This document shows positions 1-64,000 of a stretch of DNA of 64,000 nt, piece by piece. Where the stretch lies: positions 248,001 to 312,000 of the forward strand of contig NZ_FUXP01000001.1 of assembly GCF_900167055.1 (NCBI RefSeq), read 5' to 3'. A model generated the notes under the pieces. The model was not told the origin of the DNA and did not search any database. It saw only the letters and a program-made list of their open reading frames with translations. The position numbers and the translations under genes are program-made. Source of the DNA: Lysobacter spongiicola DSM 21749. Lineage in GTDB: Bacteria > Pseudomonadota > Gammaproteobacteria > Xanthomonadales > Xanthomonadaceae. Within the stretch, counting starts at the first letter, position 1. Each line of letters begins with the position of its first letter.

Positions 1-111
1 AGGAAGCACAGTCAGTGGTTCAGGCTCCACGCTGAGTGCCCGGTGAAGCGCGTAGAGGAACACTACAGCGAAGATCGCCAGCAGTGCCATGGCTATAATC
101 CCGGAGTACAT
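1..111 (-). CDS. Small single-TM membrane protein, C-terminus cut by window edge
   Basis: The reading frame starts at an ATG whose first base is 111 and runs leftwards off the window, so only the first 37 residues are seen. They begin MYSGIIAMALLAIFAVVFLY, a single hydrophobic segment, followed by a basic and then acidic/proline stretch (RALSVEPEPL). This looks like a small inner-membrane anchor. No family can be named. It is on the same strand as the operon to its right but separated from DUF6629 by about 520 bases without a clear gene. Confidence 0.4.
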   Translation of the reverse strand, partial: MYSGIIAMALLAIFAVVFLYALHRALSVEPEPLTVLP

Positions 112-116
112 TACAG

Positions 117-260
117 TCACCTTTCCCTGTGGTCGAGAAAACGAAATCTGTCACTTGTCATCGGGAGAGGTGAACCTGCGCGAGTCATGCCCAGGTGCAC
201 TGGCGTCTGACAATGACCGCGCGTTATCCCCGGAACGATGAAGTCGTGGGTCTCGGCCAT
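117..260 (-). pseudogene. Possible decayed HMA (CopZ-like) metal-binding peptide
   Basis: Translation from the ATG at 260 begins MAETHDFIVPGITRGHC. This closely resembles the start of CopZ/HMA domains (x-F-x-V-P-G-M-T-C-G-H-C), but the first metal-binding cysteine is arginine (codon CGC where TGC is expected). After the HC the sequence no longer follows an HMA fold and stops after 47 residues, whereas HMA proteins are about 65-80 residues. I infer a degraded copper chaperone gene. The rest of 261-632 shows no recognisable gene on either strand. The match is short, so chance similarity is possible. Confidence 0.3.
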
Positions 261-632
261 GGTGATGCAGATCCCTTCCACGTGATATTTGGGGCGGTTA
301 AGGAAGCTCTGAACAACGCCTCTGTTTCGCGCGACAATAGCGCAACCTGATGTGGATGACGATTCACGCAGCTGACGTTTGGTGACGCCGATGGCATTGG
401 CAAGCGCGAGCGCACGGGCCGGGAGATCTTTCTGGCGGAGATGGAGCACGTGGTGCGGTGAAAGGCGTTGCTGGCGCTGATCGAGTCGCAGTGTCCGCGA
501 CGCCATCTATTTCCATCTGGGCGGCCTGGATCTCTATCCGCCGGCCGTACATGCCGGAGAATCGTCCACCTGAAACGGTGAAACGCCAATGGATTGAGCT
601 CATCGTTGACAAAGAAGCTGCGGTAATAGAAG

Positions 633-1280
633 TCAGGTTGCATAGCGAGCCGCGGTCCGGCGCGACGTGAGCGCGATGTAGACCATGACGCTGAGCAAGG
701 CGGCATAGAAGCACCAGACCGAGATGAACCAGCGCGCATACACCAGATAGGTGAACCCCGCCGATGCCAGTGCCAGCACGCCGAACCAGCGGATCACCGG
801 CTGGCTCGACATGCCCAGCCCGACCGTCGTCGCGGCAAGGTACAGCGTCAGCGATATCGGCAGGAAGAAGTGTGGCGATCGGTACGCGAGGTGGCCTCCG
901 GTGGGGACCACCTCGATCGGCGTGGCGACCATGCCGAAGAGCAGGAACAGGGCGCTCAGAAAGCCCGCGACACCAAGCAGCGCCAACACGTGGCGCCGCC
1001 ACGGCACAGGCTCCAGTGCACGCACCGCCCAGGGGATGAAGACGGGCCAGACCAGGTGGGAGAAGACCGAATAGACCTGTGTTGCCCAGGCGCGCAGGGT
1101 GGGTGCGTCCCACGGGTAACTCATCCATACCAGGCCTTCCGTCGCCTGCTGGGCAGCGAACAGGAGCGGGATCAGGGCGAACATGCGTTCGCCGGGCGTG
1201 TGCGCGGCCCGCAGCGCAAGCACGCCGATGCCGGTGAGTGCGACGCTGGCGGTGAAACTGGCCGTGGCGGAAAAGCACAT
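633..1280 (-). CDS. DUF6629 family integral membrane protein
   Basis: The 215-residue protein begins MCFSATASF, the characteristic start of the DUF6629 family, and contains about six hydrophobic segments ending in a short basic tail. The function is not known; family members are multi-pass inner-membrane proteins. The start is well supported by an AGGAGGT ribosome site seven bases or so upstream. It lies 12 bases after the cyclopropane-fatty-acid synthase stop and looks like the last gene of the long operon beginning at 13784, suggesting a membrane-related role in that stress programme. Confidence 0.75.
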   Translation of the reverse strand: MCFSATASFTASVALTGIGVLALRAAHTPGERMFALIPLLFAAQQATEGLVWMSYPWDAPTLRAWATQVYSVFSHLVWPVFIPWAVRALEPVPWRRHVLALLGVAGFLSALFLLFGMVATPIEVVPTGGHLAYRSPHFFLPISLTLYLAATTVGLGMSSQPVIRWFGVLALASAGFTYLVYARWFISVWCFYAALLSVMVYIALTSRRTAARYAT

Positions 1281-1292
1281 GGTGACCTCCTG

Positions 1293-2492
1293 TCAGCGGG
1301 GTGCGACGTAGCCGCCTGGCACGCCGTCGCGGGAAAGGACAAGCTGCCAGAGTTGCGCGTTGCGGCTGCGGAACGCGGCCATGCTGGCGTGCAGGTAATA
1401 GCGCCACATGCGGCGGAAACGTTCGTCGTAGCGGGCCGGCGACCGTGACCAGGCAGCTTCGATGTTGCGGCGCCAGGCCTGCAGCGTTCGATCGTAGTCG
1501 GCACCGAAGTTGTGCCAATCCTCGTGCACGAACAGACCCTCGCTCGCGGCCGTTATCTGAGCCGCTGAGGGCAGCATCGAATTGGGAAAGATGTAGCGCT
1601 CGATCCATGGGTCGGTGCGGTCGGTCGACCGGTTGGTGCCGATCGTGTGCAGCAGCGTGAGGCCATGCGGCCGCAGGCAGCGGTGCACGGTTTCGAAGTA
1701 GGCGCGGTAGTTGCGTACGCCCACGTGCTCGAACATGCCGACGGAAAACACTCGGTCGAACTCGCCTCCCACATCGTGGTAGTCCTGCACGCGGATCTCG
1801 ACGGGAAACCCGGCACAACGCTCGCGCGCGAAGTCCGCCTGCTCCCTGGAGATGGTCAGGCCCACACCGCTGACGCCGTAGTGCTCGGCGAAGTGGCGCA
1901 GGGCCTCGCCCCAGCCGCAGCCGATGTCGAGCACACGCATGCCCGGCGCGAGCTGCAGCTTGCGCGCGATCAGGTCGAGCTTGGCGACCTGTGCGGCGTC
2001 GAGCTCGGTCGCCTCGCTCCAGTACGCGCAGCTGTAGACCAGGCGCGCGCCGAGCATGGCGCGGTAGAGATCGTTGCCCAGGTCGTAATGGCGCTCGCCG
2101 ACCTCGAAGGCGCGCCGGCCGCGCTGGCGATTGAACAGCCGCGCACGCAGGGCGTCCCAGCGGTCGGCCCAGCCGATGACGGCTTCATCCAGCCGCGCAC
2201 GCAGCAGGCGCGTGAGCATCTGGTCCAGCGCCTCGCAGTCCCAGGCACCATCTATGTAGGTTTCGCCGAGTGCGAGCGAGCCGTTCCGCAGCAGGCGGGG
2301 AAACACCCCGGGATCGTGCACGCGCATGTCCCAGGAGCGCGGCCCGTCGACAAGCACGTCGGCGCGTGCAAGGACAGTGGCGACGGCCGCTTGGCCAGGG
2401 ACCGGCCGGCGCGTCGGCGGCGTAGCTTGGGGGACGTTACCGGGCGGCGCAGCGCGGTCGGCAGCAGGGAGAGTGGTCTGGGACACGGTCAT
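1293..2492 (-). CDS. cfa: Cyclopropane-fatty-acyl-phospholipid synthase
   Basis: The 399-residue protein is a SAM-dependent methyltransferase of the CFA synthase family, close to the usual length of about 380-420. It would methylenate unsaturated acyl chains of membrane phospholipids at the inner face of the cytoplasmic membrane. Visible motifs are the YSCAYW segment with the conserved cysteine, the SAM-binding VLDIGCGWG, the SVGMFEHVG glutamate segment and LLHTIG. I chose the ATG at 2492 because AGGAG precedes it and it overlaps the MFS stop as ATGA. The first 50 or so residues are proline/alanine rich and low in similarity. CFA synthases protect membranes from acid, oxidants and metals, which fits the operon. 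Confidence 0.9.
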   Translation of the reverse strand: MTVSQTTLPAADRAAPPGNVPQATPPTRRPVPGQAAVATVLARADVLVDGPRSWDMRVHDPGVFPRLLRNGSLALGETYIDGAWDCEALDQMLTRLLRARLDEAVIGWADRWDALRARLFNRQRGRRAFEVGERHYDLGNDLYRAMLGARLVYSCAYWSEATELDAAQVAKLDLIARKLQLAPGMRVLDIGCGWGEALRHFAEHYGVSGVGLTISREQADFARERCAGFPVEIRVQDYHDVGGEFDRVFSVGMFEHVGVRNYRAYFETVHRCLRPHGLTLLHTIGTNRSTDRTDPWIERYIFPNSMLPSAAQITAASEGLFVHEDWHNFGADYDRTLQAWRRNIEAAWSRSPARYDERFRRMWRYYLHASMAAFRSRNAQLWQLVLSRDGVPGGYVAPR

Positions 2493-3672
2493 CGCTCCTG
2501 AGTCGATACGGAAAGTGGAAGCCCGGCCGGTGCGCGGCGTCGTGCGAGCGCGAGCATGGCCGCGGCAAGCAGGGTCAAGAGGAGGGTGGCCAGCGCGATC
2601 TTTCCCACAAGGGTCGCAGCGAAAGCGAAACCGCCGGCAAGACTGCCAAGCGCCTGGCCGGCACTCGTGAACGAAGCGCGCCACCCCAGACCGGTGGCCT
2701 CGGCGGGCCCCGCGGCGCGGGAGGTCCAGTAGACGAGCGCCGGCTGCAGCACGCCGCCACCTGCCGCCACAAGGACCAGGCCGAGCGCACTCGGCCACCG
2801 GCCCCCGAGCCAGGCGAGCAACGCGAGGCCGGCAGCGGTGGCGACGAAGGAGGGCGCCACCCAGGCGAATGCGCGCAACGGGTCGTGTCGCGGGCGGAAG
2901 ACGAGCGACTGGCTGAGCAGCATCACCACCCCGCAGCCCGTGAACATGAAGCCGAGCGCGCGTGCCGACAGGCCATCCACCAAGCGCCCCTGCGTCGCGA
3001 GCCCCACCTCGTAAACGCTCATTGCCGCAGCCGCCAGGGCAGCCAGCAGAATCAGGACGACGACGTCGCGATCGCGTGGCGAACCCGGGCCGGCCACGAC
3101 AATGGTGGAGGACCCGGTCGCCGGCCGCTGCGCTGCGGCTGCAAGCACGAGCACGGCAACGCCGACGAGGACCGGGCCGACCAGGCTGTCGTCGGGCGCC
3201 GCGCCCCCCCCACGCCGGGGCCAAGCAGGCCGCCGACCAGCGCGGCGCGGGTCAGGTCCGACAGGCGCTGCGAGCGGTCGCCCTCGCTGCCAGCGGCGCG
3301 CGAAGCGGCGGTCTGCAGGGCGGGGAGTGCGGCACCTGCGAAGATGCCCTGCAGGCCGCGCGCCAACAGCAGCATCGTCGTTTCCGAAGACCAGAGGAGC
3401 ATGATCATCGCCGCGGCCTGGCCGAGCAGGCTGAGGCGCACGAGCAGGTGTGCCGGAAGTTGGCGACAGACCAGTACCCAGATCGGCGCCGTCACCACCA
3501 TGGCGGCGCTGTAGACGGCCATCAACTCGGCGATCGCGCGCGCCGGCGAAGGCGACGAAGCCACCACCGTGGGCAGGACCGGCAGCACCGCACCGTAGGC
3601 GAGCGCGATCGCTGCGCTCGCCGCCAACCCCGGCCTCGCGCTCGCGATGCCAACGGGTTCGCGTCCGGCCAT
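2489..3672 (-). pseudogene. MFS transporter, interrupted by a one-base frameshift
   Basis: Two frames together encode a 12-helix major facilitator protein of about 394 residues. The N-terminal half reads from the ATG at 3672 through hydrophobic helices and the motif LLARGLQGIFAGAALPALQTA to LVGGLLGPGVGG. The C-terminal half continues in the next frame to the stop at 2489. The break falls at a run of eight C (eight G on the coding strand) at 3204-3211, and one extra base there restores an open frame. It is either a real inactivation or a homopolymer miscall. The start overlaps the hydrolase stop (TGATG), and the stop overlaps cfa by ATGA. The substrate is unknown. Confidence 0.7.
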
Positions 3673-4529
3673 CACCCGATCGCCTCGGCGCGGATGGCGT
3701 GGGGCTGAACCGCCTCGCAGAGTGCGTCGACTACCCCATGGCAGGCGCCCGGATCGCGCAGCCACGGATGATGGTCGGCATCCACCGTCACATGGCGCCA
3801 GAGCGGGAAACGAGCCGCCAGCTCGCTCACGCGCGCAAGCGGTGCCGTCGCGTCATGCAGGCCGTGCACACACGCTACCGGCAGGTCCGGTGGCAGAGCG
3901 GCAGCGTCGGCCCGCACGTCGTGCCGGTAGAGCACCTCCCACAGCGATGTCGTGGACGAGGCCATGTTGTGCAACACCAGGTCGCTCGCGACCTCGGGCG
4001 GAACGTTTTGCACCAGATAAGGCAGCCAACGGCCCGCCACGCGGCGAGTGACCAGGCACGCGAGCGCGGTCGCCAGCATGTTCGTGTACACCCAGCCACC
4101 GCGCTGGCTGGCGAACCATTCGATCGCGCCAGCGCGCGAGCCGTAGTCGGGCAGGCTGAACAAGCACAGCGCCTGGACCCGGTCGGGGTGGCGCGCGGCC
4201 AGGGCGAGCGCCAGCGCCGCGCCGAGCGAATGGCCGACGAGGACCCGCGGCGGGCCGGCCTGGAGGGTGCGTGCGAGCGCGTCGACGTGCCGCTCTACCG
4301 TGTAGCGGCACCAGGGCCGGGGCGAGTGCCCGAACCCGTAGAGATCGACCAGCTCGGTCTGCGCATGCCGGAACGCCGGTGCCACCGGCGTCGAGGTCCA
4401 GTAGCGCGTGGTGCCACCCAGGCCCGGCAGGAACGTCACCCGTAGCGACCCCCGGCCGAGAGACTCCACATGCAGGCGTTCGGGAAAACCGGGATGTGCC
4501 GGGTCGGCAAAGCCTGGCAGCGTGGTCAT
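3672..4529 (-). CDS. Alpha/beta-fold hydrolase
   Basis: The 285-residue protein shows the alpha/beta hydrolase signature: oxyanion region FLPGLGGTT, nucleophile elbow VGHSLGAALAL (serine), an acid in HGLHDATAP and the catalytic histidine in DADHHPWL. No signal peptide is seen, so it is cytoplasmic. The substrate cannot be told; lipid or small ester hydrolysis would fit the membrane-related neighbours (CFA synthase, UbiB). It starts with an ATG inside the ATGA overlap with the upstream periplasmic-protein gene, and its stop overlaps the MFS start, so it is translationally coupled on both sides. Confidence 0.8.
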   Translation of the reverse strand: MTTLPGFADPAHPGFPERLHVESLGRGSLRVTFLPGLGGTTRYWTSTPVAPAFRHAQTELVDLYGFGHSPRPWCRYTVERHVDALARTLQAGPPRVLVGHSLGAALALALAARHPDRVQALCLFSLPDYGSRAGAIEWFASQRGGWVYTNMLATALACLVTRRVAGRWLPYLVQNVPPEVASDLVLHNMASSTTSLWEVLYRHDVRADAAALPPDLPVACVHGLHDATAPLARVSELAARFPLWRHVTVDADHHPWLRDPGACHGVVDALCEAVQPHAIRAEAIG

Positions 4530-5008
4530 GGATTGTGCGCCAGCGTATAGGAGAAGCGGGCGACGATCAGTTCGGGCTCGCCAGGCACGCGCACGGTGGT
4601 GGTGAAGACGTAGCGCCCCGGGCCCGCGAGTACGAACACGGCGCCGTGGCTCATCGAGCCGTTGATCGACATCGCCCCGAGCGTGCGACTTATCGTCTGC
4701 CCGGCGATCGGCACGGTCGCCACGACCTGCACGTTTGTCGGACGCACCCCGTCGCGCATGCGCTCGACGACGACCAGCAGGTGATGTTCGCGCGCATAGT
4801 CCCCGCGCGGCAATCCGTGCGCGTCGCGCGGACCGGGGCTGTGGGTTCCGATCGAGGGCGCAGCAATCGCGCTGGGCACCATGCCGAAATACAGCGTGTA
4901 TCCATCGATATGCTGGACTGGACCCGCCATGGGCGCCTCGGTGGCGGACGCGCTGCCGACGGCCAGGGACAGCATGCCGACGAGGGACAGGACAAGGCGA
5001 CGTTTCAT
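4526..5008 (-). CDS. Small periplasmic protein of unknown family
   Basis: The ATG at 5008 is preceded by GGAGGAA and opens a clear signal peptide (MKRRLVLSLVGMLSLAVGSASA), giving a secreted protein of 160 residues. The mature part is beta-rich, with HIDGYTLYFGMVP near its start and a GSMSHGAVFVLAGPGRYVF segment. This pattern resembles small immunoglobulin-like periplasmic proteins of the YtkA/FixH sort, but I cannot assign a family. It sits 35 bases after the UbiB-like gene and overlaps the hydrolase start by ATGA. Confidence 0.65.
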   Translation of the reverse strand: MKRRLVLSLVGMLSLAVGSASATEAPMAGPVQHIDGYTLYFGMVPSAIAAPSIGTHSPGPRDAHGLPRGDYAREHHLLVVVERMRDGVRPTNVQVVATVPIAGQTISRTLGAMSINGSMSHGAVFVLAGPGRYVFTTTVRVPGEPELIVARFSYTLAHNP

Positions 5009-5043
5009 GGCGGTTCCTCCGGACATCAGTGGCGTTGTTGCGC

Positions 5044-6633
5044 TTACAGGTGGCCTGATCGCCCTATGGCAACGACGAGCCGCAGCGACAGGAGCGCTGC
5101 GCCGGCGAACGCGATGACGGACAGCCATGGCAGATGTCCGGCCAGCAGCGGACCGGTGCTGTGCAGGGCGAGCAGGGAGCCGCTCACGTACAGGCCCAAG
5201 GTCACCAGGGCCAGCGCCAGCCGGTTGCCGGTGCGCGCAAGCGCCTCGTGCGTGGGAGCCAGGCCGTGGTGGTGCACCGAGAACGCGGGTCGTCCGTCAC
5301 TCAGCTGTGCCTGTCGCAACAGGTCGGTGGCGATCTGCGGCAGCTGGCGGGCGGTGCGTGCCAGCCGCATCGCCAGCGGACGGCGCGCGGGGCGGCTGGC
5401 GTCGACGATCGCCATGACGTCGGCTGCCTGCGCCGACAGCGTGCCCAGCAGGTCCATGTCCGGATCCAGTGCCCGCAGCGTGTTCTCGACCAAGAACAAC
5501 GTGCGGATCAGGGCCAACAGGTGGGCGGGTAGCCGGAAGCCAGCGCCCTGCCCAATGCGTGCCACGCGCCAGATCGCCTCGGCAATGGACCATTCCGCCA
5601 GCGGGCGGCTGGCCATCTCGGCCAGGATCAGGTGGATCTCTCGCACATGTGAGCGTCGCTCGACCTGTGGCGGGAAGAAACCCAAGGCGATTGCCGCATC
5701 CAGCACGCCCTCGGCGTCGTCGGCCGCGATGGCCTCGACCATGCCGCCAAGCGCGAGGCGGGATGCCGGGTCGAGCACGCCGATCGAGCCGAAGTCGTGC
5801 AGGCACAGGCGACCGTCGTCGAAGAAGAACAGGTTCCCCGGGTGCGGGTCGGCATGGAACACGCCGGCGCCGAAGAGCTGATGCACGTAGGCATCGAGCA
5901 GCGCGCTCGCCATCGCGGGAGCGGCCGCTGTCCCATAGGCGGCGTCCAGGCGGATGCCGTGGCTTCGATCCTGGACCAGCACGTCGCGGGTGGCGTACGG
6001 CTCGACGACGTGTGGCTGGGTGATGCCGGGCAGGGCATCAAGCACCTTGGCCATGCGCCGCATGTTCTGCGCCTCGTGGCGCATGTCGATCTCGTCGCGC
6101 AGGAATGCGCCCAGTTCGTCTACGAGTTCGAGCGGGCGGTGTCGCTTGAGTGGCGGCCAGATCCACTGGGCCACGCGCATTGTGCGCCGCAGGAGCCGCA
6201 GGTCGGCCTGCACCTGGGCATGGATCCCGGGGCGGGTGATCTTGACGACCACGTCGCGACCATCATGCATACGTGCCGGATGGATCTGGGCCACTGAAGC
6301 CGCGGCCAGCGGCTTGTCATCGAAGCTGGCGAAGAGCTCTTCGACCGGTGCGCCGAACGCCTGTTCGACCATGCGCCTGGCCTGGTCTGCAGGAAACGCC
6401 GGCACGTCACTGTGCAACCGCGCAAGCGCCTCGCGATAGGGCACCGGCAGTAGGTCCCAACGCAGGCTCAAACCTTGGCCCAGCTTGACGAAGGTGGTGC
6501 CCAGCCCGACCAAGGTGGCGCTGACGTACGCGGGAAGCCGTTCGGGTGCGCGCCGGCGCAGGCGCAGCACGGCGGCCCCGAGCTTCAGTCCGGCCCAGGC
6601 GATCTGCCCTCCGCGCCGCACCGTGCCCGCCAT
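5044..6633 (-). CDS. ABC1/UbiB-family atypical kinase
   Basis: This is a 529-residue UbiB/ABC1 protein, close to the usual 500-560. It shows the KxGQ motif (VKLGQGLSLR), the alanine-rich loop (PLAAASVAQIH) that replaces the glycine loop of normal kinases, the catalytic segment FHADPHPGN and the metal-binding HDFGS. Two hydrophobic helices close the C-terminus, as in membrane-bound UbiB. UbiB proteins support ubiquinone synthesis or lipid-linked quinone handling by an ATPase activity. A housekeeping ubiB probably exists elsewhere, so this may be a stress paralogue. The ATG at 6633 lies 25 bases after the phosphoketolase stop; an earlier in-frame start at 6714 would overlap that gene. Confidence 0.8.
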   Translation of the reverse strand: MAGTVRRGGQIAWAGLKLGAAVLRLRRRAPERLPAYVSATLVGLGTTFVKLGQGLSLRWDLLPVPYREALARLHSDVPAFPADQARRMVEQAFGAPVEELFASFDDKPLAAASVAQIHPARMHDGRDVVVKITRPGIHAQVQADLRLLRRTMRVAQWIWPPLKRHRPLELVDELGAFLRDEIDMRHEAQNMRRMAKVLDALPGITQPHVVEPYATRDVLVQDRSHGIRLDAAYGTAAAPAMASALLDAYVHQLFGAGVFHADPHPGNLFFFDDGRLCLHDFGSIGVLDPASRLALGGMVEAIAADDAEGVLDAAIALGFFPPQVERRSHVREIHLILAEMASRPLAEWSIAEAIWRVARIGQGAGFRLPAHLLALIRTLFLVENTLRALDPDMDLLGTLSAQAADVMAIVDASRPARRPLAMRLARTARQLPQIATDLLRQAQLSDGRPAFSVHHHGLAPTHEALARTGNRLALALVTLGLYVSGSLLALHSTGPLLAGHLPWLSVIAFAGAALLSLRLVVAIGRSGHL

Positions 6634-6658
6634 CAGCGCGCGGCCCTGGCCGGCCGGC

Positions 6659-9123
6659 TCACGATGCCGGGCCCGTTGCTGGGCGCAGGATGGTGGCCGG
6701 ATCGCCTTGGCCATCCACTGCCGCCAGCTCCGCCTCGGTCAACAGGTTGCCACGGGACTCGCCGAGGACGCTTGCAGCCGCATCGACCACGTGCGCCCAG
6801 GTGCTGCGGTTGGCAAACAGCAGTCCTGGCACGTCCAGCGTGCCGCCGCGGTTGACGAAGCCCAGCGCCGCGGTCGTTGCGGGACCGGTGTCGAGCCGAC
6901 GCAGGGCCCCTAGGAAAGGCTCGGGCCGGGTGTGGGTGACGAATACACGCGGCCGCTCCGCCGGGAACAGCGCATGGACTTCGCTGTCGGAGTGCACGTA
7001 CTGCGCTTCCTTCGGATCGCGTGGCGCGCGGAACCGGCCGGGCTCGCCGAGATAGAGGATCGCTGCCGACACACCCCGTTCGACGAGACGCGTCTGCGCA
7101 CGACGCACTTCCTGCAACTGGTAAGCGCCCGTGGCGACCAGCAGGATCGCCGCCGTCGCCGGATCGCCGGCCAGGCAGGTCGCGCCGGTCACGGCCAACG
7201 ACTGGCCTGCTGTGGCGTCAGCTCGTGAGGCACCGGCCGCTTCGGGACCACGAGGGCGGTGACCGTGCCGCGTTGCGCGTAGGCGTGGGCAAGGGCTGCG
7301 GCAGCGCCATTGGCGTCAGGAGGAAACACCACGCGCGAGATGTCGGCCATTTCGCCCAGAAGCGCCTCGGCCATGGTCGGATCCTGGTGGGACTGTTCGT
7401 TCTTCGCGTTCTCCCATGTGTGGGAAGTCAGGACCAGCGGCACGCCCAGCCAGCCGGGCGGACGTCCCGCCTGGGCCTGATGTCGGGCGAAGATCAACTC
7501 CTGGCGCACGGCGCCGAGCATCTTCGGTGCGAACGCCTCGTAGGTGACCACCAGGTTCAGCCCACCCTTGTTGCCGAGCGCGGCGCAGACCACGGCCTCC
7601 TCGTTGAGCGCGGTGATGACTGCCCCGGTCGGTGATTCGGCAACGCCGGGCTCGGGCTCGTGCACCCGGTGCTTCATCGCGTCCAGGGTGCGGTCGAGCT
7701 TGTTGCTGCGCAGCTCGTCGGGATTGCCCACGCGCACGCGCAGTCCGGGGTTCGCTTCGGCGATGGCGACGAACTGCTCGTCGAGCGCGGTCATCGGCGA
7801 GCTCTCGCCGCCGGCGCCGCGGTCGGCAATCGCTGGAATGCGGGGCGGGTCCACCTGGCGATCGGCCAGCGCGTGGTCGCGCTCGCGAACCCGCTGCTGG
7901 TCATCGTGGCTGTTGAGTGCGGCAATGGCCTCCTCGAGCTCGGACGCGGCCACAAACAGCGCCGCGGCGCCTCCATTGAACAGCGCGCGTGCCTCGGCAT
8001 CCTTCGCCGGATTCCCGGGCAAGGGCAGGTTGTGCGAGGCGTTGGTCCCGGCGCCGGGGAAGCCGAAGCCCTTCACGGTTTCGGCGATGCCATAGGGCAA
8101 CCGCACGTCGATATCGGGGACTTCCGCGCCAGCTTGCAGGCGCGACTCCATCACATGGATGCCCCAGGCGATGCTGGCCGGATCGCGCCCGTCCAGCGCG
8201 ATCGGGTCAAAGCCGTTCAATCGCAGGTGCCGGTCCAGCCACCGCTCGCCGCCCTGCTGGGTGATCTGGCTGCGCTGTTCGATGCGCCGCCCGTTGAGGA
8301 TGATGATCGGGCTGACCAGCCCGCTGTCCTCGGCACGCCACCAGCGCGGCGCCCAGTCGCTGCCACGCTGTTCCTCGAACGCACCGTCGCTGAGGAATGC
8401 CACCAGGCGTTCGTCCTTGAGCGGCGCATGCACGTACTGCAGCTCGGCAAAGCCGAGATAGCCGCCTTCCATCACGCCCCCGGCGGTGTGCGCATTGACG
8501 TGGGAGCCCAGGGGCGACGCCGGCGTTCCGTCCGGATTGAGGGTGTAGGCGTAGAAGTCGCCGACGAACCGGCTCAGCCCCGCGTCGGAGCGGTCGTAAC
8601 GTTCGGCGTGCCGGGCCGTCATGTTGCCAACCAGCAGGTTCAGCGCGTCGATCGCCGCCACGCAGTGCCCCTGACCCATCATCCACGCGCGGGTGACGCC
8701 ATCCAGGGCGTCCATCAGCAGGTAGCCGGCATAGGCGGGCACCATGTTGAGGGACCCGCCGGTGTGGCCTTCGGGCGTGATCTTGAAGTCATCAGACTCG
8801 AGGGCCGCACCGTCGGTACGGACGCGCTGGCTGTAGGTCATGTGCGCCACCAGCCACATGCCGGCGCTGGTAACGCGGTCGGCCGCGGCGAATCGCTGCC
8901 AGGCGGTACCCGCATCGGGCGTGCGGCCCAGAGCTACCAGCTCGGCCACCATCTGGCGCACGCGGAGCTGGGTGAGCGGGTCATGTCGGATCACCCCGTA
9001 GCCGGCCGCCCAGTGGGCGAACGCGGGATCGGCCTGCCGGTGGGCGTCGGCGAGTTCAAGGATCCGCTGGCGCTCGGCGGCTGACAGCTGGTCGGCGGTG
9101 CAGCAGTTGAGATGCAGGTTCAT
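6659..9123 (-). pseudogene. Phosphoketolase (XFP) family enzyme split by a frameshift
   Basis: The two frames together encode a thiamine-diphosphate phosphoketolase of about 820 residues (family about 790-820). Such enzymes cleave xylulose-5-P or fructose-6-P with phosphate to acetyl-phosphate. The N-terminal frame (9123 to 7189, 644 residues) has DDFKITPEGHTGGSLNMVPAY and GQGHCVAAIDALNLL, typical of XFP_N. The C-terminal frame (to 6659) has the XFP_C pattern with YVHSDSEVHAL and GFVNRGGTLDVPG. The frame changes near 7190-7215, and one added base would rejoin them; no long homopolymer is present there. The glutamate region (LSDGAFEEQRGSDWAPRWW) differs from classical VGDGEAETG, so this is a divergent subfamily. 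The start overlaps the PRPP synthetase stop by ATGA. Confidence 0.75.
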
Positions 9124-10034
9124 GGGTCCTCCGTGGAATCGGTCGAAGCGGTCATCAGGCTCGATGACGCGGCGGCGAGGTCCGCACCCAGCGCGATCGC
9201 ATTGGACGGGTGGGCAATGGTGTCGGTGCTCACGATGCGGGCCAGGCCCGCTTCCTGCAGACGGGTATAGGCATCGCCGGCGAACACCGGATGGATCGCG
9301 ACCAGCAACGGCGGTGGCAGCGACAATCGACGCAGGTGTGCGAGGGTTTCCAGGATCGTGTTGCCGGACGACACGATGTCGTCGATCAGGACCGGGGTCC
9401 GGCCGGATACCGCCTGCGGGTCGGGCAGGCTCACGCGCACGTCGTAGTCGCCATGCCGTTCCTTGGCCAGCACCTGGTAGGGCATGCCGCACCGGGCCGC
9501 AATGTCGGCGACCCATTGTTCACTCTCGCTGTCGGGTCCGATCAGCACCGCGTCGGGGACCGTCTCTGCGATCCAGCGGGCCACGGCTGGCGTCGCCGAC
9601 ACGTGGGTCGTCGGGATCCGGTACAGCGACTGCAGGCGCTCGACACGGTGCAGGTGCGGGTCCACGGTTACCAGCCAGTCGAAGGCCTCTTCGAGGAACT
9701 GCGCGAACAGTGGCGTACTGACCGCCTCCCCTGGATTGAAACGAGTGTCCTGGCGCATGTACCCCAGGTACGGTGCGATCAAGCCGACCGAGCGCGCCCC
9801 GAACTCGCGGGCCGTCTGGGCAGCGAAGCGCAGCGGGAGGGCCATGGCATCGGCGTTGCGCAGGCTGGCCAAGAGCGCCACATCGGCTCCGGCCAGTGCG
9901 TCGTCCAGGGTGACCAGCGATTCGCCATCTGGGAAGTGCCGCCAAGCCACGGATGCAATGCGCGCCTGCAGGGGCTGGTTGATGGTGCCGGCCAACACTG
10001 CATCGGCCGGGAAGGGCATCAGCACACGGGTCAT
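9120..10034 (-). CDS. Ribose-phosphate pyrophosphokinase-like protein
   Basis: The 304-residue protein has the PRPP synthetase layout of two phosphoribosyltransferase-type domains and the PRPP-binding loop VLIDDIVSSGNT. Also visible are FNPGEAVSTPLFAQFLEE, VDPHLHRVERLQSLY and GPDSESEQWVADIAARCG. Classical PrsA would make PRPP from ribose-5-P and ATP. This one is a divergent paralogue, as its metal/pyrophosphate region is VDPHLHR rather than DLHxxQ. It is coupled by ATGA overlaps to the phosphorylase upstream and the phosphoketolase downstream, so it probably acts on the phosphoribose made by the phosphorylase. Confidence 0.8.
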   Translation of the reverse strand: MTRVLMPFPADAVLAGTINQPLQARIASVAWRHFPDGESLVTLDDALAGADVALLASLRNADAMALPLRFAAQTAREFGARSVGLIAPYLGYMRQDTRFNPGEAVSTPLFAQFLEEAFDWLVTVDPHLHRVERLQSLYRIPTTHVSATPAVARWIAETVPDAVLIGPDSESEQWVADIAARCGMPYQVLAKERHGDYDVRVSLPDPQAVSGRTPVLIDDIVSSGNTILETLAHLRRLSLPPPLLVAIHPVFAGDAYTRLQEAGLARIVSTDTIAHPSNAIALGADLAAASSSLMTASTDSTEDP

Positions 10035-11548
10035 GGAACCTCTCCAAGCACAAAGGGTTGCAGCGTCGCGGCGTGCTCCAGGGCGTAGGCCAGTTCTCCC
10101 GGCGACTCCGCATGCAGGGTCATCATGGGCTGTCCCCGCTCGACCGTATCGCCGATCCGCAGACCGGTCTCGAGGCCGGCGGTGGGGGATGTCGGGGCGC
10201 CGGCCAGCTTGGCCAGTTTGGCCAGCCTGCGGTTGTCGATCTCCGCGATGCGGCCCGATGCAGTTGCCGGGACGTCGGCGGTGAACGCCGCCCGTGGCGG
10301 TTCGCGGAAGCCTCCCTGGGCCTCGCAGATCGCCAGGAACTTGGCCAGCGCAGCTCCGGAATCCAGCACGCTGCGCGCGCGCTGCAGCCCGGTGCCGGCG
10401 CTGCTGCCCGGTGCCATGTCGAGCAGCACCGCGGACAGCGCCAGTGCGCGCTCGCGAAGGTCGACGGGTGCATCGGCTGCATTGCGCAGCACCTTGAGCA
10501 CATCGTGCGCCTCGAGCGCCGGGCCGATTCCGCGGCCCACCGGCTGGGTGCCGTCCGAGCGATGGATCCCCAGCTGCAATCCAAGCGCAGCGGCGGTGTG
10601 TTCAAGCCGCGTGCCCAGGCTGTTGGCCGCGGCCTCGCCACGCACCTTGGCGGTCGGACCCACCGGCATGTCGATCAGGACGTGGGTTGAACCAGCGGCG
10701 ATCTTCTTCGACAACACGCTGGCGACCAGTTGGCCATCGCTGTCGAAATCGAGCGGGCGCTGGACCCGGATCAGGATGTCATCAGCCGGGCTCAGGCGCA
10801 CGTTGCCGCCCCAGACGATGCAGCCGCCCTCGCGCTCCACCACCCGGCGCATCGCCGCCAGATCGAGCGCCACCGGCGCCATGACCTCCATCGTGTCGGC
10901 GGTGCCCGCCGGCGACGTGATCGCGCGCGACGAGGTCTTCGGAATGCGGTAGCCAAGCGCGGCCACGATGGCCACCACGATCGGCGTGGTGCGATTGCCC
11001 GGCAGGCCGCCCACGCAGTGTTTGTCCAGCACCGGCCCTTGGCCCCAGTCCAGGCGCTGCCCAACGGCGATCATGGCCCGCGTCAGCGCGGTCGTCTCCG
11101 CTTGGTCCAGACGGTCGCCAGCGCTGGCCGTGACGAACGCAGCAAGTTCCAGGTCCGACAACCTGCTTTCCATCACGTCCTGCACCAGGGCGAGGTACTG
11201 CGCGTCGTCCAGCCGGGCCCCGAACACCTTGGCACGGAGCGCGCCTGCCGACGCCGCGGGTTCCGCGTGCCGGACCCGGGCCAGTGCATCCGGCATGGGT
11301 TCGAGGAGCGTCCACGCGACCTCCGACAGCGCCACCTCGTCAAGTCCCAGCCTGTCGTCGACGACCACGTTCAGCGTCGCCACCAGCGTGCGCGGGCCGA
11401 CGTCCAGCCTCACGCGCGTCATCGCCGCAAAGCCTTCGGAGCGACAGACTTCGCAGTCGCGGTGCATGTAGACCACCGGCTGCTGATAGGTGTCGATGCC
11501 GGCACGGGTGACGCGCAGGCGGGTGTGGCCTGGGACCGGCGTGGTCAC
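10031..11548 (-). CDS. Thymidine phosphorylase/AMP phosphorylase family (long form)
   Basis: The 505-residue protein belongs to the glycosyltransferase family 3 phosphorylases, in the long form (about 500) related to archaeal AMP phosphorylases rather than the 440-residue DeoA. It shows the phosphate-binding DKHCVGGLPGNRTTPIVV, KTSSRAITSPAGTADTMEVM and a lysine-rich SKKIAAGS segment. It would split nucleosides or nucleotides with phosphate to base plus (deoxy)ribose phosphate. It starts with GTG at 11548, inside a GTGA overlap with the nuclease gene. An N-terminal domain of about 80 residues precedes the catalytic region and includes a HRDCEVCRSEG cysteine pair. Confidence 0.85.
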   Translation of the reverse strand: MTTPVPGHTRLRVTRAGIDTYQQPVVYMHRDCEVCRSEGFAAMTRVRLDVGPRTLVATLNVVVDDRLGLDEVALSEVAWTLLEPMPDALARVRHAEPAASAGALRAKVFGARLDDAQYLALVQDVMESRLSDLELAAFVTASAGDRLDQAETTALTRAMIAVGQRLDWGQGPVLDKHCVGGLPGNRTTPIVVAIVAALGYRIPKTSSRAITSPAGTADTMEVMAPVALDLAAMRRVVEREGGCIVWGGNVRLSPADDILIRVQRPLDFDSDGQLVASVLSKKIAAGSTHVLIDMPVGPTAKVRGEAAANSLGTRLEHTAAALGLQLGIHRSDGTQPVGRGIGPALEAHDVLKVLRNAADAPVDLRERALALSAVLLDMAPGSSAGTGLQRARSVLDSGAALAKFLAICEAQGGFREPPRAAFTADVPATASGRIAEIDNRRLAKLAKLAGAPTSPTAGLETGLRIGDTVERGQPMMTLHAESPGELAYALEHAATLQPFVLGEVP

Positions 11549-12930
11549 CGCGCATCCTCCAACTCAACGCGCTCCAGGTGCTCCGGCACACGCGCACGCC
11601 AGCCCAGTTCACGCTGCACCCGCCCGCGCAGCGTGTCGGCTGCGTCGGGCTCGCCGTGGGTGAGGTACACCACGCGCGGCGCGGAAGGCGCAGTGCGCAT
11701 CCAGTCCAGGAGCTCGCCGGCATCGGCGTGGCCCGAGAAGCCTTGCAACTGCACGACCTCGGCGCGAATGGCGACCTCGCGGCCGAACATGCGCAGGGTC
11801 CGCGCACCTCCAGCCAGCGCCGCGCCGCGTGTTCCGCCGGCCTGGTAACCCGCGAGCAGGATTGCGTTGCGGTCGTCTGATCCGAACGCCTCGATGTGGT
11901 GCAGCACGCGCCCGCCGGTGATCATGCCGCTGGCCGAAATGATGATCATCGGGCCGCGCTGTCGGTTGAGCGCCTTTGACTCCTCCACGGTGTTGACGAA
12001 AGTGGCCACATCGAACATCCGTTGGCAGTCTTCGTCCGAGACATGGTGCTCGTCGTGATGGGCGTGGTAGTGCCCGGTGGCGTTGACCGCCATCGGACTG
12101 TTGAGAAAGACCGGTACACGTGGGATCTCATTGCGCTCACGCAGCCGGGCGATATGAAGCATGAGTGCCTGGGCGCGACCGACGGCGAACGCCGGGATGA
12201 CGATCACGCCACCACGGGCGGCCACCCGGCGAATGATCGGCGCGAGCTCGGCCTCCTGATCGATCGCGACATGGGCCCGGTTGCCGTAGGTCGATTCACA
12301 GACCAGCACGTCACAGGCAGGAAGCGGCGTCGGCGGATTCATCAGCGACTCGTGCTGCCGCCCCAGGTCACCGCTGAAGTGCAGGCGCTGGTTCTGGACG
12401 TCCATGCTGACGTGGGCGGCGCCCAGGATGTGGCCTGCCGGATGGAAGCGGACCGTAAAGCCGGGCGCGACCTCGATGTCGAGACCGTAGTCATGCCCCT
12501 TGAGCTGCTTCAGGCTGCGGCGGGCGTCATCCTCCGTATAGAGCGGCCGCGGCTCCGCGTGCTTCGAGTAGCCCTTGCGCGCGGCGTATTTCGCCTGCTC
12601 CTCGAGCAGGTGTCCGCTGTCAGGCAGCAGCAGACCGCACAGGGCGACGCTGCCGCGAGTGCAATGGATGCGTCCGCTGAATCCCTGCTTGACCAGGGCG
12701 GGCAGGTAGCCCGAATGGTCCAGGTGGGCGTGGGTCAAGACCACCGCGTCGATCGATGACGGCTCGACGGGAAACGGCGCCCAGTTGCGCTCGCGCAGTT
12801 GCTTGTAGCCCTGGAACAGGCCGCAGTCGACCAGCACGCGCTGGCCGTTGGCCTCGACCAGGTAGCGTGAGCCGGTGACGGTGCCCGCGGCGCCGAGGAA
12901 CTGGAGAGTGGGAGTTGTTTTGTTGTTCAT
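11545..12930 (-). CDS. MBL-fold/beta-CASP RNA nuclease-like metallohydrolase
   Basis: The 461-residue protein has all metallo-beta-lactamase motifs: THAHLDHSGYLP, GHILGAAH and SGDLG. They are followed by the beta-CASP region (VIVIPAFAVGRAQ, SASGMITGGRVLHHI) and the C-terminal GFSGHADAGELLDW and THGEP segments. Proteins of this type (YSH1/CPSF73-like) are RNA endo- or exonucleases in the cytoplasm. It begins with ATG after AGGAG, 81 bases downstream of the DUF2933 gene. Its product nucleotides would be natural substrates for the coupled phosphorylase, but that link is inference. Confidence 0.85.
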   Translation of the reverse strand: MNNKTTPTLQFLGAAGTVTGSRYLVEANGQRVLVDCGLFQGYKQLRERNWAPFPVEPSSIDAVVLTHAHLDHSGYLPALVKQGFSGRIHCTRGSVALCGLLLPDSGHLLEEQAKYAARKGYSKHAEPRPLYTEDDARRSLKQLKGHDYGLDIEVAPGFTVRFHPAGHILGAAHVSMDVQNQRLHFSGDLGRQHESLMNPPTPLPACDVLVCESTYGNRAHVAIDQEAELAPIIRRVAARGGVIVIPAFAVGRAQALMLHIARLRERNEIPRVPVFLNSPMAVNATGHYHAHHDEHHVSDEDCQRMFDVATFVNTVEESKALNRQRGPMIIISASGMITGGRVLHHIEAFGSDDRNAILLAGYQAGGTRGAALAGGARTLRMFGREVAIRAEVVQLQGFSGHADAGELLDWMRTAPSAPRVVYLTHGEPDAADTLRGRVQRELGWRARVPEHLERVELEDAR

Positions 12931-13011
12931 GGTTGCTCCTGGGGACTGCGGCAGTGCCGCGGCATCAAAACGGGAAAAGGAGACATGGGTTGCACGACGT
13001 GCCGGTGGTCC

Positions 13012-13278
13012 TCACCCCGCCGAGCGGCTCGAGAATCGAGGCGACCCCTTGGCATCTGCATTTCTGTCTTGCCCGTGGCCTCCGTGACTGCCATGTCCCT
13101 TGTGCATGAACACATGCATGAGCGGGCACAGCAGCAGGATGGCCAGCGGCAACCAGCGGAGCGTTCCGGTGAGGTGGGCGCGATGCTCGACGCCCAGATA
13201 GAAGACAGCCAGCGCGAGGAATATCCAGAAGACCCAGCGTCGGGACCCCGACGCAGTTGGAGAGCGGGGGGCAGTCAT
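13012..13278 (-). CDS. DUF2933 small membrane protein
   Basis: This 88-residue protein has two hydrophobic segments (WVFWIFLALAVFYLG and LPLAILLLCPLMHVFMH) followed by a histidine/glycine run (KGHGSHGGHG), the pattern of DUF2933 proteins common in metal-resistance loci. The function is unknown; the His-rich tail may bind metal at the membrane. AGGAG precedes the ATG at 13278, which overlaps the MerR-type regulator stop by ATGA, so the two are coupled. Confidence 0.75.
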   Translation of the reverse strand: MTAPRSPTASGSRRWVFWIFLALAVFYLGVEHRAHLTGTLRWLPLAILLLCPLMHVFMHKGHGSHGGHGQDRNADAKGSPRFSSRSAG

Positions 13279-13784
13279 GGCAAATTCTCCTGAATGCGGC
13301 GTCCGAGAAGTCGTCGCGGGGTGGATCTGACGAACTTGCCGCCTTCCGCCGCGGCTACAGCTTCGATCAATGCGCAGACATCGTCGCCCGTCGGAATGGA
13401 GTCCGGCAGCGCGGCCCAAGCGTGGATGGCACGCTCCATCCGTTCGTGCATGGCCAGCAGCCTGTCCAGTTGTTGGCGGGTGTCGTCGAGCCTGCGCCGG
13501 ATGATGTCCCGCACAAGCGGGCAGGGACTATGCCGCTGCAGGCTGTGGCGGATGATTTCCTCGATTTCGGCCAGCGTGAAGCCGAGCTGCTGCGCCGTAC
13601 GAATGAAGTGCAGGCGCTGGAGCTCCGAGGCTGAGAACAGCTGGTAGCCGCCCTCGGTATGGGTGGCCGCCTGTAGCAGGCCCCGCCGCAGATAGTTGCG
13701 CACCACATGCACCGTGACGCCGCCCTGCTGTACCAGCTGGCGTACTGTCATCAGCGGCGGCGCTGATTCGCCTTTGCCCGTCAT
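13275..13784 (-). CDS. MerR-family regulator (MerD-like)
   Basis: The 169-residue protein has an N-terminal winged-helix of the MerR type (MTVRQLVQQGGVTVHVVRNYLRRGLL, then GGYQLFSASELQRLHFIRTAQQLGF) and a dimerisation coiled coil. Its N-terminus, with VHVVRNYL rather than the usual PxTIRYYE, looks more like MerD than MerR/CueR. A few cysteines exist (SPCPLV, DDVCAL), but the usual metal-binding loop is not clear. It is the first gene of the operon and lies directly behind a MerR-type promoter, so it is probably autoregulated. An in-frame ATG about 33 bases in is an alternative start; AGGGAG supports the one given. Confidence 0.8.
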   Translation of the reverse strand: MTGKGESAPPLMTVRQLVQQGGVTVHVVRNYLRRGLLQAATHTEGGYQLFSASELQRLHFIRTAQQLGFTLAEIEEIIRHSLQRHSPCPLVRDIIRRRLDDTRQQLDRLLAMHERMERAIHAWAALPDSIPTGDDVCALIEAVAAAEGGKFVRSTPRRLLGRRIQENLP

Positions 13785-13811
13785 TGGCGCGCTCCCTGAT
13801 AGATGCTGATC

Positions 13812-13842
13812 AGGCTAGACCTGTGTCCCGCACACAGGTCAA
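13812..13842 (-). promoter_or_regulatory. MerR-type promoter/operator of the long operon
   Basis: On the minus strand TTGACC (-35, 13842-13837) and TAGCCT (-10, 13817-13812) are separated by 19 bases, the long spacer typical of MerR-controlled promoters. The spacer is covered by a perfect 9-bp inverted repeat, GACCTGTGT / ACACAGGTC (13818-13826 and 13832-13840), with a 5-base centre. The first codon of the MerR-like gene is 28 bases downstream of the -10, so the regulator should control its own operon. Confidence 0.75.
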
Positions 13843-13901
13843 GCTCGACTGACACACCTCCATCCGTAACCAGGCGGCCGGCGCGCTGAAGGTCGGCCGA
13901 A

Positions 13902-16900
13902 TCACGACAGGTCCGCCGGCAGCGCAGCGGATATTGGCCGCTTCCTGGCCAACTGCCGCTGCTTGATCAGCGAATACAGCGCCGGAATCACCACCAGGGT
14001 CAGCATCGTGGACGAGACCATGCCGCCCACCATCGGCGCGGCGATGCGGCGCATGACCTCCGAGCCGGTGCCGCTGCTCCACATGATCGGCAGCAGGCCG
14101 GCCATGATCGCGACCACGGTCATCATCTTGGGGCGCACGCGGTCGACCGCACCTTCGACGATCGCCTCGCGGAGGTCGCGTGCATCCAGCGAGCGGCCTT
14201 CGGCCTGGCGCTGCGCGGCGCGAGCCTCCAGCGCGTGGTCGAGATAGATCAGCATCACCACGCCGGTTTCCGCGGCGACGCCGGCCAGCGCGATGAAGCC
14301 GACGATCACGGCGACGCTGACGTTGTAGTCGAGCATCCACATCAGCCACACACCGCCGACCAGCGCGAACGGCACCGACAGCATCACGATCAGCGACTCG
14401 GTGACGCGGCGGAAGTTGAGGTACAGCAGCAGGAAGATCAGCGCCAGGGTTACCGGGACGACGACGCGCATTTTCTCGGCGGCGCGCTGCATGTACTCGT
14501 ACTGACCGCTCCAGGTCACGTAGTAGCCGGGCGGGAACTGCACCTGCTCGGCGACGGCATCCTGCGCGGCCTTCACGTAACGGCCGAGATCGCTCTGACG
14601 CGTATCGACGTAGATGTAGGCCGCCAGCATCGCGTTTTCGGTGCGGATGCTCGGTGCCCCTTTCGTGACCTCGATTCGCGCCAACTCGCCGAGGGGCACC
14701 TGCGCGCCGCCGGGCACGGGCACCAGGACCTGGTTGCCGATACGGTGCGGATCGTCTCGCAGCTCGCGCGGATAGCGCACGATCGCGCTGAATCGCTCGC
14801 GGCCCTGAAGGATGGTGGTGACGATCTCGCCGCCCAGAGCGGCCGCCACCACGTCCTGCACCTCGCCCAGGGTCACGCCGTACTGCGCCAGGCTGGGCAG
14901 GTCCGGGGTGATGTCGAGGTAGTAGGCGCCGGTCAGGCGTTCGGCGAACGCGCTGGTCGTCCCCGGCACTTCGCGCACCACCGCTTCGATCTCGGTGGCC
15001 AACGCGTCGAGTTGCTCAAGATCCGTGCCGAACAACTTGATGCCCACGGGCGTGCGGATGCCGGTGGCCAGCATGTCGGTCCGGGCCTTGATCGGCATCG
15101 TCCAGGAGTTGGCCACGCCCGGGAACTTCAGCGCCTCGTCCATCTCCGCGATCAACTTGTCGGTGGTCATGCCGTCCCGCCACTCGTCCTCGGGCTTGAG
15201 GTTGATGACGGTTTCGAACATCTCCAAAGGTGCAGGATCGGTGGCGGTCAGGGCGCGGCCCGCCTTGCCGAACACCGACTCCACCTCCGGGAAGCCCTTG
15301 ATGATCCGGTCCTGCTGCTGCAGCAGTTCGGAGGCCTTGGTCACCGACATGCCCGGCAGCGACGCTGGCATGTACAGGAGGGTGCCCTCGTTGAGCGTGG
15401 GCATGAACTCGCTGCCCAGGCGGGATGCCGGCCACAGGCTGGCGAACAGGGCGACCAGCGCGATCGCGATCGTGGCCATCCGGTACCGCAGGACCACGTT
15501 GATCACGGGCCGGTAGGCCGCGATCAGGAACCGGTTCACCGGGTTCTTGTGCTCGGGCACGATCTTGCCGCGCACGAACAGCAGCATGAGCACCGGCACC
15601 AGCGTCACCGAAAGCAGCGCGCCACCAGCCATGGCGAAGGTCTTGGTGAACGCCAGTGGCTTGAACAGGCGGCCTTCCTGCGCTTCCAGCGCGAATACCG
15701 GAAGGAACGAGACAGTGATGATCATCAGGCTGAAGAACAGCGCCGGCCCGACCTCCCGGCAGGCGTCGATGATCAGCTGGGCTCGGCTTCGGGAGCCGTC
15801 GGAGCGCTCGATGTGCTTGTGCGCGTTCTCGATCATCACGATCGCCGCGTCGACCATCACGCCGATCGAGATCGCGATGCCGCCCAGGCTCATGATGTTG
15901 GAGTTCATGCCCAGCGCACGCATCGCGATCACCGCGATCAGCACGCCGACCGGCAACATGACGATCGCGACCAGTGCGCTGCGCGCATGGAACAGGAACA
16001 GCAGGCACACCAGCGCGACGATCAGGCTCTCCTCGAGCAATGTCGTGCGCAGCGTCTTGATCGCACGCACGATGAGATCGGACCGGTCGTAGACCGCCTG
16101 GACGCTGACGCCTTCGGGCAAGCCGCGTGCAAGTTCCGCGATCTTGTCCTTTACCCCGCCGATCACGGCCAGAGCGTTCTCGCCGAAGCGCGCAATGACG
16201 ATCCCGGCCACGACATCGCCTTCGCCGTCCAGGTCGGCGATGCCACGGCGCTCGTCGGGCACCAGTTCGACCCGGGCGACGTCGCCAATCAGCACCGGGG
16301 CGCCGCCCTCGGCGCGCAGCACGAGGCTCTCTATGTCCTCGATGCCGCGCAGGTAGCCGCGTCCGCGCACCATGTACTCGGTCTCGCCCATCTCGATCAC
16401 GCGGCCGCCAACGTCGCGGTTGCTCTCGTTGATCACCTCGGAGACACGGGAGATCGGGATGTCGAATTCGCGCAGGCGGACCGGATCGACGGTCACCGAG
16501 TACTGGCGCACGAAGCCACCGACGCTGGCGACCTCGGCGACGCCCGGGGCGGTGGTCAGTTGGTAGCGCAGGTACCAGTCCTGCATGGCGCGCAGTTCGT
16601 CCAGCGAATGGCGGTCGCTCTTGAGGACGTACTGGTAGACCCAGCCCACGCCCGTGGCGTCGGGACCCAGTGCGGGTGCTACTCCCGCTGGCAGGTTCTT
16701 GGTGGCGACGTTGAGGTTTTCCAGCACCCGTGAGCGAGCCCAGTACAGGTCGGTGCCTTCCTCGAAAATGACGTAGATGAAGGAGGCGCCGAAGAACGAG
16801 AAGCCACGGACATCCTTCGACTTGGGAACCGACAACAGCGCACTGGTCAGTGGGTAGGTCACCTGGTCCTCGACCACCTGGGGCGCCTGCCCCGGGTACT

Positions 16901-17054
16901 CGGTGAACACGATCACCTGGACATCCGACAGGTCCGGCTGCGCGTCCAGCGGCGTCTGCATCAGTGCGTAGACGCCGCCGGCGACCACGGCCAGCGTCAT
17001 CACCAGCACCAGGAAGACGTTGCGGACCGACCACTCGATGAGGCGACCAAGCAT
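13902..17054 (-). CDS. cusA: Cu(I)/Ag(I) efflux RND pump, inner-membrane subunit
   Basis: The 1050-residue protein is a heavy-metal RND transporter of normal length with twelve helices and two large periplasmic loops. It would pump Cu(I)/Ag(I) out using proton flux. Copper-type features are DPAPLEMFETVINLKP and TDMLATGI, which carry methionines of the CusA metal ladder; also seen are the DVRGFSFFGASFIYVIFEEGTD motif and transmembrane carboxylates in GGIAISIGVMVDAAIVMIENAHK. I chose the ATG at 17054 (MLGRLIEWSVRN), one base after the cusB stop, because it matches the family start. A second, 5'-truncated cusA lies at 52877. Confidence 0.92.
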   Translation of the reverse strand: MLGRLIEWSVRNVFLVLVMTLAVVAGGVYALMQTPLDAQPDLSDVQVIVFTEYPGQAPQVVEDQVTYPLTSALLSVPKSKDVRGFSFFGASFIYVIFEEGTDLYWARSRVLENLNVATKNLPAGVAPALGPDATGVGWVYQYVLKSDRHSLDELRAMQDWYLRYQLTTAPGVAEVASVGGFVRQYSVTVDPVRLREFDIPISRVSEVINESNRDVGGRVIEMGETEYMVRGRGYLRGIEDIESLVLRAEGGAPVLIGDVARVELVPDERRGIADLDGEGDVVAGIVIARFGENALAVIGGVKDKIAELARGLPEGVSVQAVYDRSDLIVRAIKTLRTTLLEESLIVALVCLLFLFHARSALVAIVMLPVGVLIAVIAMRALGMNSNIMSLGGIAISIGVMVDAAIVMIENAHKHIERSDGSRSRAQLIIDACREVGPALFFSLMIITVSFLPVFALEAQEGRLFKPLAFTKTFAMAGGALLSVTLVPVLMLLFVRGKIVPEHKNPVNRFLIAAYRPVINVVLRYRMATIAIALVALFASLWPASRLGSEFMPTLNEGTLLYMPASLPGMSVTKASELLQQQDRIIKGFPEVESVFGKAGRALTATDPAPLEMFETVINLKPEDEWRDGMTTDKLIAEMDEALKFPGVANSWTMPIKARTDMLATGIRTPVGIKLFGTDLEQLDALATEIEAVVREVPGTTSAFAERLTGAYYLDITPDLPSLAQYGVTLGEVQDVVAAALGGEIVTTILQGRERFSAIVRYPRELRDDPHRIGNQVLVPVPGGAQVPLGELARIEVTKGAPSIRTENAMLAAYIYVDTRQSDLGRYVKAAQDAVAEQVQFPPGYYVTWSGQYEYMQRAAEKMRVVVPVTLALIFLLLYLNFRRVTESLIVMLSVPFALVGGVWLMWMLDYNVSVAVIVGFIALAGVAAETGVVMLIYLDHALEARAAQRQAEGRSLDARDLREAIVEGAVDRVRPKMMTVVAIMAGLLPIMWSSGTGSEVMRRIAAPMVGGMVSSTMLTLVVIPALYSLIKQRQLARKRPISAALPADLS

Positions 17055-17055
17055 G

Positions 17056-18468
17056 TCAGTGTCCCTCGTGGCCGGTGGCGGAGGGCGGAGCCTCCTCCGG
17101 GGTGGCCGGCATCGAATGACCCGCGTGCGGATCAGTGGCTTCGTCACCATGGCCTGCGTGCGGGTCGGAGGCGCCATCACCGGACCCGGGCTGCGGATCC
17201 TCGCCGGTGCCCGAGGGCGCCCCGTGTCCTGCGTGTCCCTCAAGTCCCTCGAGTGCCGACTGCAGGTTGCTTTCGGCGTCGATCAGGAAGTTGGCGGAGA
17301 CCACGACCTGTTCGCCCTCTGCCAAGCCGTCGAGGATCTCGATACGATCGCCGCCGCGCCGCCCCAGGGTGACATCGCGCGGAGCAAAGCGGCCGGGACC
17401 GGTCTCGACCAGCACCACCTGGCGTGTGCCACTGTCGAGCACCGCCGAGCGCGGCACGTTCAGGAGCGGGCCGGCCCCGGGCTCCTCGAGCAGCACCGTC
17501 CCGTAGAGTCCCGGCCGCAGGTCGCCATCGGGATTGGGCAGCGCGATGCGTACGTCCACGGTGCGTGTCATCGCATCGATGACGGGCTGCACGAAGGTGA
17601 CTTCGCCCTCGGCCACCTGGCCCGGCAGGGCCACGGTTTCAAAGCGGGCCGGCTGGCCGACCCTGATGTCCGCGGCCTGCGCCGCCGGCACCTTGGCGAT
17701 CACCCACACCGTCGACAGGTCGGCCAGCAGCAGGATGGTTTCGCCGGGCTCGAAGCGTGCGCCCTGGACCACCGGCTTCTCGATCACGACCGCGTCCGCG
17801 GGCGCCGTGAGGACCAGCCCCGTCTTGCCCAGCTGCGCGTCGCTGATTTCCCAGTTGCGCAGACGGGTGCGGGCGGCATCGCGCAGGCGGACCATCGACG
17901 CCGCGCTCGCGGGATCGGACCCGGCCAGCCGGCGGGCGGTCTCGTCCGCCAGTCGGTATTCCTGCTGCGCCGCGGCCAGCTCCGGGCTGTAGACGGACAG
18001 TAGGGGCTGCCCTGCGCGGACCCGCATGCCGGTCTGGTCCGCGTACAGGCGCTCCACCCAGCCTTCGAAGCGGGGCGCGATCGCGTACTGCCGGGTCTCG
18101 TCGACCTCGACCGTGCCGCTGGTGCGCACGGTGGCGGCCAGGGCCCCCCGCTTGACCGCTTCGGTGCGCACGCCCAGCGCCTGCACCTTGTCCGGCGGCA
18201 GCACCACCGTGCCCGGTGCCGCCGGCGGTGCATCGTCGGCATAGACCGGGACGTAGTCCATACCCATCGAGTCCTTCTTGGGCACTGGCGAGGTGTCCGG
18301 AAGGCCCATGGGATTGCGGTAATAGAGCACCTTGCGTTCCGCGGCCGGCGCCTCGGCGGACGTGGTTGCGGTCGTGGAATCGTTCGTGGCGCGGCCGGCC
18401 ACCCATCCGACGGTGAGAGCGGCGAGTGCGACGCCGATGGCGAGCGACAGGGTCTGGACACGGGTCAT
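17056..18468 (-). CDS. cusB: Cu efflux RND periplasmic adaptor
   Basis: The 470-residue membrane-fusion protein starts with a signal-anchor (LSLAIGVALAALTVGWVAG). It then carries a heavy-metal-binding domain (YYRNPMGLPDTSPVPKKDSMGMDYVPVY), followed by barrel-sandwich, beta-barrel and membrane-proximal domains. The last 60 or so residues are His/Asp/Gly rich with three DPHAGHG-like units, a likely extra copper-binding tail not found in E. coli CusB. It links CusA to CusC. The start overlaps the cusC stop by ATGA. Confidence 0.9.
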   Translation of the reverse strand: MTRVQTLSLAIGVALAALTVGWVAGRATNDSTTATTSAEAPAAERKVLYYRNPMGLPDTSPVPKKDSMGMDYVPVYADDAPPAAPGTVVLPPDKVQALGVRTEAVKRGALAATVRTSGTVEVDETRQYAIAPRFEGWVERLYADQTGMRVRAGQPLLSVYSPELAAAQQEYRLADETARRLAGSDPASAASMVRLRDAARTRLRNWEISDAQLGKTGLVLTAPADAVVIEKPVVQGARFEPGETILLLADLSTVWVIAKVPAAQAADIRVGQPARFETVALPGQVAEGEVTFVQPVIDAMTRTVDVRIALPNPDGDLRPGLYGTVLLEEPGAGPLLNVPRSAVLDSGTRQVVLVETGPGRFAPRDVTLGRRGGDRIEILDGLAEGEQVVVSANFLIDAESNLQSALEGLEGHAGHGAPSGTGEDPQPGSGDGASDPHAGHGDEATDPHAGHSMPATPEEAPPSATGHEGH

Positions 18469-19787
18469 CGGATATCTCCTTCGATGGCGCGCACGGCGGC
18501 GGCGCCCAACAGTTCGTCACGCAGTGCATCGACCCGTGCGAGGTCGGCGCCCTGCCATTCATTGAGTGCTTCCAGCAGCGTCCCGAAGTCGACTTCGCCG
18601 ACCTGGTAGCTGGCCAGCGCGGACTGCCAGGTGGCGTCGGCCTGCGGCAGCAGCGTGTTCTCGATCAGTTGCCGGCGTTCGCGTGCGCTCGTCCACCGCG
18701 CCCAGGCGGAGGCGCCGCGTTCCTCCACGGCCCGCAGGGTGGCGTCCATGCGCGCCAGCGCCGCGTCTTCGAGCAGGCGCGATTCGCGCTCGCGCTCGCG
18801 GCGTGCACGCTGCTGGAACGGGATCTCGACCTCCAGCATCAGCTCGGTGCTTTCGATGCCGTTGCCGAGCTGCATCGCACCCACGCCCACGGTGATGTCC
18901 GGGAACCGGTTGCGACGCTCCAACACCACGTTCGTGCGCGCGGCTTCGGCGCGGGCCTGCTGTGAGCGGACCGCGGGGTGCGCATCGGCGTCATCCAGTG
19001 CCTCGGCAAGCGAGGCGCTGTGGACGGCGAGGCGCGGCGCCTCGCCGGGAGTCGCCAGCGGTGCATCGGACCGGCGCCCCAGCACCGCGTTCAAGGTGGC
19101 GGCCGCCTCCTGCTTGGTCGCGAGGCGTTCGATCCGCTCGCGCTGTAGGCTGGTCTGCTCGACCTGGGCGCGGATGGCATCCTGCTGCGCCGCGCGACCC
19201 AGGGCGTAGCGCACGCCGGCTATTTCCTCGACCTGCCGGAGCAGGGCGATGCGGCGGTCGAGCACGGCCACGGCCTGATCGGCATGCCAGTAGCGTGCGT
19301 AGGCCGCCTCGGCGTCAGACAGCAGGTCGCGCGCCGCGGTGATGCGGTCAAGCCCGACCGCGACCGCGTCCTGGCTGGCCGCGGTCCGCGCCAGACCACG
19401 CTTGCCCCAGAGCGGGAAGCGCTGGCGCAATGCGTAGTCGACTTGGCGGTCTGCACCGGCGGAGCGCCAGGGCTTGTCCGGATCGAGGCCGCGGAATCCA
19501 AGGGAAGCCGTCGGGTCGGGTAGGGCGCCCGCTGGCTGGATCCGTGCCTCAGCGGCCTGGGCCTCGAAGTCCATGGCCCGCAATTCCGGGTTGTGTTCCA
19601 GAACCCAGGCGCGGATCGACTCGAGGCTGTGCCCCGGCACGGGTTCACTTGCGGTCACAGGTAGCGCCAGCGTCCACAGGGCGCCGGCGAGCACGCCGGC
19701 AAGAAGGTGCCGGAGTGGTTGCCGACGGCGGAACAGCGGGCGAGGGTGCGGGCGCCAGGCCTGCAATCGGTGGAACAGGGATGTCAT
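18465..19787 (-). CDS. cusC: Outer-membrane efflux protein of the Cus system
   Basis: The 440-residue TolC-like protein has a signal region (LAGVLAGALWTLALPVTASEP) and two outer-membrane-efflux repeats rich in alpha-helix. Examples are VDYALRQRFPLWGKRGLARTAAS and the repeated LYQVGEVDFGTLLEALNEWQ-type end. It would form the exit duct for CusBA. The ATG at 19787 is chosen for its AAGGA site and sensible signal peptide; the open frame extends a further 24 codons upstream. Confidence 0.85.
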   Translation of the reverse strand: MTSLFHRLQAWRPHPRPLFRRRQPLRHLLAGVLAGALWTLALPVTASEPVPGHSLESIRAWVLEHNPELRAMDFEAQAAEARIQPAGALPDPTASLGFRGLDPDKPWRSAGADRQVDYALRQRFPLWGKRGLARTAASQDAVAVGLDRITAARDLLSDAEAAYARYWHADQAVAVLDRRIALLRQVEEIAGVRYALGRAAQQDAIRAQVEQTSLQRERIERLATKQEAAATLNAVLGRRSDAPLATPGEAPRLAVHSASLAEALDDADAHPAVRSQQARAEAARTNVVLERRNRFPDITVGVGAMQLGNGIESTELMLEVEIPFQQRARRERERESRLLEDAALARMDATLRAVEERGASAWARWTSARERRQLIENTLLPQADATWQSALASYQVGEVDFGTLLEALNEWQGADLARVDALRDELLGAAAVRAIEGDIR

Positions 19788-19916
19788 ATCAGTGTCCTTG
19801 GGCCGACACGACGCAGGTCGCTCGGACGAGGGCAGGAACCCATGCCGTGACGCAGCCACGGCGCGAACGCACAGGACCGCGCCGCACAGAGGTGCGGAGC
19901 AGTCAGCGTCCGGGCA

Positions 19917-20339
19917 TCAGATCAGCAGGAGCGCCGCGGGATGGGCGGTAGGTCGGTGCCAGGCGGGCCTGGGTGGCGAATCCACCCATGTGGACGTGAC
20001 GCCCCGCGCACCATCCCCGATCTCGGCGACTGCGAACCAGGAGAGCCATGCTCCGAGAAGGAGCGGCGGAATCGAAGGGATGCGCCCACTGTCCGCCGAG
20101 ATGTCATCCGCGGTGCAGTGCTTGTCGCACAGTGCCTTGCTCGCCGAGGGGAGCTCGGCATCGCAGCCGTGGCCATGGTCGTGCTGGGTGTCGGTGGCGG
20201 CAGCGACCAGCGCCGCCGGCGTGCCTGGGAGGTCCAGGCACTCGCCATGGCCTGCCAGCGCGAACTGGGACCAGAGCAGCGCCGCCATCGCGAGGAAGAC
20301 GGTGCGCTTGAACCAGTTCCGGTGGCGAAGACGGGCCAT
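19917..20339 (-). CDS. His/Cys-rich secreted protein upstream of cusCBA
   Basis: The 140-residue protein has a signal peptide (TVFLAMAALLWSQFALA) and a mature N-half with spaced cysteines and histidines (GHGECLDL, TQHDHGHGCDAE, ALCDKHC), suggesting metal binding. The C-half contains a proline-rich stretch and one hydrophobic segment. I do not recognise a named family; small proteins of this type often precede cusCBA in Xanthomonadaceae. It lies 129 bases upstream of cusC on the same strand and probably shares its promoter. Confidence 0.6.
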   Translation of the reverse strand: MARLRHRNWFKRTVFLAMAALLWSQFALAGHGECLDLPGTPAALVAAATDTQHDHGHGCDAELPSASKALCDKHCTADDISADSGRIPSIPPLLLGAWLSWFAVAEIGDGARGVTSTWVDSPPRPAWHRPTAHPAALLLI

Positions 20340-20372
20340 GACTTGAGCTTACCACTACCCGGTCTGACGCAA

Positions 20373-20386
20373 CTGATCCAGATCAA
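20373..20386 (-). promoter_or_regulatory. FNR/ANR-like box upstream of the cus operon
   Basis: The minus strand reads TTGATCTGGATCAG, one mismatch from the FNR/ANR consensus TTGAT-N4-ATCAA. Its inner part, TGATC-TG-GATCA, is a perfect palindrome. It lies 34 bases before the ATG of the His/Cys-rich protein, a plausible promoter position. Only the site is seen; no regulator is in the window. Confidence 0.3.
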
Positions 20387-20404
20387 CTCTTGGCCAGACC
20401 GGGA

Positions 20405-20985
20405 GTCTGTTCCGGCGCGGTCGCCCTCGGTGTAGCCGGCACCGCGGTCGACCTGGCCAAGCGAAGCGCGTTGGCGACAACGACACCGAGCTCAGACTCA
20501 TCGCGAGCGCCGCGACCATCGGGCTCAGCCGGATCCCGAATGCGGGGTACAGCACCCCGGTCGCGACCGGCACCCCCAGCGCGTAGGCGAACGCGAAGGC
20601 GAGGTTCTGCTTCATATTGGCCGCGGTAGCCTGAGAAATCTTCCTGGCGCGCAGGATGCCGTGCAGGTCGCCCTTGACCAGGGTGATCGGTGGTGAGCCC
20701 GTCGCCGGTCGCTGCGCAGCCCGGCGGCGTGCAGCTCGTAGATGGCGGTCGCGGCCGATGTCTTGATCGGGTCGGCGACAGCGATCAGGCCCGCCAGTCG
20801 ACCGTCAACGGCGAGAAACATGGCGCTGGTGCCCTCGCGGCGCATCCGTTCGGCCACGTCGACGTGCGCGCCGGGTTGGCGCCCAGGTCGTCCATGAGTG
20901 CGGTATTGCCCAGCGCAAGCGTGTGACCGGCCACGGTTCCGCAAACCCCCATGCCGCCATCAATCCCCACATCGCGCAGCAACTG
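20405..20985 (-). pseudogene. Decayed copper P-type ATPase, C-terminal remnant
   Basis: Scattered frames give pieces of a copF-type ATPase in the right order. They are [23 protein letters not shown], then [38 protein letters not shown], then [12 protein letters not shown], then [27 protein letters not shown] and [12 protein letters not shown]. The stretch that should hold the GDGxNDAP hinge is missing (roughly 80 codons), and at least two frameshifts are present. The intact relative copF begins about 1 kb away on the same strand, so this is a broken partial duplicate. The flanking 20986-21194 shows no recognisable gene. Confidence 0.75.
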
Positions 20986-21194
20986 GTACCGCCGGGCGAA
21001 CGCAGAATGGGCAGAAAGCTTGGCAGCTGAAGATCGACATCCGCTGTTACGCCTCCCGAGGAATGCCGCTGAGGTTTTCGGCGCGTTTGGACCAGAGGCA
21101 GACCACCAACTTCCGCACGCCTGGCGGCGGGTTCGCCCCGCGCTGGTCGCAGCACGCTAGGTCGAATGGCCGCAGCCGGGCGGCGGCATAGCTC

Positions 21195-21464
21195 CTACAT
21201 GCTTTCGTATTCGCTCTTGCTCAGCTCGCCATTCTTGTCTGCATCCATCATGCCGAAGTGTGCGGCCATCGGATGCTTCGCCATCTCTTCCTTCGACAGC
21301 GAGCCGTCTTTGTTCTTGTCCAGAGCGGCGAAATCCTGTGCTCCGGTGGCCTGCTTGTGAGATTCGTGTGCGGCGCGGTCTTTTGCCGGCGGCTCGGCGG
21401 CTGCCACCGGGGTAACGACGGCCAGTGACAGGAGCAACGCTGACGCCATGGCTGCAATTTTCAT
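21195..21464 (-). CDS. Secreted EF-hand protein
   Basis: The 89-residue protein has a signal peptide (MKIAAMASALLLSLAVVTPVAAA) and two EF-hand calcium loops: DKNKDGSLSKEE and DADKNGELSKSE. Small periplasmic EF-hand proteins of this type are common near copper genes in Xanthomonadaceae, but the role is not known. A GGAG site precedes the ATG. It lies 66 bases after the copF stop on the same strand, so it may be the last gene of the merR-copF transcript. Confidence 0.75.
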   Translation of the reverse strand: MKIAAMASALLLSLAVVTPVAAAEPPAKDRAAHESHKQATGAQDFAALDKNKDGSLSKEEMAKHPMAAHFGMMDADKNGELSKSEYESM

Positions 21465-21530
21465 TTGATGAGCTCCAGGGAACGTGATTGTGATGCCATG
21501 GGCGCGGTTCCCGGCACACCCGCCTGGCAG

Positions 21531-23903
21531 TTATTCGAACCGGGTCTTGCCCAGTCGAAGAGCATTAGCTACCACCGATACTGAACTGAGGCTCATTGCC
21601 AGCGCCGCCACCATCGGGCTGAGCAGCAGGCCAAACACCGGATACAGCACGCCCGCGGCGATCGGGACGCCGAGTGCGTTGTAGAGGAATGCGAAGGTCA
21701 GGTTCTGCTTCATGTTCGCCACGGTGGCACTGGACAGCTTGCGCGCGCGCACGATGCCGCGCAGGTCGCCCTTGACCAAGGTCACCTGCGCGCTCGACAT
21801 GGCGACGTCCGTGCCGGTGCCCATGGCGATGCCGATGTCGGCGCCGGCCAGTGCCGGGGCGTCGTTGATGCCGTCGCCGGCCATCGCGACCCTGTGGCCT
21901 TCGGCCTGCAGCCGCTGCACGAGGTCGATCTTGTCCTTCGGCCGCACCTCGCCGTGCACCTCGTCGATGCCCAGTTCGCGCGCGACGGCATTTGCGGTGG
22001 CCACGCCGTCGCCGGTGGCCATCACGATGCGCAGGCCGTCAGCCTGCAGGGCCCGGATGGCTTCGCGCGAGGAGGCCTTGATCGGGTCGGCCACGGCGAT
22101 GAGTCCGGCCAGGGCCCCGTCGACCGCGAGGTACATGACGCTCGCGCCTTCGTGACGCAGCGTCTCGGCCTGCGCCTGCAGCGAGGCTGGGTCGACGCCC
22201 TGTTCCCGCATCAGCTGTGTGTTGCCGATCGCCAGCGTGAGCGCCCCTACCGTGCCGCGCACGCCGATGCCGGTGGACGATTCGAAGTCCTGCGGCGTCT
22301 CCAACGCCAGGCCGCGACGACGCGCCTCGGCGACGATGGCATCGGCCAGCGGGTGTTCGCTGCCCTGGTCCAGGCTGGCAGCCAGGCGCAGCACCTCGTC
22401 CTCCGTAAAACCATTCGCCGCAATCGTCTCCCGGAACGCGGGCCTGCCTTCGGTGAGCGTGCCGGTCTTGTCGACAATGAGGGTGTCGATGCGGCGGAAG
22501 TTCTCGATCGCCTCGGCATCACGGAACAGCACGCCACCCTGCGCAGCGCGGCCGGTCGCGACCATGATAGACATTGGCGTCGCCAGCCCCAGCGCGCAGG
22601 GGCAGGCGATGATCAGCACCGACACCGCATTGAGCACGGCGTAGGTCCACGACGGCTCCGGGCCGAAGAATCCCCAGACCAGCAGCGTGGCGACCGCGAT
22701 CGCCAGCACCGCCAGCACGAACCAGAACGCGACCTTGTCGGCCATCCGTTGCATCGGTGCGCGCGAGCGCTGCGCCTGGGCCACCAGCTGCACGATCTGC
22801 GACAGCACGGTCTGGGAACCAACTTTCTCGGCCCGGATCACCAGGCTGCCGGTGGCGTTCATGGTCGCGCCGATGACGCGGTCGCCGGCCGCCTTCTCGA
22901 CCGGGATCGGTTCGCCGGTCAGCATCGACTCGTCGATGTTGGAGCGGCCTTCCAGCACCTTGCCGTCGACGGGGACCTTCTCGCCGGGACGCACACGCAG
23001 GCGGTCGCCGACGTGGACGTGGCTCAGATCGATGTCCTCCTCGGTGCCGTCGTCGCGCAGGCGGCGCGCGGTCTTCGGGGCAAGGCCGAGCAGCGACTTG
23101 ATCGCGGCGGAGGTCTGCGAGCGTGCGCGCAGTTCCAGCAGCTGCCCGAGCAGGGTGAGCGAGACGATCACCGCGGCGGCTTCGAAGTACACGCCGACAC
23201 GGCCGTGCTCGCGGAACGAGTCGGGGAACAGGCCGGGGGCCACGGTCGCCACCACGCTGTAGCCGAAGGCAGCTGCCACGCCGATGCCGATCAGCGTCCA
23301 CATGTTCGGGCTGCGGTTGCGGATGGACTGCACGCAGCGCTCGAAGAACGGCCAGCCGGCCCAGAGCACCACTGGCGCGGTGAGCACCAGCTCGAGCCAG
23401 GTCCGCACATCGGTTGGCAGCGAGGCGAACCGGTGACCGACCATGGCCAGTACCAGCACGACCAGCGTCAGCGGCAGCGTCCACCAGAAGCGGCGGCTGA
23501 AGTCGACGAGCTCCGGGTTCTTTTCGTCGTCAAGCCCGGGCATCTCCGGCTCCAGCGCCATGCCGCAGATCGGGCAGGTACCGGGATGGTCCTGGCGGAC
23601 TTCGGGATGCATCGGGCAGATGTACATGGAGCCCGGAACCACAGGCACAGGTTCGGCCGAAGTGGGCGCGAGGTACTTGCCGGGGTCGGCGACGAACTTC
23701 GTGCAGCAGCCGGCCGAGCAGAAGTGGTACGTCGTGCCGGCGTGTTCGGCGTGGTGGGGCGAGGTCTGCGGATCGACGTTCATTCCGCAGACCGGATCCT
23801 TCACCGTTCCGGGAGGCGGGGTTGGCGGGCCGCCTTCAGGCGCGTGCCCGGCAGTGCTGCCGCCATGTCCGTGCGCATGCTGGTGGGGCTCGTGCGTGTT
23901 CAT
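21531..23903 (-). CDS. copF: Copper-translocating P-type ATPase (CopF type)
   Basis: The 790-residue P1B-ATPase exports Cu(I) from the cytoplasm. In order it has a His-rich N-terminus, a YHS domain ([20 protein letters not shown]), a heavy-metal-binding domain ([23 protein letters not shown]) and eight helices. The ion motif is CPC ([12 protein letters not shown]), the phosphorylation site [11 protein letters not shown] and the actuator loop TGEP. The hinge is [16 protein letters not shown]. It lacks classical GMTCxxC HMA domains, unlike the ATPase at 35985. It overlaps its MerR regulator by ATGA and so is co-expressed with it. Confidence 0.92.
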
Positions 23904-24298
23904 GCGTCTTCCTTCGACGATGCGCCCAGGATCGGGCAGTCCTCGATGCCCCCGTGACCCGGGCAGGCAGTGACCAATTGGCGCAGCCCATCGCGGATGC
24001 GTGTGAGTTCATCCAGCTTGCGCTCGACGTCGGCGAGGCGTGCCGCCGCCGACCCACGCACCCCCGCCATGTCCTCACCCGACCGCCCCGAGAGCTGCAT
24101 CAGCTCGCTGATCTCGCGCAGCGTGAAGCCAAGCGCCTTGGCGCGACGCACGAAATGCAGGCGTGCCACGTCGGCGTCGTCGTAGGATCGATATCCCGAA
24201 TTGCGACGGGCAGGGGCGGGCAGGATGCCGTGGCTCTCGTAGTAGCGGATCGTGTCGATTGGCACGTGTGTCCGCTTGGCGAGTTGACCTATCTGCAT
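23900..24298 (-). CDS. MerR-family metal-responsive regulator
   Basis: The 132-residue protein begins [21 protein letters not shown], the classical MerR DNA-binding helix-turn-helix. It has a long dimerisation helix and a C-terminal metal loop [14 protein letters not shown] with two cysteines eight residues apart, as in ZntR/CadR/CueR relatives. Copper or a similar soft metal is the likely effector, since copF is the next gene (ATGA overlap). Its own upstream region holds a MerR-type dyad. Confidence 0.88.
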
Positions 24299-24328
24299 GG
24301 TGGGCGCTCCGTCAGACCAGATGCCGAG

Positions 24329-24359
24329 TGTCTACCCTTGACCATGGTCCAGAGTCAAG
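24329..24359 (-). promoter_or_regulatory. MerR-type promoter of merR-copF
   Basis: The minus strand has TTGACT (24358-24353) and TAGACA (24334-24329) spaced 18 bases apart. A perfect inverted repeat CTTGAC-N11-GTCAAG (24337-24342 and 24354-24359) overlaps the -35, and a second inner palindrome GACCATGGTC is centred in the spacer. It sits 30 bases before the regulator ATG and would control merR and copF together. Confidence 0.6.
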
Positions 24360-24398
24360 TGGCGGTGGCTCTCGCGCTCGTGCCCGTCATCCGGGGGG

Positions 24399-24569
24399 CT
24401 AAGGCAAGTATCGCTGCACATACCTGACGTAGACCTGCAGCGGCGATCTGCACCAGCGCACGTCGGCACAGTGGGTGTCGGCATCCAGCGGCGTCTCCAG
24501 CGCGGCGGCCTGGCGCCGATCTGGCGGGTCCGGCCCAGGCGCTTTTTTGTTCTGGGAAACGTGCGCCAT
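24399..24569 (-). CDS. Possible small hypothetical protein
   Basis: A 56-residue frame runs from the ATG at 24569 to a TAG at 24399. It begins MAHVSQNKKAPGPDPPD and ends with a basic/aromatic YVRYVQRYLP; two cysteines (THC, RWC) lie in the middle. It is 19 bases after the tatC stop on the same strand. No family is recognised and the ribosome site is poor, so it may be chance. Confidence 0.25.
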   Translation of the reverse strand: MAHVSQNKKAPGPDPPDRRQAAALETPLDADTHCADVRWCRSPLQVYVRYVQRYLP

Positions 24570-24588
24570 GACAGTCGAACATATACCC

Positions 24589-25344
24589 TCACGGGCCAAC
24601 GGCTTGATCGTCTGCAGGCGCCACCCAGCGCGTGGCGATGATCCCGACTTCGTACAGCAGGCACATCGGGATCGCCAGCATCAACTGCGAAACCACGTCG
24701 GGCGGAGTGATGATTGCGGCAATGACGAAGATGCCGACGATCGCATAGCCGCGCGACTCTCGCAGCTGCCCCGGTGTGACCCAGCCGAGAACGGCCGCAA
24801 TCACAAGCGCAACCGGCAGCTCGAAGCTGGCACCGAAGGCGAGGAAAATTACCAACACAAAGTCGAGGTAGGCGTTGATGTCGGTCATCATCGTCACCCC
24901 CTCGGGAGCGACTTTGGTGAGGAAGCCGAATACCATCGGCAGCACCAGGTAGAACGCGAATGCGCACCCGGCGTAGAAGAGTGCCACCGACGACACCAGT
25001 AGCGGCAGCGCCAAGCGCTTCTCGCGCCGGTACAGACCGGAAGCTACGAACGCCCACGCCTGGTAGAGCAACCAAGGCATCGACAGCATTACCGCCCCGA
25101 AGAATGCGAGCTTGAGCGGAGCGAAAAAAGGGCTGGCCACTTCGACCGCGATCAGCTGCCCGCCAGTTGGCAGCTTGTCCAGCAGCGGCGTAGCCAGCCA
25201 GGCGTACAGGCGGTTGGCGAACGGCAGCAGCGCCAGCAGCGCCAGTAAGAGGCCGGCCGTTGCGCGCAGCAGACGCGCACGCAACTCGACCAAATGGTCA
25301 ATTACGCGCGTACCGGTGTCAGTGTCAGGGTTGGGGAGGTTCAT
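24589..25344 (-). CDS. tatC: Twin-arginine translocase subunit TatC
   Basis: The 251-residue protein is TatC, the signal-peptide receptor of the Tat pathway, with six helices and normal length. Visible motifs are the N-terminal VIDHLVELRARLLRA, FAPLKLAFFGAVMLSMPWLLYQAWAFVASGLYRREKR, and FLAFGASFELPV. Its first 20 bases overlap the end of tatB. It lies in an operon downstream of copC-copD and close to two Tat-exported CopA oxidases. Confidence 0.93.
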   Translation of the reverse strand: MNLPNPDTDTGTRVIDHLVELRARLLRATAGLLLALLALLPFANRLYAWLATPLLDKLPTGGQLIAVEVASPFFAPLKLAFFGAVMLSMPWLLYQAWAFVASGLYRREKRLALPLLVSSVALFYAGCAFAFYLVLPMVFGFLTKVAPEGVTMMTDINAYLDFVLVIFLAFGASFELPVALVIAAVLGWVTPGQLRESRGYAIVGIFVIAAIITPPDVVSQLMLAIPMCLLYEVGIIATRWVAPADDQAVGP

Positions 25345-25813
25345 GGACGGGCGGCAGGACAGGCGTCCGCATCATCCCGAATCCCCTGCGGCGTCGAGGG
25401 CGACGCGACCGACCCGATGGCGGGGTGCAGGGCTCGCCTCTGGGCGGCTTGTCCGGTCGGGCTTCGTCCGGCGCCGACTGGTGAGACTCTGAAGCGTTTA
25501 CAGATGCTGGCAGAGCTGAAGTTGCGATCGGGATCTGGGACGCCCGCGCCAGATCGCGCTGCAGCGATCGGCCACCCGCGAACAGTGCGTCCTCGGCACG
25601 GACGACTTCCTCGTGCGCCTGACGCAGGCTGCGCCGCAACTCCTCGTCGGCCAGTTCGCGCTCCAGGTCCGACCTTACCGAATGCCACTGCGCGCGCGCG
25701 CGTCGTACCCAGACGCCGGCGAACTTCGCTGCGCGTGGCAGGCGCTTTGGGCCGAGCACCACCAAGGCGACGATCGCGATCACGAACAGCTCGGAGAATC
25801 CGATGTCAAACAT
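25325..25813 (-). CDS. tatB: Sec-independent translocase protein TatB
   Basis: The 162-residue protein starts MFDIGFSELFVIAIVALVVLGPKRLP, the diagnostic TatB membrane helix with glutamate 8 and the PKRLP hinge, then an amphipathic helix and a charged region. The C-terminal 40 or so residues are proline/arginine rich (GRSRRPRRRRGFG), which is unlike housekeeping TatB tails. It lies 30 bases after tatA and overlaps tatC. Confidence 0.92.
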   Translation of the reverse strand: MFDIGFSELFVIAIVALVVLGPKRLPRAAKFAGVWVRRARAQWHSVRSDLERELADEELRRSLRQAHEEVVRAEDALFAGGRSLQRDLARASQIPIATSALPASVNASESHQSAPDEARPDKPPRGEPCTPPSGRSRRPRRRRGFGMMRTPVLPPVHEPPQP

Positions 25814-25843
25814 GCAGACGTGGGCTTCGGACCGCAGTCACGC

Positions 25844-26077
25844 TCAGCGCGGCGTCCGTTCGCCGCCGTGGTTACGCTCGGCGTCCCGACGGGCGTCCTC
25901 TCGAGTGTCGTCGCGCAGCTGGACAGGCGGCATCGCTTCATCGTCGCTGACACCCTGCCTGAAGCCCTTGATCGCCTGGCCAACGTCCTGCCCGACATTC
26001 TTCAATCGCTTGGTACCGAACACAAGAACCACGACTGCAAGCACGATCAACCAGTGCCAAATACTGAAACTTCCCAT
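25844..26077 (-). CDS. tatA: Twin-arginine translocase subunit TatA
   Basis: The 77-residue protein begins [25 protein letters not shown], the TatA membrane helix plus [20 protein letters not shown] amphipathic helix, of normal length. TatA forms the size-variable pore. I chose the ATG at 26077 because it gives the standard MGxxSIW start; a GTG five codons upstream is possible. It is about 105 bases after the copD stop and begins the tatABC set. Confidence 0.93.
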
Positions 26078-26182
26078 GGATGATTCCACCACAATAGTTG
26101 ATATGAACGCTCGCTTCGATACCCATAATTTGCGGTAACTGTAGAGCGCTTGAGGTACGCAATGGTGCAGACGGTTGCAGCG

Positions 26183-27112
26183 CTAGATCGGGCTCAGCGT
26201 CCCGAGCACTGCAACAACAATCAGGATCAAAATGGCCAGTGCGGATTCAGCCGCCACGCTCTGTCGCAGGGCGCGCACCTGCTGCGCAGGATCCCCGTTG
26301 GTCAGTGCCCGACCCAGGCGTGGCACCAGCGTCCATCGGTGCAGCGCTCCCAGGCCCAGCATTCCACCGAACAGAGCCAGTTTGAACAGCAGCAGGTTTC
26401 CGTAGGTGCTCTGCAGCAGCGTCGACAATGACCACGCGGTGAGATCCCCGTAGTGCGCGACGCCTGACACGACGAGCGCAGCAACAAAAATCGTTCCCAG
26501 CGTCGAAAATCCATGCAGGAAGTCATGCGTCGATCGCAGACGCTCGTTACCCGAGGCCTCCTTGCGGCGCAGGAGCATCCCCAGGAACATCAGGACCGCT
26601 GCTATCCAGCCGCCTGCCGCTAGAAGATGGACCAAGCCCGCAGCAAGTCGGACCGCGCCTGCCACGCCCTCGCCAGCGGCGGCGTGGCCGTTCCATGCCA
26701 GCGAAGCGAGTGCGCCGCCCGCCAGCGTCGCCGCCTGCGGGAAAGCGGACTCCACCTTCCCGCGGCGACGATGCCACCCGAGCACGGACATCATGGCGAT
26801 CAGCAGCACGCCTCTCGCCATGGCTGCGCGGCCTGCCGACGTCTCAAACAGATACCAGCCCAGCGATTCGCGATCAACGTCGGCGACCGGCATTCCCATG
26901 ATGCCCGCGGTCTTCAAGAAGACATCGGCCCCGGTGAGCACGAGCCCGAAGGCGGCACTCACCAACAGAACGCCCATGAATGGCCACCCGGCCAGGGCGT
27001 CGGCGAGTGCCGGTCGACGCGAACCGTACCAACCGAACAGTGGAACCCCGAAAAGCACCATGAGAACCAGATATTCGAGGAATCTCAGTGCATAAGCCGA
27101 GAGGTCGAACAT
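26183..27112 (-). CDS. copD: Copper resistance/uptake membrane protein CopD
   Basis: The 309-residue protein is CopD/PcoD, an eight-helix inner-membrane protein. Conserved histidines sit in the helices (SLAWNGHAAAGEG, LVHLLAAGGWIAAVLMF, VSGVAHYGDL, LGALHRWTLVPRL), thought to bind copper or haem. With CopC it is believed to bring periplasmic copper to the membrane or cytoplasm, possibly for enzyme loading. It begins 10 bases after the copC stop. Confidence 0.9.
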   Translation of the reverse strand: MFDLSAYALRFLEYLVLMVLFGVPLFGWYGSRRPALADALAGWPFMGVLLVSAAFGLVLTGADVFLKTAGIMGMPVADVDRESLGWYLFETSAGRAAMARGVLLIAMMSVLGWHRRRGKVESAFPQAATLAGGALASLAWNGHAAAGEGVAGAVRLAAGLVHLLAAGGWIAAVLMFLGMLLRRKEASGNERLRSTHDFLHGFSTLGTIFVAALVVSGVAHYGDLTAWSLSTLLQSTYGNLLLFKLALFGGMLGLGALHRWTLVPRLGRALTNGDPAQQVRALRQSVAAESALAILILIVVAVLGTLSPI

Positions 27113-27122
27113 TTGTTGCTCC

Positions 27123-27506
27123 TCAGCGCACCGTGAAACTGAAATTGCCGGTCATGGGGTGGTTGTCGCCTCCAACGGCGCGGTATTCCACGGTATAGAC
27201 GCCCGGAGTCAGCGGCTGGGGCAACTTGGCACGCAGGGTCTTACCGTTGTTGACGATCTCGGTCGTGAAATTCTCGATCGGCATGGTGGAACTCCCGTGC
27301 TTCATGAGCAACTTGAGACGCGACGCCCGCGGAATCAATGTTTCGTTGAACACGAGATCGATCTGGCCCGGCGAAGCCACCACCGCATTTGCCGCCGGTG
27401 TGGACTGCTGCAGCGCGGCGTGGGCGTGCGCGATCTGCAGGGAGAACTGCCCAGCCGCAATCGCGAGGACGAGCGCGAAGGAGCGAAGGACGTTTGATGA
27501 TTTCAT
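27123..27506 (-). CDS. copC: Periplasmic copper-binding protein CopC
   Basis: The 127-residue protein has a signal peptide cleaved before HAAL (…LQIAHA-HAALQQSTPA), leaving the N-terminal histidine that chelates Cu(II) in CopC. The beta-barrel motif VFNETLIPRASRL and the C-terminal GGDNHPMTGNFSFTV with its copper-binding histidine are present. The Met-rich Cu(I) loop is reduced to a single MKHGSS/MPIENF area, so it is probably a Cu(II)-only type. It is the first gene of copCD-tatABC. Confidence 0.92.
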   Translation of the reverse strand: MKSSNVLRSFALVLAIAAGQFSLQIAHAHAALQQSTPAANAVVASPGQIDLVFNETLIPRASRLKLLMKHGSSTMPIENFTTEIVNNGKTLRAKLPQPLTPGVYTVEYRAVGGDNHPMTGNFSFTVR

Positions 27507-27635
27507 AGGGATAAATCCTCATTGCGAATGTGATGCAAAGCCCCGTTCGGCGCCGTGCTGTGTTGGATCCGACAAGCGTTAGGTGTCGGGCTGTCACCGA
27601 AACCACGGTTGGTCGGCTTTTGATATTTGAGATGA

Positions 27636-27660
27636 GGATCCCGCCGCTCAGGCGGGATCC
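27636..27660 (-). terminator. Strong hairpin after the left csp gene
   Basis: GGATCCCGCC and GGCGGGATCC form a perfect 10-bp stem with loop GCTCA, ten bases after the csp stop in the direction of transcription. There is no long T run, so it may act as a weak intrinsic terminator or an RNA-stabilising 3' end between the left copper module and copC. Confidence 0.5.
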
Positions 27661-27669
27661 TCCGACGCA

Positions 27670-28020
27670 TCAGGCTGCCATGGCGCTACAGCTTTCAGCG
27701 CATCGCCGACAAACTTCGGCGCAGCGCCGCATCTCAGGGTCGTTCATGGCATCGCATGCTTCGGCGCACTGGCGGCAGATCTCCGCGCAGGCACTGCAAA
27801 CCACCGAGTGAGCGCTGGCGCCACGCAACATGGCGTCGGCGCTGGTGGCGCAGATATCGGCACACGTCGCCAGCAGGGCGATGTGCTCCGGGGCTGCGTG
27901 GGCACCTCCTTTGCTCAGGCAGTAGTTGATGGTCTCAAGGCAAATCGCGTGGCATTGCGTGCAGTTGTCGATGCACTCGTTCATGGCCTGGGACCGGTGG
28001 TCTTCGGAATGGTGAGTCAT
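27670..28020 (-). CDS. csp: Four-helix-bundle copper storage protein (Csp type)
   Basis: The 116-residue protein is rich in cysteine (16) in CxxxC-like spacing along predicted helices (NECIDNCTQCHAIC, CSACAEICRQCAEAC, CAEVCRRCAESC). This matches the DUF326/Csp proteins that fill the core of a four-helix bundle with Cu(I). There is no signal peptide, so it should be cytosolic, like Csp3. AGGAG precedes the ATG at 28020. A near-identical paralogue is at 46050. It closes the left copper module. Confidence 0.88.
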   Translation of the reverse strand: MTHHSEDHRSQAMNECIDNCTQCHAICLETINYCLSKGGAHAAPEHIALLATCADICATSADAMLRGASAHSVVCSACAEICRQCAEACDAMNDPEMRRCAEVCRRCAESCSAMAA

Positions 28021-28090
28021 GTGGATCTCCTGCTTCATCGCGGACGAGAATCGGCGCGCCCGCAACACCGCCCCCTGTTGCTGCGACGGA

Positions 28091-28615
28091 TCAGTGCTGT
28101 GCGAACGGTTCAGTGGTTCCGTCGCGATGGACCAGCTCGACCGTGTACGGCTGCTGTCGCCCCTCCGGAACCTCCATGCCGGGAGAACCAAGCGGCATCC
28201 CTGGGAGGACCAGGCCGCGTGCGTCCGGCTTTTCTTCGAGGAGGCGCTTGATGTCCTCGGCCGGGACATGGCCTTCGATGACGTATCCGTCGACCTCGGC
28301 CGTGTGGCAGGAGCCCTTTGCATAGGGGACACCCAGGCGCTCCTTGACCGGACCCAGGTCATCCATGTCATGCACATCCACGGTGAAGCCCGCCTTCTGC
28401 ACGTGGTCAACCCAGCTACCGCAGCACCCGCAGGTCGGGGTCTTGTGGACGGTCATGCGTGGCAGGGCGGCTGGAGTCGCGTCGGCTGTTTCCGGGACGA
28501 CCTGTGCAGTGGGCGCGATGGTGGACTGCGCGGGTGTCGCCGCCTGGGTGCAGGCACCCAGGCCGGCGACCGCAAAAGCCGCCCACGCCAGTCGGTTCAA
28601 TCTGCAGGTTTTCAT
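28091..28615 (-). CDS. DUF411 periplasmic metal-binding lipoprotein
   Basis: The 174-residue protein starts at an ATG preceded by GGAG and has a lipoprotein signal (WAAFAVAGLGAC). The mature part carries the DUF411 signature: HKTPTCGCCGSWVDH, GVPYAKGSCHTAEVDGYVIEGHVPAEDIKRLL and VLPGMPLGSPGME. DUF411 proteins are periplasmic and probably handle copper through the CGCC and SCHT residues. A last segment of about 20 residues is extra. The paralogue is at 44181. Confidence 0.85.
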   Translation of the reverse strand: MKTCRLNRLAWAAFAVAGLGACTQAATPAQSTIAPTAQVVPETADATPAALPRMTVHKTPTCGCCGSWVDHVQKAGFTVDVHDMDDLGPVKERLGVPYAKGSCHTAEVDGYVIEGHVPAEDIKRLLEEKPDARGLVLPGMPLGSPGMEVPEGRQQPYTVELVHRDGTTEPFAQH

Positions 28616-28629
28616 TTCTGGTTCTCCGC

Positions 28630-29139
28630 TCAGCGCCTGGTCCGCGAAGACCAGTGGATGTGGGCGATCCGCCAACCGTCGGTGGTCTGCTTCAGCACCA
28701 TGGTCTCGGTGCTCTGGACGGTCAGTGGCTTACCGTCTTTCTGGGCGTGCAGCTCGCTTTCGGTTCCGACCCATGCGAACTCACCAGCGGTGCGTGCACG
28801 CTGACGGAGCAGCTGGCGATGGGCGCCCTTGAGGAATGCCGCATCGCTGACTGCGTGATGACCCAGATATTCCTCGCGGCTGCGCTCGGCACCCCCGGAC
28901 TCGAGGATGAGGACGTCGGGAGCGAGCAGGGATCCGACCGTGGCCAGGTCGCCGCTGGAGAGGGCGGCGTTGAAGCGCTCCGCCACGTCGACGGCGGCCT
29001 TCGCGGCGGCCGGCACGTCTACGTCCGCCGCTGCCGCAGCGGCGGGGTGATGTGCATGCGACTGTGCCGTCTGCGCCATTGCGGGCGACACCATTGCCAG
29101 CATCAGCGCGAGGCCAGACGAAATTGCTGTTGCATTCAT
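28630..29139 (-). CDS. Secreted NTF2/SnoaL-like protein
   Basis: The 169-residue protein has a signal peptide ending SPAMA, a short His-rich stretch (SHAHHP) and one NTF2-like domain: AERFNAALSSGDLATVGSLLAPDVLILESGG, then STETMVLKQTTDGWRIAHIHWSS. NTF2-like folds bind small ligands; here the role is unknown. The protein is conserved in both copper modules beside the DUF411 and cytochrome genes, so it is likely a real part of the system. It is 14 bases from the DUF411 start. Confidence 0.75.
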   Translation of the reverse strand: MNATAISSGLALMLAMVSPAMAQTAQSHAHHPAAAAAADVDVPAAAKAAVDVAERFNAALSSGDLATVGSLLAPDVLILESGGAERSREEYLGHHAVSDAAFLKGAHRQLLRQRARTAGEFAWVGTESELHAQKDGKPLTVQSTETMVLKQTTDGWRIAHIHWSSRTRR

Positions 29140-29156
29140 TGTTCAACTCCAGGTTT

Positions 29157-29927
29157 TCAGTGAGTGTGCGCAGGGCCGTCTTCGGCCTCGGTCATATGGG
29201 GTGAAGGTGGAGACTGCACTTTGCCGTCGGCATGGCGATGCTCTACCGCGCGGACTTCTGTGTCGGTGACACGCGTTCCGTGGTCATCGTCCATACCCGG
29301 CGACTGCGCGTGCGGCATCGCGTCGCTCCCAGCTGTGGGCTGGGCAGGGTGATCCTCCGTCGCCGCCTCGTCATGGTCGTCGTCGTGTGTCTCGCCGCCG
29401 CCATGCGCGTGGCCTTCGCTGCTGTCGACCAGTTCCCTGTATGCAGCCGCGTCGAGCGTGGGCAGCACCTGCAGGAACGCGGCCATGTTCCATATGTACT
29501 CGTCCTCCATGTTCTTGCCCCAGGCGGGCATGCCGCTTGCTTTGATCCCGTGCTTGATCACCCAGAACGCTTTTGGCGCATCGACCCCGTACTGGCTGAG
29601 GTTGGGCGGGGCTGGATACAGGCCTTGGCTCATCTCTGTTTCGGCCATCGATGGAGCCAGGTGGCACCCGGCGCACATCGCTGCGTAGTTGCCCGCGCCC
29701 TGCACGATTCTCGCTGGATCGTCCAGGCCCGGCGGGACGTCCAACCTTCCCGCACGCGCCAGGATGGAGCGCTCGCGTGCGGTCTCGAGCACAAAGTGCA
29801 CGGGCCTGGTGTGCATGTCATCCGCGGCGACGTTGTATACGCCGCTCCAGATAAAGCCCGCCGCGCCCACTGCGGCAACCAGGGGAACTCCGATCAGCCA
29901 AACACGCTTGCGAGTCTTCGGTTGCAT
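29157..29927 (-). CDS. Membrane-anchored cytochrome c with His-rich tail
   Basis: The 256-residue protein has an N-terminal anchor helix (VWLIGVPLVAAVGAAGFIW) and a single class-I haem site, CAGCH at residues 85-89. The probable methionine ligand is in GIKASGMPAWG. After the domain (about residue 170) comes an 85-residue tail full of His, Asp and Glu (HAHGGGETHDDDHDE…). It faces the periplasm. The tail suggests copper binding, and the haem a role in electron transfer to or from CopA-type oxidases; this is inference. It lies 13 bases after copB. The paralogue is at 42922. Confidence 0.82.
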   Translation of the reverse strand: MQPKTRKRVWLIGVPLVAAVGAAGFIWSGVYNVAADDMHTRPVHFVLETARERSILARAGRLDVPPGLDDPARIVQGAGNYAAMCAGCHLAPSMAETEMSQGLYPAPPNLSQYGVDAPKAFWVIKHGIKASGMPAWGKNMEDEYIWNMAAFLQVLPTLDAAAYRELVDSSEGHAHGGGETHDDDHDEAATEDHPAQPTAGSDAMPHAQSPGMDDDHGTRVTDTEVRAVEHRHADGKVQSPPSPHMTEAEDGPAHTH

Positions 29928-29940
29928 ACGAGTACTCCGA

Positions 29941-31089
29941 TCAGAACCAGATCCTCACGCCCGCCACGATACGGGTGTCGTCGACATCACCGGACTCCGC
30001 GCGACGGAAGTCTGCGGTTCCGCCGTAGGCACGCTCCCAGACCACGCCGACATACGGCGCGAACTGTCGATGGAACTCGTAGCGCAGCCGGAAACCGGCT
30101 TCGACCTTGCTCAGCCCGCTGCCGATTCCAACCGCCGGATCATCCTTGCTCCAGGCTTCGCCCTCGACCAGCCACTGGCCGATCAACCGGTTGGTGAACA
30201 GCATTTCGTATTCGGCTTCCGCGCCGAGACCGACCTGGCCGGACTCGCCCACGTAGGCGGTCGCTTCGACTTCGAACTTGTACGGGGCGAGACCGATGAC
30301 ACCAAGCGCGGCATAGGTGCGCGATGGACCGCCGTCGAAACCGAAGTCATGGCGGACACCGGCGACCGCGTCCCACCAGGGGGCGATGGCCCGACCGTAC
30401 AGGACTTCCACATCCGCCGACTCGGTGGATCCGCCCGCACGCTCGCCCTCGCTGCGGAGCCAGAGCCGGTTCAAGTCGGAGCCGACCCAGGCTTTCGCTT
30501 CCCAGGCCATGCCGGTGCCGTCCTCATCCGCGTCCCAGGCCTCAAGCCGGTCAAGCGACCAGTAGGAGTTGATCGATTCGCCGTGTATCACGTGCGCGTC
30601 GAGGTCCTGGAACGCCGCGGCCCGATCGGCCGCGGTGATGGCAGGAATAGGCTCGCGCGGCTCCGCGGTCGCCGGGAGATCCTGGCTGGCACCAGGCTGA
30701 TGGCCCATGGACGCGTGGTCCATTCCCGCGTGGTCCATCCCGGAGCTGTCCATGCTGGAGTGGTCCATTCTGGAGTGATCCATCGTGGAGTGATCGTCGC
30801 CGGTCGTGTCTGCGGCCCCTTGCTTCATGGCGCCGTGGTCCATGCTGGCGTGGTCCATGGTCCCGTGGTCATCGGAACTCTTGGCGGGCGGAGTTGGCTG
30901 ATGACCCGCGTGCGGGTCATCAGGCTTGGCCGGCGCCGGAGTTGCAGCTGGAGCTGGCTTCGCTGCCGCGTGGTGCGCGGTGTGGTCCGTCTCCTGCGCC
31001 CACGCCGGCGCGAAGCCCGCTGCGAGAGACAATGCGGAGGCCAGGCCGACGGCCAGGGGATGACGACTTGAAAGGATCATGGCGTTCAT
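29941..31089 (-). CDS. copB: Outer-membrane copper resistance protein CopB
   Basis: The 382-residue protein has a signal peptide, a Met/His-rich region with DHxxMxH units (DHASMDHGAMK, DHSRMDHSSM, DHAGMDHASMGH) and a C-terminal beta-barrel of the CopB/PcoB type. The barrel includes AWVGSDLNRLWLRSEGE, EVLYGRAIAPWWDAVAGVRHDF and a terminal aromatic GVRIWF. It binds copper at the outer membrane. The start overlaps the copA stop by ATGA, the usual copAB coupling. It is shorter than the copy at 41374, mainly in the repeat region. Confidence 0.9.
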   Translation of the reverse strand: MNAMILSSRHPLAVGLASALSLAAGFAPAWAQETDHTAHHAAAKPAPAATPAPAKPDDPHAGHQPTPPAKSSDDHGTMDHASMDHGAMKQGAADTTGDDHSTMDHSRMDHSSMDSSGMDHAGMDHASMGHQPGASQDLPATAEPREPIPAITAADRAAAFQDLDAHVIHGESINSYWSLDRLEAWDADEDGTGMAWEAKAWVGSDLNRLWLRSEGERAGGSTESADVEVLYGRAIAPWWDAVAGVRHDFGFDGGPSRTYAALGVIGLAPYKFEVEATAYVGESGQVGLGAEAEYEMLFTNRLIGQWLVEGEAWSKDDPAVGIGSGLSKVEAGFRLRYEFHRQFAPYVGVVWERAYGGTADFRRAESGDVDDTRIVAGVRIWF

Positions 31090-32936
31090 TCCTCCACCCG
31101 CACTTCGCGGAACATGCCGGCTTCCATGTGGTAGAGCAGGTGGCAGTGGTAGGCCCAGCGGCCGAGCGCATCGGCGCGCACCCGGTAGCTGCGTCTGCTG
31201 CCCGGCGGCATGTCGATGGTGTGCTTGCGCACCATGAAGTTGCCGGATTCGTCCTCCAGGTCGCTCCACATGCCGTGGAGGTGGATCGGATGCGACATCA
31301 TCGTGTCGTTGACCAGCACGATCCGCATGCGCTCGCCGTAGTTCAGCCGCAGCGGCTCCGCGTCAGCAAACTTCACTCCGTTGAACGACCACGCGAAGCG
31401 CTCCATGTGGCCGGTCAGGTGCAACTCGACTGTGCGTCCGGGCTCGCGCCCGTCGGGGTCGCGGAACGTGCTTCGCAGGTCGGCGTAGCTCAGCACGCGG
31501 CGGCCGTTGTCGCGCAGGCCGATGCCCGGATCATCCAGCTTGGGCGTGGGTGCCATCGTCTGCATGTCGACCAGGGGGTTGCCGGTTTCGGTGGCAGGGT
31601 GTTCCTGCATTCCGTCGGCGCCGTGATCCATGCCGGCCATGCTTTCGCCGGCCATCGCGCCTCCGGCCATCGACGACATGTCGTGGCCGCTGTGGTCCAT
31701 TCCGGCCATCGCACCGCCGGCCATTGCCCCCTGAGACATCGAAGACATGTCGTGACCGCCGCCACCCATTCCGCCGTGGCCCATGTCGTCCATGGTGAGG
31801 AGTGGCTTGGGGTCGACGTTGGGCACGGGCGCCCGCAACCCCTCCCTGACGGCGAGCGTGCCGCTGATGTAGCCGGTGCGGCCGGTGTCCTGCGCGAAGA
31901 TAGTGAACGCATCCTGCCCGGTCGGTTCGACGATGACGTCGAACGTCTCGGCCGTGGCGATGCGGAACTCATCGACCGTGACCGGATGCACGTACTGGCC
32001 ATCGGCTGCGACCACGGTCATCTTCAGGCCCGGAATGCGCACGTCGAAGTACGTCATCGCGGACCCGTTGATGAAGCGGAGGCGGACCTTCTCGCCCGAC
32101 CGGAACAGGCCGGTCCAGTTGCCGAGCGAAGTCGTGCCGTTCATGAGGAAGGTATAGGTGTTGCCGTTGACGTCCGACAGGTCGGTCGGGGTCATCCGCA
32201 TCTGGCCCCACATCTTGCGGTCTTCGACCGTGGCGGCCAGGCCGTGCTGCTTCACGTCATCGAAGAAGTCGCCAACCGTCTGCTTGGAGAAGTTGTCGAA
32301 ATCCGACCGCTTCTTGAGTCTGGCGAATAGGCTGTTCGGATCGAGGTCGGTCCAGTCGCTGAGCATGACCACGTAATCGCGGTCATACGCGAACGGCTCG
32401 GGATCGATTGGATCGATCACCAATGGCCCGTACAGGCCCGCCTGCTCTTGGAAACCGGAGTGGCTGTGATACCAGTACGTACCGCCTTGCACCACATTGA
32501 AGCGGTACTGGTAAGTCTCGCCGCGGTTGATGCCGTCGAAGCTCAAACCGGGCACGCCGTCCATGTTGGCGGGCAGCAGGATGCCGTGCCAGTGGATCGA
32601 CGCCTGCTCGCCATGAATCGAGCCGGGGGGCAGGGCATTGCGGACCCGCAGGTTGACGGTGGTGCCCTCGCGCCAGCGCAGCAAGGGCGCGGGAATCGAT
32701 CCGTTGACCGTGATCGCAGGGCGGGTGACGCCGGTGAAGTTCATCGGCGTCTCGCCAATGGTCAAGTCGAACTCGGTGCCGCTCAGGGTTTGCAGCGGCT
32801 GGGCAGCGCCGCTGGCGGCAAACGCCGGCAAGCGCCAAAGCCCCATGCCGACAGCAACGCCGCCGGCGGCCAGACCGGTGACAAAACGACGTCGCGAGGG
32901 CGCCGGCGGGGGGGAGCCGGAAGAATCGGTGGGCAT
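31086..32936 (-). CDS. copA: Multicopper oxidase CopA (copper resistance)
   Basis: The 616-residue periplasmic multicopper oxidase has a Tat signal (SRRRFVTG, residues 14-21), three cupredoxin domains and the copper ligands HWHGI, YWYHSHS, HPIHLHGMW and YHCHLLYHMEAGM. A Met/His/Gly-rich insert (about residues 385-450, e.g. GAMAGGAMAGMDHSGHDMSSM) should bind extra copper. It oxidises Cu(I) to Cu(II) in the periplasm. I place the start at 32936, since it follows a GGAG site and puts the twin arginine near the N-terminus. The export route is the Tat system encoded at 24589-26077. Confidence 0.93.
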   Translation of the reverse strand: MPTDSSGSPPPAPSRRRFVTGLAAGGVAVGMGLWRLPAFAASGAAQPLQTLSGTEFDLTIGETPMNFTGVTRPAITVNGSIPAPLLRWREGTTVNLRVRNALPPGSIHGEQASIHWHGILLPANMDGVPGLSFDGINRGETYQYRFNVVQGGTYWYHSHSGFQEQAGLYGPLVIDPIDPEPFAYDRDYVVMLSDWTDLDPNSLFARLKKRSDFDNFSKQTVGDFFDDVKQHGLAATVEDRKMWGQMRMTPTDLSDVNGNTYTFLMNGTTSLGNWTGLFRSGEKVRLRFINGSAMTYFDVRIPGLKMTVVAADGQYVHPVTVDEFRIATAETFDVIVEPTGQDAFTIFAQDTGRTGYISGTLAVREGLRAPVPNVDPKPLLTMDDMGHGGMGGGGHDMSSMSQGAMAGGAMAGMDHSGHDMSSMAGGAMAGESMAGMDHGADGMQEHPATETGNPLVDMQTMAPTPKLDDPGIGLRDNGRRVLSYADLRSTFRDPDGREPGRTVELHLTGHMERFAWSFNGVKFADAEPLRLNYGERMRIVLVNDTMMSHPIHLHGMWSDLEDESGNFMVRKHTIDMPPGSRRSYRVRADALGRWAYHCHLLYHMEAGMFREVRVEE

Positions 32937-33070
32937 GGAAACACTCCGTGAATTCGGGAAAGTCGGTATCCGCGGGAAAGCGGAATCATTCGACATCTGC
33001 TGGCGCCGCGCCGATGGCACAAGCGCGTAGTCAGCAAGTCGGAACGGCCGCCCGTCAAGGGCGCCGGGAC

Positions 33071-33472
33071 TTAGCGAACCGGAGGTCGGTAGCGACTTTG
33101 AAGCGACGGGGCCGGGCGGTCGGCCAAGGCCGGACCAGCGGCCAGGATGTGCGACGTCATCCCCCAGCCTTGGGCCGGTGCCGTGAGTGTCCCCAGTATT
33201 CCTGCCGGGCAGACAACCGCGCAATCTGCACCCTCACAGCAATCGATTGCCGTGGAATGGTTGCCAGACAATGCCGCTTCGACGGCAGGAGCTGCCTCGG
33301 CATGTTCCCCGCAGACTGCATGATCGTCTTCAGCAGGCGCTGGGGCGGGCATGGAGCTGACCATGGCCAAGTGCTGCACATGCATCTGCGTGGCCGCCAC
33401 CGCGAGTCCCGATCCATTGAGGACCAGGGCGATGCAAACCAGTACACGCAGTAGAAGGTGCTGGAGCGACAT
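33071..33472 (-). CDS. copL: CopL-family metal-binding protein
   Basis: The 133-residue protein has a signal peptide (LVCIALVLNGSGLAVA) and a cysteine/histidine-containing core with IDCCEGADCAVVCPAG. This matches CopL, a small protein encoded directly upstream of copAB in Xanthomonas relatives and needed for copper-dependent copAB expression. The mechanism is not settled. It lies 134 bases upstream of copA on the same strand. The paralogue is at 38955. Confidence 0.8.
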   Translation of the reverse strand: MSLQHLLLRVLVCIALVLNGSGLAVAATQMHVQHLAMVSSMPAPAPAEDDHAVCGEHAEAAPAVEAALSGNHSTAIDCCEGADCAVVCPAGILGTLTAPAQGWGMTSHILAAGPALADRPAPSLQSRYRPPVR

Positions 33473-33596
33473 ATCGGGCTACATTAACCAAAACATGTTG
33501 GCATTGCCGGGAATTCCCTGAACCGTCGCTCAACGATGGTCAAGGAACGTCGCCCAAGAAGTCGACAAGCGGGGTCCGCCATCGGCACATGAGCGG

Positions 33597-34505
33597 TCAC
33601 TGCGCCAGGCCGTGTATCAGACGTGCAGCAACCCTGGCCGTAATGTTGTCCCGATCCAGCGGAGGACAAAGCTCGGCGATATCGCAGACTTTCACCCGGC
33701 CCGTGCTCAACGTGGCGGCGATGAGTGGCTCCAGCACCTCTTGGGTGATGCCCCGGGCATTGGGCGCGCTGACGCCAGGCGCCGCAGCATGGGGGAGGAC
33801 GTCGAGGCAGATGGTCAGGTAGATCGAGTCGGCTGGTTGCAACCACTGCAGAAGCCGCTCGACTTGCGCGCACGAATTCGCCAGCGTCATTTCCTCGTCC
33901 ATCAAAAAACGCGTGTCCGTCTCCCGAGCGGTGTGAAACAGACGTCGCGTGTTGGATGCGCTGCTGACCCCGAGACAAAAGTAGTCCAGCGCAATGCCAT
34001 GTTTGTCGGCGTGCTGGATGGCTTGGCGGAACGGGGTTCCGGAGGTGGCGATCGGGCTGTCGCGCAGGTCGAAGTGTGCATCCAGGTTGACGATGGCGAT
34101 GCGCCCGGCATCGCGGTTGTTTGCCAATCCCAGATAGCTGGCGAAAGCGATTTCGTGTCCACCGCCCATGCCAACCGGAAAATGGCCATCCGACAGTAAT
34201 TCAGTCAGGCGGTCGGCGTAGCGCTGTTGCGCGCTTTCCAGATCGCCGTCGGTGCAGGCGATGTCGCCTGCGTCATACAGAGGGCGCGAGTGGGTGACAG
34301 GCAGGTTGGCCAGGGCCAGTCGCAACGCCGATGGGCCTTGTGCCGCGCCGGTCCGGCCGTTGTTCCTGCGCACGCCTTCGTCGCTGGCAAATCCCAGCAG
34401 AGCGATGCCCGGGGTGGCGTGGCGTTCCATTGGACGCACGATCTGGTGCCAGCGGAAGGTCTCGGGGTCCGCTTCGTCATCGATTCGACCGTGCCAGCTT
34501 TCCAT
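33597..34505 (-). CDS. hutG: Formimidoylglutamase (arginase family)
   Basis: The 302-residue ureohydrolase has the manganese-binding motifs GMGGGHEIAF, NLDAHFDLR and ICLDVLPHAAAPG. The start region (RNNGRTGAAQGPSALR) fits HutG, which splits N-formimidoyl-glutamate in histidine breakdown. One point is unusual: the common SxDxD motif reads CLDVLPHAAAPGVS, so one acidic ligand appears replaced by leucine/proline surroundings. It is preceded only by a hutH tail, so the pathway genes are otherwise absent here. The ATG at 34505 lies 10 bases after the hutH-fragment stop. Confidence 0.82.
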   Translation of the reverse strand: MESWHGRIDDEADPETFRWHQIVRPMERHATPGIALLGFASDEGVRRNNGRTGAAQGPSALRLALANLPVTHSRPLYDAGDIACTDGDLESAQQRYADRLTELLSDGHFPVGMGGGHEIAFASYLGLANNRDAGRIAIVNLDAHFDLRDSPIATSGTPFRQAIQHADKHGIALDYFCLGVSSASNTRRLFHTARETDTRFLMDEEMTLANSCAQVERLLQWLQPADSIYLTICLDVLPHAAAPGVSAPNARGITQEVLEPLIAATLSTGRVKVCDIAELCPPLDRDNITARVAARLIHGLAQ

Positions 34506-34515
34506 CAGTTGTCCA

Positions 34516-34731
34516 TCAGCCCAGCTCGTCCGGGAACTCGGTGCGTACCAGTTCGGCGAGCCGGCCGCTGACAATCAACGTGTCCGCCGCCGCGATCTCG
34601 GGGGCGAAGTAACGATCTTCGTCGTAGCGGGGGACGACCGTGCGGATCAGGTCGAACGCCTGTTCGAGCCGGACCGAGGAGACCCCGGTATCGCGGGCGG
34701 CGAAAGATCCACTGTCGGGCGTGTCAATTCC
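34516..34731 (-). pseudogene. hutH: Histidine ammonia-lyase C-terminal fragment
   Basis: A frame ending in TGA at 34516 encodes RLEQAFDLIRTVVPRYDEDR and then YFAPEIAAADTLIVSGRLAELV. This matches the extreme C-terminus of HutH (LEQA…VPxYxEDRxFAPDIxAA). Upstream the frame meets a stop at 34732, and nothing of the 450 preceding HutH residues remains. It sits directly in front of hutG, the normal hut order, so the left end of a hut operon was cut off here by a rearrangement. Confidence 0.7.
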
Positions 34732-34805
34732 TCAGCCAACACGGGCGATCACGCCAGCGACGATGATCTCGTTCTCCTAGTTTGAGGGCCGTTCCCGTAC
34801 GCGGG

Positions 34806-35537
34806 TCAGCGTTCCGGGCCCCGCGGTCGGTTGCGCTTGATCGCCCGATCCAGATCGTGGCCGGGAGCGCGGTCGATGTCGAGCCCGAGTAAGGCCTCGA
34901 TCGAATGAGCCGCGACGACCTTCAGGCCAGCCCCGTCCCGCGCCAGACCCAGCCACCGCTCGGTTCCGATCCGCCCGGCGGAGCCGATCTGCTCGGCGCG
35001 CAGGCGGCGCAAGTGATCCAGATAGGTCACCATCGCGGCAGGCTTCAGCCCCAAGCGCGGTTTCGCAGGTGGCGTGGGACGAGCCAAGTGGTCGACCAGA
35101 AAGCGGGCCGATCCGCGATCAAGCTTGACGGGCTCGGTGAGCCCGAGGACGTCCAGATACAGGCACAGGCGAAGGTCGACGCCGGCCTCAGCGTGCTGTC
35201 CATAGACCACGAAATGTCCGTGGCGACTCAACGCGCGCAACGCCTTGTCCTGAGCAAACGCCTTGCAGCAGGCCGCGCGATGCTTCCGCGTTTCCGAGCC
35301 CAGCTCGGCGGGCGAACGCTTGAACTCAAGCACCAGGCATTGTTCGCGTCCGATGACCAGGTCGCTGAAGGCGCAGTCCAGCGGGGTCTGCTGGAACAGG
35401 TTAACCGCCATTGGAGACATCGGAGCCGCCGCCAGCGCACCGGACGCGTGCTGGGCCGCGTAGCGCGCATCGGCATAGCCTAACGCGTAGAGGAAAGCGC
35501 CGATGAGCTGGTTTTCATAGGGTATCGCGGTCGTCAC
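34806..35537 (-). CDS. Hypothetical protein with PD-(D/E)XK-like motif
   Basis: The 243-residue protein starts with GTG at 35537, overlapping the CueR-type regulator stop as GTGA, so it is translationally coupled to it. I do not recognise the family. Residues 54-73 contain an acidic residue, a beta-strand and EFK (DCAFSDLVIGREQCLVLEFK), which fits the core of PD-(D/E)XK nucleases. The rest is alpha/beta without signal peptide or membrane helix. It could be a nuclease-fold protein of unknown use; the tie to a copper regulator is unexpected. Confidence 0.6.
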   Translation of the reverse strand: MTTAIPYENQLIGAFLYALGYADARYAAQHASGALAAAPMSPMAVNLFQQTPLDCAFSDLVIGREQCLVLEFKRSPAELGSETRKHRAACCKAFAQDKALRALSRHGHFVVYGQHAEAGVDLRLCLYLDVLGLTEPVKLDRGSARFLVDHLARPTPPAKPRLGLKPAAMVTYLDHLRRLRAEQIGSAGRIGTERWLGLARDGAGLKVVAAHSIEALLGLDIDRAPGHDLDRAIKRNRPRGPER

Positions 35538-35995
35538 GATGCACGCGCGTCGTCTGCGGCGGCCAGGTCGTCCAGGATCGGACACTCCGGCCGGCCGTCG
35601 CCATGACAGCGCCGTGCCAGGTTCTCCAGTGTGCGCTGCATGGCCTGCATCTCGGCGATGCGCTCGGCGAGCCCTGCGGCATGCTCGTTGGCCAGGCGCT
35701 TGACGTCGGCGCTTGCGCGCGAGCGATCGCTCCACAGCGAAAGCAACACCTCGATCTGCTTCATTGAAAACCCAAGGTTCCGCGCCCGCTTGACGAAGCG
35801 CAGGCGGTGCACGTCGGCGTCGCTGTAGAGCCGGTAGCCGGCGAACGTGCGCGCTGCCTCGGGGATCAGGCCGATCGACTCGTAGTGGCGGATCATCTTC
35901 GCGCTCACGCCTGAGAGCGCCGCGGCTTCGCCGATGTTGTGCAGGCCCTGCTCGCGGGCCTCGGCGAGCTCGGGGCGGAATGCATTACTTGGCAT
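35534..35995 (-). CDS. cueR: CueR-type MerR regulator
   Basis: The 153-residue protein has the MerR DNA-binding domain ([51 protein letters not shown]) and a C-terminal metal loop [14 protein letters not shown] with two cysteines. SAKMIRHYE and this loop are typical of copper-sensing CueR/HmrR. The first ten or so residues overlap the end of the copA ATPase gene by 11 bases. It probably binds the two dyads between the ATPase and copZ. Confidence 0.88.
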
Positions 35996-38420
35996 GGGCC
36001 ACCTCGTTCGACTCGGGCGATCGCGGCGGAGACCACCGGCGCAGCAGCAGGGTGTTGCCGACCACGCTGACCGAGGAGAACGCCATGGCCGCGCCGGCGA
36101 TCACCGGGTCAAGCAGTCCGAATGCTGCAAGCGGAAGGCCGATGACGTTGTAGCCAAACGCCCAGAACAGGTTCTGATGGATCTTGCGGGTCGTGCGCCG
36201 CGAGATATCGAGCGACGCCGCCACCAGGTCCAGGTCCGGACGCATCAGCGTGATCCCGGCCGCGTGGATTGCGACGTCGGTGCCGGTGCCCATTGCGATA
36301 CCGACATCGCTGGCGGCGAGGGCGGGGGCGTCATTGATGCCATCGCCCACCATGGCCACCGTACCTCTCTCCCTGAGCGCGAGCACCGCGTCCACTTTCT
36401 GCCCGGGCTGCACGTTCGCGCGGACCTCGTCGATGCCCAACGCATCGGCCACGCTGCGGGCTGCGCCCTCGTTGTCGCCTGAGATCATGACGGTGCGGAT
36501 GCCCAGGGCATGCAACCTCGCTATCGAGGCGGCTGCACCAGCGCGCGGCTCGTCGCGGAACGCGAGCAGCCCCTCCAGCTGCGCGCCGTCCGCCTGCCGG
36601 GAGGCAACCCAAGACAGGGTGTGGCCTTGCGTGCGCAGGGCATCGGCGCGTGCGAGCAGAGGCGCGAGGTCGACGCCAGCGTCTTCCATCATCGCCGTGC
36701 TGCCGACGAGCAGCTCGATCCCGTCCACGGTCCCACGCAGACCGCGCCCAGGGACGGCGGCGATATCCCGTGCAGCGGGCAGTTCGTGCCCATCGACCGC
36801 GGCCAGCACGGCGTGGGCCAGGGGATGCTCGCTGCCGGCCTGCACGGCCGCGGTCCGCAGCACCAGCGCGTCGTCTGCACCGTCAAGCGCGGTAACCGCC
36901 ACCAGCCGTGGCTTGCCGGCCGTGAGCGTACCGGTCTTGTCGAAGGCGACGACGCTCACGCGGTGGGCCGTCTCCAGCGCCTGCGCGTCCTTGATTAGGA
37001 CGCCGGCGCGCGCTGCGACGCCGGTGCCGGCCATGATGGCGGTGGGCGTTGCGAGTCCGAGCGCACAGGGACAGGCGATCACAAGGACCGCGACGGCATT
37101 GAGGATCGCCTGCGTCCAGTCGCCGGTCACAAGGCCCCAGCCGATCGCGGTGACGAGCGCCAAGGCGACCACCACCGGAACGAAGATCGCACTGACGCGG
37201 TCGACCACCTTCTGGATGGGGGCCTTCTTGGCCTGGGCGTCCTCGACCAGGCGGATGATCCGCGCGAGGGCCGACTCGCTGCCCACTGCCGTCGTTTCGA
37301 CGAGCACGAAGCCTTCCCCGTTGACGGCCCCGCCTGTGACGCGATCGCCCTCGAGCTTGGCGACAGGCACCGATTCCCCGGTGATGAGCGACTCGTCGGC
37401 ATGGGTGCGACCTTCCTGGATGGTGCCGTCCACGGGGAACCGCTCGCCGGGCCGAACGACCACGACGTCCCCGACGGCGACCTGCTCGACCGGAATCTCC
37501 AGATCGGCGCCCGATTGGCGGATGCGCGCGGTGGTGGGGCGCAAGGCCTGCAGGGCGCGGATCGCCTCGGTCGTCTGCCGCTTGGCTCGGGCCTCGAGAA
37601 ACTTGCCCAGCAGGATCAGGGTGATGATGGCCGCCGAAGCCTCGAAATACAGCGGGCCAGCCCCGTGGTGCGCCGCACCCCGGACCAGGTGATAGACGCT
37701 CAGGCCGTAAGCGGCCGACGTTCCCAGGGCCACCAGCAGGTCCATGTTCCCCGTGCCGGCCCTCAGGGCACGCCACGCAGCGCGGTAGAAGCGGGCGCCC
37801 AGCGAGAATTGGACGGGGGTGGCCAGCGCGAACTGGATCCATCCCGGCAGCATCCAGTGCTCACCCCATAACAAGGAAAGCATTGGGGCGACGAGCGGCA
37901 GCGTCAGCACGCTCGCGATTATCAGATGGCGGGCCTCGCGGCCCGGCGTGCCACGGGCCGGTTCTGATTGCGGGACCTCCGGCGTATCAACCCGCACGGT
38001 GTAACCGGCGTTGGCGACCGCCTCTGAAAGCACGGCGTCTGATACATCGCCCGTCACCTCGACGCTTGCGCGTTCAGTGGCGAGATTCACCGTCGCCCCG
38101 ACGACGCCCGGGACGTTTCGCAGCGCACGTTCAACGCGGCCCACGCATGAGGCACAGGTCATGCCCTCAACGGTCAGGTCAACCTGGCGCGTCCGTATCC
38201 GATAGCCCGCAGCCTCGATTGCACCTGCGACGTCCGTGACGGACAGGGGGGCGCTCACGCGGACTTCGGCCGTTTCGGTGGTCAGGTTCACCGTGGCCGT
38301 GTCGACGTTCGGCAGGGCACGCAGCGCCCGCTCCACGCGACCGACGCACGAGACACACGTCATGCCCTCGACCGGTACGCGCAGCGGAGGCGGGATGTTC
38401 GACGCGGACACGGCATTCAT
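35985..38420 (-). CDS. copA: Cu(I) P-type ATPase with two HMA domains
   Basis: The 811-residue CopA-type Cu(I) exporter has two N-terminal HMA domains (GMTCVSC at residues 19-25 and GMTCASC near 87-93) and eight helices. The ion site is [12 protein letters not shown], the actuator TGES, the phosphorylation site [12 protein letters not shown] and the hinge [16 protein letters not shown]. Length and order are normal. The ATG at 38420 follows GGAAAG. It differs from copF at 21531, which has YHS and heavy-metal domains instead of HMA. The name is shared by family convention with the oxidase CopA. Confidence 0.93.
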
Positions 38421-38457
38421 GGCGGTCTTTCCGGAATCAGGGAGTATCAGGCTCGGG

Positions 38458-38479
38458 CCTCCCATGGTGGGAGGGTCAA
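38458..38479 (-). promoter_or_regulatory. CueR-like operator for the copA ATPase
   Basis: On the minus strand TTGACC (38479-38474) is followed at once by the dyad CCTCCCA-CCA-TGGGAGG (38474-38458), the usual layout of CueR/HmrR operators inside a long spacer. The -10 at 19 bases (GAGCCT) is weak, as in other MerR promoters. It lies 38 bases before the ATPase ATG. Confidence 0.6.
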
Positions 38480-38525
38480 CACGCCTGATCACCTGAACTG
38501 ATCGCCGGCGGAGCGTTGAGCCGCC

Positions 38526-38547
38526 TTGACCTTGCCACCGTGGCAAG
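38526..38547 (+). promoter_or_regulatory. CueR-like operator for copZ
   Basis: On the plus strand TTGACC (38526-38531) adjoins the perfect palindrome CTTGCCAC-C-GTGGCAAG (38531-38547), very like the CueR consensus of copper ATPase and chaperone promoters. A -10 at 19 bases would be GACGGT, which is poor. It lies 48 bases upstream of the copZ ATG, so copZ and the ATPase are divergently controlled. Confidence 0.65.
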
Positions 38548-38594
38548 CCTGACGGTGTCCAGGCCGGCGTGGGTCGGCGCTTTTGGAGCTTGAG

Positions 38595-38843
38595 ATGAAT
38601 CTGACAGTACAGGGCATGACGTGCGGGCACTGCGTGGCGGCGATCAGCCGTGCCGTGGACGCGCTTGGCGGCCGTGCACAGGTGGACCTGACCCGCGGAA
38701 CTGTCACGGTCGAGGGCACAACCGATGTCGCGGCCGTACGTCGAGCGATCGAGGACGAGGGTTACAAAGTGGTGGACGTCCAGGCGGCCGACGCCGAACG
38801 CGGCGGCGGTCCAGGCGGCAGCTGCTGTGGCTGCCGAGGCTGA
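38595..38843 (+). CDS. copZ: Copper chaperone CopZ with cysteine tail
   Basis: The 82-residue cytosolic protein is one HMA domain with GMTCGHC at residues 7-13 and a normal beta-alpha-beta pattern to about residue 65. It hands Cu(I) to the ATPase at 35985. The last dozen residues are unusual: a glycine-rich stretch ending SCCGCRG, adding three cysteines beyond the HMA pair. TTTTGGAGC gives a GGAG site before the ATG. Confidence 0.88.
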
Positions 38844-38883
38844 AAACCACGGGCTCGCCGTGCGTGGGCGGGCCCGGCTGCGC

Positions 38884-38900
38884 GACCCCGGAGCGGGGTC
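38884..38900 (+). terminator. Short GC hairpin after copZ
   Basis: GACCCCG and CGGGGTC form a perfect 7-bp stem with a 3-base loop, 40 bases after the copZ stop and 54 before the copL start. No T run follows, so it is only a possible terminator between copZ and the copper oxidase module. Confidence 0.3.
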
Positions 38901-38954
38901 CAGAGTTCATCGACGTTGAACACTGCACGGCCAACTTCGCGTTAGAGTACCCAG

Positions 38955-39410
38955 GTGAACCTCCTGTCACTTCTGCTGCGCATCGTGCTGAGCGTGAGCC
39001 TGATCGCCAATGGCGCGGGCTTGGCGCAGGCAGCGACGCGCATGCAGTTGGTTCACGCCGAGCATGCCGAGCATGCGGCGGCACCTGTCGCCGCTGCTGC
39101 GGCCGTGGTCGCGGCGGCCGGCGAGAGCCAGCCGGCATGCCATGAGCCGGGCATGACCGAAGCGGCATCGCCAAAGGCGCTGCCGGATCACCATGGCGGA
39201 CACGACAGTCCAGGTGACGTCGGCGATCAGGCCACCGATTGCTGTGAAGGCAAAAGCTGCCAGTGCGTGTGTGCCCAGCATGCGCCCATGGCATCGGTCC
39301 CGGCCGGCGTGTCCGGTGTGACGGCCTCGCATGCGTCGGTCGTGGCGCGTGCCAACCCGCGGCATCTGCCGCCGCGCCTGCCTCATCTCATCCGACCTCC
39401 GATCGGCTAG
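38955..39410 (+). CDS. copL: CopL-family metal-binding protein (second copy)
   Basis: The 151-residue protein begins with GTG (GTGAACCTC) and has a signal peptide (LLRIVLSVSLIANGAGLAQA), a His/Glu-rich section (HAEHAEHAAA) and a cysteine core DCCEGKSCQCVCAQHAP. It parallels the copL at 33071 but is longer and has more histidines before the core. It precedes the right-hand copA by 83 bases. That gap holds a GC-rich region ending in CTCGCCTTTTA, which might fold as a leader attenuator. Confidence 0.78.
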   Translation: MNLLSLLLRIVLSVSLIANGAGLAQAATRMQLVHAEHAEHAAAPVAAAAAVVAAAGESQPACHEPGMTEAASPKALPDHHGGHDSPGDVGDQATDCCEGKSCQCVCAQHAPMASVPAGVSGVTASHASVVARANPRHLPPRLPHLIRPPIG

Positions 39411-39493
39411 GCGAAGGCGCGCCCTTGTGCGCGCGAGCGGCGCCTGTGCGCCTCCAGCCCTGTGGGCTGCCTCGCCTTTTATCGGAGTGTTCC

Positions 39494-41377
39494 ATGTCAT
39501 CTCTTCTCGTGCCTCCCAATGAGGGGGGCGTCGCGATGCCGACCCGGCGTCGCTTTGTCCAGGGCCTGGCCTTTGGTGGTGCTGTAACTGCACTGGGCCT
39601 GCCCCAGGGCCTGCTCGCGCAAGGCCGTGCCGTGGGCAACAGTCACGTGCTCGCCGGCACCCAGTTCGACCTCGTCATCGGCGAAACCCCGGTCAATTTC
39701 ACTGGCCGTACGCGCCCCGGCATCACCGTCAACGGGACCATTCCCGCGCCGATCCTGCGCTGGAAGGAAGGGACCACGGTGAACCTGCGGGTCAGCAACG
39801 CGTTGCCGCCGAACTCGATCCACGGCCACCAGACGTCGCTGCATTGGCACGGCATCATCCTGCCGGCCAACATGGACGGGGTGCCTGGAGTCAGCTTCAA
39901 CGGCATCGAGCGCGGCGAGACCTACCACTATCGATTCGACGTCAATCAGGCAGGCACCTACTGGTACCACAGCCATTCGGCGTTCCAGGAGCAGGCCGGC
40001 GTCTACGGCGCGATCATCGTCGATCCGATCGAGCCGCCACCGTTCAACTACCAGCGCGACTACGTCGTGCTGCTCAGTGATTGGACGGACCTCGACCCGC
40101 GTGCGCTGTTCTCGCGGCTCAAGAAGATGTCGGACTACGACAACCTCTACAAGCGCACGGTCGGCGACTTTGTCGAGGACGTCGACCGGTACGGGCTCAA
40201 GGACACCGTCGAGAACCGGCTGATGTGGGGCCGCATGCGCATGGAGCCGACCGACCTGTCGGACGTCAACGGCCGCACCTACACCTACCTCATGAACGGC
40301 ACGACCGCGCTGGGCAACTGGACGGGGCTGTTCAAGCGCGGCGAGAAGATCCGGCTGCGGCTGGTCAACGGCTCGGCGATGACGTACTTCGACGTGCGCA
40401 TCCCGGGCCTCAAGATGACCGTGGTCGCGGTCGACGGGCTGTACGTGCATCCCGTGACCGTCGATGAGCTTCGGATCCCGACGGCCGAAACCTATGACGT
40501 CATCGTCGAGCCCGACGGGCAGGATGCTTACACGATCTTCGCCCAGGACAACGGGCGCACCGGCTTCGTAAGCGGCACGCTGGCGGTCCGCGCGGGCCTG
40601 CGGGCGCCCATTCCGCCGCTCGACGAGCGGCCGATCCTCACGATGGAGGACATGGGCCATGGCGACATGGGCCACGGCGCGATGGGACATGGCCCGGCCG
40701 GCGGCGCAACGCATGCGGTACCCGCGTTGGGCGCCGCATCCAACGTGAAGTCCGAGCACGCGGGACACGTGATGCAGGCCAACCCCGGTCCGGCGACTCC
40801 CCATGCGCACGCAGCGGCGGGGGGCATGCATCACCCGGCCGTGGAAGGGGCCATGCAGCACCACCCGGCAAGCGAGCGAGGCAATCCGCTGGTCGACATG
40901 CAGTCGATGTCGCCCGAGCCCAAGCTCGACGATCCGGGAATCGGGCTGCGTCACAACAACCGGCGCGTGCTGACGTACGGCGACCTGCGCAGCCTGTTTG
41001 CCGACCCCGACGGCCGTGCGCCGGGCCGCACCGTGGAGCTGCACCTGACCGGGCACATGGAGAAGTTCGCCTGGTCATTCAACGGCATCAAGTTCTCCAG
41101 CTCCGAGCCGCTGCGCTTCAACTACGGCGAGCGCCTGCGGATCACGCTGGTCAACGACACGATGATGTCGCACCCGATCCACCTGCACGGCATGTGGAGC
41201 GACCTGGAGGATGCCGATGGCAACTTCCTGGTGCGCAAGCACACGATCGACATGCCGCCCGGGACGAAGCGCAGCTATCGCGTGCGTGCCGATGCGCTCG
41301 GACGCTGGGCGTATCACTGCCATCTGCTCTACCACATGGAGTCGGGGATGATGCGCGAAGTGGAGGTGGCGGCATGA
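39494..41377 (+). CDS. copA: Multicopper oxidase CopA (second copy)
   Basis: The 627-residue oxidase parallels the copy at 31086 and has the same cupredoxin ligands (LHWHGI, YWYHSHSAF, HPIHLHGMW, YHCHLLYHMESGM). The Tat motif TRRRFVQG lies at residues 17-24. I place the start at 39494 after GGAG; an internal ATG at 39536 would also give a Tat peptide. The Met-rich insert differs from the first copy: MGHGDMGHGAMGHG, then a His/Ala stretch (HAHAAAGGMHHPAVEGAMQHH). The two copies thus diverge mainly in copper-binding inserts. The start of copB overlaps the stop (ATGA). Confidence 0.93.
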   Translation: MSSLLVPPNEGGVAMPTRRRFVQGLAFGGAVTALGLPQGLLAQGRAVGNSHVLAGTQFDLVIGETPVNFTGRTRPGITVNGTIPAPILRWKEGTTVNLRVSNALPPNSIHGHQTSLHWHGIILPANMDGVPGVSFNGIERGETYHYRFDVNQAGTYWYHSHSAFQEQAGVYGAIIVDPIEPPPFNYQRDYVVLLSDWTDLDPRALFSRLKKMSDYDNLYKRTVGDFVEDVDRYGLKDTVENRLMWGRMRMEPTDLSDVNGRTYTYLMNGTTALGNWTGLFKRGEKIRLRLVNGSAMTYFDVRIPGLKMTVVAVDGLYVHPVTVDELRIPTAETYDVIVEPDGQDAYTIFAQDNGRTGFVSGTLAVRAGLRAPIPPLDERPILTMEDMGHGDMGHGAMGHGPAGGATHAVPALGAASNVKSEHAGHVMQANPGPATPHAHAAAGGMHHPAVEGAMQHHPASERGNPLVDMQSMSPEPKLDDPGIGLRHNNRRVLTYGDLRSLFADPDGRAPGRTVELHLTGHMEKFAWSFNGIKFSSSEPLRFNYGERLRITLVNDTMMSHPIHLHGMWSDLEDADGNFLVRKHTIDMPPGTKRSYRVRADALGRWAYHCHLLYHMESGMMREVEVAA

Positions 41378-42909
41378 GCAGATATTCGTCCACGCCCCTC
41401 GCCGCGCGGTTGATCGCGGTGGCGATCGCACTTGCGCTGGCGCCTGCTGCTCAGGCGCAGCATGCCGGGCACGAAGGTCACGTCATGCCGCCCCCGGCGA
41501 AGGCTGAGAAAAAGCCCGTCCCCAAAAAGCCGGCCGCCAAGCCGGTGCCGGCGAAACCGTCGCCTGCGGCGAAGCCAGCCGCGGTCGTCGACCATGCCGC
41601 GATGGGGCACGGCGCTCCACCGCCCCCCGCCCGTACGCCCACCAAGCCTGCGGCCAAGCCCGCGCCGGTACGCAAGCCGGCATCAAAGGCGCAGGCGGCC
41701 CAGCCGGTTGACCACGCGGCAATGGGCCATGGGACACAGGCCGCTCCTGCGCCAGCGGCTGCGAAACCCGCGAAGCCGCCGGCGTCGGCAACGAGACCTG
41801 CGGCGACCGGCGTCGATCACGCCGCGATGGGGCACGGCGCCCATGCCACACCGGCCGCAAAGCCGGCACCATCCAAAAAGCCTGTTGCCGCGCCCGCAGG
41901 GGCAGCGCAGGCCGTGGACCATGCAGCCATGGGGCACGGTCCACAGTCGCCGCAAGCCGCTCCTGCCGCCCAGCCCAGAAGCGGTTCCGACCACGCCGGC
42001 ATGGACCACGGCGCATCGGACACAGTGGACCACTCGGCGATGGGCCACGACGCGCCGACGCCCGCCACGCCGGGCACGCCTGCTGCGACCGGGCACGAGG
42101 GAATGGACCATGGCGCGATGGGGCATGGCCCCGGTCAGCCCGTCGATCACGCCGCGATGGGCCATGCCCCGAACGGCGACCTGCCGGCCGATGCCGAGCC
42201 GCGCACGCCGATTCCCGAGATCACCGAAGCCGACTTGCTTGCCGCGGTCCCGCCGATGCACGTAGGCCACGAGACCCACGATACGGCGATCCATTCCTAC
42301 TGGCTGGCCGACCGCCTCGAATGGCAGGACACCGAGGAAGGCAGTCTTGCGTGGGAAGGCGTGGCGTGGATTGGAACGGACATCAACCGCGTGTGGCTGC
42401 GCACCGAGGGCGAAGCCAGCGACGGCGAGATCGAATCGGGCGACCTCGAGGTGCTCTACGGGCGCGCCGTCGATCCCTGGTGGGACGTCGTGGCCGGTGT
42501 TCGCCAGGACTTCGGCGAAGGGCCGTCACGCACCTACGCCGCGTTCGGCGTTCAGGGCCTTGCGCCCTACAAGTTCGAGGTCGAGGCCACGGCCTACGTG
42601 GGCACGGGCGGCCGCACCGCCGCAACCGTCGAGGCCGAGTACGACACGCTGATCACCAACCGGCTGATCCTGCAGTGGCAGGCCGAAGCCAGCCTGCACG
42701 GCAAGGACGACCCGGAGCGGGGCATCGGTTCGGGCCTGAGCACGGTGGAGGCAGGGGCGCGGCTTCGCTACGAGATCACGCGTCGCTTCGCGCCGTACCT
42801 GGGCGTCGAGTTCGAGCGTGCGTTCGGCGGCACAGCCGACCTGCGTCGCGAACACGGCGAGCCGGTGCGTGACACGCGCCTGGTGGCGGGCGTCCGGTTC
42901 TGGTTTTAA
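41374..42909 (+). CDS. copB: Outer-membrane CopB with tandem DHAAMGH repeats
   Basis: The 511-residue protein has a signal peptide (AVAIALALAPAAQAQ), a long Pro/Ala/Lys-rich region and a C-terminal CopB barrel (GTDINRVWLRTEGE to GVRFWF). Between about residues 68 and 268 lie eight VDHAAMGHG-type units, five exact VDHAAMGH and three variants, separated by Pro/Ala/Lys linkers. These should form a flexible Cu-binding array outside the barrel. It is about 130 residues longer than the copy at 29941, almost all in this repeat region. ATGA overlap with copA. Confidence 0.9.
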   Translation: MSRYSSTPLAARLIAVAIALALAPAAQAQHAGHEGHVMPPPAKAEKKPVPKKPAAKPVPAKPSPAAKPAAVVDHAAMGHGAPPPPARTPTKPAAKPAPVRKPASKAQAAQPVDHAAMGHGTQAAPAPAAAKPAKPPASATRPAATGVDHAAMGHGAHATPAAKPAPSKKPVAAPAGAAQAVDHAAMGHGPQSPQAAPAAQPRSGSDHAGMDHGASDTVDHSAMGHDAPTPATPGTPAATGHEGMDHGAMGHGPGQPVDHAAMGHAPNGDLPADAEPRTPIPEITEADLLAAVPPMHVGHETHDTAIHSYWLADRLEWQDTEEGSLAWEGVAWIGTDINRVWLRTEGEASDGEIESGDLEVLYGRAVDPWWDVVAGVRQDFGEGPSRTYAAFGVQGLAPYKFEVEATAYVGTGGRTAATVEAEYDTLITNRLILQWQAEASLHGKDDPERGIGSGLSTVEAGARLRYEITRRFAPYLGVEFERAFGGTADLRREHGEPVRDTRLVAGVRFWF

Positions 42910-42921
42910 GGGGGGCAGGCC

Positions 42922-43662
42922 ATGCGAACCCATCACCGGAAGTCCTGGATCTGGATTTTGCTCGCACTCGTGCTGCTGCTTTCGCTCGGCGCGTACGCAT
43001 TCGTGCGCACAGGTATCTACAACGTCGCGGCGGACGAGCCGCATTACCCGGCCACCACTGCGTTGCTCGAGCAGGTGCGGCAGGCCTCTGTCCGCGCGCG
43101 GGCGCGCACCCTGGAGGTCCCGAAAGATCTGATGAGCGAGGCGCGCATTGTCCAGGGCGCGGGTAACTACGCCGCCATGTGTACCCAATGCCATCTTGCG
43201 CCCGGCATGCAGCCGACCGAGATCAGCCGGGGGTTGTACCCGGCGCCCCCGAATCTGACCAAGGAGGCGGTCGATGCCGACGAAGCGTTTTGGGTGATCA
43301 AGCACGGCATCAAGGCGACGGGCATGCCGGCCTGGGGCGAGAGCATGGACGATGAGTACATCTGGAACATGGCCGCTTTCCTGCAACGCCTGCCCGAGCT
43401 CGACGCGGCGGGCTACCAGGCGCTAATTGGGAAAAGCGACGGCCATTCCCACGGTGGAGGCGAGACGACCCCGCACGACCACGGTTCTAGCCCGCCGGAG
43501 TCGGGTGCCGCGTCCCACCATCCTGATCCACCGGGGATGGCACCTCATCACGCAACGCCGGCCAAAGCCACCACTGGCCACGACCACGCACCGGGCACGC
43601 CGCCGCACGTGGATGCACCTGCTCACGTCGATCCGCCGGGCGCCCCGGCTCACGAACACTGA
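42922..43662 (+). CDS. Membrane-anchored cytochrome c with His-rich tail (second copy)
   Basis: The 246-residue protein has an anchor helix (IWILLALVLLLSLGAYAFV), a haem site CTQCH at residues 87-91 and a likely methionine ligand in GIKATGMPAWG. A tail of about 80 residues follows, rich in His and Pro (HSHGGGETTPHDHG…DHAPGTPPHVDAP). Domain and tail plan match the copy at 29157 although the tails differ in composition. It lies 12 bases after copB. A periplasmic redox partner of CopA is the natural guess. Confidence 0.82.
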   Translation: MRTHHRKSWIWILLALVLLLSLGAYAFVRTGIYNVAADEPHYPATTALLEQVRQASVRARARTLEVPKDLMSEARIVQGAGNYAAMCTQCHLAPGMQPTEISRGLYPAPPNLTKEAVDADEAFWVIKHGIKATGMPAWGESMDDEYIWNMAAFLQRLPELDAAGYQALIGKSDGHSHGGGETTPHDHGSSPPESGAASHHPDPPGMAPHHATPAKATTGHDHAPGTPPHVDAPAHVDPPGAPAHEH

Positions 43663-43680
43663 TCACCCAAAGGGAATGCC

Positions 43681-44184
43681 ATGAAGAACCTGATGATTTC
43701 CGTCGCCATTGCAATGACGCTTTCGGCCGCGCCTGCGCTAGCCCATGAAAAAGCCCAGGCGGCGCCGGCTGCAGCCGCACCCGCGGCGGATCCCGCACTC
43801 GCAGAGGCGACTGCCGTCGTCGAACGCTTCGGGACAGCGCTGAAGTCCGGCGACATGGCCACGGTCGGAACCTTGCTGGACGAGAACGTACTGATCCTGG
43901 AAAGCGGTGGCGCCGAGCGCAGCCGCGAGGAATACCTCGGGCACCACGCGATCTCCGATGCAGCCTTCCTGGGGAAGGCGACCGTGACGCCCGTGCGCCG
44001 CCAGGGTTGGGTGCGTGGCGACGTTGCGTTCGTCGGCAGCGAAAGCGAGATCAAGACGGGCGAGGGCAGCCAGGCGAAGACGCTGCTGAGCACCGAGACC
44101 ATGCTGCTCCAGAAGCAGGACGGCAACTGGCAGATCGTGCACATCCACTGGTCGTCGCGTCCGAAGAAGGCGGCCAAGTCATGA
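43681..44184 (+). CDS. Secreted NTF2/SnoaL-like protein (second copy)
   Basis: The 167-residue protein has a signal peptide (IAMTLSAAPALA) and an NTF2-like domain almost parallel to the copy at 28630: GDMATVGTLLDENVLILESGG, SREEYLGHHAISDAAFL and IVHIHWSS. The strict conservation of SREEYLGHHA and IHWSS suggests a working ligand pocket. It overlaps the DUF411 gene by ATGA. Confidence 0.75.
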   Translation: MKNLMISVAIAMTLSAAPALAHEKAQAAPAAAAPAADPALAEATAVVERFGTALKSGDMATVGTLLDENVLILESGGAERSREEYLGHHAISDAAFLGKATVTPVRRQGWVRGDVAFVGSESEIKTGEGSQAKTLLSTETMLLQKQDGNWQIVHIHWSSRPKKAAKS

Positions 44185-44762
44185 GGCGCCCGGCCAGGTG
44201 GCTGCTTGCAGCGTTTGCCGTAGTTGGCTTGGGTGGCTGCGCCCAAGCGCCGGATGCAGCGTTGCAGGGCGTGGCCTCAGGGCAGCCAGCGCCCGCTGCC
44301 GTGGCGACGACCGAGGCGATCGCGCCATCTAGCCCGACCCCTGGCGCGCTCCCGGTTGCCCGGACTGCGCTTCCAACCGTGCTGGTCCACAAGAGTCCGA
44401 CGTGCGGCTGCTGCGCCGCATGGGTCGAGCACATGCGCGAGAACGGCTTCACCGTCGAGGTCAATGAGACCGACGAGGTGGAGCCGATCAAGCAGCGCCT
44501 CGGCGTGCCATTTGGGAAGGGCTCGTGTCACACGGCTGAAGTAGGACCCTATTTCGTCGAGGGCCACGTGCCAGCCGAGGACATCAAGCGGCTGCTTGCC
44601 GAAGGCGGCGACGCGAAGGGCCTGGTCCTGCCGGGCATGCCGATCGGCTCGCCCGGGATGGAAATGCCTGACGGTCGAGTCGAGCGGTACACGGTCGAGC
44701 GTGTGGACGCGCAAGGCGAAACGCACCCGTTCGCCGTGCACGGAGAACACGGCCAGCCGTAG
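44181..44762 (+). CDS. DUF411 metal-binding lipoprotein (second copy)
   Basis: The 193-residue protein has a lipobox signal (LLAAFAVVGLGGC), an Ala/Pro linker and the DUF411 domain HKSPTCGCCAAWVEHM, GVPFGKGSCHTAEV and EGHVPAEDIKRLL. It is about 20 residues longer than the copy at 28091, mostly in the linker. It probably binds copper in the periplasm. The stretch 44763-45036 after it has no convincing gene. Confidence 0.85.
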   Translation: MRRPARWLLAAFAVVGLGGCAQAPDAALQGVASGQPAPAAVATTEAIAPSSPTPGALPVARTALPTVLVHKSPTCGCCAAWVEHMRENGFTVEVNETDEVEPIKQRLGVPFGKGSCHTAEVGPYFVEGHVPAEDIKRLLAEGGDAKGLVLPGMPIGSPGMEMPDGRVERYTVERVDAQGETHPFAVHGEHGQP

Positions 44763-45036
44763 AGCGAGAGCTCCGCCATGTCGAATTCGAAGGGACATTG
44801 ACTATGACCAGCGCAAACCCGGCGCCGGATGCACGGCGCTTGCGAGAGTACGCAGCCAGCGGCGTCATCTTCATCGGGCAACGTGCGTCGGGCAGGCGCG
44901 TCGGCTCGAACGTTGCACGCGTAAGCAAGCGGGCGATGGCCTGTTTGCCGAGCTGCAGGGGCGGGTCATCTCGATCGAGCCGCACGTCAGCTCATCCCCC
45001 ATACGGTGAAATGCTTCAGCTGGCGGGTGGGCGGCC

Positions 45037-45444
45037 ATGAAGATCGGCGAGGTGGCGCGCCGTGTAGGGGTGCCGATCGATACCATACGCTACTACGAGC
45101 GCAACGGACTGCTGCCGCCGCCGGCACGGCGCAAATCCGGATATCGCGATTTCCACGCGGACGACATCGCGCGGCTGAACTTCGTGCTTCGCGGCAAGGC
45201 CATGGGGTTTACGTTGTCGGAGATCCGCGAACTCCTCGCGCTTTCGGACAATGCGCAAGGCGACATGGCGGCGATCAAGGCCGCTGCCAAGTCGAAGCTC
45301 GAGGAAATCGAGATACGACTTTCGGCGCTCGCACGCATTCGCGACGGGTTGGGTGAGCTGGTCGATGCATGCCCTGGGGCCGGACCGGTAACGGGGTGCC
45401 CGATCCGCGCTGCGCTGCTGGACTGGCGAAAGCCACGCGAATAA
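45037..45444 (+). CDS. MerR-family metal-responsive regulator
   Basis: The 135-residue protein begins [26 protein letters not shown] with the MerR helix-turn-helix and ends with the metal loop DACPGAGPVTGCPI, two cysteines nine residues apart, of the ZntR/CadR-like kind. It is similar in plan to the regulator at 23900. It follows the right copper module on the same strand; its target is not evident, as no clear MerR dyad was seen immediately around it. Confidence 0.85.
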   Translation: MKIGEVARRVGVPIDTIRYYERNGLLPPPARRKSGYRDFHADDIARLNFVLRGKAMGFTLSEIRELLALSDNAQGDMAAIKAAAKSKLEEIEIRLSALARIRDGLGELVDACPGAGPVTGCPIRAALLDWRKPRE

Positions 45445-46049
45445 TCGACGTTCTCAATGCGCTGTGTGCCCCGCGGATCAGGCGAACGCGTCGCTCCCCG
45501 GAGGCGGGCGGTTGGATCCGTAAAACGGCGCCGACTCCGTGCGACGCGCACGCCGGCTGCGGGTGGATCGACGGGAATCATCCATCTCGTGACGCTGCGC
45601 GCGCACCCGGCCTCACGACACCGCCATCGCGCCGACTCACGCGACGAGATGGCTGCGCGTGGCGCCACTGCGACGGCAAGCGGTGCCCCAATGCCGCAAA
45701 GCCTTGAGCACGCTCCAAACTCTGCTCACCGCGGCCCAACAGGCGCGCTGCAAGGATCGGGCGAGCAACCCATGCAATCCACCAACGGTTTGCTGCGTGG
45801 CAGTCCGTGCCTCGGGTTCGACTGATCAGCGCTCGCGCCATGGCAGTTTGCGGATCTGCGTCGCCGTGTCGCGCCGCATGCTGCAAGCGCCGGGTGACCG
45901 GCCCGCGGAAGTTCTGCGGCGCGGAGTGAGTGCTGTTTTGGCTGATGGACCAAGCGCAGGCGCGGTTAACCGGTTGCGAAGAAGCTGGGTTGTCGCAGTG
46001 CGGTGACTCGGGCGCGCCGATTTACGCCCGCCAACAACGGAAAGTATCC
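45445..46049. other. 605-base stretch without recognisable gene
   Basis: Frames on both strands give only arginine/alanine-rich translations with no motif, signal peptide or credible ribosome site. No hairpin with a T run, operator dyad or tRNA was seen. It separates the MerR gene from csp within the right module, where the left module has no such gap. It may be decayed sequence. Confidence 0.5.
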
Positions 46050-46385
46050 ATGTCAGATCACAACATGAACGAGTGCATCGACAACTGCATCAAGTGCGCA
46101 GTGGTCTGTGTCGAAACGGTCAAGCACTGCCTCACCAAAGGCGGGCAGCATGCATCTCCGGAACACATCGGCCTGCTGCAAACCTGTGCGGATATCTGCA
46201 CCGTCAGCGCCAACGCCATGCTTCGCGGCATCGAAGGACACAAGGTGACCTGCGGCGCATGCGCCGAGATCTGCCGCCAGTGCGCCGAGGCCTGCGAGCG
46301 GATGGGCGATGACGAGGCGATGCGCCGCTGCGCGGAGGCATGCCGCCGTTGCGCCGAAAGCTGCGCCCAGATGGCGTCCATGTAA
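46050..46385 (+). CDS. csp: Four-helix-bundle copper storage protein (second copy)
   Basis: The 111-residue protein has the same 16-cysteine pattern as the copy at 27670 (NECIDNCIKCAVVC, CGACAEICRQCAEAC, CAEACRRCAESC) and no signal peptide, so it is a cytosolic Cu(I) store. The ATG at 46050 follows GGAAAG. It is followed by a strong GC hairpin. Confidence 0.88.
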   Translation: MSDHNMNECIDNCIKCAVVCVETVKHCLTKGGQHASPEHIGLLQTCADICTVSANAMLRGIEGHKVTCGACAEICRQCAEACERMGDDEAMRRCAEACRRCAESCAQMASM

Positions 46386-46396
46386 AACCCAACCGT

Positions 46397-46420
46397 GCGG
46401 CCCCGTTGCGGCGGGGCCGC
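46397..46420 (+). terminator. GC hairpin after the right csp gene
   Basis: GCGGCCCCG and CGGGGCCGC pair in a perfect 9-bp stem with a 6-base loop, 12 bases after the csp stop. No T run follows, so termination efficiency is uncertain. The matching left csp also ends in a perfect hairpin of different sequence. Confidence 0.45.
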
Positions 46421-46644
46421 CCGAAGCGCTGTCGGCGCGGAGCGCCTTGCTTGCCCTGAGCCAGCCCGCGTACGCGCCCGCCGGGCTCGTCATCAGCGCG
46501 TGCTCGGCTCGATGGCCGCCCTCGTGCAGGCGTCGTACCCGCCATCTGACGGCCGGGGGCGCTCCGATGTATTCCAGGTCTAGCGCTTAGGCGATTCGAT
46601 ATCTCCACACCGCATCTCCCGCGGCGATACGCACGAGGTGACTC

Positions 46645-47409
46645 ATGGAACAACGTCGCAAGACGGCCACGGTCCATCGCATGGTCATGCCCAATCACGT
46701 GTGCCCTTATGGTCTCAAAGCCGTGGCGCTGTTGCGCCGGAAAGGCTTCCAGGTCGAGGATCGCTGGTTGACCAGCCGGGAGGAAGTCGACGCATTCAAG
46801 GCCGAGCACAATGTGGCCACGACACCTCAGGCCTTTGTGGACGGCGAGAGGATCGGCGGGTACACGGACTTGCGCCGTTGGCTCGGGCTGCGCACACGGG
46901 ATCCGAAGGCCACGACGTACCGCCCCGTCGCCGCGGTGTTCGGGGTTTCGGCGCTTATGGCATTGGCCGTGGCTTATGCCAGCGGGCAGCCGATGCTTGG
47001 CGCCGCATCGATCCAGTGGTTCATCGCGTTCGCCATGTGTCTGCTGGCAATGCTGAAGCTGCGCGACGTTGAGAGCTTTTCTTCGATGTTCCTCAACTAC
47101 GACCTGCTCGCCAAGCACTGGGTCCCGTACGCCTACGTCTATCCGTGGGCGGAGCTGCTCGCTGGCGTACTCATGGCGGCAGGTGCACTGCACGTGGTGT
47201 CGATTCCCGTCGCGCTGTTCATCGGAACGATCGGGGCGGTCTCGGTCATCAAAGCGGTTTACGTCGACAAACGCGAACTCAAATGCGCATGCGTCGGGGG
47301 CGACACGAATGTCCCGCTCGGCTTTGTGTCCCTGAGCGAGAATCTTTTAATGGTCGGGATGGCGCTGTGGATGCTGGCTGGCGGGGCTGCCCTGCAAGGC
47401 GTCCACTGA
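46645..47409 (+). CDS. Glutaredoxin-MauE/DoxX fusion membrane protein
   Basis: The 254-residue protein joins an N-terminal glutaredoxin-like domain (VCPYGLKAVALLRRKGF, active site with one cysteine, C20; TTPQAFVDGERIGGYTDLRRW) to a MauE-type membrane domain with four helices. The membrane part carries a KCACVGG cysteine motif in a loop near the end and the conserved VPYAYVYPWAELLAG. MauE-like proteins move electrons to periplasmic thiols. The fusion may pass reducing power from cytosolic glutathione to envelope targets. GAGGTGA precedes the ATG. It lies 259 bases after csp. Confidence 0.82.
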   Translation: MEQRRKTATVHRMVMPNHVCPYGLKAVALLRRKGFQVEDRWLTSREEVDAFKAEHNVATTPQAFVDGERIGGYTDLRRWLGLRTRDPKATTYRPVAAVFGVSALMALAVAYASGQPMLGAASIQWFIAFAMCLLAMLKLRDVESFSSMFLNYDLLAKHWVPYAYVYPWAELLAGVLMAAGALHVVSIPVALFIGTIGAVSVIKAVYVDKRELKCACVGGDTNVPLGFVSLSENLLMVGMALWMLAGGAALQGVH

Positions 47410-47566
47410 TCAGTCCTGCCAGGAGGAAAGCCCTGCCTGCTCGGCCGGGGTGGGAAACGGCCGGCTTCACGCTTCGCGGGGACAGGGAATCGTTCAATTC
47501 GTCCAGAACGGAGACCTCGATGTTTTCGCACCCACGCGCCGCACGGCCTGCCGGCGGGAGGCACCT

Positions 47567-47818
47567 ATGAGCACCGAGCACGTGCACGACGGCCCCAGCC
47601 GCACTCGGCCAGGGCAATCAGCGACCGCTCCACGAGAAGCGGGGCAGACGCAAACCGAAGCCAAGCCTTCCGGGATCTCGGCCGCGTCGGGGGATGAAGT
47701 AGGGGATGGGCTGGAGGAGCTTCCCGACGACGGAACCGCCGGTACAGCAAGCGGCCGTGCACGGTATGCAGAGCCGATGCTGGGACCTGAAGACGATATC
47801 CCGACAGGGGACGGGTAG
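47567..47818 (+). CDS. Small acidic hypothetical protein
   Basis: The 83-residue protein is low in hydrophobic residues and rich in Gly, Glu, Asp and Pro (GDEVGDGLEELPDDGTAGTAS), so probably unfolded in isolation. CGGGAGG lies just before its ATG. No family is recognised. It lies between the MauE fusion and a convergent ion-channel gene. Confidence 0.5.
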   Translation: MSTEHVHDGPSRTRPGQSATAPREAGQTQTEAKPSGISAASGDEVGDGLEELPDDGTAGTASGRARYAEPMLGPEDDIPTGDG

Positions 47819-47962
47819 GGCGGAAGCAGGAGCGTCGGTGACCCGAGGCTGTTCGCACAGCCGCCACCGTTCTTCGGGAGGAGCGAGGCTCGTGCAGAGG
47901 GCTGGAGAGTGCACCTGGCCTTCGCAACAGCTGAACCGTTCGTTGCGGTCGCTCCGGACGGA

Positions 47963-49051
47963 CTATCGTCCGCCGGATCGCTCTGCCTTCGGCGGTTCTA
48001 TCTCGTCCCACGGATGGGCCATCATCTCCGCAAATGCGTAGGCAGCCCCAACCCACTGCCCCCGAAGGCAGTGGTAGGACTCTTCTGCCTTGCCCGGGTC
48101 GTCAGCCACCTCAAGCCCCGCCTCGCGCAGCCGCTGGAACGCGTCGGGAAATCGTGAGCGTTTGACCGGGTCATCCTGCCCGAGCGCTTGCGCGCCCAGC
48201 AGCGAGCGCCCCGTCTGTCCGAGCAGGTCGGTTCCGCTACCCCACAGCATGCTGATCTCTGCGCGCGACATGAGCTTGCCCGGCGGCTCAGCCAATGCGC
48301 TGCGTGCCAGCGTCAAAGGTTCCAGCACGAGAAGCGCAATCCGTGCCATCGAGTAGCGCGGGTCGCGCATGCGGAAGTAGTGCAGCACCGGGTAGGAATG
48401 GTGCGACTCGAGAAGGTCCAACGTCTGCATTCCGACATCCATGAAGCCGCCTTGCCCCCCTTTCAGCCAGCCACTGGTGTGGACGCGCACGAGCAGCTGG
48501 ACCGCGCCGCCTGTTCCACCGGAGAGGTGGTGCAACACCTGCGCCAGGGTATTGCGGCGCACCAGCGCCGAGTAGACGGACATGAAGTAGGTCAGGGTCA
48601 ACGTGATGATCGAAAATCCGACCAGTGCCTTCGCAACCATCAGAAGGCGGTAAAAGGCGGAATTCGGAACGAGGTCGCCCGTGCCGAGCGTCGTGAGCGA
48701 GTATCCCGTGTAGTAGACCGCAGTCCACCAGTCCGTCGGCGTCGCACCGCTGCTCTTCGTCACTGACACGCCGAGAGCCGGCCAGACGATCAGCGAGAAT
48801 CCGAGTAGGAGCAGCAGGAACCACATGCCGACGGTGAGCAGCATCATCGCGGGGCCGGAGAACGAAAGAACTGCGTCCTTGTGCCGCCCCGCGACCCCGC
48901 CAACCGCCTTGAACAGCGCCCAGGTGCCGCGGTACAGCCGAGGCGTCAGCAGCCCGACGCCGGCGCGGCTATAGAGGACTGTAAGAAATACATCGACGAG
49001 CGCGAGCACTACCAGGGCGCCCCCCAAAATTTCCATGACGCCTTCTGGCAT
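47963..49051 (-). CDS. Two-helix potassium channel family protein
   Basis: The 362-residue protein has an N-terminal signal-anchor helix, further helices around residues 60-90, and a pore loop SLTTLGTGDLVPN with the K+ selectivity filter (TLGTGD) followed by a pore-lining helix. The cytoplasmic C-terminal half of about 200 residues has no RCK/TrkA-N signature that I can see. The ATG at 49051 is chosen; an ATG five codons later (MEILGG) is also possible. It may set membrane potential under stress. Confidence 0.75.
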   Translation of the reverse strand: MPEGVMEILGGALVVLALVDVFLTVLYSRAGVGLLTPRLYRGTWALFKAVGGVAGRHKDAVLSFSGPAMMLLTVGMWFLLLLLGFSLIVWPALGVSVTKSSGATPTDWWTAVYYTGYSLTTLGTGDLVPNSAFYRLLMVAKALVGFSIITLTLTYFMSVYSALVRRNTLAQVLHHLSGGTGGAVQLLVRVHTSGWLKGGQGGFMDVGMQTLDLLESHHSYPVLHYFRMRDPRYSMARIALLVLEPLTLARSALAEPPGKLMSRAEISMLWGSGTDLLGQTGRSLLGAQALGQDDPVKRSRFPDAFQRLREAGLEVADDPGKAEESYHCLRGQWVGAAYAFAEMMAHPWDEIEPPKAERSGGR

Positions 49052-49189
49052 GCCCCGTTCGCTCCTGTTCTCACGTTCAGGCGGCTGGTGCCCAGCCAGC
49101 CTGGCTGTGTCCACTTGCCGCATCGTCGATGCGTTCCAACGGATTCAGGCAAGCTTCCCTGCTTGCCTGCTTTGCATCAAACATCCGGC

Positions 49190-50086
49190 TCAGTGGCGAT
49201 TGAGCTGGTCACCACCGCCGGCCTTGCCGAGCTCGGCTCCAGTCGTCGGGTTGACGTCCAGGTTCGACTTCAAGCGGGCCGTCATCTGGTCCACGATCTT
49301 TTTCTGGTCGGAGGACAGCTTGACCGACATCAGTCCATCGCCGCCGTCAATTCCCATGTGCTTTTCGTGATCGGACACGACATTGAAGTCGGCGTCGTTG
49401 TTCCACGGCCCTCGCATGTCGCCGGCGCCCTGCGACGTATTGACGTACATGTCGGCGAACGCGGGGCGGCCAGCCAGCTTGCCGGGCGGGAAATTCGGCT
49501 CGATCGAGTAGAGCGCTTTTTCAAACGACTTCTGATGTGCAATCTCGCGCGTCATCAGGAACGTCAACGCATCCTTGACGCCAGGATCATCCGTGAGGTT
49601 GATCAGTCGCTCATAAACGATCTTCGCGCGAGCTTCGGCGGCAATGTTTGAGCGCAGGTCTGCCGTGGGCTCGCCAATGCTGTCGACGTACCCTGCGGTC
49701 CACAGCTGTCCGCCCGAGTTAATGAGAGAGGGCCCTCCACCAAACAGCACTTGCGTAACATGCGAGTCGTTGCCTGCGCCCTGCAGCTTTCGAAAGAGCT
49801 CGGCTTCCGAGTCGACTGCTTCAGCGAGTTCGCCCTTCGCGCCCTTGTTGAGCATCGCCACGATGGTCCCGATGACCTCGAGATGGCTGAGCTCCTCGGT
49901 CGCAATGTCGAAAAGCATGTCGCGCCGGCCAGGGTCGTCTTCCGCTAGCGCCTGGGTGAAGTAGCGCATCGCTGCGGCAAGCTCGCCTTGCGGCCCGCCG
50001 AACTGCTCGAGCATCAGGTTCGCCAGGGCGGGGTTTGGCTCATGCACGTGAACTGAGTACTGCAGTCTCTGGTTATGCGAAAACAT
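49190..50086 (-). CDS. Manganese catalase
   Basis: The 298-residue protein is a non-haem di-manganese catalase, which breaks hydrogen peroxide into water and oxygen in the cytoplasm. The metal ligands are visible in AAAMRYFTQAL, IATEELSHLEVIG, AEARAKIVYERL and TREIAHQKSFEKAL. AAGGAG stands directly before the ATG at 50086. Length is normal (about 290-300). The segment 50087-50502 upstream, 416 bases, shows no gene; it should hold its promoter, though no clear consensus was found. Confidence 0.93.
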   Translation of the reverse strand: MFSHNQRLQYSVHVHEPNPALANLMLEQFGGPQGELAAAMRYFTQALAEDDPGRRDMLFDIATEELSHLEVIGTIVAMLNKGAKGELAEAVDSEAELFRKLQGAGNDSHVTQVLFGGGPSLINSGGQLWTAGYVDSIGEPTADLRSNIAAEARAKIVYERLINLTDDPGVKDALTFLMTREIAHQKSFEKALYSIEPNFPPGKLAGRPAFADMYVNTSQGAGDMRGPWNNDADFNVVSDHEKHMGIDGGDGLMSVKLSSDQKKIVDQMTARLKSNLDVNPTTGAELGKAGGGDQLNRH

Positions 50087-50502
50087 ACGGGGCTCCTTGA
50101 GCGTGGATGATCGGCAGCCAGTACTCCCTGCGCGATAACGGTCCTTGATCGGCCCAACGGCTGCGCGGCAACGGCCTTCCGCTGCAATGCCAACATTGCC
50201 TGATTGCCCGTTAGGCACAGGCGAAATAGGCGGGCATGCCAGTACTTCAAAGACCCTCGCGCGTGTCGAACTGGTAAGCAGGTGCTTGCGCACTCAACGA
50301 AGTGCTCCGTAACCTCATTGCATCGCCAGGGGATTCACTGGAGCAGGGCATTTTGGGCGCATTGGGCGGCTCGGATGGGCCGCTTGATCAGTCCAGCAGC
50401 CGTCGGAGCAACGCCTCGAGGACTGTTTGTTGTCTCGATAAGACTTATCTGGGACGTTGCTTGTAACGATGAGGCAGGTACGTCACTTGATGGGAGCGTG
50501 CG
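50087..50502. other. 416-base intergenic stretch between divergent genes
   Basis: It separates the manganese catalase (minus) from the 78-residue protein (plus). No convincing coding frame, operator dyad or hairpin with T run is seen. The ribosome sites of both neighbours lie at its ends. Confidence 0.5.
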
Positions 50503-50739
50503 ATGAGCAACCGACGCAGTACACCAAAGCCGCCGAATGGAAAAACAGTTTTGCCGGTCGAAGATCAGGACTCGCGTCAGTTTCCGCGTGGAGGCTATGC
50601 GCCGCTGGGCGACGAGAGCATTCGCAACCCGTACCTTCCCGGTGAGGAGCGCATGATCGGCCGTCCGGATCCGGAGAAATTCGGCGAACCTGATGAGTAC
50701 TTATCGAACCTGATGAGTACTTATGACGATGAAGGCTGA
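50503..50739 (+). CDS. Small hydrophilic hypothetical protein with duplicated 3' end
   Basis: The 78-residue protein is preceded by GGGAG and has no signal peptide. It is rich in Pro, Asp and Glu, with RQFPRGGYAPLGDESIRNPYLPGEERMIG and a C-terminus that continues EPDEYL. No family is recognised. A 20-bp tandem duplication lies at its 3' end; without it the protein would stop right after EPDEYL, so the last ten or so residues are a frame-shifted extension. Confidence 0.55.
   Translation: MSNRRSTPKPPNGKTVLPVEDQDSRQFPRGGYAPLGDESIRNPYLPGEERMIGRPDPEKFGEPDEYLSNLMSTYDDEG
50685..50724 (+). repeat. Exact 20-bp tandem duplication
   Basis: Two perfect copies of CGAACCTGATGAGTACTTAT lie head to tail (50685-50704, 50705-50724). 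The unit is not a multiple of three, so the second copy is read in another frame and changes the C-terminus of the small protein. Confidence 0.9.
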
Positions 50740-50845
50740 ACAAGCGTCGCCTGTCGCTCGGTGAGGCGTTCGACCGCCACAGGGCTCGTCGTAACCCGCG
50801 CCACGACGCACTTAGCCCGGGTTGCAGCCTATCAGGACTGAGAGA

Positions 50846-50870
50846 CAGCACTGCCCATGCGGCAGTGCTG
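50846..50870 (+). terminator. Strong hairpin downstream of the small hypothetical gene
   Basis: CAGCACTGCC and GGCAGTGCTG form a perfect 10-bp stem with loop CATGC, followed by TTAAT. It lies 107 bases after the 78-residue gene and 145 before the convergent DUF305 stop, so it may work as a bidirectional terminator. Confidence 0.5.
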
Positions 50871-51014
50871 TTAATCGCGTCCATCGCCCCATTGGCAGTC
50901 GCCGGCCAGGCCTGGTCGTAAGGCATGTGCCTGTGCGGCACCACCACGCTCGCCTTGGCCAGCGTGGCGCCCAGCCACCGCTCCTTGTTGAAGCAAGCGG
51001 CGCAAGAGCAAGGT

Positions 51015-51581
51015 CTATCGCACCACTTCGCGGGCCTTGGCTGCCATTTCCGGGGTTACCTCGGCGGGGCGCGCAGGTAAAACCGCGTTGCCGCGTTCTC
51101 CGTTCTGTTCGATGTCGCTGAGCAGGAGCTTCATCTCCAGAATCTCCCGAACCTGCGACTCAATGATTTGGTCGGCAAGCTTGCGAACACGCGGGTCGCT
51201 GATGTCTGCTTTTCGAGCGTTGTTGATCGCGATTGAATGGTGCGGAATCATCGACTTCATGAAGGCGGTGTCGCCGATCAGGCTTTGGCTGCGGTTGACG
51301 AACAACAGGATGATTCCTGCCAGCGCCGCCAGGCTCAGTACGACGACCTTTTTCCCCATGCCCTCATACATCGACCACATAAAGCCCAGCATGACGAGCG
51401 TCATCACCGATCCCATGACCAGCGAAGCCACAAGTCGGTTGATGCTGAAGGTGGCGTGGTCCACGCTATAGATGAGCTGGTACATCAGGAAGAACATGAT
51501 GAACGAGGACGTTGCGATCATTGCCGCGAACTTTCCCCATCCCATGTGGCCCATTTCGCCACCTCCTGCGTGCTTCTTCAT
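51015..51581 (-). CDS. DUF305 membrane protein
   Basis: The 188-residue protein has three hydrophobic segments in its first half and a DUF305 four-helix domain after them, with the signature [19 protein letters not shown] and a helix with MxxLLxD. DUF305 proteins bind or reduce metals such as copper; the paired histidines and methionines are likely ligands. GGAGGTGA gives an excellent ribosome site before the ATG at 51581. Methionines and histidines near the N-terminus (EMGHMGWG) add possible copper sites. Confidence 0.85.
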
Positions 51582-52404
51582 CGGTCACCTCCTGCTGCGT
51601 TAATAGCGGTAGTTAAATCAATCTTTGGAAAGTGCGTTCTATCGGGTGCACGCGGACGACTGTCTCGGCGCAGCGTTCGCTGAAATCGCACGTGCGGGGA
51701 CATGTCAGCGGTGTCGCAGCCGCTCAGAGCAGCGATTGCGCGAAGCATGCCTGCTGCCCATCCCGCCGCGCATTGATTGCCGGTCGTTGCTGGGAGCGCG
51801 AGTACTGCGCGTTTGCACGCCTGCTCATAAAGGCTCCGCGTCCCTGTCTCAGCTATCAAGTCGACTGTTGGACCCAAAGGCGTATCGCATTGGCAGTGAG
51901 CCACACCACTCGTGAGCGCCGAATGGAAACTGTCTGGACTACCAGTCCAACCTTTTTTCTTTAAGGCAGTTCGCCCCGGCCGCGACCGCGGTGGTGCGAA
52001 ACCCGTCGGCGCTGCCCTGAGGAGTGGTGTAGAAACACGCCGTGTCCGCGGCGCTTCAGCTGCAGCGGCCTGGTCCCCAACGAATATGCTGCGCCGTGCG
52101 CGACAGATCGCGCGCCTTTCAGCGTCGGTGGAATCGCCGTTGGAGTCGACTCCAGCGCACGGCGAAGCCATCGAGTTCGGTTATCCCGCGTAGTGAAGAG
52201 ATCCCAGCCCTACGATTGCCGTGGGTCGGGCAAAGCGGATCGTCTCGGAGCGACGATCGCTGGAGAGCCGCTTAGCCTTTGCTCGCGATGGAGGCGCTGC
52301 CTCGGTGTGCTGTGGCAACTTATAGGACGACGGCTTCAGTCAGGGCGACCGTGCGCGGTCCTGGTGCACCGGAGCCCTTCTGGACCCCGGTGCGCCGGTG
52401 CGGC
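51582..52404. other. 823-base stretch without recognisable gene
   Basis: Long frames here translate to low-complexity or arginine-rich sequence without ribosome sites or motifs. No transposase remnant, tRNA or inverted repeat pair was seen. It lies between the DUF305 gene and a CusF-like gene and may be degraded DNA at a rearrangement boundary. Confidence 0.5.
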
Positions 52405-52866
52405 TTACTGAGCCGGAGTGATGTTCGTGATCGTGTTGTTCGCGCCCGCCGAGCGAAACTCGAAGTTGACCTTCTGGCCGGCCTGCACCGCCTGGATCTG
52501 TTCCGGGGTCGCGACGAAGCCCATGGTCATGGCCGGCCACTTCAGGGCGTCGACCGGGCCGTGCGCGATGACAATCCTGTTGGTGGCCGGATCGACCGAC
52601 TCGACCGTACCCGTCGCGGTTGCCATGGTGCCAGCGGCGTCGCCCGTGGTCTCCATGCCCATCGCCTGATGGTCGGCTTCAGACATGTCCATCGACTGCG
52701 CGTCAGCGCCTGCCATCGGTGCGGCAGGCTCGGCGGCAACCGGAGTCGCGGCCTCGGCGGAGGCTGCGGTGTCCGTCGGTGCAACGGCGGTTTCAGCGGT
52801 GCCGGCTTCCTCGGAACAGCCAGCCAGGAACGCGATCGAGAGCAGGGGAGCAATCAGCATTTTCAT
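52405..52866 (-). CDS. cusF: CusF-type periplasmic copper-binding lipoprotein
   Basis: The 153-residue protein has a lipobox (LLSIAFLAGC), an Ala/Thr/Met-rich linker with MDMSEADHQAMGM, and a CusF OB-fold (GTVESVDPATNRIVIAHGPVDALKWPAMTMGF). The WPAMTMGF segment holds the tryptophan and two methionines that bind Cu(I)/Ag(I) in CusF. CusF delivers metal to CusBA. It lies 10 bases after the truncated cusA, so it is the surviving end of a second cus operon. Confidence 0.85.
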   Translation of the reverse strand: MKMLIAPLLSIAFLAGCSEEAGTAETAVAPTDTAASAEAATPVAAEPAAPMAGADAQSMDMSEADHQAMGMETTGDAAGTMATATGTVESVDPATNRIVIAHGPVDALKWPAMTMGFVATPEQIQAVQAGQKVNFEFRSAGANNTITNITPAQ

Positions 52867-52876
52867 GTGTGTTTCC

Positions 52877-53632
52877 TCAGGTGGTTACGGGGGTGGAACG
52901 GCTGCGGGCAATCCGGCGGCGGCACAGCAGTCGATAAGCCGCCGGGATGATCAGCATGGAAAGGAGCGGAGCGGTGACCATGCCGCCGAGCATCGGCGCG
53001 GCAATGCGTTGCATGACTTCCGACCCCGGGCCATCGCCGATGAATAGTGGGAACAAGCCGGCCAGGATCACAGCCACTGTCATGGCCTTCGGCCTCACAC
53101 GCAGCACCGCGCCTTCGCGGATCGCATCGTCGAGATCGTCGGCGTCGGCGCTCGGGTTCCGCTTGAGGCGCTCGTGCCAGGCTTGGCGCAGGTAGAGCAG
53201 CATGATCACGCCGAACTCGGCGGCCACGCCGGCCAGCGCGATAAACCCGATCAGCGTGGCAACCGATATCGCATGGCCGAGGATCCAGATCAGCCATAGA
53301 CCGCCGACGAGCGCGAGCGGCAGGCTGAGCATGATGATCGAGGCCTCGGCGGCGTCCCGGAACACGAGGTAGATCAGCAGAAAGATAATCGCCAGCGCCG
53401 CCGGAACGACCCACTTGAGTCGCTCGGTCGCGCGCGCGAGATACTCGTACTGCCCGGACCATTCCAGGCTGTAGCCGGGCGGCAATTTGAGCTGCTCGGC
53501 CATCGCGGCCTGCAGATCGGTGACCACCGAACCCAGGTCGCGATCGGCGACGTCGACGAAGACATAGCCCGCCAGTCGGCCGTTTTCACTCTTGAGCATC
53601 GGCGGGCCGGCCATGGTTACGGGTGGCGACAA
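52877..53632 (-). pseudogene. cusA: cusA-type RND pump, 5'-truncated
   Basis: About 245 codons encode only the C-terminal quarter of a heavy-metal RND pump: MLKSENGRLAGYVFVDVADRDLG, LPPGYSLEWSGQYEYLARATERL and GFIALAGVAAEFGVIMLLYLRQAW. The sequence then runs through the last helices. The other 800 or so residues are missing and no credible start exists. The homology begins at about 53610, roughly 90 bases from the dif-like site. Compared with the full cusA at 13902 it is clearly a separate paralogue (for example GHAISVATLIGF instead of NVSVAVIVGF). Confidence 0.85.
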
Positions 53633-53699
53633 GGTAAGGGATCAGCCGACACCCTAAGCGGGATACCGACAGCGCACGCGGCGGTGATGGTCATGTCGC

Positions 53700-53727
53700 T
53701 GTTTACATAATATGCATTATGCGAAGT
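53700..53727 (-). other. dif: dif-like XerC/XerD recombination site
   Basis: On the minus strand the 28 bases divide into a XerC-like arm ACTTCGCATAA, a 6-base centre TGCATA and a XerD-like arm TTATGTAAACA. This matches the proteobacterial dif consensus (arms RNTKCGCATAA and TTATGTTAAAT, centre TGTATA) at about 24 of 28 positions; the differences are one base in the centre and three in the outer XerD arm. The local TA-rich palindrome stands out sharply in this high-GC sequence. It may be the chromosomal dif or the junction of an element integrated by XerCD. Confidence 0.7.
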
Positions 53728-53894
53728 CCTAGATGGAGCGAGAGTCCCCTCCACACCTCCGCGATGCGCGCCGTTAACGCCGGCTGTAGTCCACTGCACG
53801 TCACCACACTGCTGACGTGGAGCATCAAGGCAATGCCCACCCGCTGAACTCCCTGTCGGCAGCTACAAGAACCATCTCGCCGAACGGGAGCACC

Positions 53895-56800
53895 ATGGAA
53901 CGTGCACGCAACGCCATCCGCGCCGGCTTTGTCCAGCCAAGCCTGCTTGGTTCCATCCAGAGCTTTTCCAACATCCTTGATCGCTGCGCAGCGCTCGGCT
54001 TCACGTCCGTGGCGCTGCCTTCGCCGTTCGTGGACGCCGAAGACTGGCAGCAGGCCCGCTTGGCCGACCCTGACCGGCTCGCCGACGTATTCGATTGGCC
54101 TGGCGACGGCACTAAAGGGCTGGCGGCGCTGGCGGGCATGGCGCGGGAGCGCAGCCTTGATCTGGTGATCGATCTCCGGGTCGACCAGCTGTCGGGACAC
54201 GCACCAGTCGTGGCGTCGAAGCCGAACCGGTTCCGTCCCCGGCGTGCCACTGAAGGCACTCCTCCGGATCCGCGCCGACCCGCCAAGCGTGCTGAAGTGG
54301 CGGTCGCCCGGTTCGACGATGCATCCGTATCCGATGAACTCGTACGCTGGTGGGGAGATCTGCTCCGGCGGTGGCACGAGGCCGGCGTCGCGGGCTTTCG
54401 GTGCCTGTGGCCGCAGAACGTTCCCGCATCCAGCTGGACGCAGATGATCGAGCATGCCGGCGGCGCCCGCTTCTGGGCCTGGACACCGGGCATTCCAGCC
54501 TCCGATCTCGCTGGGCTTTCAGAATGCGGCTTCCAGGGCGCGTTCTCGTCGCTGGCCTGGTGGGACTTCCACGGCCACTGGTATCTGGAGGAGGACGACC
54601 GTCTGAGGTCGTTCCCGGCCGTGGTCGCCGCGGCCGACGCGCCCTACTCACCCCCTCCCCCGTCCCGTCTCGGACGCTCGCGGAAGCTGGACTTCGCCGC
54701 AGCGACCGCGGACGGGTTGTTCGTTGTGCTGGACGAACACGCCCATTCCGCAATGGACGACGCCATACAGCAGGCCAACCGCGCCATTGCCGAACGTGCT
54801 GAGACGCCGCGCAAGGGTCTGCGCCCGCTGACGGCTGGCGGTGGCACACCGGTGCTGACCCTGCTGGCAGACGCCATCGATCAGGACGGGCAGGCACCGG
54901 AGTCGACGCTGGTCGCGGTCAATCCCGACGACCACCACGTGATGACCGTCGCCGTCCGAGACTGGTTGCACCATGCCGGCGGGTTCACTTGCCTGGAGCC
55001 GCTCCACCCCGAGGCCGGCGAGCCCTTTGATGCTACGGCCGATGGGGCGACGATCACGCTGGAACCGGGCCAGGTACGCACCTGGCGGGCCACGCAGCCG
55101 GCGATGGTCACGCTCCCGGAGTCCAGAATGACGGCCGAGCAAGCGGCCACGTCGGAACGCATTGCCATCGAATCGGTGGCGCCCGTGGTGGATGCGGGCC
55201 GCTTCCCGGTCAAGCGGATCGTTGGGGAGCGCGTAGCGGTGCAAGCGGACATCCTGTGCGATGGCCACGACCGGTTGGCCGCCGCCGTACTGTGGCGCCC
55301 AATTGGAAGCCGCACTTGGAACTCATCCCCGATGCGGCACCTGGGCAACGACCGCTGGTGCGGGGAGTTCACACTCGCGCGCGTCGGCCGCCACGAGTTC
55401 ACGATCGAAGCGTGGCGCGACGAATTCGCCACCGCCCGTGCAGACCTCGAGAAACGCCAGGCCGCAGGCAAGCTGTCGACGCTGGACGTCGACGAAGTGT
55501 GCCAGCTGGTCGACAGGGCGGCCACCGAAAGCGGGGACGCGGAGCTGGCGGCCTTGTCGAAGAAGCTTGAAGAAGCCGGGGACGACAACGAGCGGTCTGC
55601 GTTGCTGGTCGCGCCCGACACGGCGCAAGCGATGGCGCGATCGGGTCCCCGGCCATTCCTGATCCGCCACCCCACCCCGCTCCAGGTCGATTCCGAGCGC
55701 ACGGCGGCTGGCTTCAGCAGCTGGTACGAATTGTTTCCCCGCTCCCAGGCTCGTACCGCCCCCAGCGGCGAGCAGCCCCACGGCACCTTCAACGACGTCA
55801 TCGCCCGCCTGCCTGCCATTCGCGAAATGGGTTTCGACGTGCTCTACATGCCGCCGATCCACCCGATCGGCCGAACCAACCGGAAGGGTCGCAACAACTC
55901 GGTGACGGCCGTGCCCGGCGAGCCCGGCAGCCCCTACGCCATCGGCGCAAAGGAAGGCGGCCACGATGCCATCCATCCCGAACTGGGCACGCTGGACGAC
56001 TTCCGGCGACTGGTGGCGGCCGCGGCAGGACAAGGCATGGAGCTCGCGCTGGACTTCGCCATCCAGTGTTCGCCCGACCACCCGTGGCTACGCGAGCATC
56101 CGGACTGGTTCGCATGGCGCGCCGACGGCACCATCCGTTACGCGGAGAATCCACCCAAGCGCTACGAAGACATCGTCAACGTCGACTTCTACGCCGACGG
56201 TGCCATTCCCCACCTCTGGATCGCGCTGCGAGACGTGGTCGCGTTCTGGGTCAATGAAGGCGTCCGCCTGTTCCGGGTCGACAACCCGCACACCAAACCG
56301 TTCCCGTTCTGGGAATGGCTGATCGGCGAGATCCGCGGCCGCAACCCGGACGTGGTGTTCCTGTCAGAGGCCTTCACGCGCCCGAAGTTGATGTATCGGC
56401 TGGCGAAGGTCGGCTTCTCGCAGTCGTACACGTACTTCACTTGGCGCAACGACAAGCATGAGCTTGCCGCATACCTCACCGAACTGGCCGACAGCGAGGT
56501 GAGGGACTACTTCCGCCCGCACTTCTTCGTCAACACGCCGGACATCAACCCGACGTTCCTCCACCACTCGGGTCGCGCCGGGCACCTGATCCGCGCGGCA
56601 CTGGCAACGACGCTGTCGGGGCTGTGGGGCATGTACAGCGGGTTCGAGCTCTGCGAAGCCACTCCCCTCCTCCCGGGCAAGGAGGAATACCTGGATTCGG
56701 AGAAGTACCAGTTGCGCGACTGGGACTGGCAACGGCCGGGAAACATCGTTGCCGAGATCACCCGCCTCAACCTGCTGCGCCGCCTGAATCCGGCGCTGCA

Positions 56801-57106
56801 GACGCACCTGGGCGTCCGGTTCTACAACGCCTTCAGCGACAACATCCTCTATTTCGGCAAGCGGGCTGGCGAGCGCGGGGACATGGTGCTGGTGGCCATC
56901 AACCTCGACCCGTACGCCACCCATGAAGCCGACTTCGAGCTGCCGCTGTGGGAGTGGGGATTGCCCGACCACGGGGCCCTGCAGGTGGAGGACCTGTGGC
57001 ACGGCACCCGGACCACATGGCACGGAAAGATGCAGCACCTGCGACTGGACCCCGGCGAGCTGCCGTTCGCGATCTGGCGGGTCGGCCCCCACGGCGAGGA
57101 ACTCGG

Positions 57107-57110
<4 letters not shown>
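53895..57110 (+). CDS. glgE: Alpha-1,4-glucan:maltose-1-phosphate maltosyltransferase
   Basis: The 1071-residue GH13 enzyme extends glucan chains from maltose-1-phosphate. The catalytic domain shows the nucleophile in [15 protein letters not shown] (D796), the acid/base in [12 protein letters not shown] (E825) and the third acid in NTPDINPTF (D883). Before it, about 400 residues contain a second, degenerate amylase-like barrel ([34 protein letters not shown]), so the protein is far longer than actinobacterial GlgE (about 660-700). I chose the ATG at 53895 with GGGAG; a GTG 26 codons upstream is open. Coupled to treS by ATGA. Confidence 0.88.
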
Positions 57111-60431
<3,321 letters not shown>

Positions 60432-60435
<4 letters not shown>

Positions 60436-62651
60436 AGGCGAAGAACGACGCCCCCCACGGCCGGATGCCGGACTGGGTGCCGGACCCGCAGGTGGTGCAG
60501 GCGCTCGCACGTGCCAGCCACGGTGACCCCTTCTCCGTCCTCGGGCCCCACCACATCGGTGACACCCGCGTGGTGCGCGTGTGGGCGCCGGGTGCGGAGT
60601 CGGTTTCGGTCGTGGCCCGTGGTACCGGCGAGACGCATTCGCTCGAATCTGCAGAGATCGAGCCCGCGCTGTTTGGCGGCCCGATCGGTGACGGTACCTA
60701 TGAGCTCGGGATCAAATGGCCCGGCGGCATCCAGCGGACCTGTGACCCCTACTCGTTCGGCCCCTTGCTCGGAGACCTCGACCTCCACCTGATCAGCGAA
60801 GGGCGGCAGCTCCGGCTGGCCGACACCCTTGGTGCACAGGTGCGGACGGTGGACGGCGTGGAGGGCGTGCGGTTCGCGGTGTGGGCGCCGAATGCCCGCC
60901 GGGTATCGGTGGTCGGCGACTTCAACGCCTGGGACGGGCGACGCCATCCGATGCGCCTGCGCCAGTCCGCGGGCGTCTGGGAGCTGTTCCTGCCCGGGCT
61001 GGGCGCGGGTGCGAGATACAAGTACGAAATCCTGGGGCCCGATGGCACACATCTGCCGCTGAAGGCCGACCCCGTTGCCCGCGCCACCGAGTGTCCGCCT
61101 GCAACTGCGTCGATCGTGGCGGCGCCGGAAGCCTTCGAGTGGACCGATGGCGACTGGATGGACAGGCGCCAGGCGAGGCAGTCGCCTGACGCGCCCGTGT
61201 CTATCTATGAATTGCACGCCGGTTCCTGGATGCGCGACGAGGATGGCGAGCCGTTGGACTGGGACGCGCTTGCCGAGCGGCTGGTGCCGTATGTCGCCGG
61301 CATGGGCTTCACCCATGTCGAACTGCTGCCCGTGACCGAGCACCCCTTCGGCGGATCCTGGGGCTACCAGCCGCTGGGCCTGTTCGCGCCCACGGCCCGC
61401 CACGGCTCGCCAGAGGCCTTCGCCCGCTTCGTCGACCGCTGTCACCACGAGAACATCGGCGTCCTGCTGGACTGGGTGCCCGCGCACTTCCCCTCCGACG
61501 CGCACGGGCTCGCGCGCTTCGACGGCACCCCCCTCTACGAACACGCGGATCCGCGCGAGGGCTTCCACCGCGATTGGAACACCCTGATCTACAACCATGG
61601 CCGGCACGAAGTGAGCGGCTTCCTGGTGGCCAGTGCACTGGAATGGCTGGAGCGCTACCACGTCGACGGCCTGCGGGTGGATGCGGTGGCGTCGATGCTC
61701 TACCGCGACTACAGCCGGGCGGCCGACGAATGGGTGCCGAACGTGCATGGCGGCCGCGAGAACTACGAGACCATCGCTTTCCTGCGGCGCCTCAACGAGG
61801 TTGTCGCCGAACGCTGCCCCGGCGCGGTGGTGATCGCCGAAGAGTCCACCGCGTGGCCCGGCGTCAGCGCGCCGGTGGCGTCGGGCGGGCTCGGCTTCGA
61901 CTACAAGTGGAACATGGGCTGGATGCACGACACGCTCAGCTATATGTCGCGCGACCCGATCCACCGTTCGCACCACCACCACGACATGACGTTCGGCCTG
62001 CTCTACGCCTTCTCGGAGCGGTTCGTGCTGCCCATCTCGCACGACGAGGTGGTGCACGGGAAGGGGTCGCTGCTGGGGCGCATGCCCGGGGATCAATGGC
62101 AGCGCCTGGCGAACCTGCGCGCGTACCTGGCCTTCATGTGGGCGCACCCCGGGAAGAAGCTGCTGTTCATGGGCTGCGAGATCGCGCAGGAGCGCGAATG
62201 GAACCACGACGGGCAGGTCGATTGGCACCACCTGGATGATCCAGGGCACCGCGGGATCCAGCGCCTGGTGCGGGACCTCAATGTCCATTACACGCAGCAC
62301 CCTGCCCTGCACGCCCGCGACAGCGATCCGGAGGGTTTCGAGTGGGTAGTCGAGGATGACCGCAACAACAGCGTGCTGGCCTTCCTGCGACGCGGCCGCC
62401 TGGGTGACCCACCCGTGCTGGCGGTAGTGAACCTCACGCCACTGCGCCACGAGCAGTACTGCGTCGGGGTACCGGAAACCGGCTACTGGCGGGAGGTCCT
62501 CAACACGGACGCGGTGGAGTACGGCGGGTCGGGAAGCGGCAACCTCGGCGGAGTGACGGCCGAAGCGGTTTCTTGCCATGGCCGACCGGCTCGGCTTTCG
62601 CTGTCGCTGCCACCCCTGTCGGGAATGCTGTTCGTGCTGGAGGGTCGCTAG
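60432..62651 (+). CDS. glgB: 1,4-alpha-glucan branching enzyme
   Basis: The 739-residue branching enzyme has an N1/N2 CBM48 region, a GH13 barrel and a C-terminal domain. It shows D417 ([11 protein letters not shown]), E470 (VIAEEST) and D538 ([14 protein letters not shown]), with the same 53- and 68-residue spacings as the E. coli enzyme. It introduces alpha-1,6 branches into the glucan made by GlgE. The ATG at 60432 overlaps the treS stop (ATGA). Length is normal. Confidence 0.94.

Positions 62652-64000
<1,349 letters not shown>

Follow-up and report, generated by a model that had tools for sequence, protein, structure and literature searches.

The pathway that leads from phosphoketolase to acetate kinase is known from bifidobacteria and lactic acid bacteria. 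Copper- and silver-type efflux regions, which contain an RND pump, a P1B ATPase, DUF2933 and a multicopper oxidase, have not, to our knowledge, been described as carrying a central-metabolism module. In archaea, the NMP shunt, or pentose bisphosphate pathway, consists of AMP phosphorylase, R15P isomerase and Rubisco (PMC9700705, PMC8376864). For Bradyrhizobium diazoefficiens, the portions of two reports covered here (PMC9104804, PMC6515984) give the predicted operons bll3117-bll3116-bll3115 and bll2518-bll2517, with the annotations thymidine phosphorylase family, ribose-phosphate pyrophosphokinase and MBL-fold hydrolase, and phosphoketolase and acetate/propionate kinase. In the fixK2 mutant, the phosphoketolase and acetate/propionate kinase as well as the phosphorylase and MBL hydrolase are lowered, FixK-type motifs are present, and the same table includes an oleate hydratase and an RND adaptor (PMC9104804, in the portion covered). 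In the corresponding portion of the other report, microoxia raises the products of Bradyrhizobium genes with the same annotations, the FixK2-target column marks these genes '-', and no bacteroid induction is given (PMC6515984). Our survey of the literature, conducted by title and abstract with most subscription papers outside its scope, found no description of the module analyzed below. The statement in a preliminary description of the locus that no pathway with this set has been described holds in that no pathway is proposed in these portions, and has to be qualified in that genes with the same annotations are already tabulated (PMC9104804, PMC6515984).

The window, that is, the whole 64-kb stretch of Lysobacter spongiicola DNA that was analyzed, contains at positions 633-13784 of the minus strand a real operon of twelve products in 14 frames, two of the genes being frame-split. 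The features are given in minus-strand order, with bit scores against the cut-offs of the respective models:

13812-13842, minus strand: element that we take, from the architecture usual in the family, to be a MerR-type promoter/operator (TTGACC, 19-base spacer, TAGCCT, 9-base dyad)
13275-13784, minus strand: MerR-family regulator, 169 aa, with conserved Cys in SPCPLVRD and (D)VCALIE in the alignment
13012-13278, minus strand: DUF2933 small His-rich membrane protein, 88 aa (Pfam PF11666, 72.8 bits against 21)
11545-12930, minus strand: beta-CASP metallo-beta-lactamase (MBL) nuclease, 461 aa (nearest solved structure RNase TTHA0252, 2dkf, E 1.3e-78)
10031-11548, minus strand: long-form (archaeal AMP-phosphorylase-like) nucleoside/nucleotide phosphorylase, 505 aa (TIGR02645, 554.3 against 434.6; NF003338, 644.8 against 434)
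9120-10034, minus strand: PRPP-synthetase-like protein of the PRK07199 subfamily, 304 aa (NF005537, 366.4 against 322)
6659-9123, minus strand: divergent phosphoketolase, whole gene in two frames
7189-9123, minus strand: phosphoketolase N-terminal and middle part, 644-aa frame (Pfam XFP, 136.5 against 22; XFP_N, 43.2 against 23.7)
6659-7198, minus strand: phosphoketolase C-terminal part in the other frame, 179 aa, aligning to residues about 640-821 of intact relatives
5044-6633, minus strand: UbiB/ABC1 atypical kinase family protein, 529 aa (Pfam ABC1, 202.3 bits against 22.9; below the UbiB equivalog cut-off, 290 against 487.55)
4526-5008, minus strand: small protein, 160 aa, with an N-terminus that we read as signal-like (no Pfam match)
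3672-4529, minus strand: alpha/beta hydrolase, 285 aa (Pfam Abhydrolase_1, 68.8 bits against 25.8)
2489-3672, minus strand: MFS transporter, frame-split into 206-aa and 221-aa frames (Pfam MFS_1 at 43.7 bits against 33.4 for the first part; nothing in Pfam for the second)
1293-2492, minus strand: cyclopropane-fatty-acid (CFA) synthase, 399 aa (NF008686, 568.8 against the equivalog cut-off of 400)
633-1280, minus strand: DUF6629 membrane protein, 215 aa (Pfam PF20334, 72.9 bits against 27)

Distinct genes meet at 11 junctions, of which seven are overlaps (4 bases in six cases, 1 base in the other) and four are gaps of 81, 35, 25 and 12 bases. The coordinates, strand and tight packing reported previously are borne out by these data, and the 81 bases given for the largest gap are exact; the count of twelve genes is correct if the phosphoketolase and MFS genes, each split by a frameshift, are counted once, and otherwise there are 14 frames. 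The frame breaks in these two genes may be genuine mutations or may stem from the assembly; in L031, the sole relative whose MFS frame was read, the MFS gene is a single frame of 394 aa. A scan of the window against Rfam yielded zero families at the gathering threshold, and no tRNA was found in it.

In the nuclease, the MBL HxHxDH and beta-CASP motifs are conserved among 58 homologues, in agreement with a beta-CASP ribonuclease; assignment to the type VII CRISPR nuclease Cas14 was ruled out (348.8 bits against an equivalog cut-off of 800). The predicted fold of the phosphorylase (pLDDT 90.5) matches the AMP phosphorylase 4ga5 (TM 0.88/0.90 over 498 columns) and includes the archaeal N-terminal domain, so that in both domain and fold the protein resembles its counterpart in the archaeal NMP shunt. 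The locus differs from that pathway in that the phosphorylase scores below the archaeal AMP phosphorylase equivalog TIGR03327 (437.1 against 535), its partners are a PRPP-synthetase-like protein and a phosphoketolase, and no R15P isomerase was found in the genome. The only IF-2B protein encoded there is MtnA (481.9 bits against 271), which was rejected as an R15P isomerase (202.8 against 314.1 for that model). Given that neither R15P isomerase nor the phosphopentomutase DeoB was found in the genome, the link between the phosphorylase product, which would be ribose-1,5-bisphosphate or ribose-1-phosphate, and the pentose phosphates, starting with ribose-5-phosphate, is missing. The earlier characterization of all the enzymes as divergent paralogues is too strong because the CFA synthase passes an NCBIfam equivalog and no second phosphorylase of the long-form family was found in the genome. 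The PRPP-synthetase-like protein exceeds the cut-offs of PRK07199 and of TIGR01251 (172.9 against 113), and its homologues (n=71) keep the K.R.GD and DDI.S...T motifs and retain the K and R of the flexible loop. The canonical pyrophosphate-loop motif of PRPP synthetases, SPDxGG, is absent from the consensus of these 71 homologues, which have GPDxESxQWV instead.

The phosphoketolase is a single frame of 772-821 aa, from the first matched residue, in all nine loci of relatives (8 genomes), so an ancestral two-gene arrangement was rejected; because the gene is split here, the pathway may not work in this genome. The C-terminal frame alone has no match in Pfam or NCBIfam. Via 8io6, residues H64, H97, H142, H320, H553 and E479 of the solved enzyme (numbering recounted for all positions except H320) align with H120, H153, H208, H364, H579 and E508, which are invariant in all 17 aligned homologues; these are intact relatives of the frame-split window copy, 17 of the 34 frames found, with near-duplicates and truncated frames among those left out. 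Mutants at H64, H142, H320 and H553 are named among the fold-match entries, and H97 and E479 are catalytic as well. The best 20 fold matches of the model (pLDDT 78.5, with stretches below 50) are all phosphoketolases (TM 0.62-0.68), followed by transketolases (0.48-0.53). Thus, in the fold and catalytic positions of the phosphoketolase, and in the linked acetate kinase described below, the locus resembles the bifidobacterial and lactic acid bacterial pathway, but the protein shows only 18-21% identity to solved phosphoketolases and is far below the NCBIfam phosphoketolase subfamily cut-offs (best, 120.7 against 777).

The single acetate kinase gene of the genome (PF00871, 212.4 against 22; TIGR00016, 213.1 against 293.4) is located on the same strand as the operon, 14 kb downstream and outside the window. 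An acetate kinase gene lies a few kb downstream in all three same-genus relatives examined (L032-L034) and is adjacent in three of four further phosphoketolase loci, two of these from genomes with no phosphorylase match; the four come from the five other phosphoketolase genomes of the class sample described below, G139 with its partial match being left out. The only PTA-family protein of the genome, a fusion with malic enzyme, scores 160.2 against the pta cut-off of 311.2 and was rejected as a phosphotransacetylase, so that the linked phosphoketolase is the obvious source of acetyl-phosphate. The idea that the locus makes acetyl-phosphate is strengthened by these linked acetate kinase genes, which the preliminary description had not mentioned.

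The genomic context was analyzed in the best 80 of 584 phosphorylase-anchored loci, a set chosen by, and hence biased to, similarity to the query, in which 27 loci are shorter than 20 kb and some are non-independent (L077-L079 and L083-L085 share a layout and have almost equal identities). Matches were counted if their tblastn E value was 1e-8 or lower and they covered 30% or more of the query; at these thresholds, some of the matches to MerR, MFS, UbiB and P-type ATPase are generic. Among these best 80 of 584 loci, the PRPP-synthetase-like gene is found in 73, the nuclease in 61, a P-type metal ATPase in 43, the phosphoketolase in 31 and acetate kinase in 13; at 35% identity or more, the counts, in the same gene order, are 72, 61, 38, 28 and 10, with 5 of the 43 ATPase matches and 3 of the 31 phosphoketolase matches (23-27%) falling below that level. 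The pairing of phosphorylase with PRPP-synthetase-like protein is the tightest, at 73 loci versus 31 with phosphoketolase, which was not found in 49 of the 80, some of them ended by contig ends. The full twelve-gene set is present in two of the 80. In the same loci, UbiB paralogues occur in 19 and DUF6629 in 13. The membrane-related genes, previously considered part of the set, are local additions that are peripheral to the module (CFA synthase in 5, the hydrolase in 3 and the small protein in 2 of these loci).

When phosphoketolase was used as the anchor, 11 of 13 genes, in 12 other genomes (398 searched), had the nuclease, phosphorylase or PRPP-synthetase-like gene in the fetched stretch, and two (G331 and G366) had no core partner there; in seven others of the 13, the sole partner is a divergently placed beta-CASP-like gene with 33-42% identity. 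In a class sample of 143 genomes including this one, the phosphorylase was found in 38 (E up to 1e-80), the phosphoketolase in 6 (E up to 1e-30, G139 with a partial match among them) and both in 4, whereas G077 and G084 have phosphoketolase and acetate kinase with no phosphorylase match. At least 12 of the 15 plasmids with phosphoketolase also carry the phosphorylase, counted among the 40 best of 115 phosphorylase plasmids (hypergeometric P 6e-32 if the records were independent, which the loci are not); in 14 of the 15 records, the phosphoketolase is labelled 'xylulose 5-phosphate 3-epimerase'. Some plasmid copies adjoin carbamate kinase and adenylate kinase, and others polyphosphate kinase 2 and a second GAPDH type; oleate hydratase is present in two Variovorax copies. 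No close copy of the whole operon was found on plasmids (best megablast coverage, 12%), and a phage collection searched in megablast mode gave zero matches to it. Altogether, the core recurs and the full set is local; the co-occurrence of nuclease, long-form phosphorylase, PRPP-synthetase-like protein and phosphoketolase, on which the preliminary description staked its reading, is found in many genomes.

The operon adjoins an ACR_tran RND pump, a CusB-type HlyD_D23 adaptor, an outer-membrane efflux protein and a copper-type P1B ATPase, and any metal marker is present in 47 of the best 80 of 584 loci (43 at 35% identity or more). The locus and its relatives thus resemble copper- and silver-type efflux regions in their neighbors and differ from them in the added central-metabolism module. 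The previously proposed link to metals therefore stands for the neighborhoods (P-type metal ATPase, 43 of these 80 loci, 38 at 35% identity or more), from which induction by metal is a conjecture. The regulator falls below each of the metal-type MerR equivalogs listed (53-72 bits against cut-offs of 143-168; ZntR-type, 72.3 against 143; MerR, 71.6 against 150.85; CueR, 57.5 against 147.4; CadR, 53.4 against 151.45). The promoter pattern matches twice in the 64-kb window, with a dyad of more than 3 bases only at the operon head. The spacer of 19-20 bases and central dyad of MerR metal-regulator promoters are present there and in all six loci compared (L046-L051), where merR is at least 85% identical; L046, L047 and L050 share one identical upstream stretch, and six other loci with merR matches were left out. 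In three of three same-genus relatives that have the core (G002, G004 and G007), merR and DUF2933 are absent before the nuclease, so MerR control appears to be a local trait, and the description of the operon as MerR-driven applies to the promoter at its head here and not to the core in general.

FNR-type boxes are enriched across the best 80 of 584 loci (36 perfect versus 5.7 expected) and are not specific to the core (before 5 of 241 core genes versus 6 of 126 other genes); before the operon in the window, none was found within one mismatch. For the oxidative stress suggested previously, the analysis turned up no evidence. The Bradyrhizobium genes, matched by annotation only, have the same annotated products as those here but, in the portions of the reports covered, are divided between two predicted operons that are linked to FixK2 and low oxygen, in contrast to the single MerR-headed operon beside metal-efflux genes, and the signal published for them is oxygen, not metal.

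We consider it about an even proposition that the core, namely the beta-CASP nuclease, long-form phosphorylase, PRPP-synthetase-like protein, phosphoketolase and the acetate kinase 14 kb downstream, forms a mobile module, induced by stress, in which the ribose of RNA and nucleotides is recovered as PRPP and acetyl-phosphate and energy is thereby conserved without respiration. The data establish which families and folds are present, that catalytic positions are conserved, how the genes are linked and how the promoter is built; the substrates, reactions and direction of flux are what we infer. The nuclease would help RNA breakdown, and the phosphorylase would use phosphate to convert nucleotides or nucleosides to base and ribose phosphate. 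The ribose phosphate could feed PRPP synthesis or reach xylulose-5-phosphate by way of the usual pentose-phosphate isomerases, whereupon phosphoketolase would yield acetyl-phosphate and glyceraldehyde-3-phosphate, and acetate kinase would convert acetyl-phosphate to ATP. Induction in some bacteria would come from low oxygen via FNR/FixK-type regulators; here, the MerR-type promoter beside metal-efflux genes agrees with a demand for ATP made independently of respiration during metal poisoning.

The abundance of metal markers could also mean that the island supplies metal-tolerant spare parts, each replacing on its own a housekeeping enzyme (PRPP synthetase, GAPDH, RNase or UbiB) inactivated by copper or silver. 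The GAPDH-like genes (9) and UbiB paralogues among the best 80 of 584 loci and the housekeeping Prs encoded elsewhere in the genome agree with this possibility, but we consider it unlikely given that phosphorylase, phosphoketolase and acetate kinase have no obvious housekeeping counterpart here, that the phosphorylase-PRPP and phosphoketolase-acetate kinase pairs recur also where no metal marker was detected, and that the Bradyrhizobium signal, in the portions covered, is oxygen. Similarly doubtful is control of nucleotide pools and RNA turnover for dormancy, with the phosphorylase and PRPP-synthetase-like protein setting levels and the nuclease cutting RNA with no net energy gain: the tight phosphorylase-PRPP link and the intact nuclease motifs fit it well, yet it leaves the phosphoketolase-acetate kinase pairing and neighbors such as carbamate kinase unexplained. 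Hitchhiking of low-oxygen-regulated genes gathered on metal islands with no joint function would account for the highly variable composition, with UbiB, CFA synthase and DUF6629 coming and going, the rarity of the full set and the oleate hydratase of the Variovorax copies, but is very improbable given that the core genes come together again in differing gene orders, in various clades and on various plasmids and that the same-annotation Bradyrhizobium genes appear in one regulator's table despite their two separate predicted operons, in the portion covered.

The preferred reading, ribose salvage for energy without respiration, can be taken a step further, although we regard this extension as quite unlikely: the phosphorylase and the PRK07199 protein would together constitute a bacterial NMP shunt that dispenses with R15P isomerase. 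The phosphorylase would produce ribose-1,5-bisphosphate from NMPs, and the PRK07199 protein, whose pyrophosphate loop is altered, would take this compound instead of ribose-5-phosphate as its substrate and yield either PRPP or, with gain of a phosphoryl bond, ribose-5-phosphate, so that phosphoketolase is supplied. If so, this would be a self-contained RNA-to-ATP fermentation path that spreads on copper-resistance elements. If the core is indeed the energy module proposed here, loss of respiratory ATP would be the common cause of its travelling with metal-efflux genes and of the response of the same-annotation Bradyrhizobium genes to oxygen limitation, and a function would be at hand for the phosphoketolase-like family commonly labelled 'xylulose 5-phosphate 3-epimerase' and for the PRK07199 subfamily of PRPP synthetases.

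The operon runs on the minus strand from 13784 to 633, and its 14 frames correspond to 12 products; where one distinct gene meets the next (11 junctions), seven are overlaps and the other four are gaps of 81, 35, 25 and 12 bases. Profile searches assigned most of the products to families, and the genes around the operon include efflux genes on the same strand.

Family assignments of the operon products and features of the surrounding region (window positions)
MerR regulator: below the cut-off of each metal-type NCBIfam equivalog listed
DUF2933 protein: Pfam match
beta-CASP nuclease: family assigned by NCBIfam and Pfam profiles
long-form phosphorylase: above the cut-off of NCBIfam TIGR02645; AMP phosphorylase score 437.1, below the cut-off of 535
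PRPP-synthetase-like protein: above the NCBIfam PRK07199 cut-off
phosphoketolase: Pfam XFP and XFP_N matches; below the NCBIfam cut-offs
UbiB/ABC1 protein: family match; below the UbiB equivalog cut-off
alpha/beta hydrolase, MFS transporter and DUF6629 protein: family matches (NCBIfam, Pfam)
CFA synthase: above the NCBIfam cut-off
13902-17243, minus, upstream of the operon: ACR_tran RND pump
17056-18468, minus, upstream of the operon: CusB-type HlyD_D23 adaptor
18465-19859, minus, upstream of the operon: outer-membrane efflux protein
21531-23903, upstream of the operon: copper-type P1B ATPase
23900-24298 and 45037-45444, upstream of the operon: two further MerR-family genes

The phosphorylase is the only match to itself in the genome, and its predicted model (pLDDT 90.5) superimposes on the archaeal AMP phosphorylase 4ga5 with TM scores of 0.88/0.90, followed by pyrimidine-nucleoside and thymidine phosphorylases at 0.67-0.73 (query-normalised). 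For the phosphoketolase, a model was built of the intact homologue in L046, the Lysobacter selenitireducens locus, from 17 sequences (pLDDT 78.5); phosphoketolases (TM 0.62-0.68) rank above transketolases (0.48-0.53). Residues H64, H97, H142, H320, H553 and E479 of the solved phosphoketolase 8io6 correspond in a profile alignment to H120, H153, H208, H364, H579 and E508, which are invariant among the 17 aligned homologues; a recount of the chain numbering covered all of these except H320, which was placed from the end of the alignment line. Mutants at H64, H142, H320 and H553 are named in PDB titles, and H97 and E479 we take to be functional positions as well. The nuclease has RNase TTHA0252 as its nearest solved structure, and its motifs are conserved in its family. 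The PRPP-like family retains the flexible-loop Lys and Arg, with GPDxESxQWV at the position of SPDxGG, the motif of canonical PRPP synthetases; a separate housekeeping PRPP synthetase is encoded elsewhere in the genome (384.8 bits versus 172.2 for the operon copy).

Two genes are broken: that for the phosphoketolase (6659-9123), into frames of 644 and 179 aa, and that for the MFS transporter (2489-3672), into frames of 206 and 221 aa. In all nine loci from eight relatives the phosphoketolase is a single intact frame, and the MFS gene is unbroken in the related locus L031. Luteimonas granuli Gr-4 and Lysobacter selenitireducens are relatives in which the phosphoketolase is unbroken. Several bases adjacent to the phosphoketolase break also differ from L031, so a mere slip in base calling is less likely; an assembly error is possible, and the break may be a sign of pathway decay in L. 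spongiicola. At this break the two phosphoketolase frames share 10 bases, which makes coupled translation into two chains conceivable.

A phosphorylase search of genome contigs retrieved at least 584 relatives, of which the best 80 loci were analyzed. Among these 80, the PRPP-like gene is present in 73, the nuclease in 61, a P-type metal ATPase in 43, phosphoketolase in 31, UbiB in 19, RND in 16, MFS in 14, DUF6629 and acetate kinase in 13 each (10 of the latter with phosphoketolase), merR in 12, DUF2933 in nine, CFA synthase in five, the hydrolase in three and the small protein in two. At a threshold of at least 35% identity, the same best 80 include 72 with the PRPP-like gene, 61 with the nuclease, 38 with the ATPase, 28 with phosphoketolase, 15 with UbiB, 12 with merR and 10 with acetate kinase, and acetate kinase at any identity accompanies a strong phosphoketolase in nine. 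The complete operon set occurs in two of the 80, L046 and a Lysobacterales MAG (L047), which are near-identical to each other. A metal marker, defined as any of P-type ATPase, RND, CusB, multicopper oxidase or DUF2933, is found in 47 of the best 80; among the 53 loci with a length of 20 kb or more the number is 38 (43 and 35, respectively, at 35% identity or more). The background expected from 66 heavy-metal P-type ATPases above the cut-off in 21 genomes (~3 each) would be ~2% of such loci. A small membrane protein without a Pfam match (L103:7240-7896) occurs in 31 of these 80 loci, the same frequency as phosphoketolase, and is perhaps isoprenylcysteine carboxylmethyltransferase-like, judging from annotated plasmid neighbours.

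When phosphoketolase serves as the anchor, it is detected in 13 of 398 genomes of the phylum, the source genome included. The other 12 genomes carry 13 phosphoketolase genes, 11 of which have a core partner within the fetched stretch: two in G046, one each in G066 and G482, and seven in genomes of one family (L154-L160), where phosphoketolase is divergent to an adjoining beta-CASP-like gene (33-42% identical) and the phosphorylase is absent from the stretch fetched. The stretches fetched from G331 and G366 contain no core partner. In a class sample of 143 genomes, 38 have the phosphorylase, six the phosphoketolase and four both. Acetate kinase adjoins phosphoketolase in three of four further loci fetched (G077, G084 and G123), the fourth being on a contig of 9.8 kb. 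Two of these genomes, G077 and G084, gave no match to the phosphorylase, which makes the pairing of phosphoketolase with acetate kinase a sub-module in its own right. The only acetate kinase match in the source genome (C16:233870-234763) lies on the operon strand, 14 kb past the operon end, and adjoins a P1B ATPase; the sole PTA-family protein of this genome is a malic enzyme fusion. The gene order is phosphoketolase, UbiB, P-type ATPase, acetate kinase in L049 and L051, and P-type ATPase followed by acetate kinase downstream in the same-genus loci L032-L034, so that the window layout looks like this order with genes inserted.

Just downstream of the operon, at 11720-19990 of L143 (C16:228101-248100), lies another cluster encoding membrane subunits of complex I type (NuoA, H, J, K, L, M and N-like), in which a long frame rich in His, Met and Asp separates NuoA from NuoH; the L143 frames listed include no further recognizable Nuo subunit, and the NuoC match of the genome is elsewhere. 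A Rhodococcus pyridinivorans plasmid relative has the same gene order, flanked by IS3 transposases, and its NuoH-like protein is 83.5% identical over 80% to the L143 copy. All 14 plasmid records that match the cluster are actinobacterial, and it looks to have been transferred between phyla.

The module itself also shows signs of mobility. A high-identity phosphorylase is present in four of 10 genomes of the genus, and identity is higher outside the genus (97% in G029) than within it (91-94%), a sign that the gene moved between genera. The phosphorylase is found in 115 plasmid records, 46 typed conjugative. Of the 15 plasmids with the phosphoketolase, 10 are conjugative and at least 12 also carry the phosphorylase, 11 of them within ~10 kb by coordinates. 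In eight of nine annotated plasmid stretches, one or more metal-type genes (for a P-type ATPase, DUF2933, multicopper oxidase or CueR) are among the neighbours, the listed genes of the Leisingera stretch including none. Rarer neighbours, seen once or twice, are polyphosphate kinase 2 with type II GAPDH, and oleate hydratase. On Rhizobium rosettiformans plasmid p2 (L133), the module adjoins ornithine carbamoyltransferase, carbamate kinase, adenylate kinase and a universal stress protein, possibly another respiration-independent ATP source.

A candidate MerR-type promoter heads the operon (minus strand, 13842-13812): TTGACC, 19 bases and TAGCCT with a 9-base dyad, the layout typical of MerR-activated promoters, positioned 5' of merR, which would thus come first in the unit. 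The -35/-10 pattern has two matches in the window, the second with a dyad of 3 bases. All six loci whose merR reaches 85% identity (L046-L051) show the same layout; L046, L047 and L050 share one upstream stretch, and the remaining three differ from one another further upstream. All three core-bearing relatives of the same genus (L032, L033 and L034) lack merR and DUF2933 5' of the nuclease, which counts against a general MerR role. Two of them contain, between an RND pump and the nuclease, a P-type ATPase fragment (L032 15381-15815, L033 13304-13738) 84% identical to the L046 ATPase, which looks like a deletion remnant.

Perfect FNR-type boxes (TTGAYNNNNRTCAA) number 36 over the 80 loci, versus 5.7 expected from three Markov shuffles. 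Some lie 5' of core genes in five loci (L055, L057, L059, L076, L100) and of merR-like genes in L089-L091; with five at 241 core gene starts versus six at 126 other genes of the same loci, the core is not enriched. The window operon has no such box 5' of it; the acetate kinase gene has one perfect site past its 3' end (L143:4716).

The available portions of two Bradyrhizobium studies describe genes that parallel the core by annotation rather than by sequence comparison. In B. diazoefficiens, bll2518 and bll2517 (phosphoketolase and acetate/propionate kinase) form one predicted operon and bll3117-bll3116-bll3115 another, with bll3117 of the thymidine phosphorylase family and bll3115 an MBL hydrolase; FixK-type motifs are given for bll2518, bll2517, bll3117 and bll3115, which change -10.0, -10.2, -6.6 and -30.6 fold, respectively, in a fixK2 deletion mutant (PMC9104804). 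An MBL hydrolase, ribose-phosphate pyrophosphokinase, thymidine phosphorylase and phosphoketolase are microoxia-induced, but the columns for FixK2 targets and for bacteroids show '-' for them (PMC6515984). These portions propose no pathway for the genes (PMC9104804, PMC6515984). The archaeal AMP phosphorylase reaction and the NMP shunt are described elsewhere (PMC8376864, PMC9700705).

With its gene families, predicted folds, catalytic positions, linkage and promoter layout established, the core is best interpreted as a stress module for the respiration-independent use of RNA or nucleotide ribose to yield acetyl-phosphate and ATP; we infer the substrates, the direction of the reactions and induction by metals. 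The largest hole in this putative pathway is the fate of the phosphorylase product, because neither ribose-1,5-bisphosphate (R15P) isomerase nor DeoB was found in the source genome; a bold possibility is that R15P could be a substrate of the PRK07199 protein itself, which would close the gap. Because the conserved core, and not MerR control, carries the explanation, the odds of the stress-module reading are unchanged by the loci of the genus that lack merR, by the counts at the stricter threshold and by the mismatch in the FixK2 column. Copper and silver hamper respiration, and for this reason the module would be co-selected with metal efflux.
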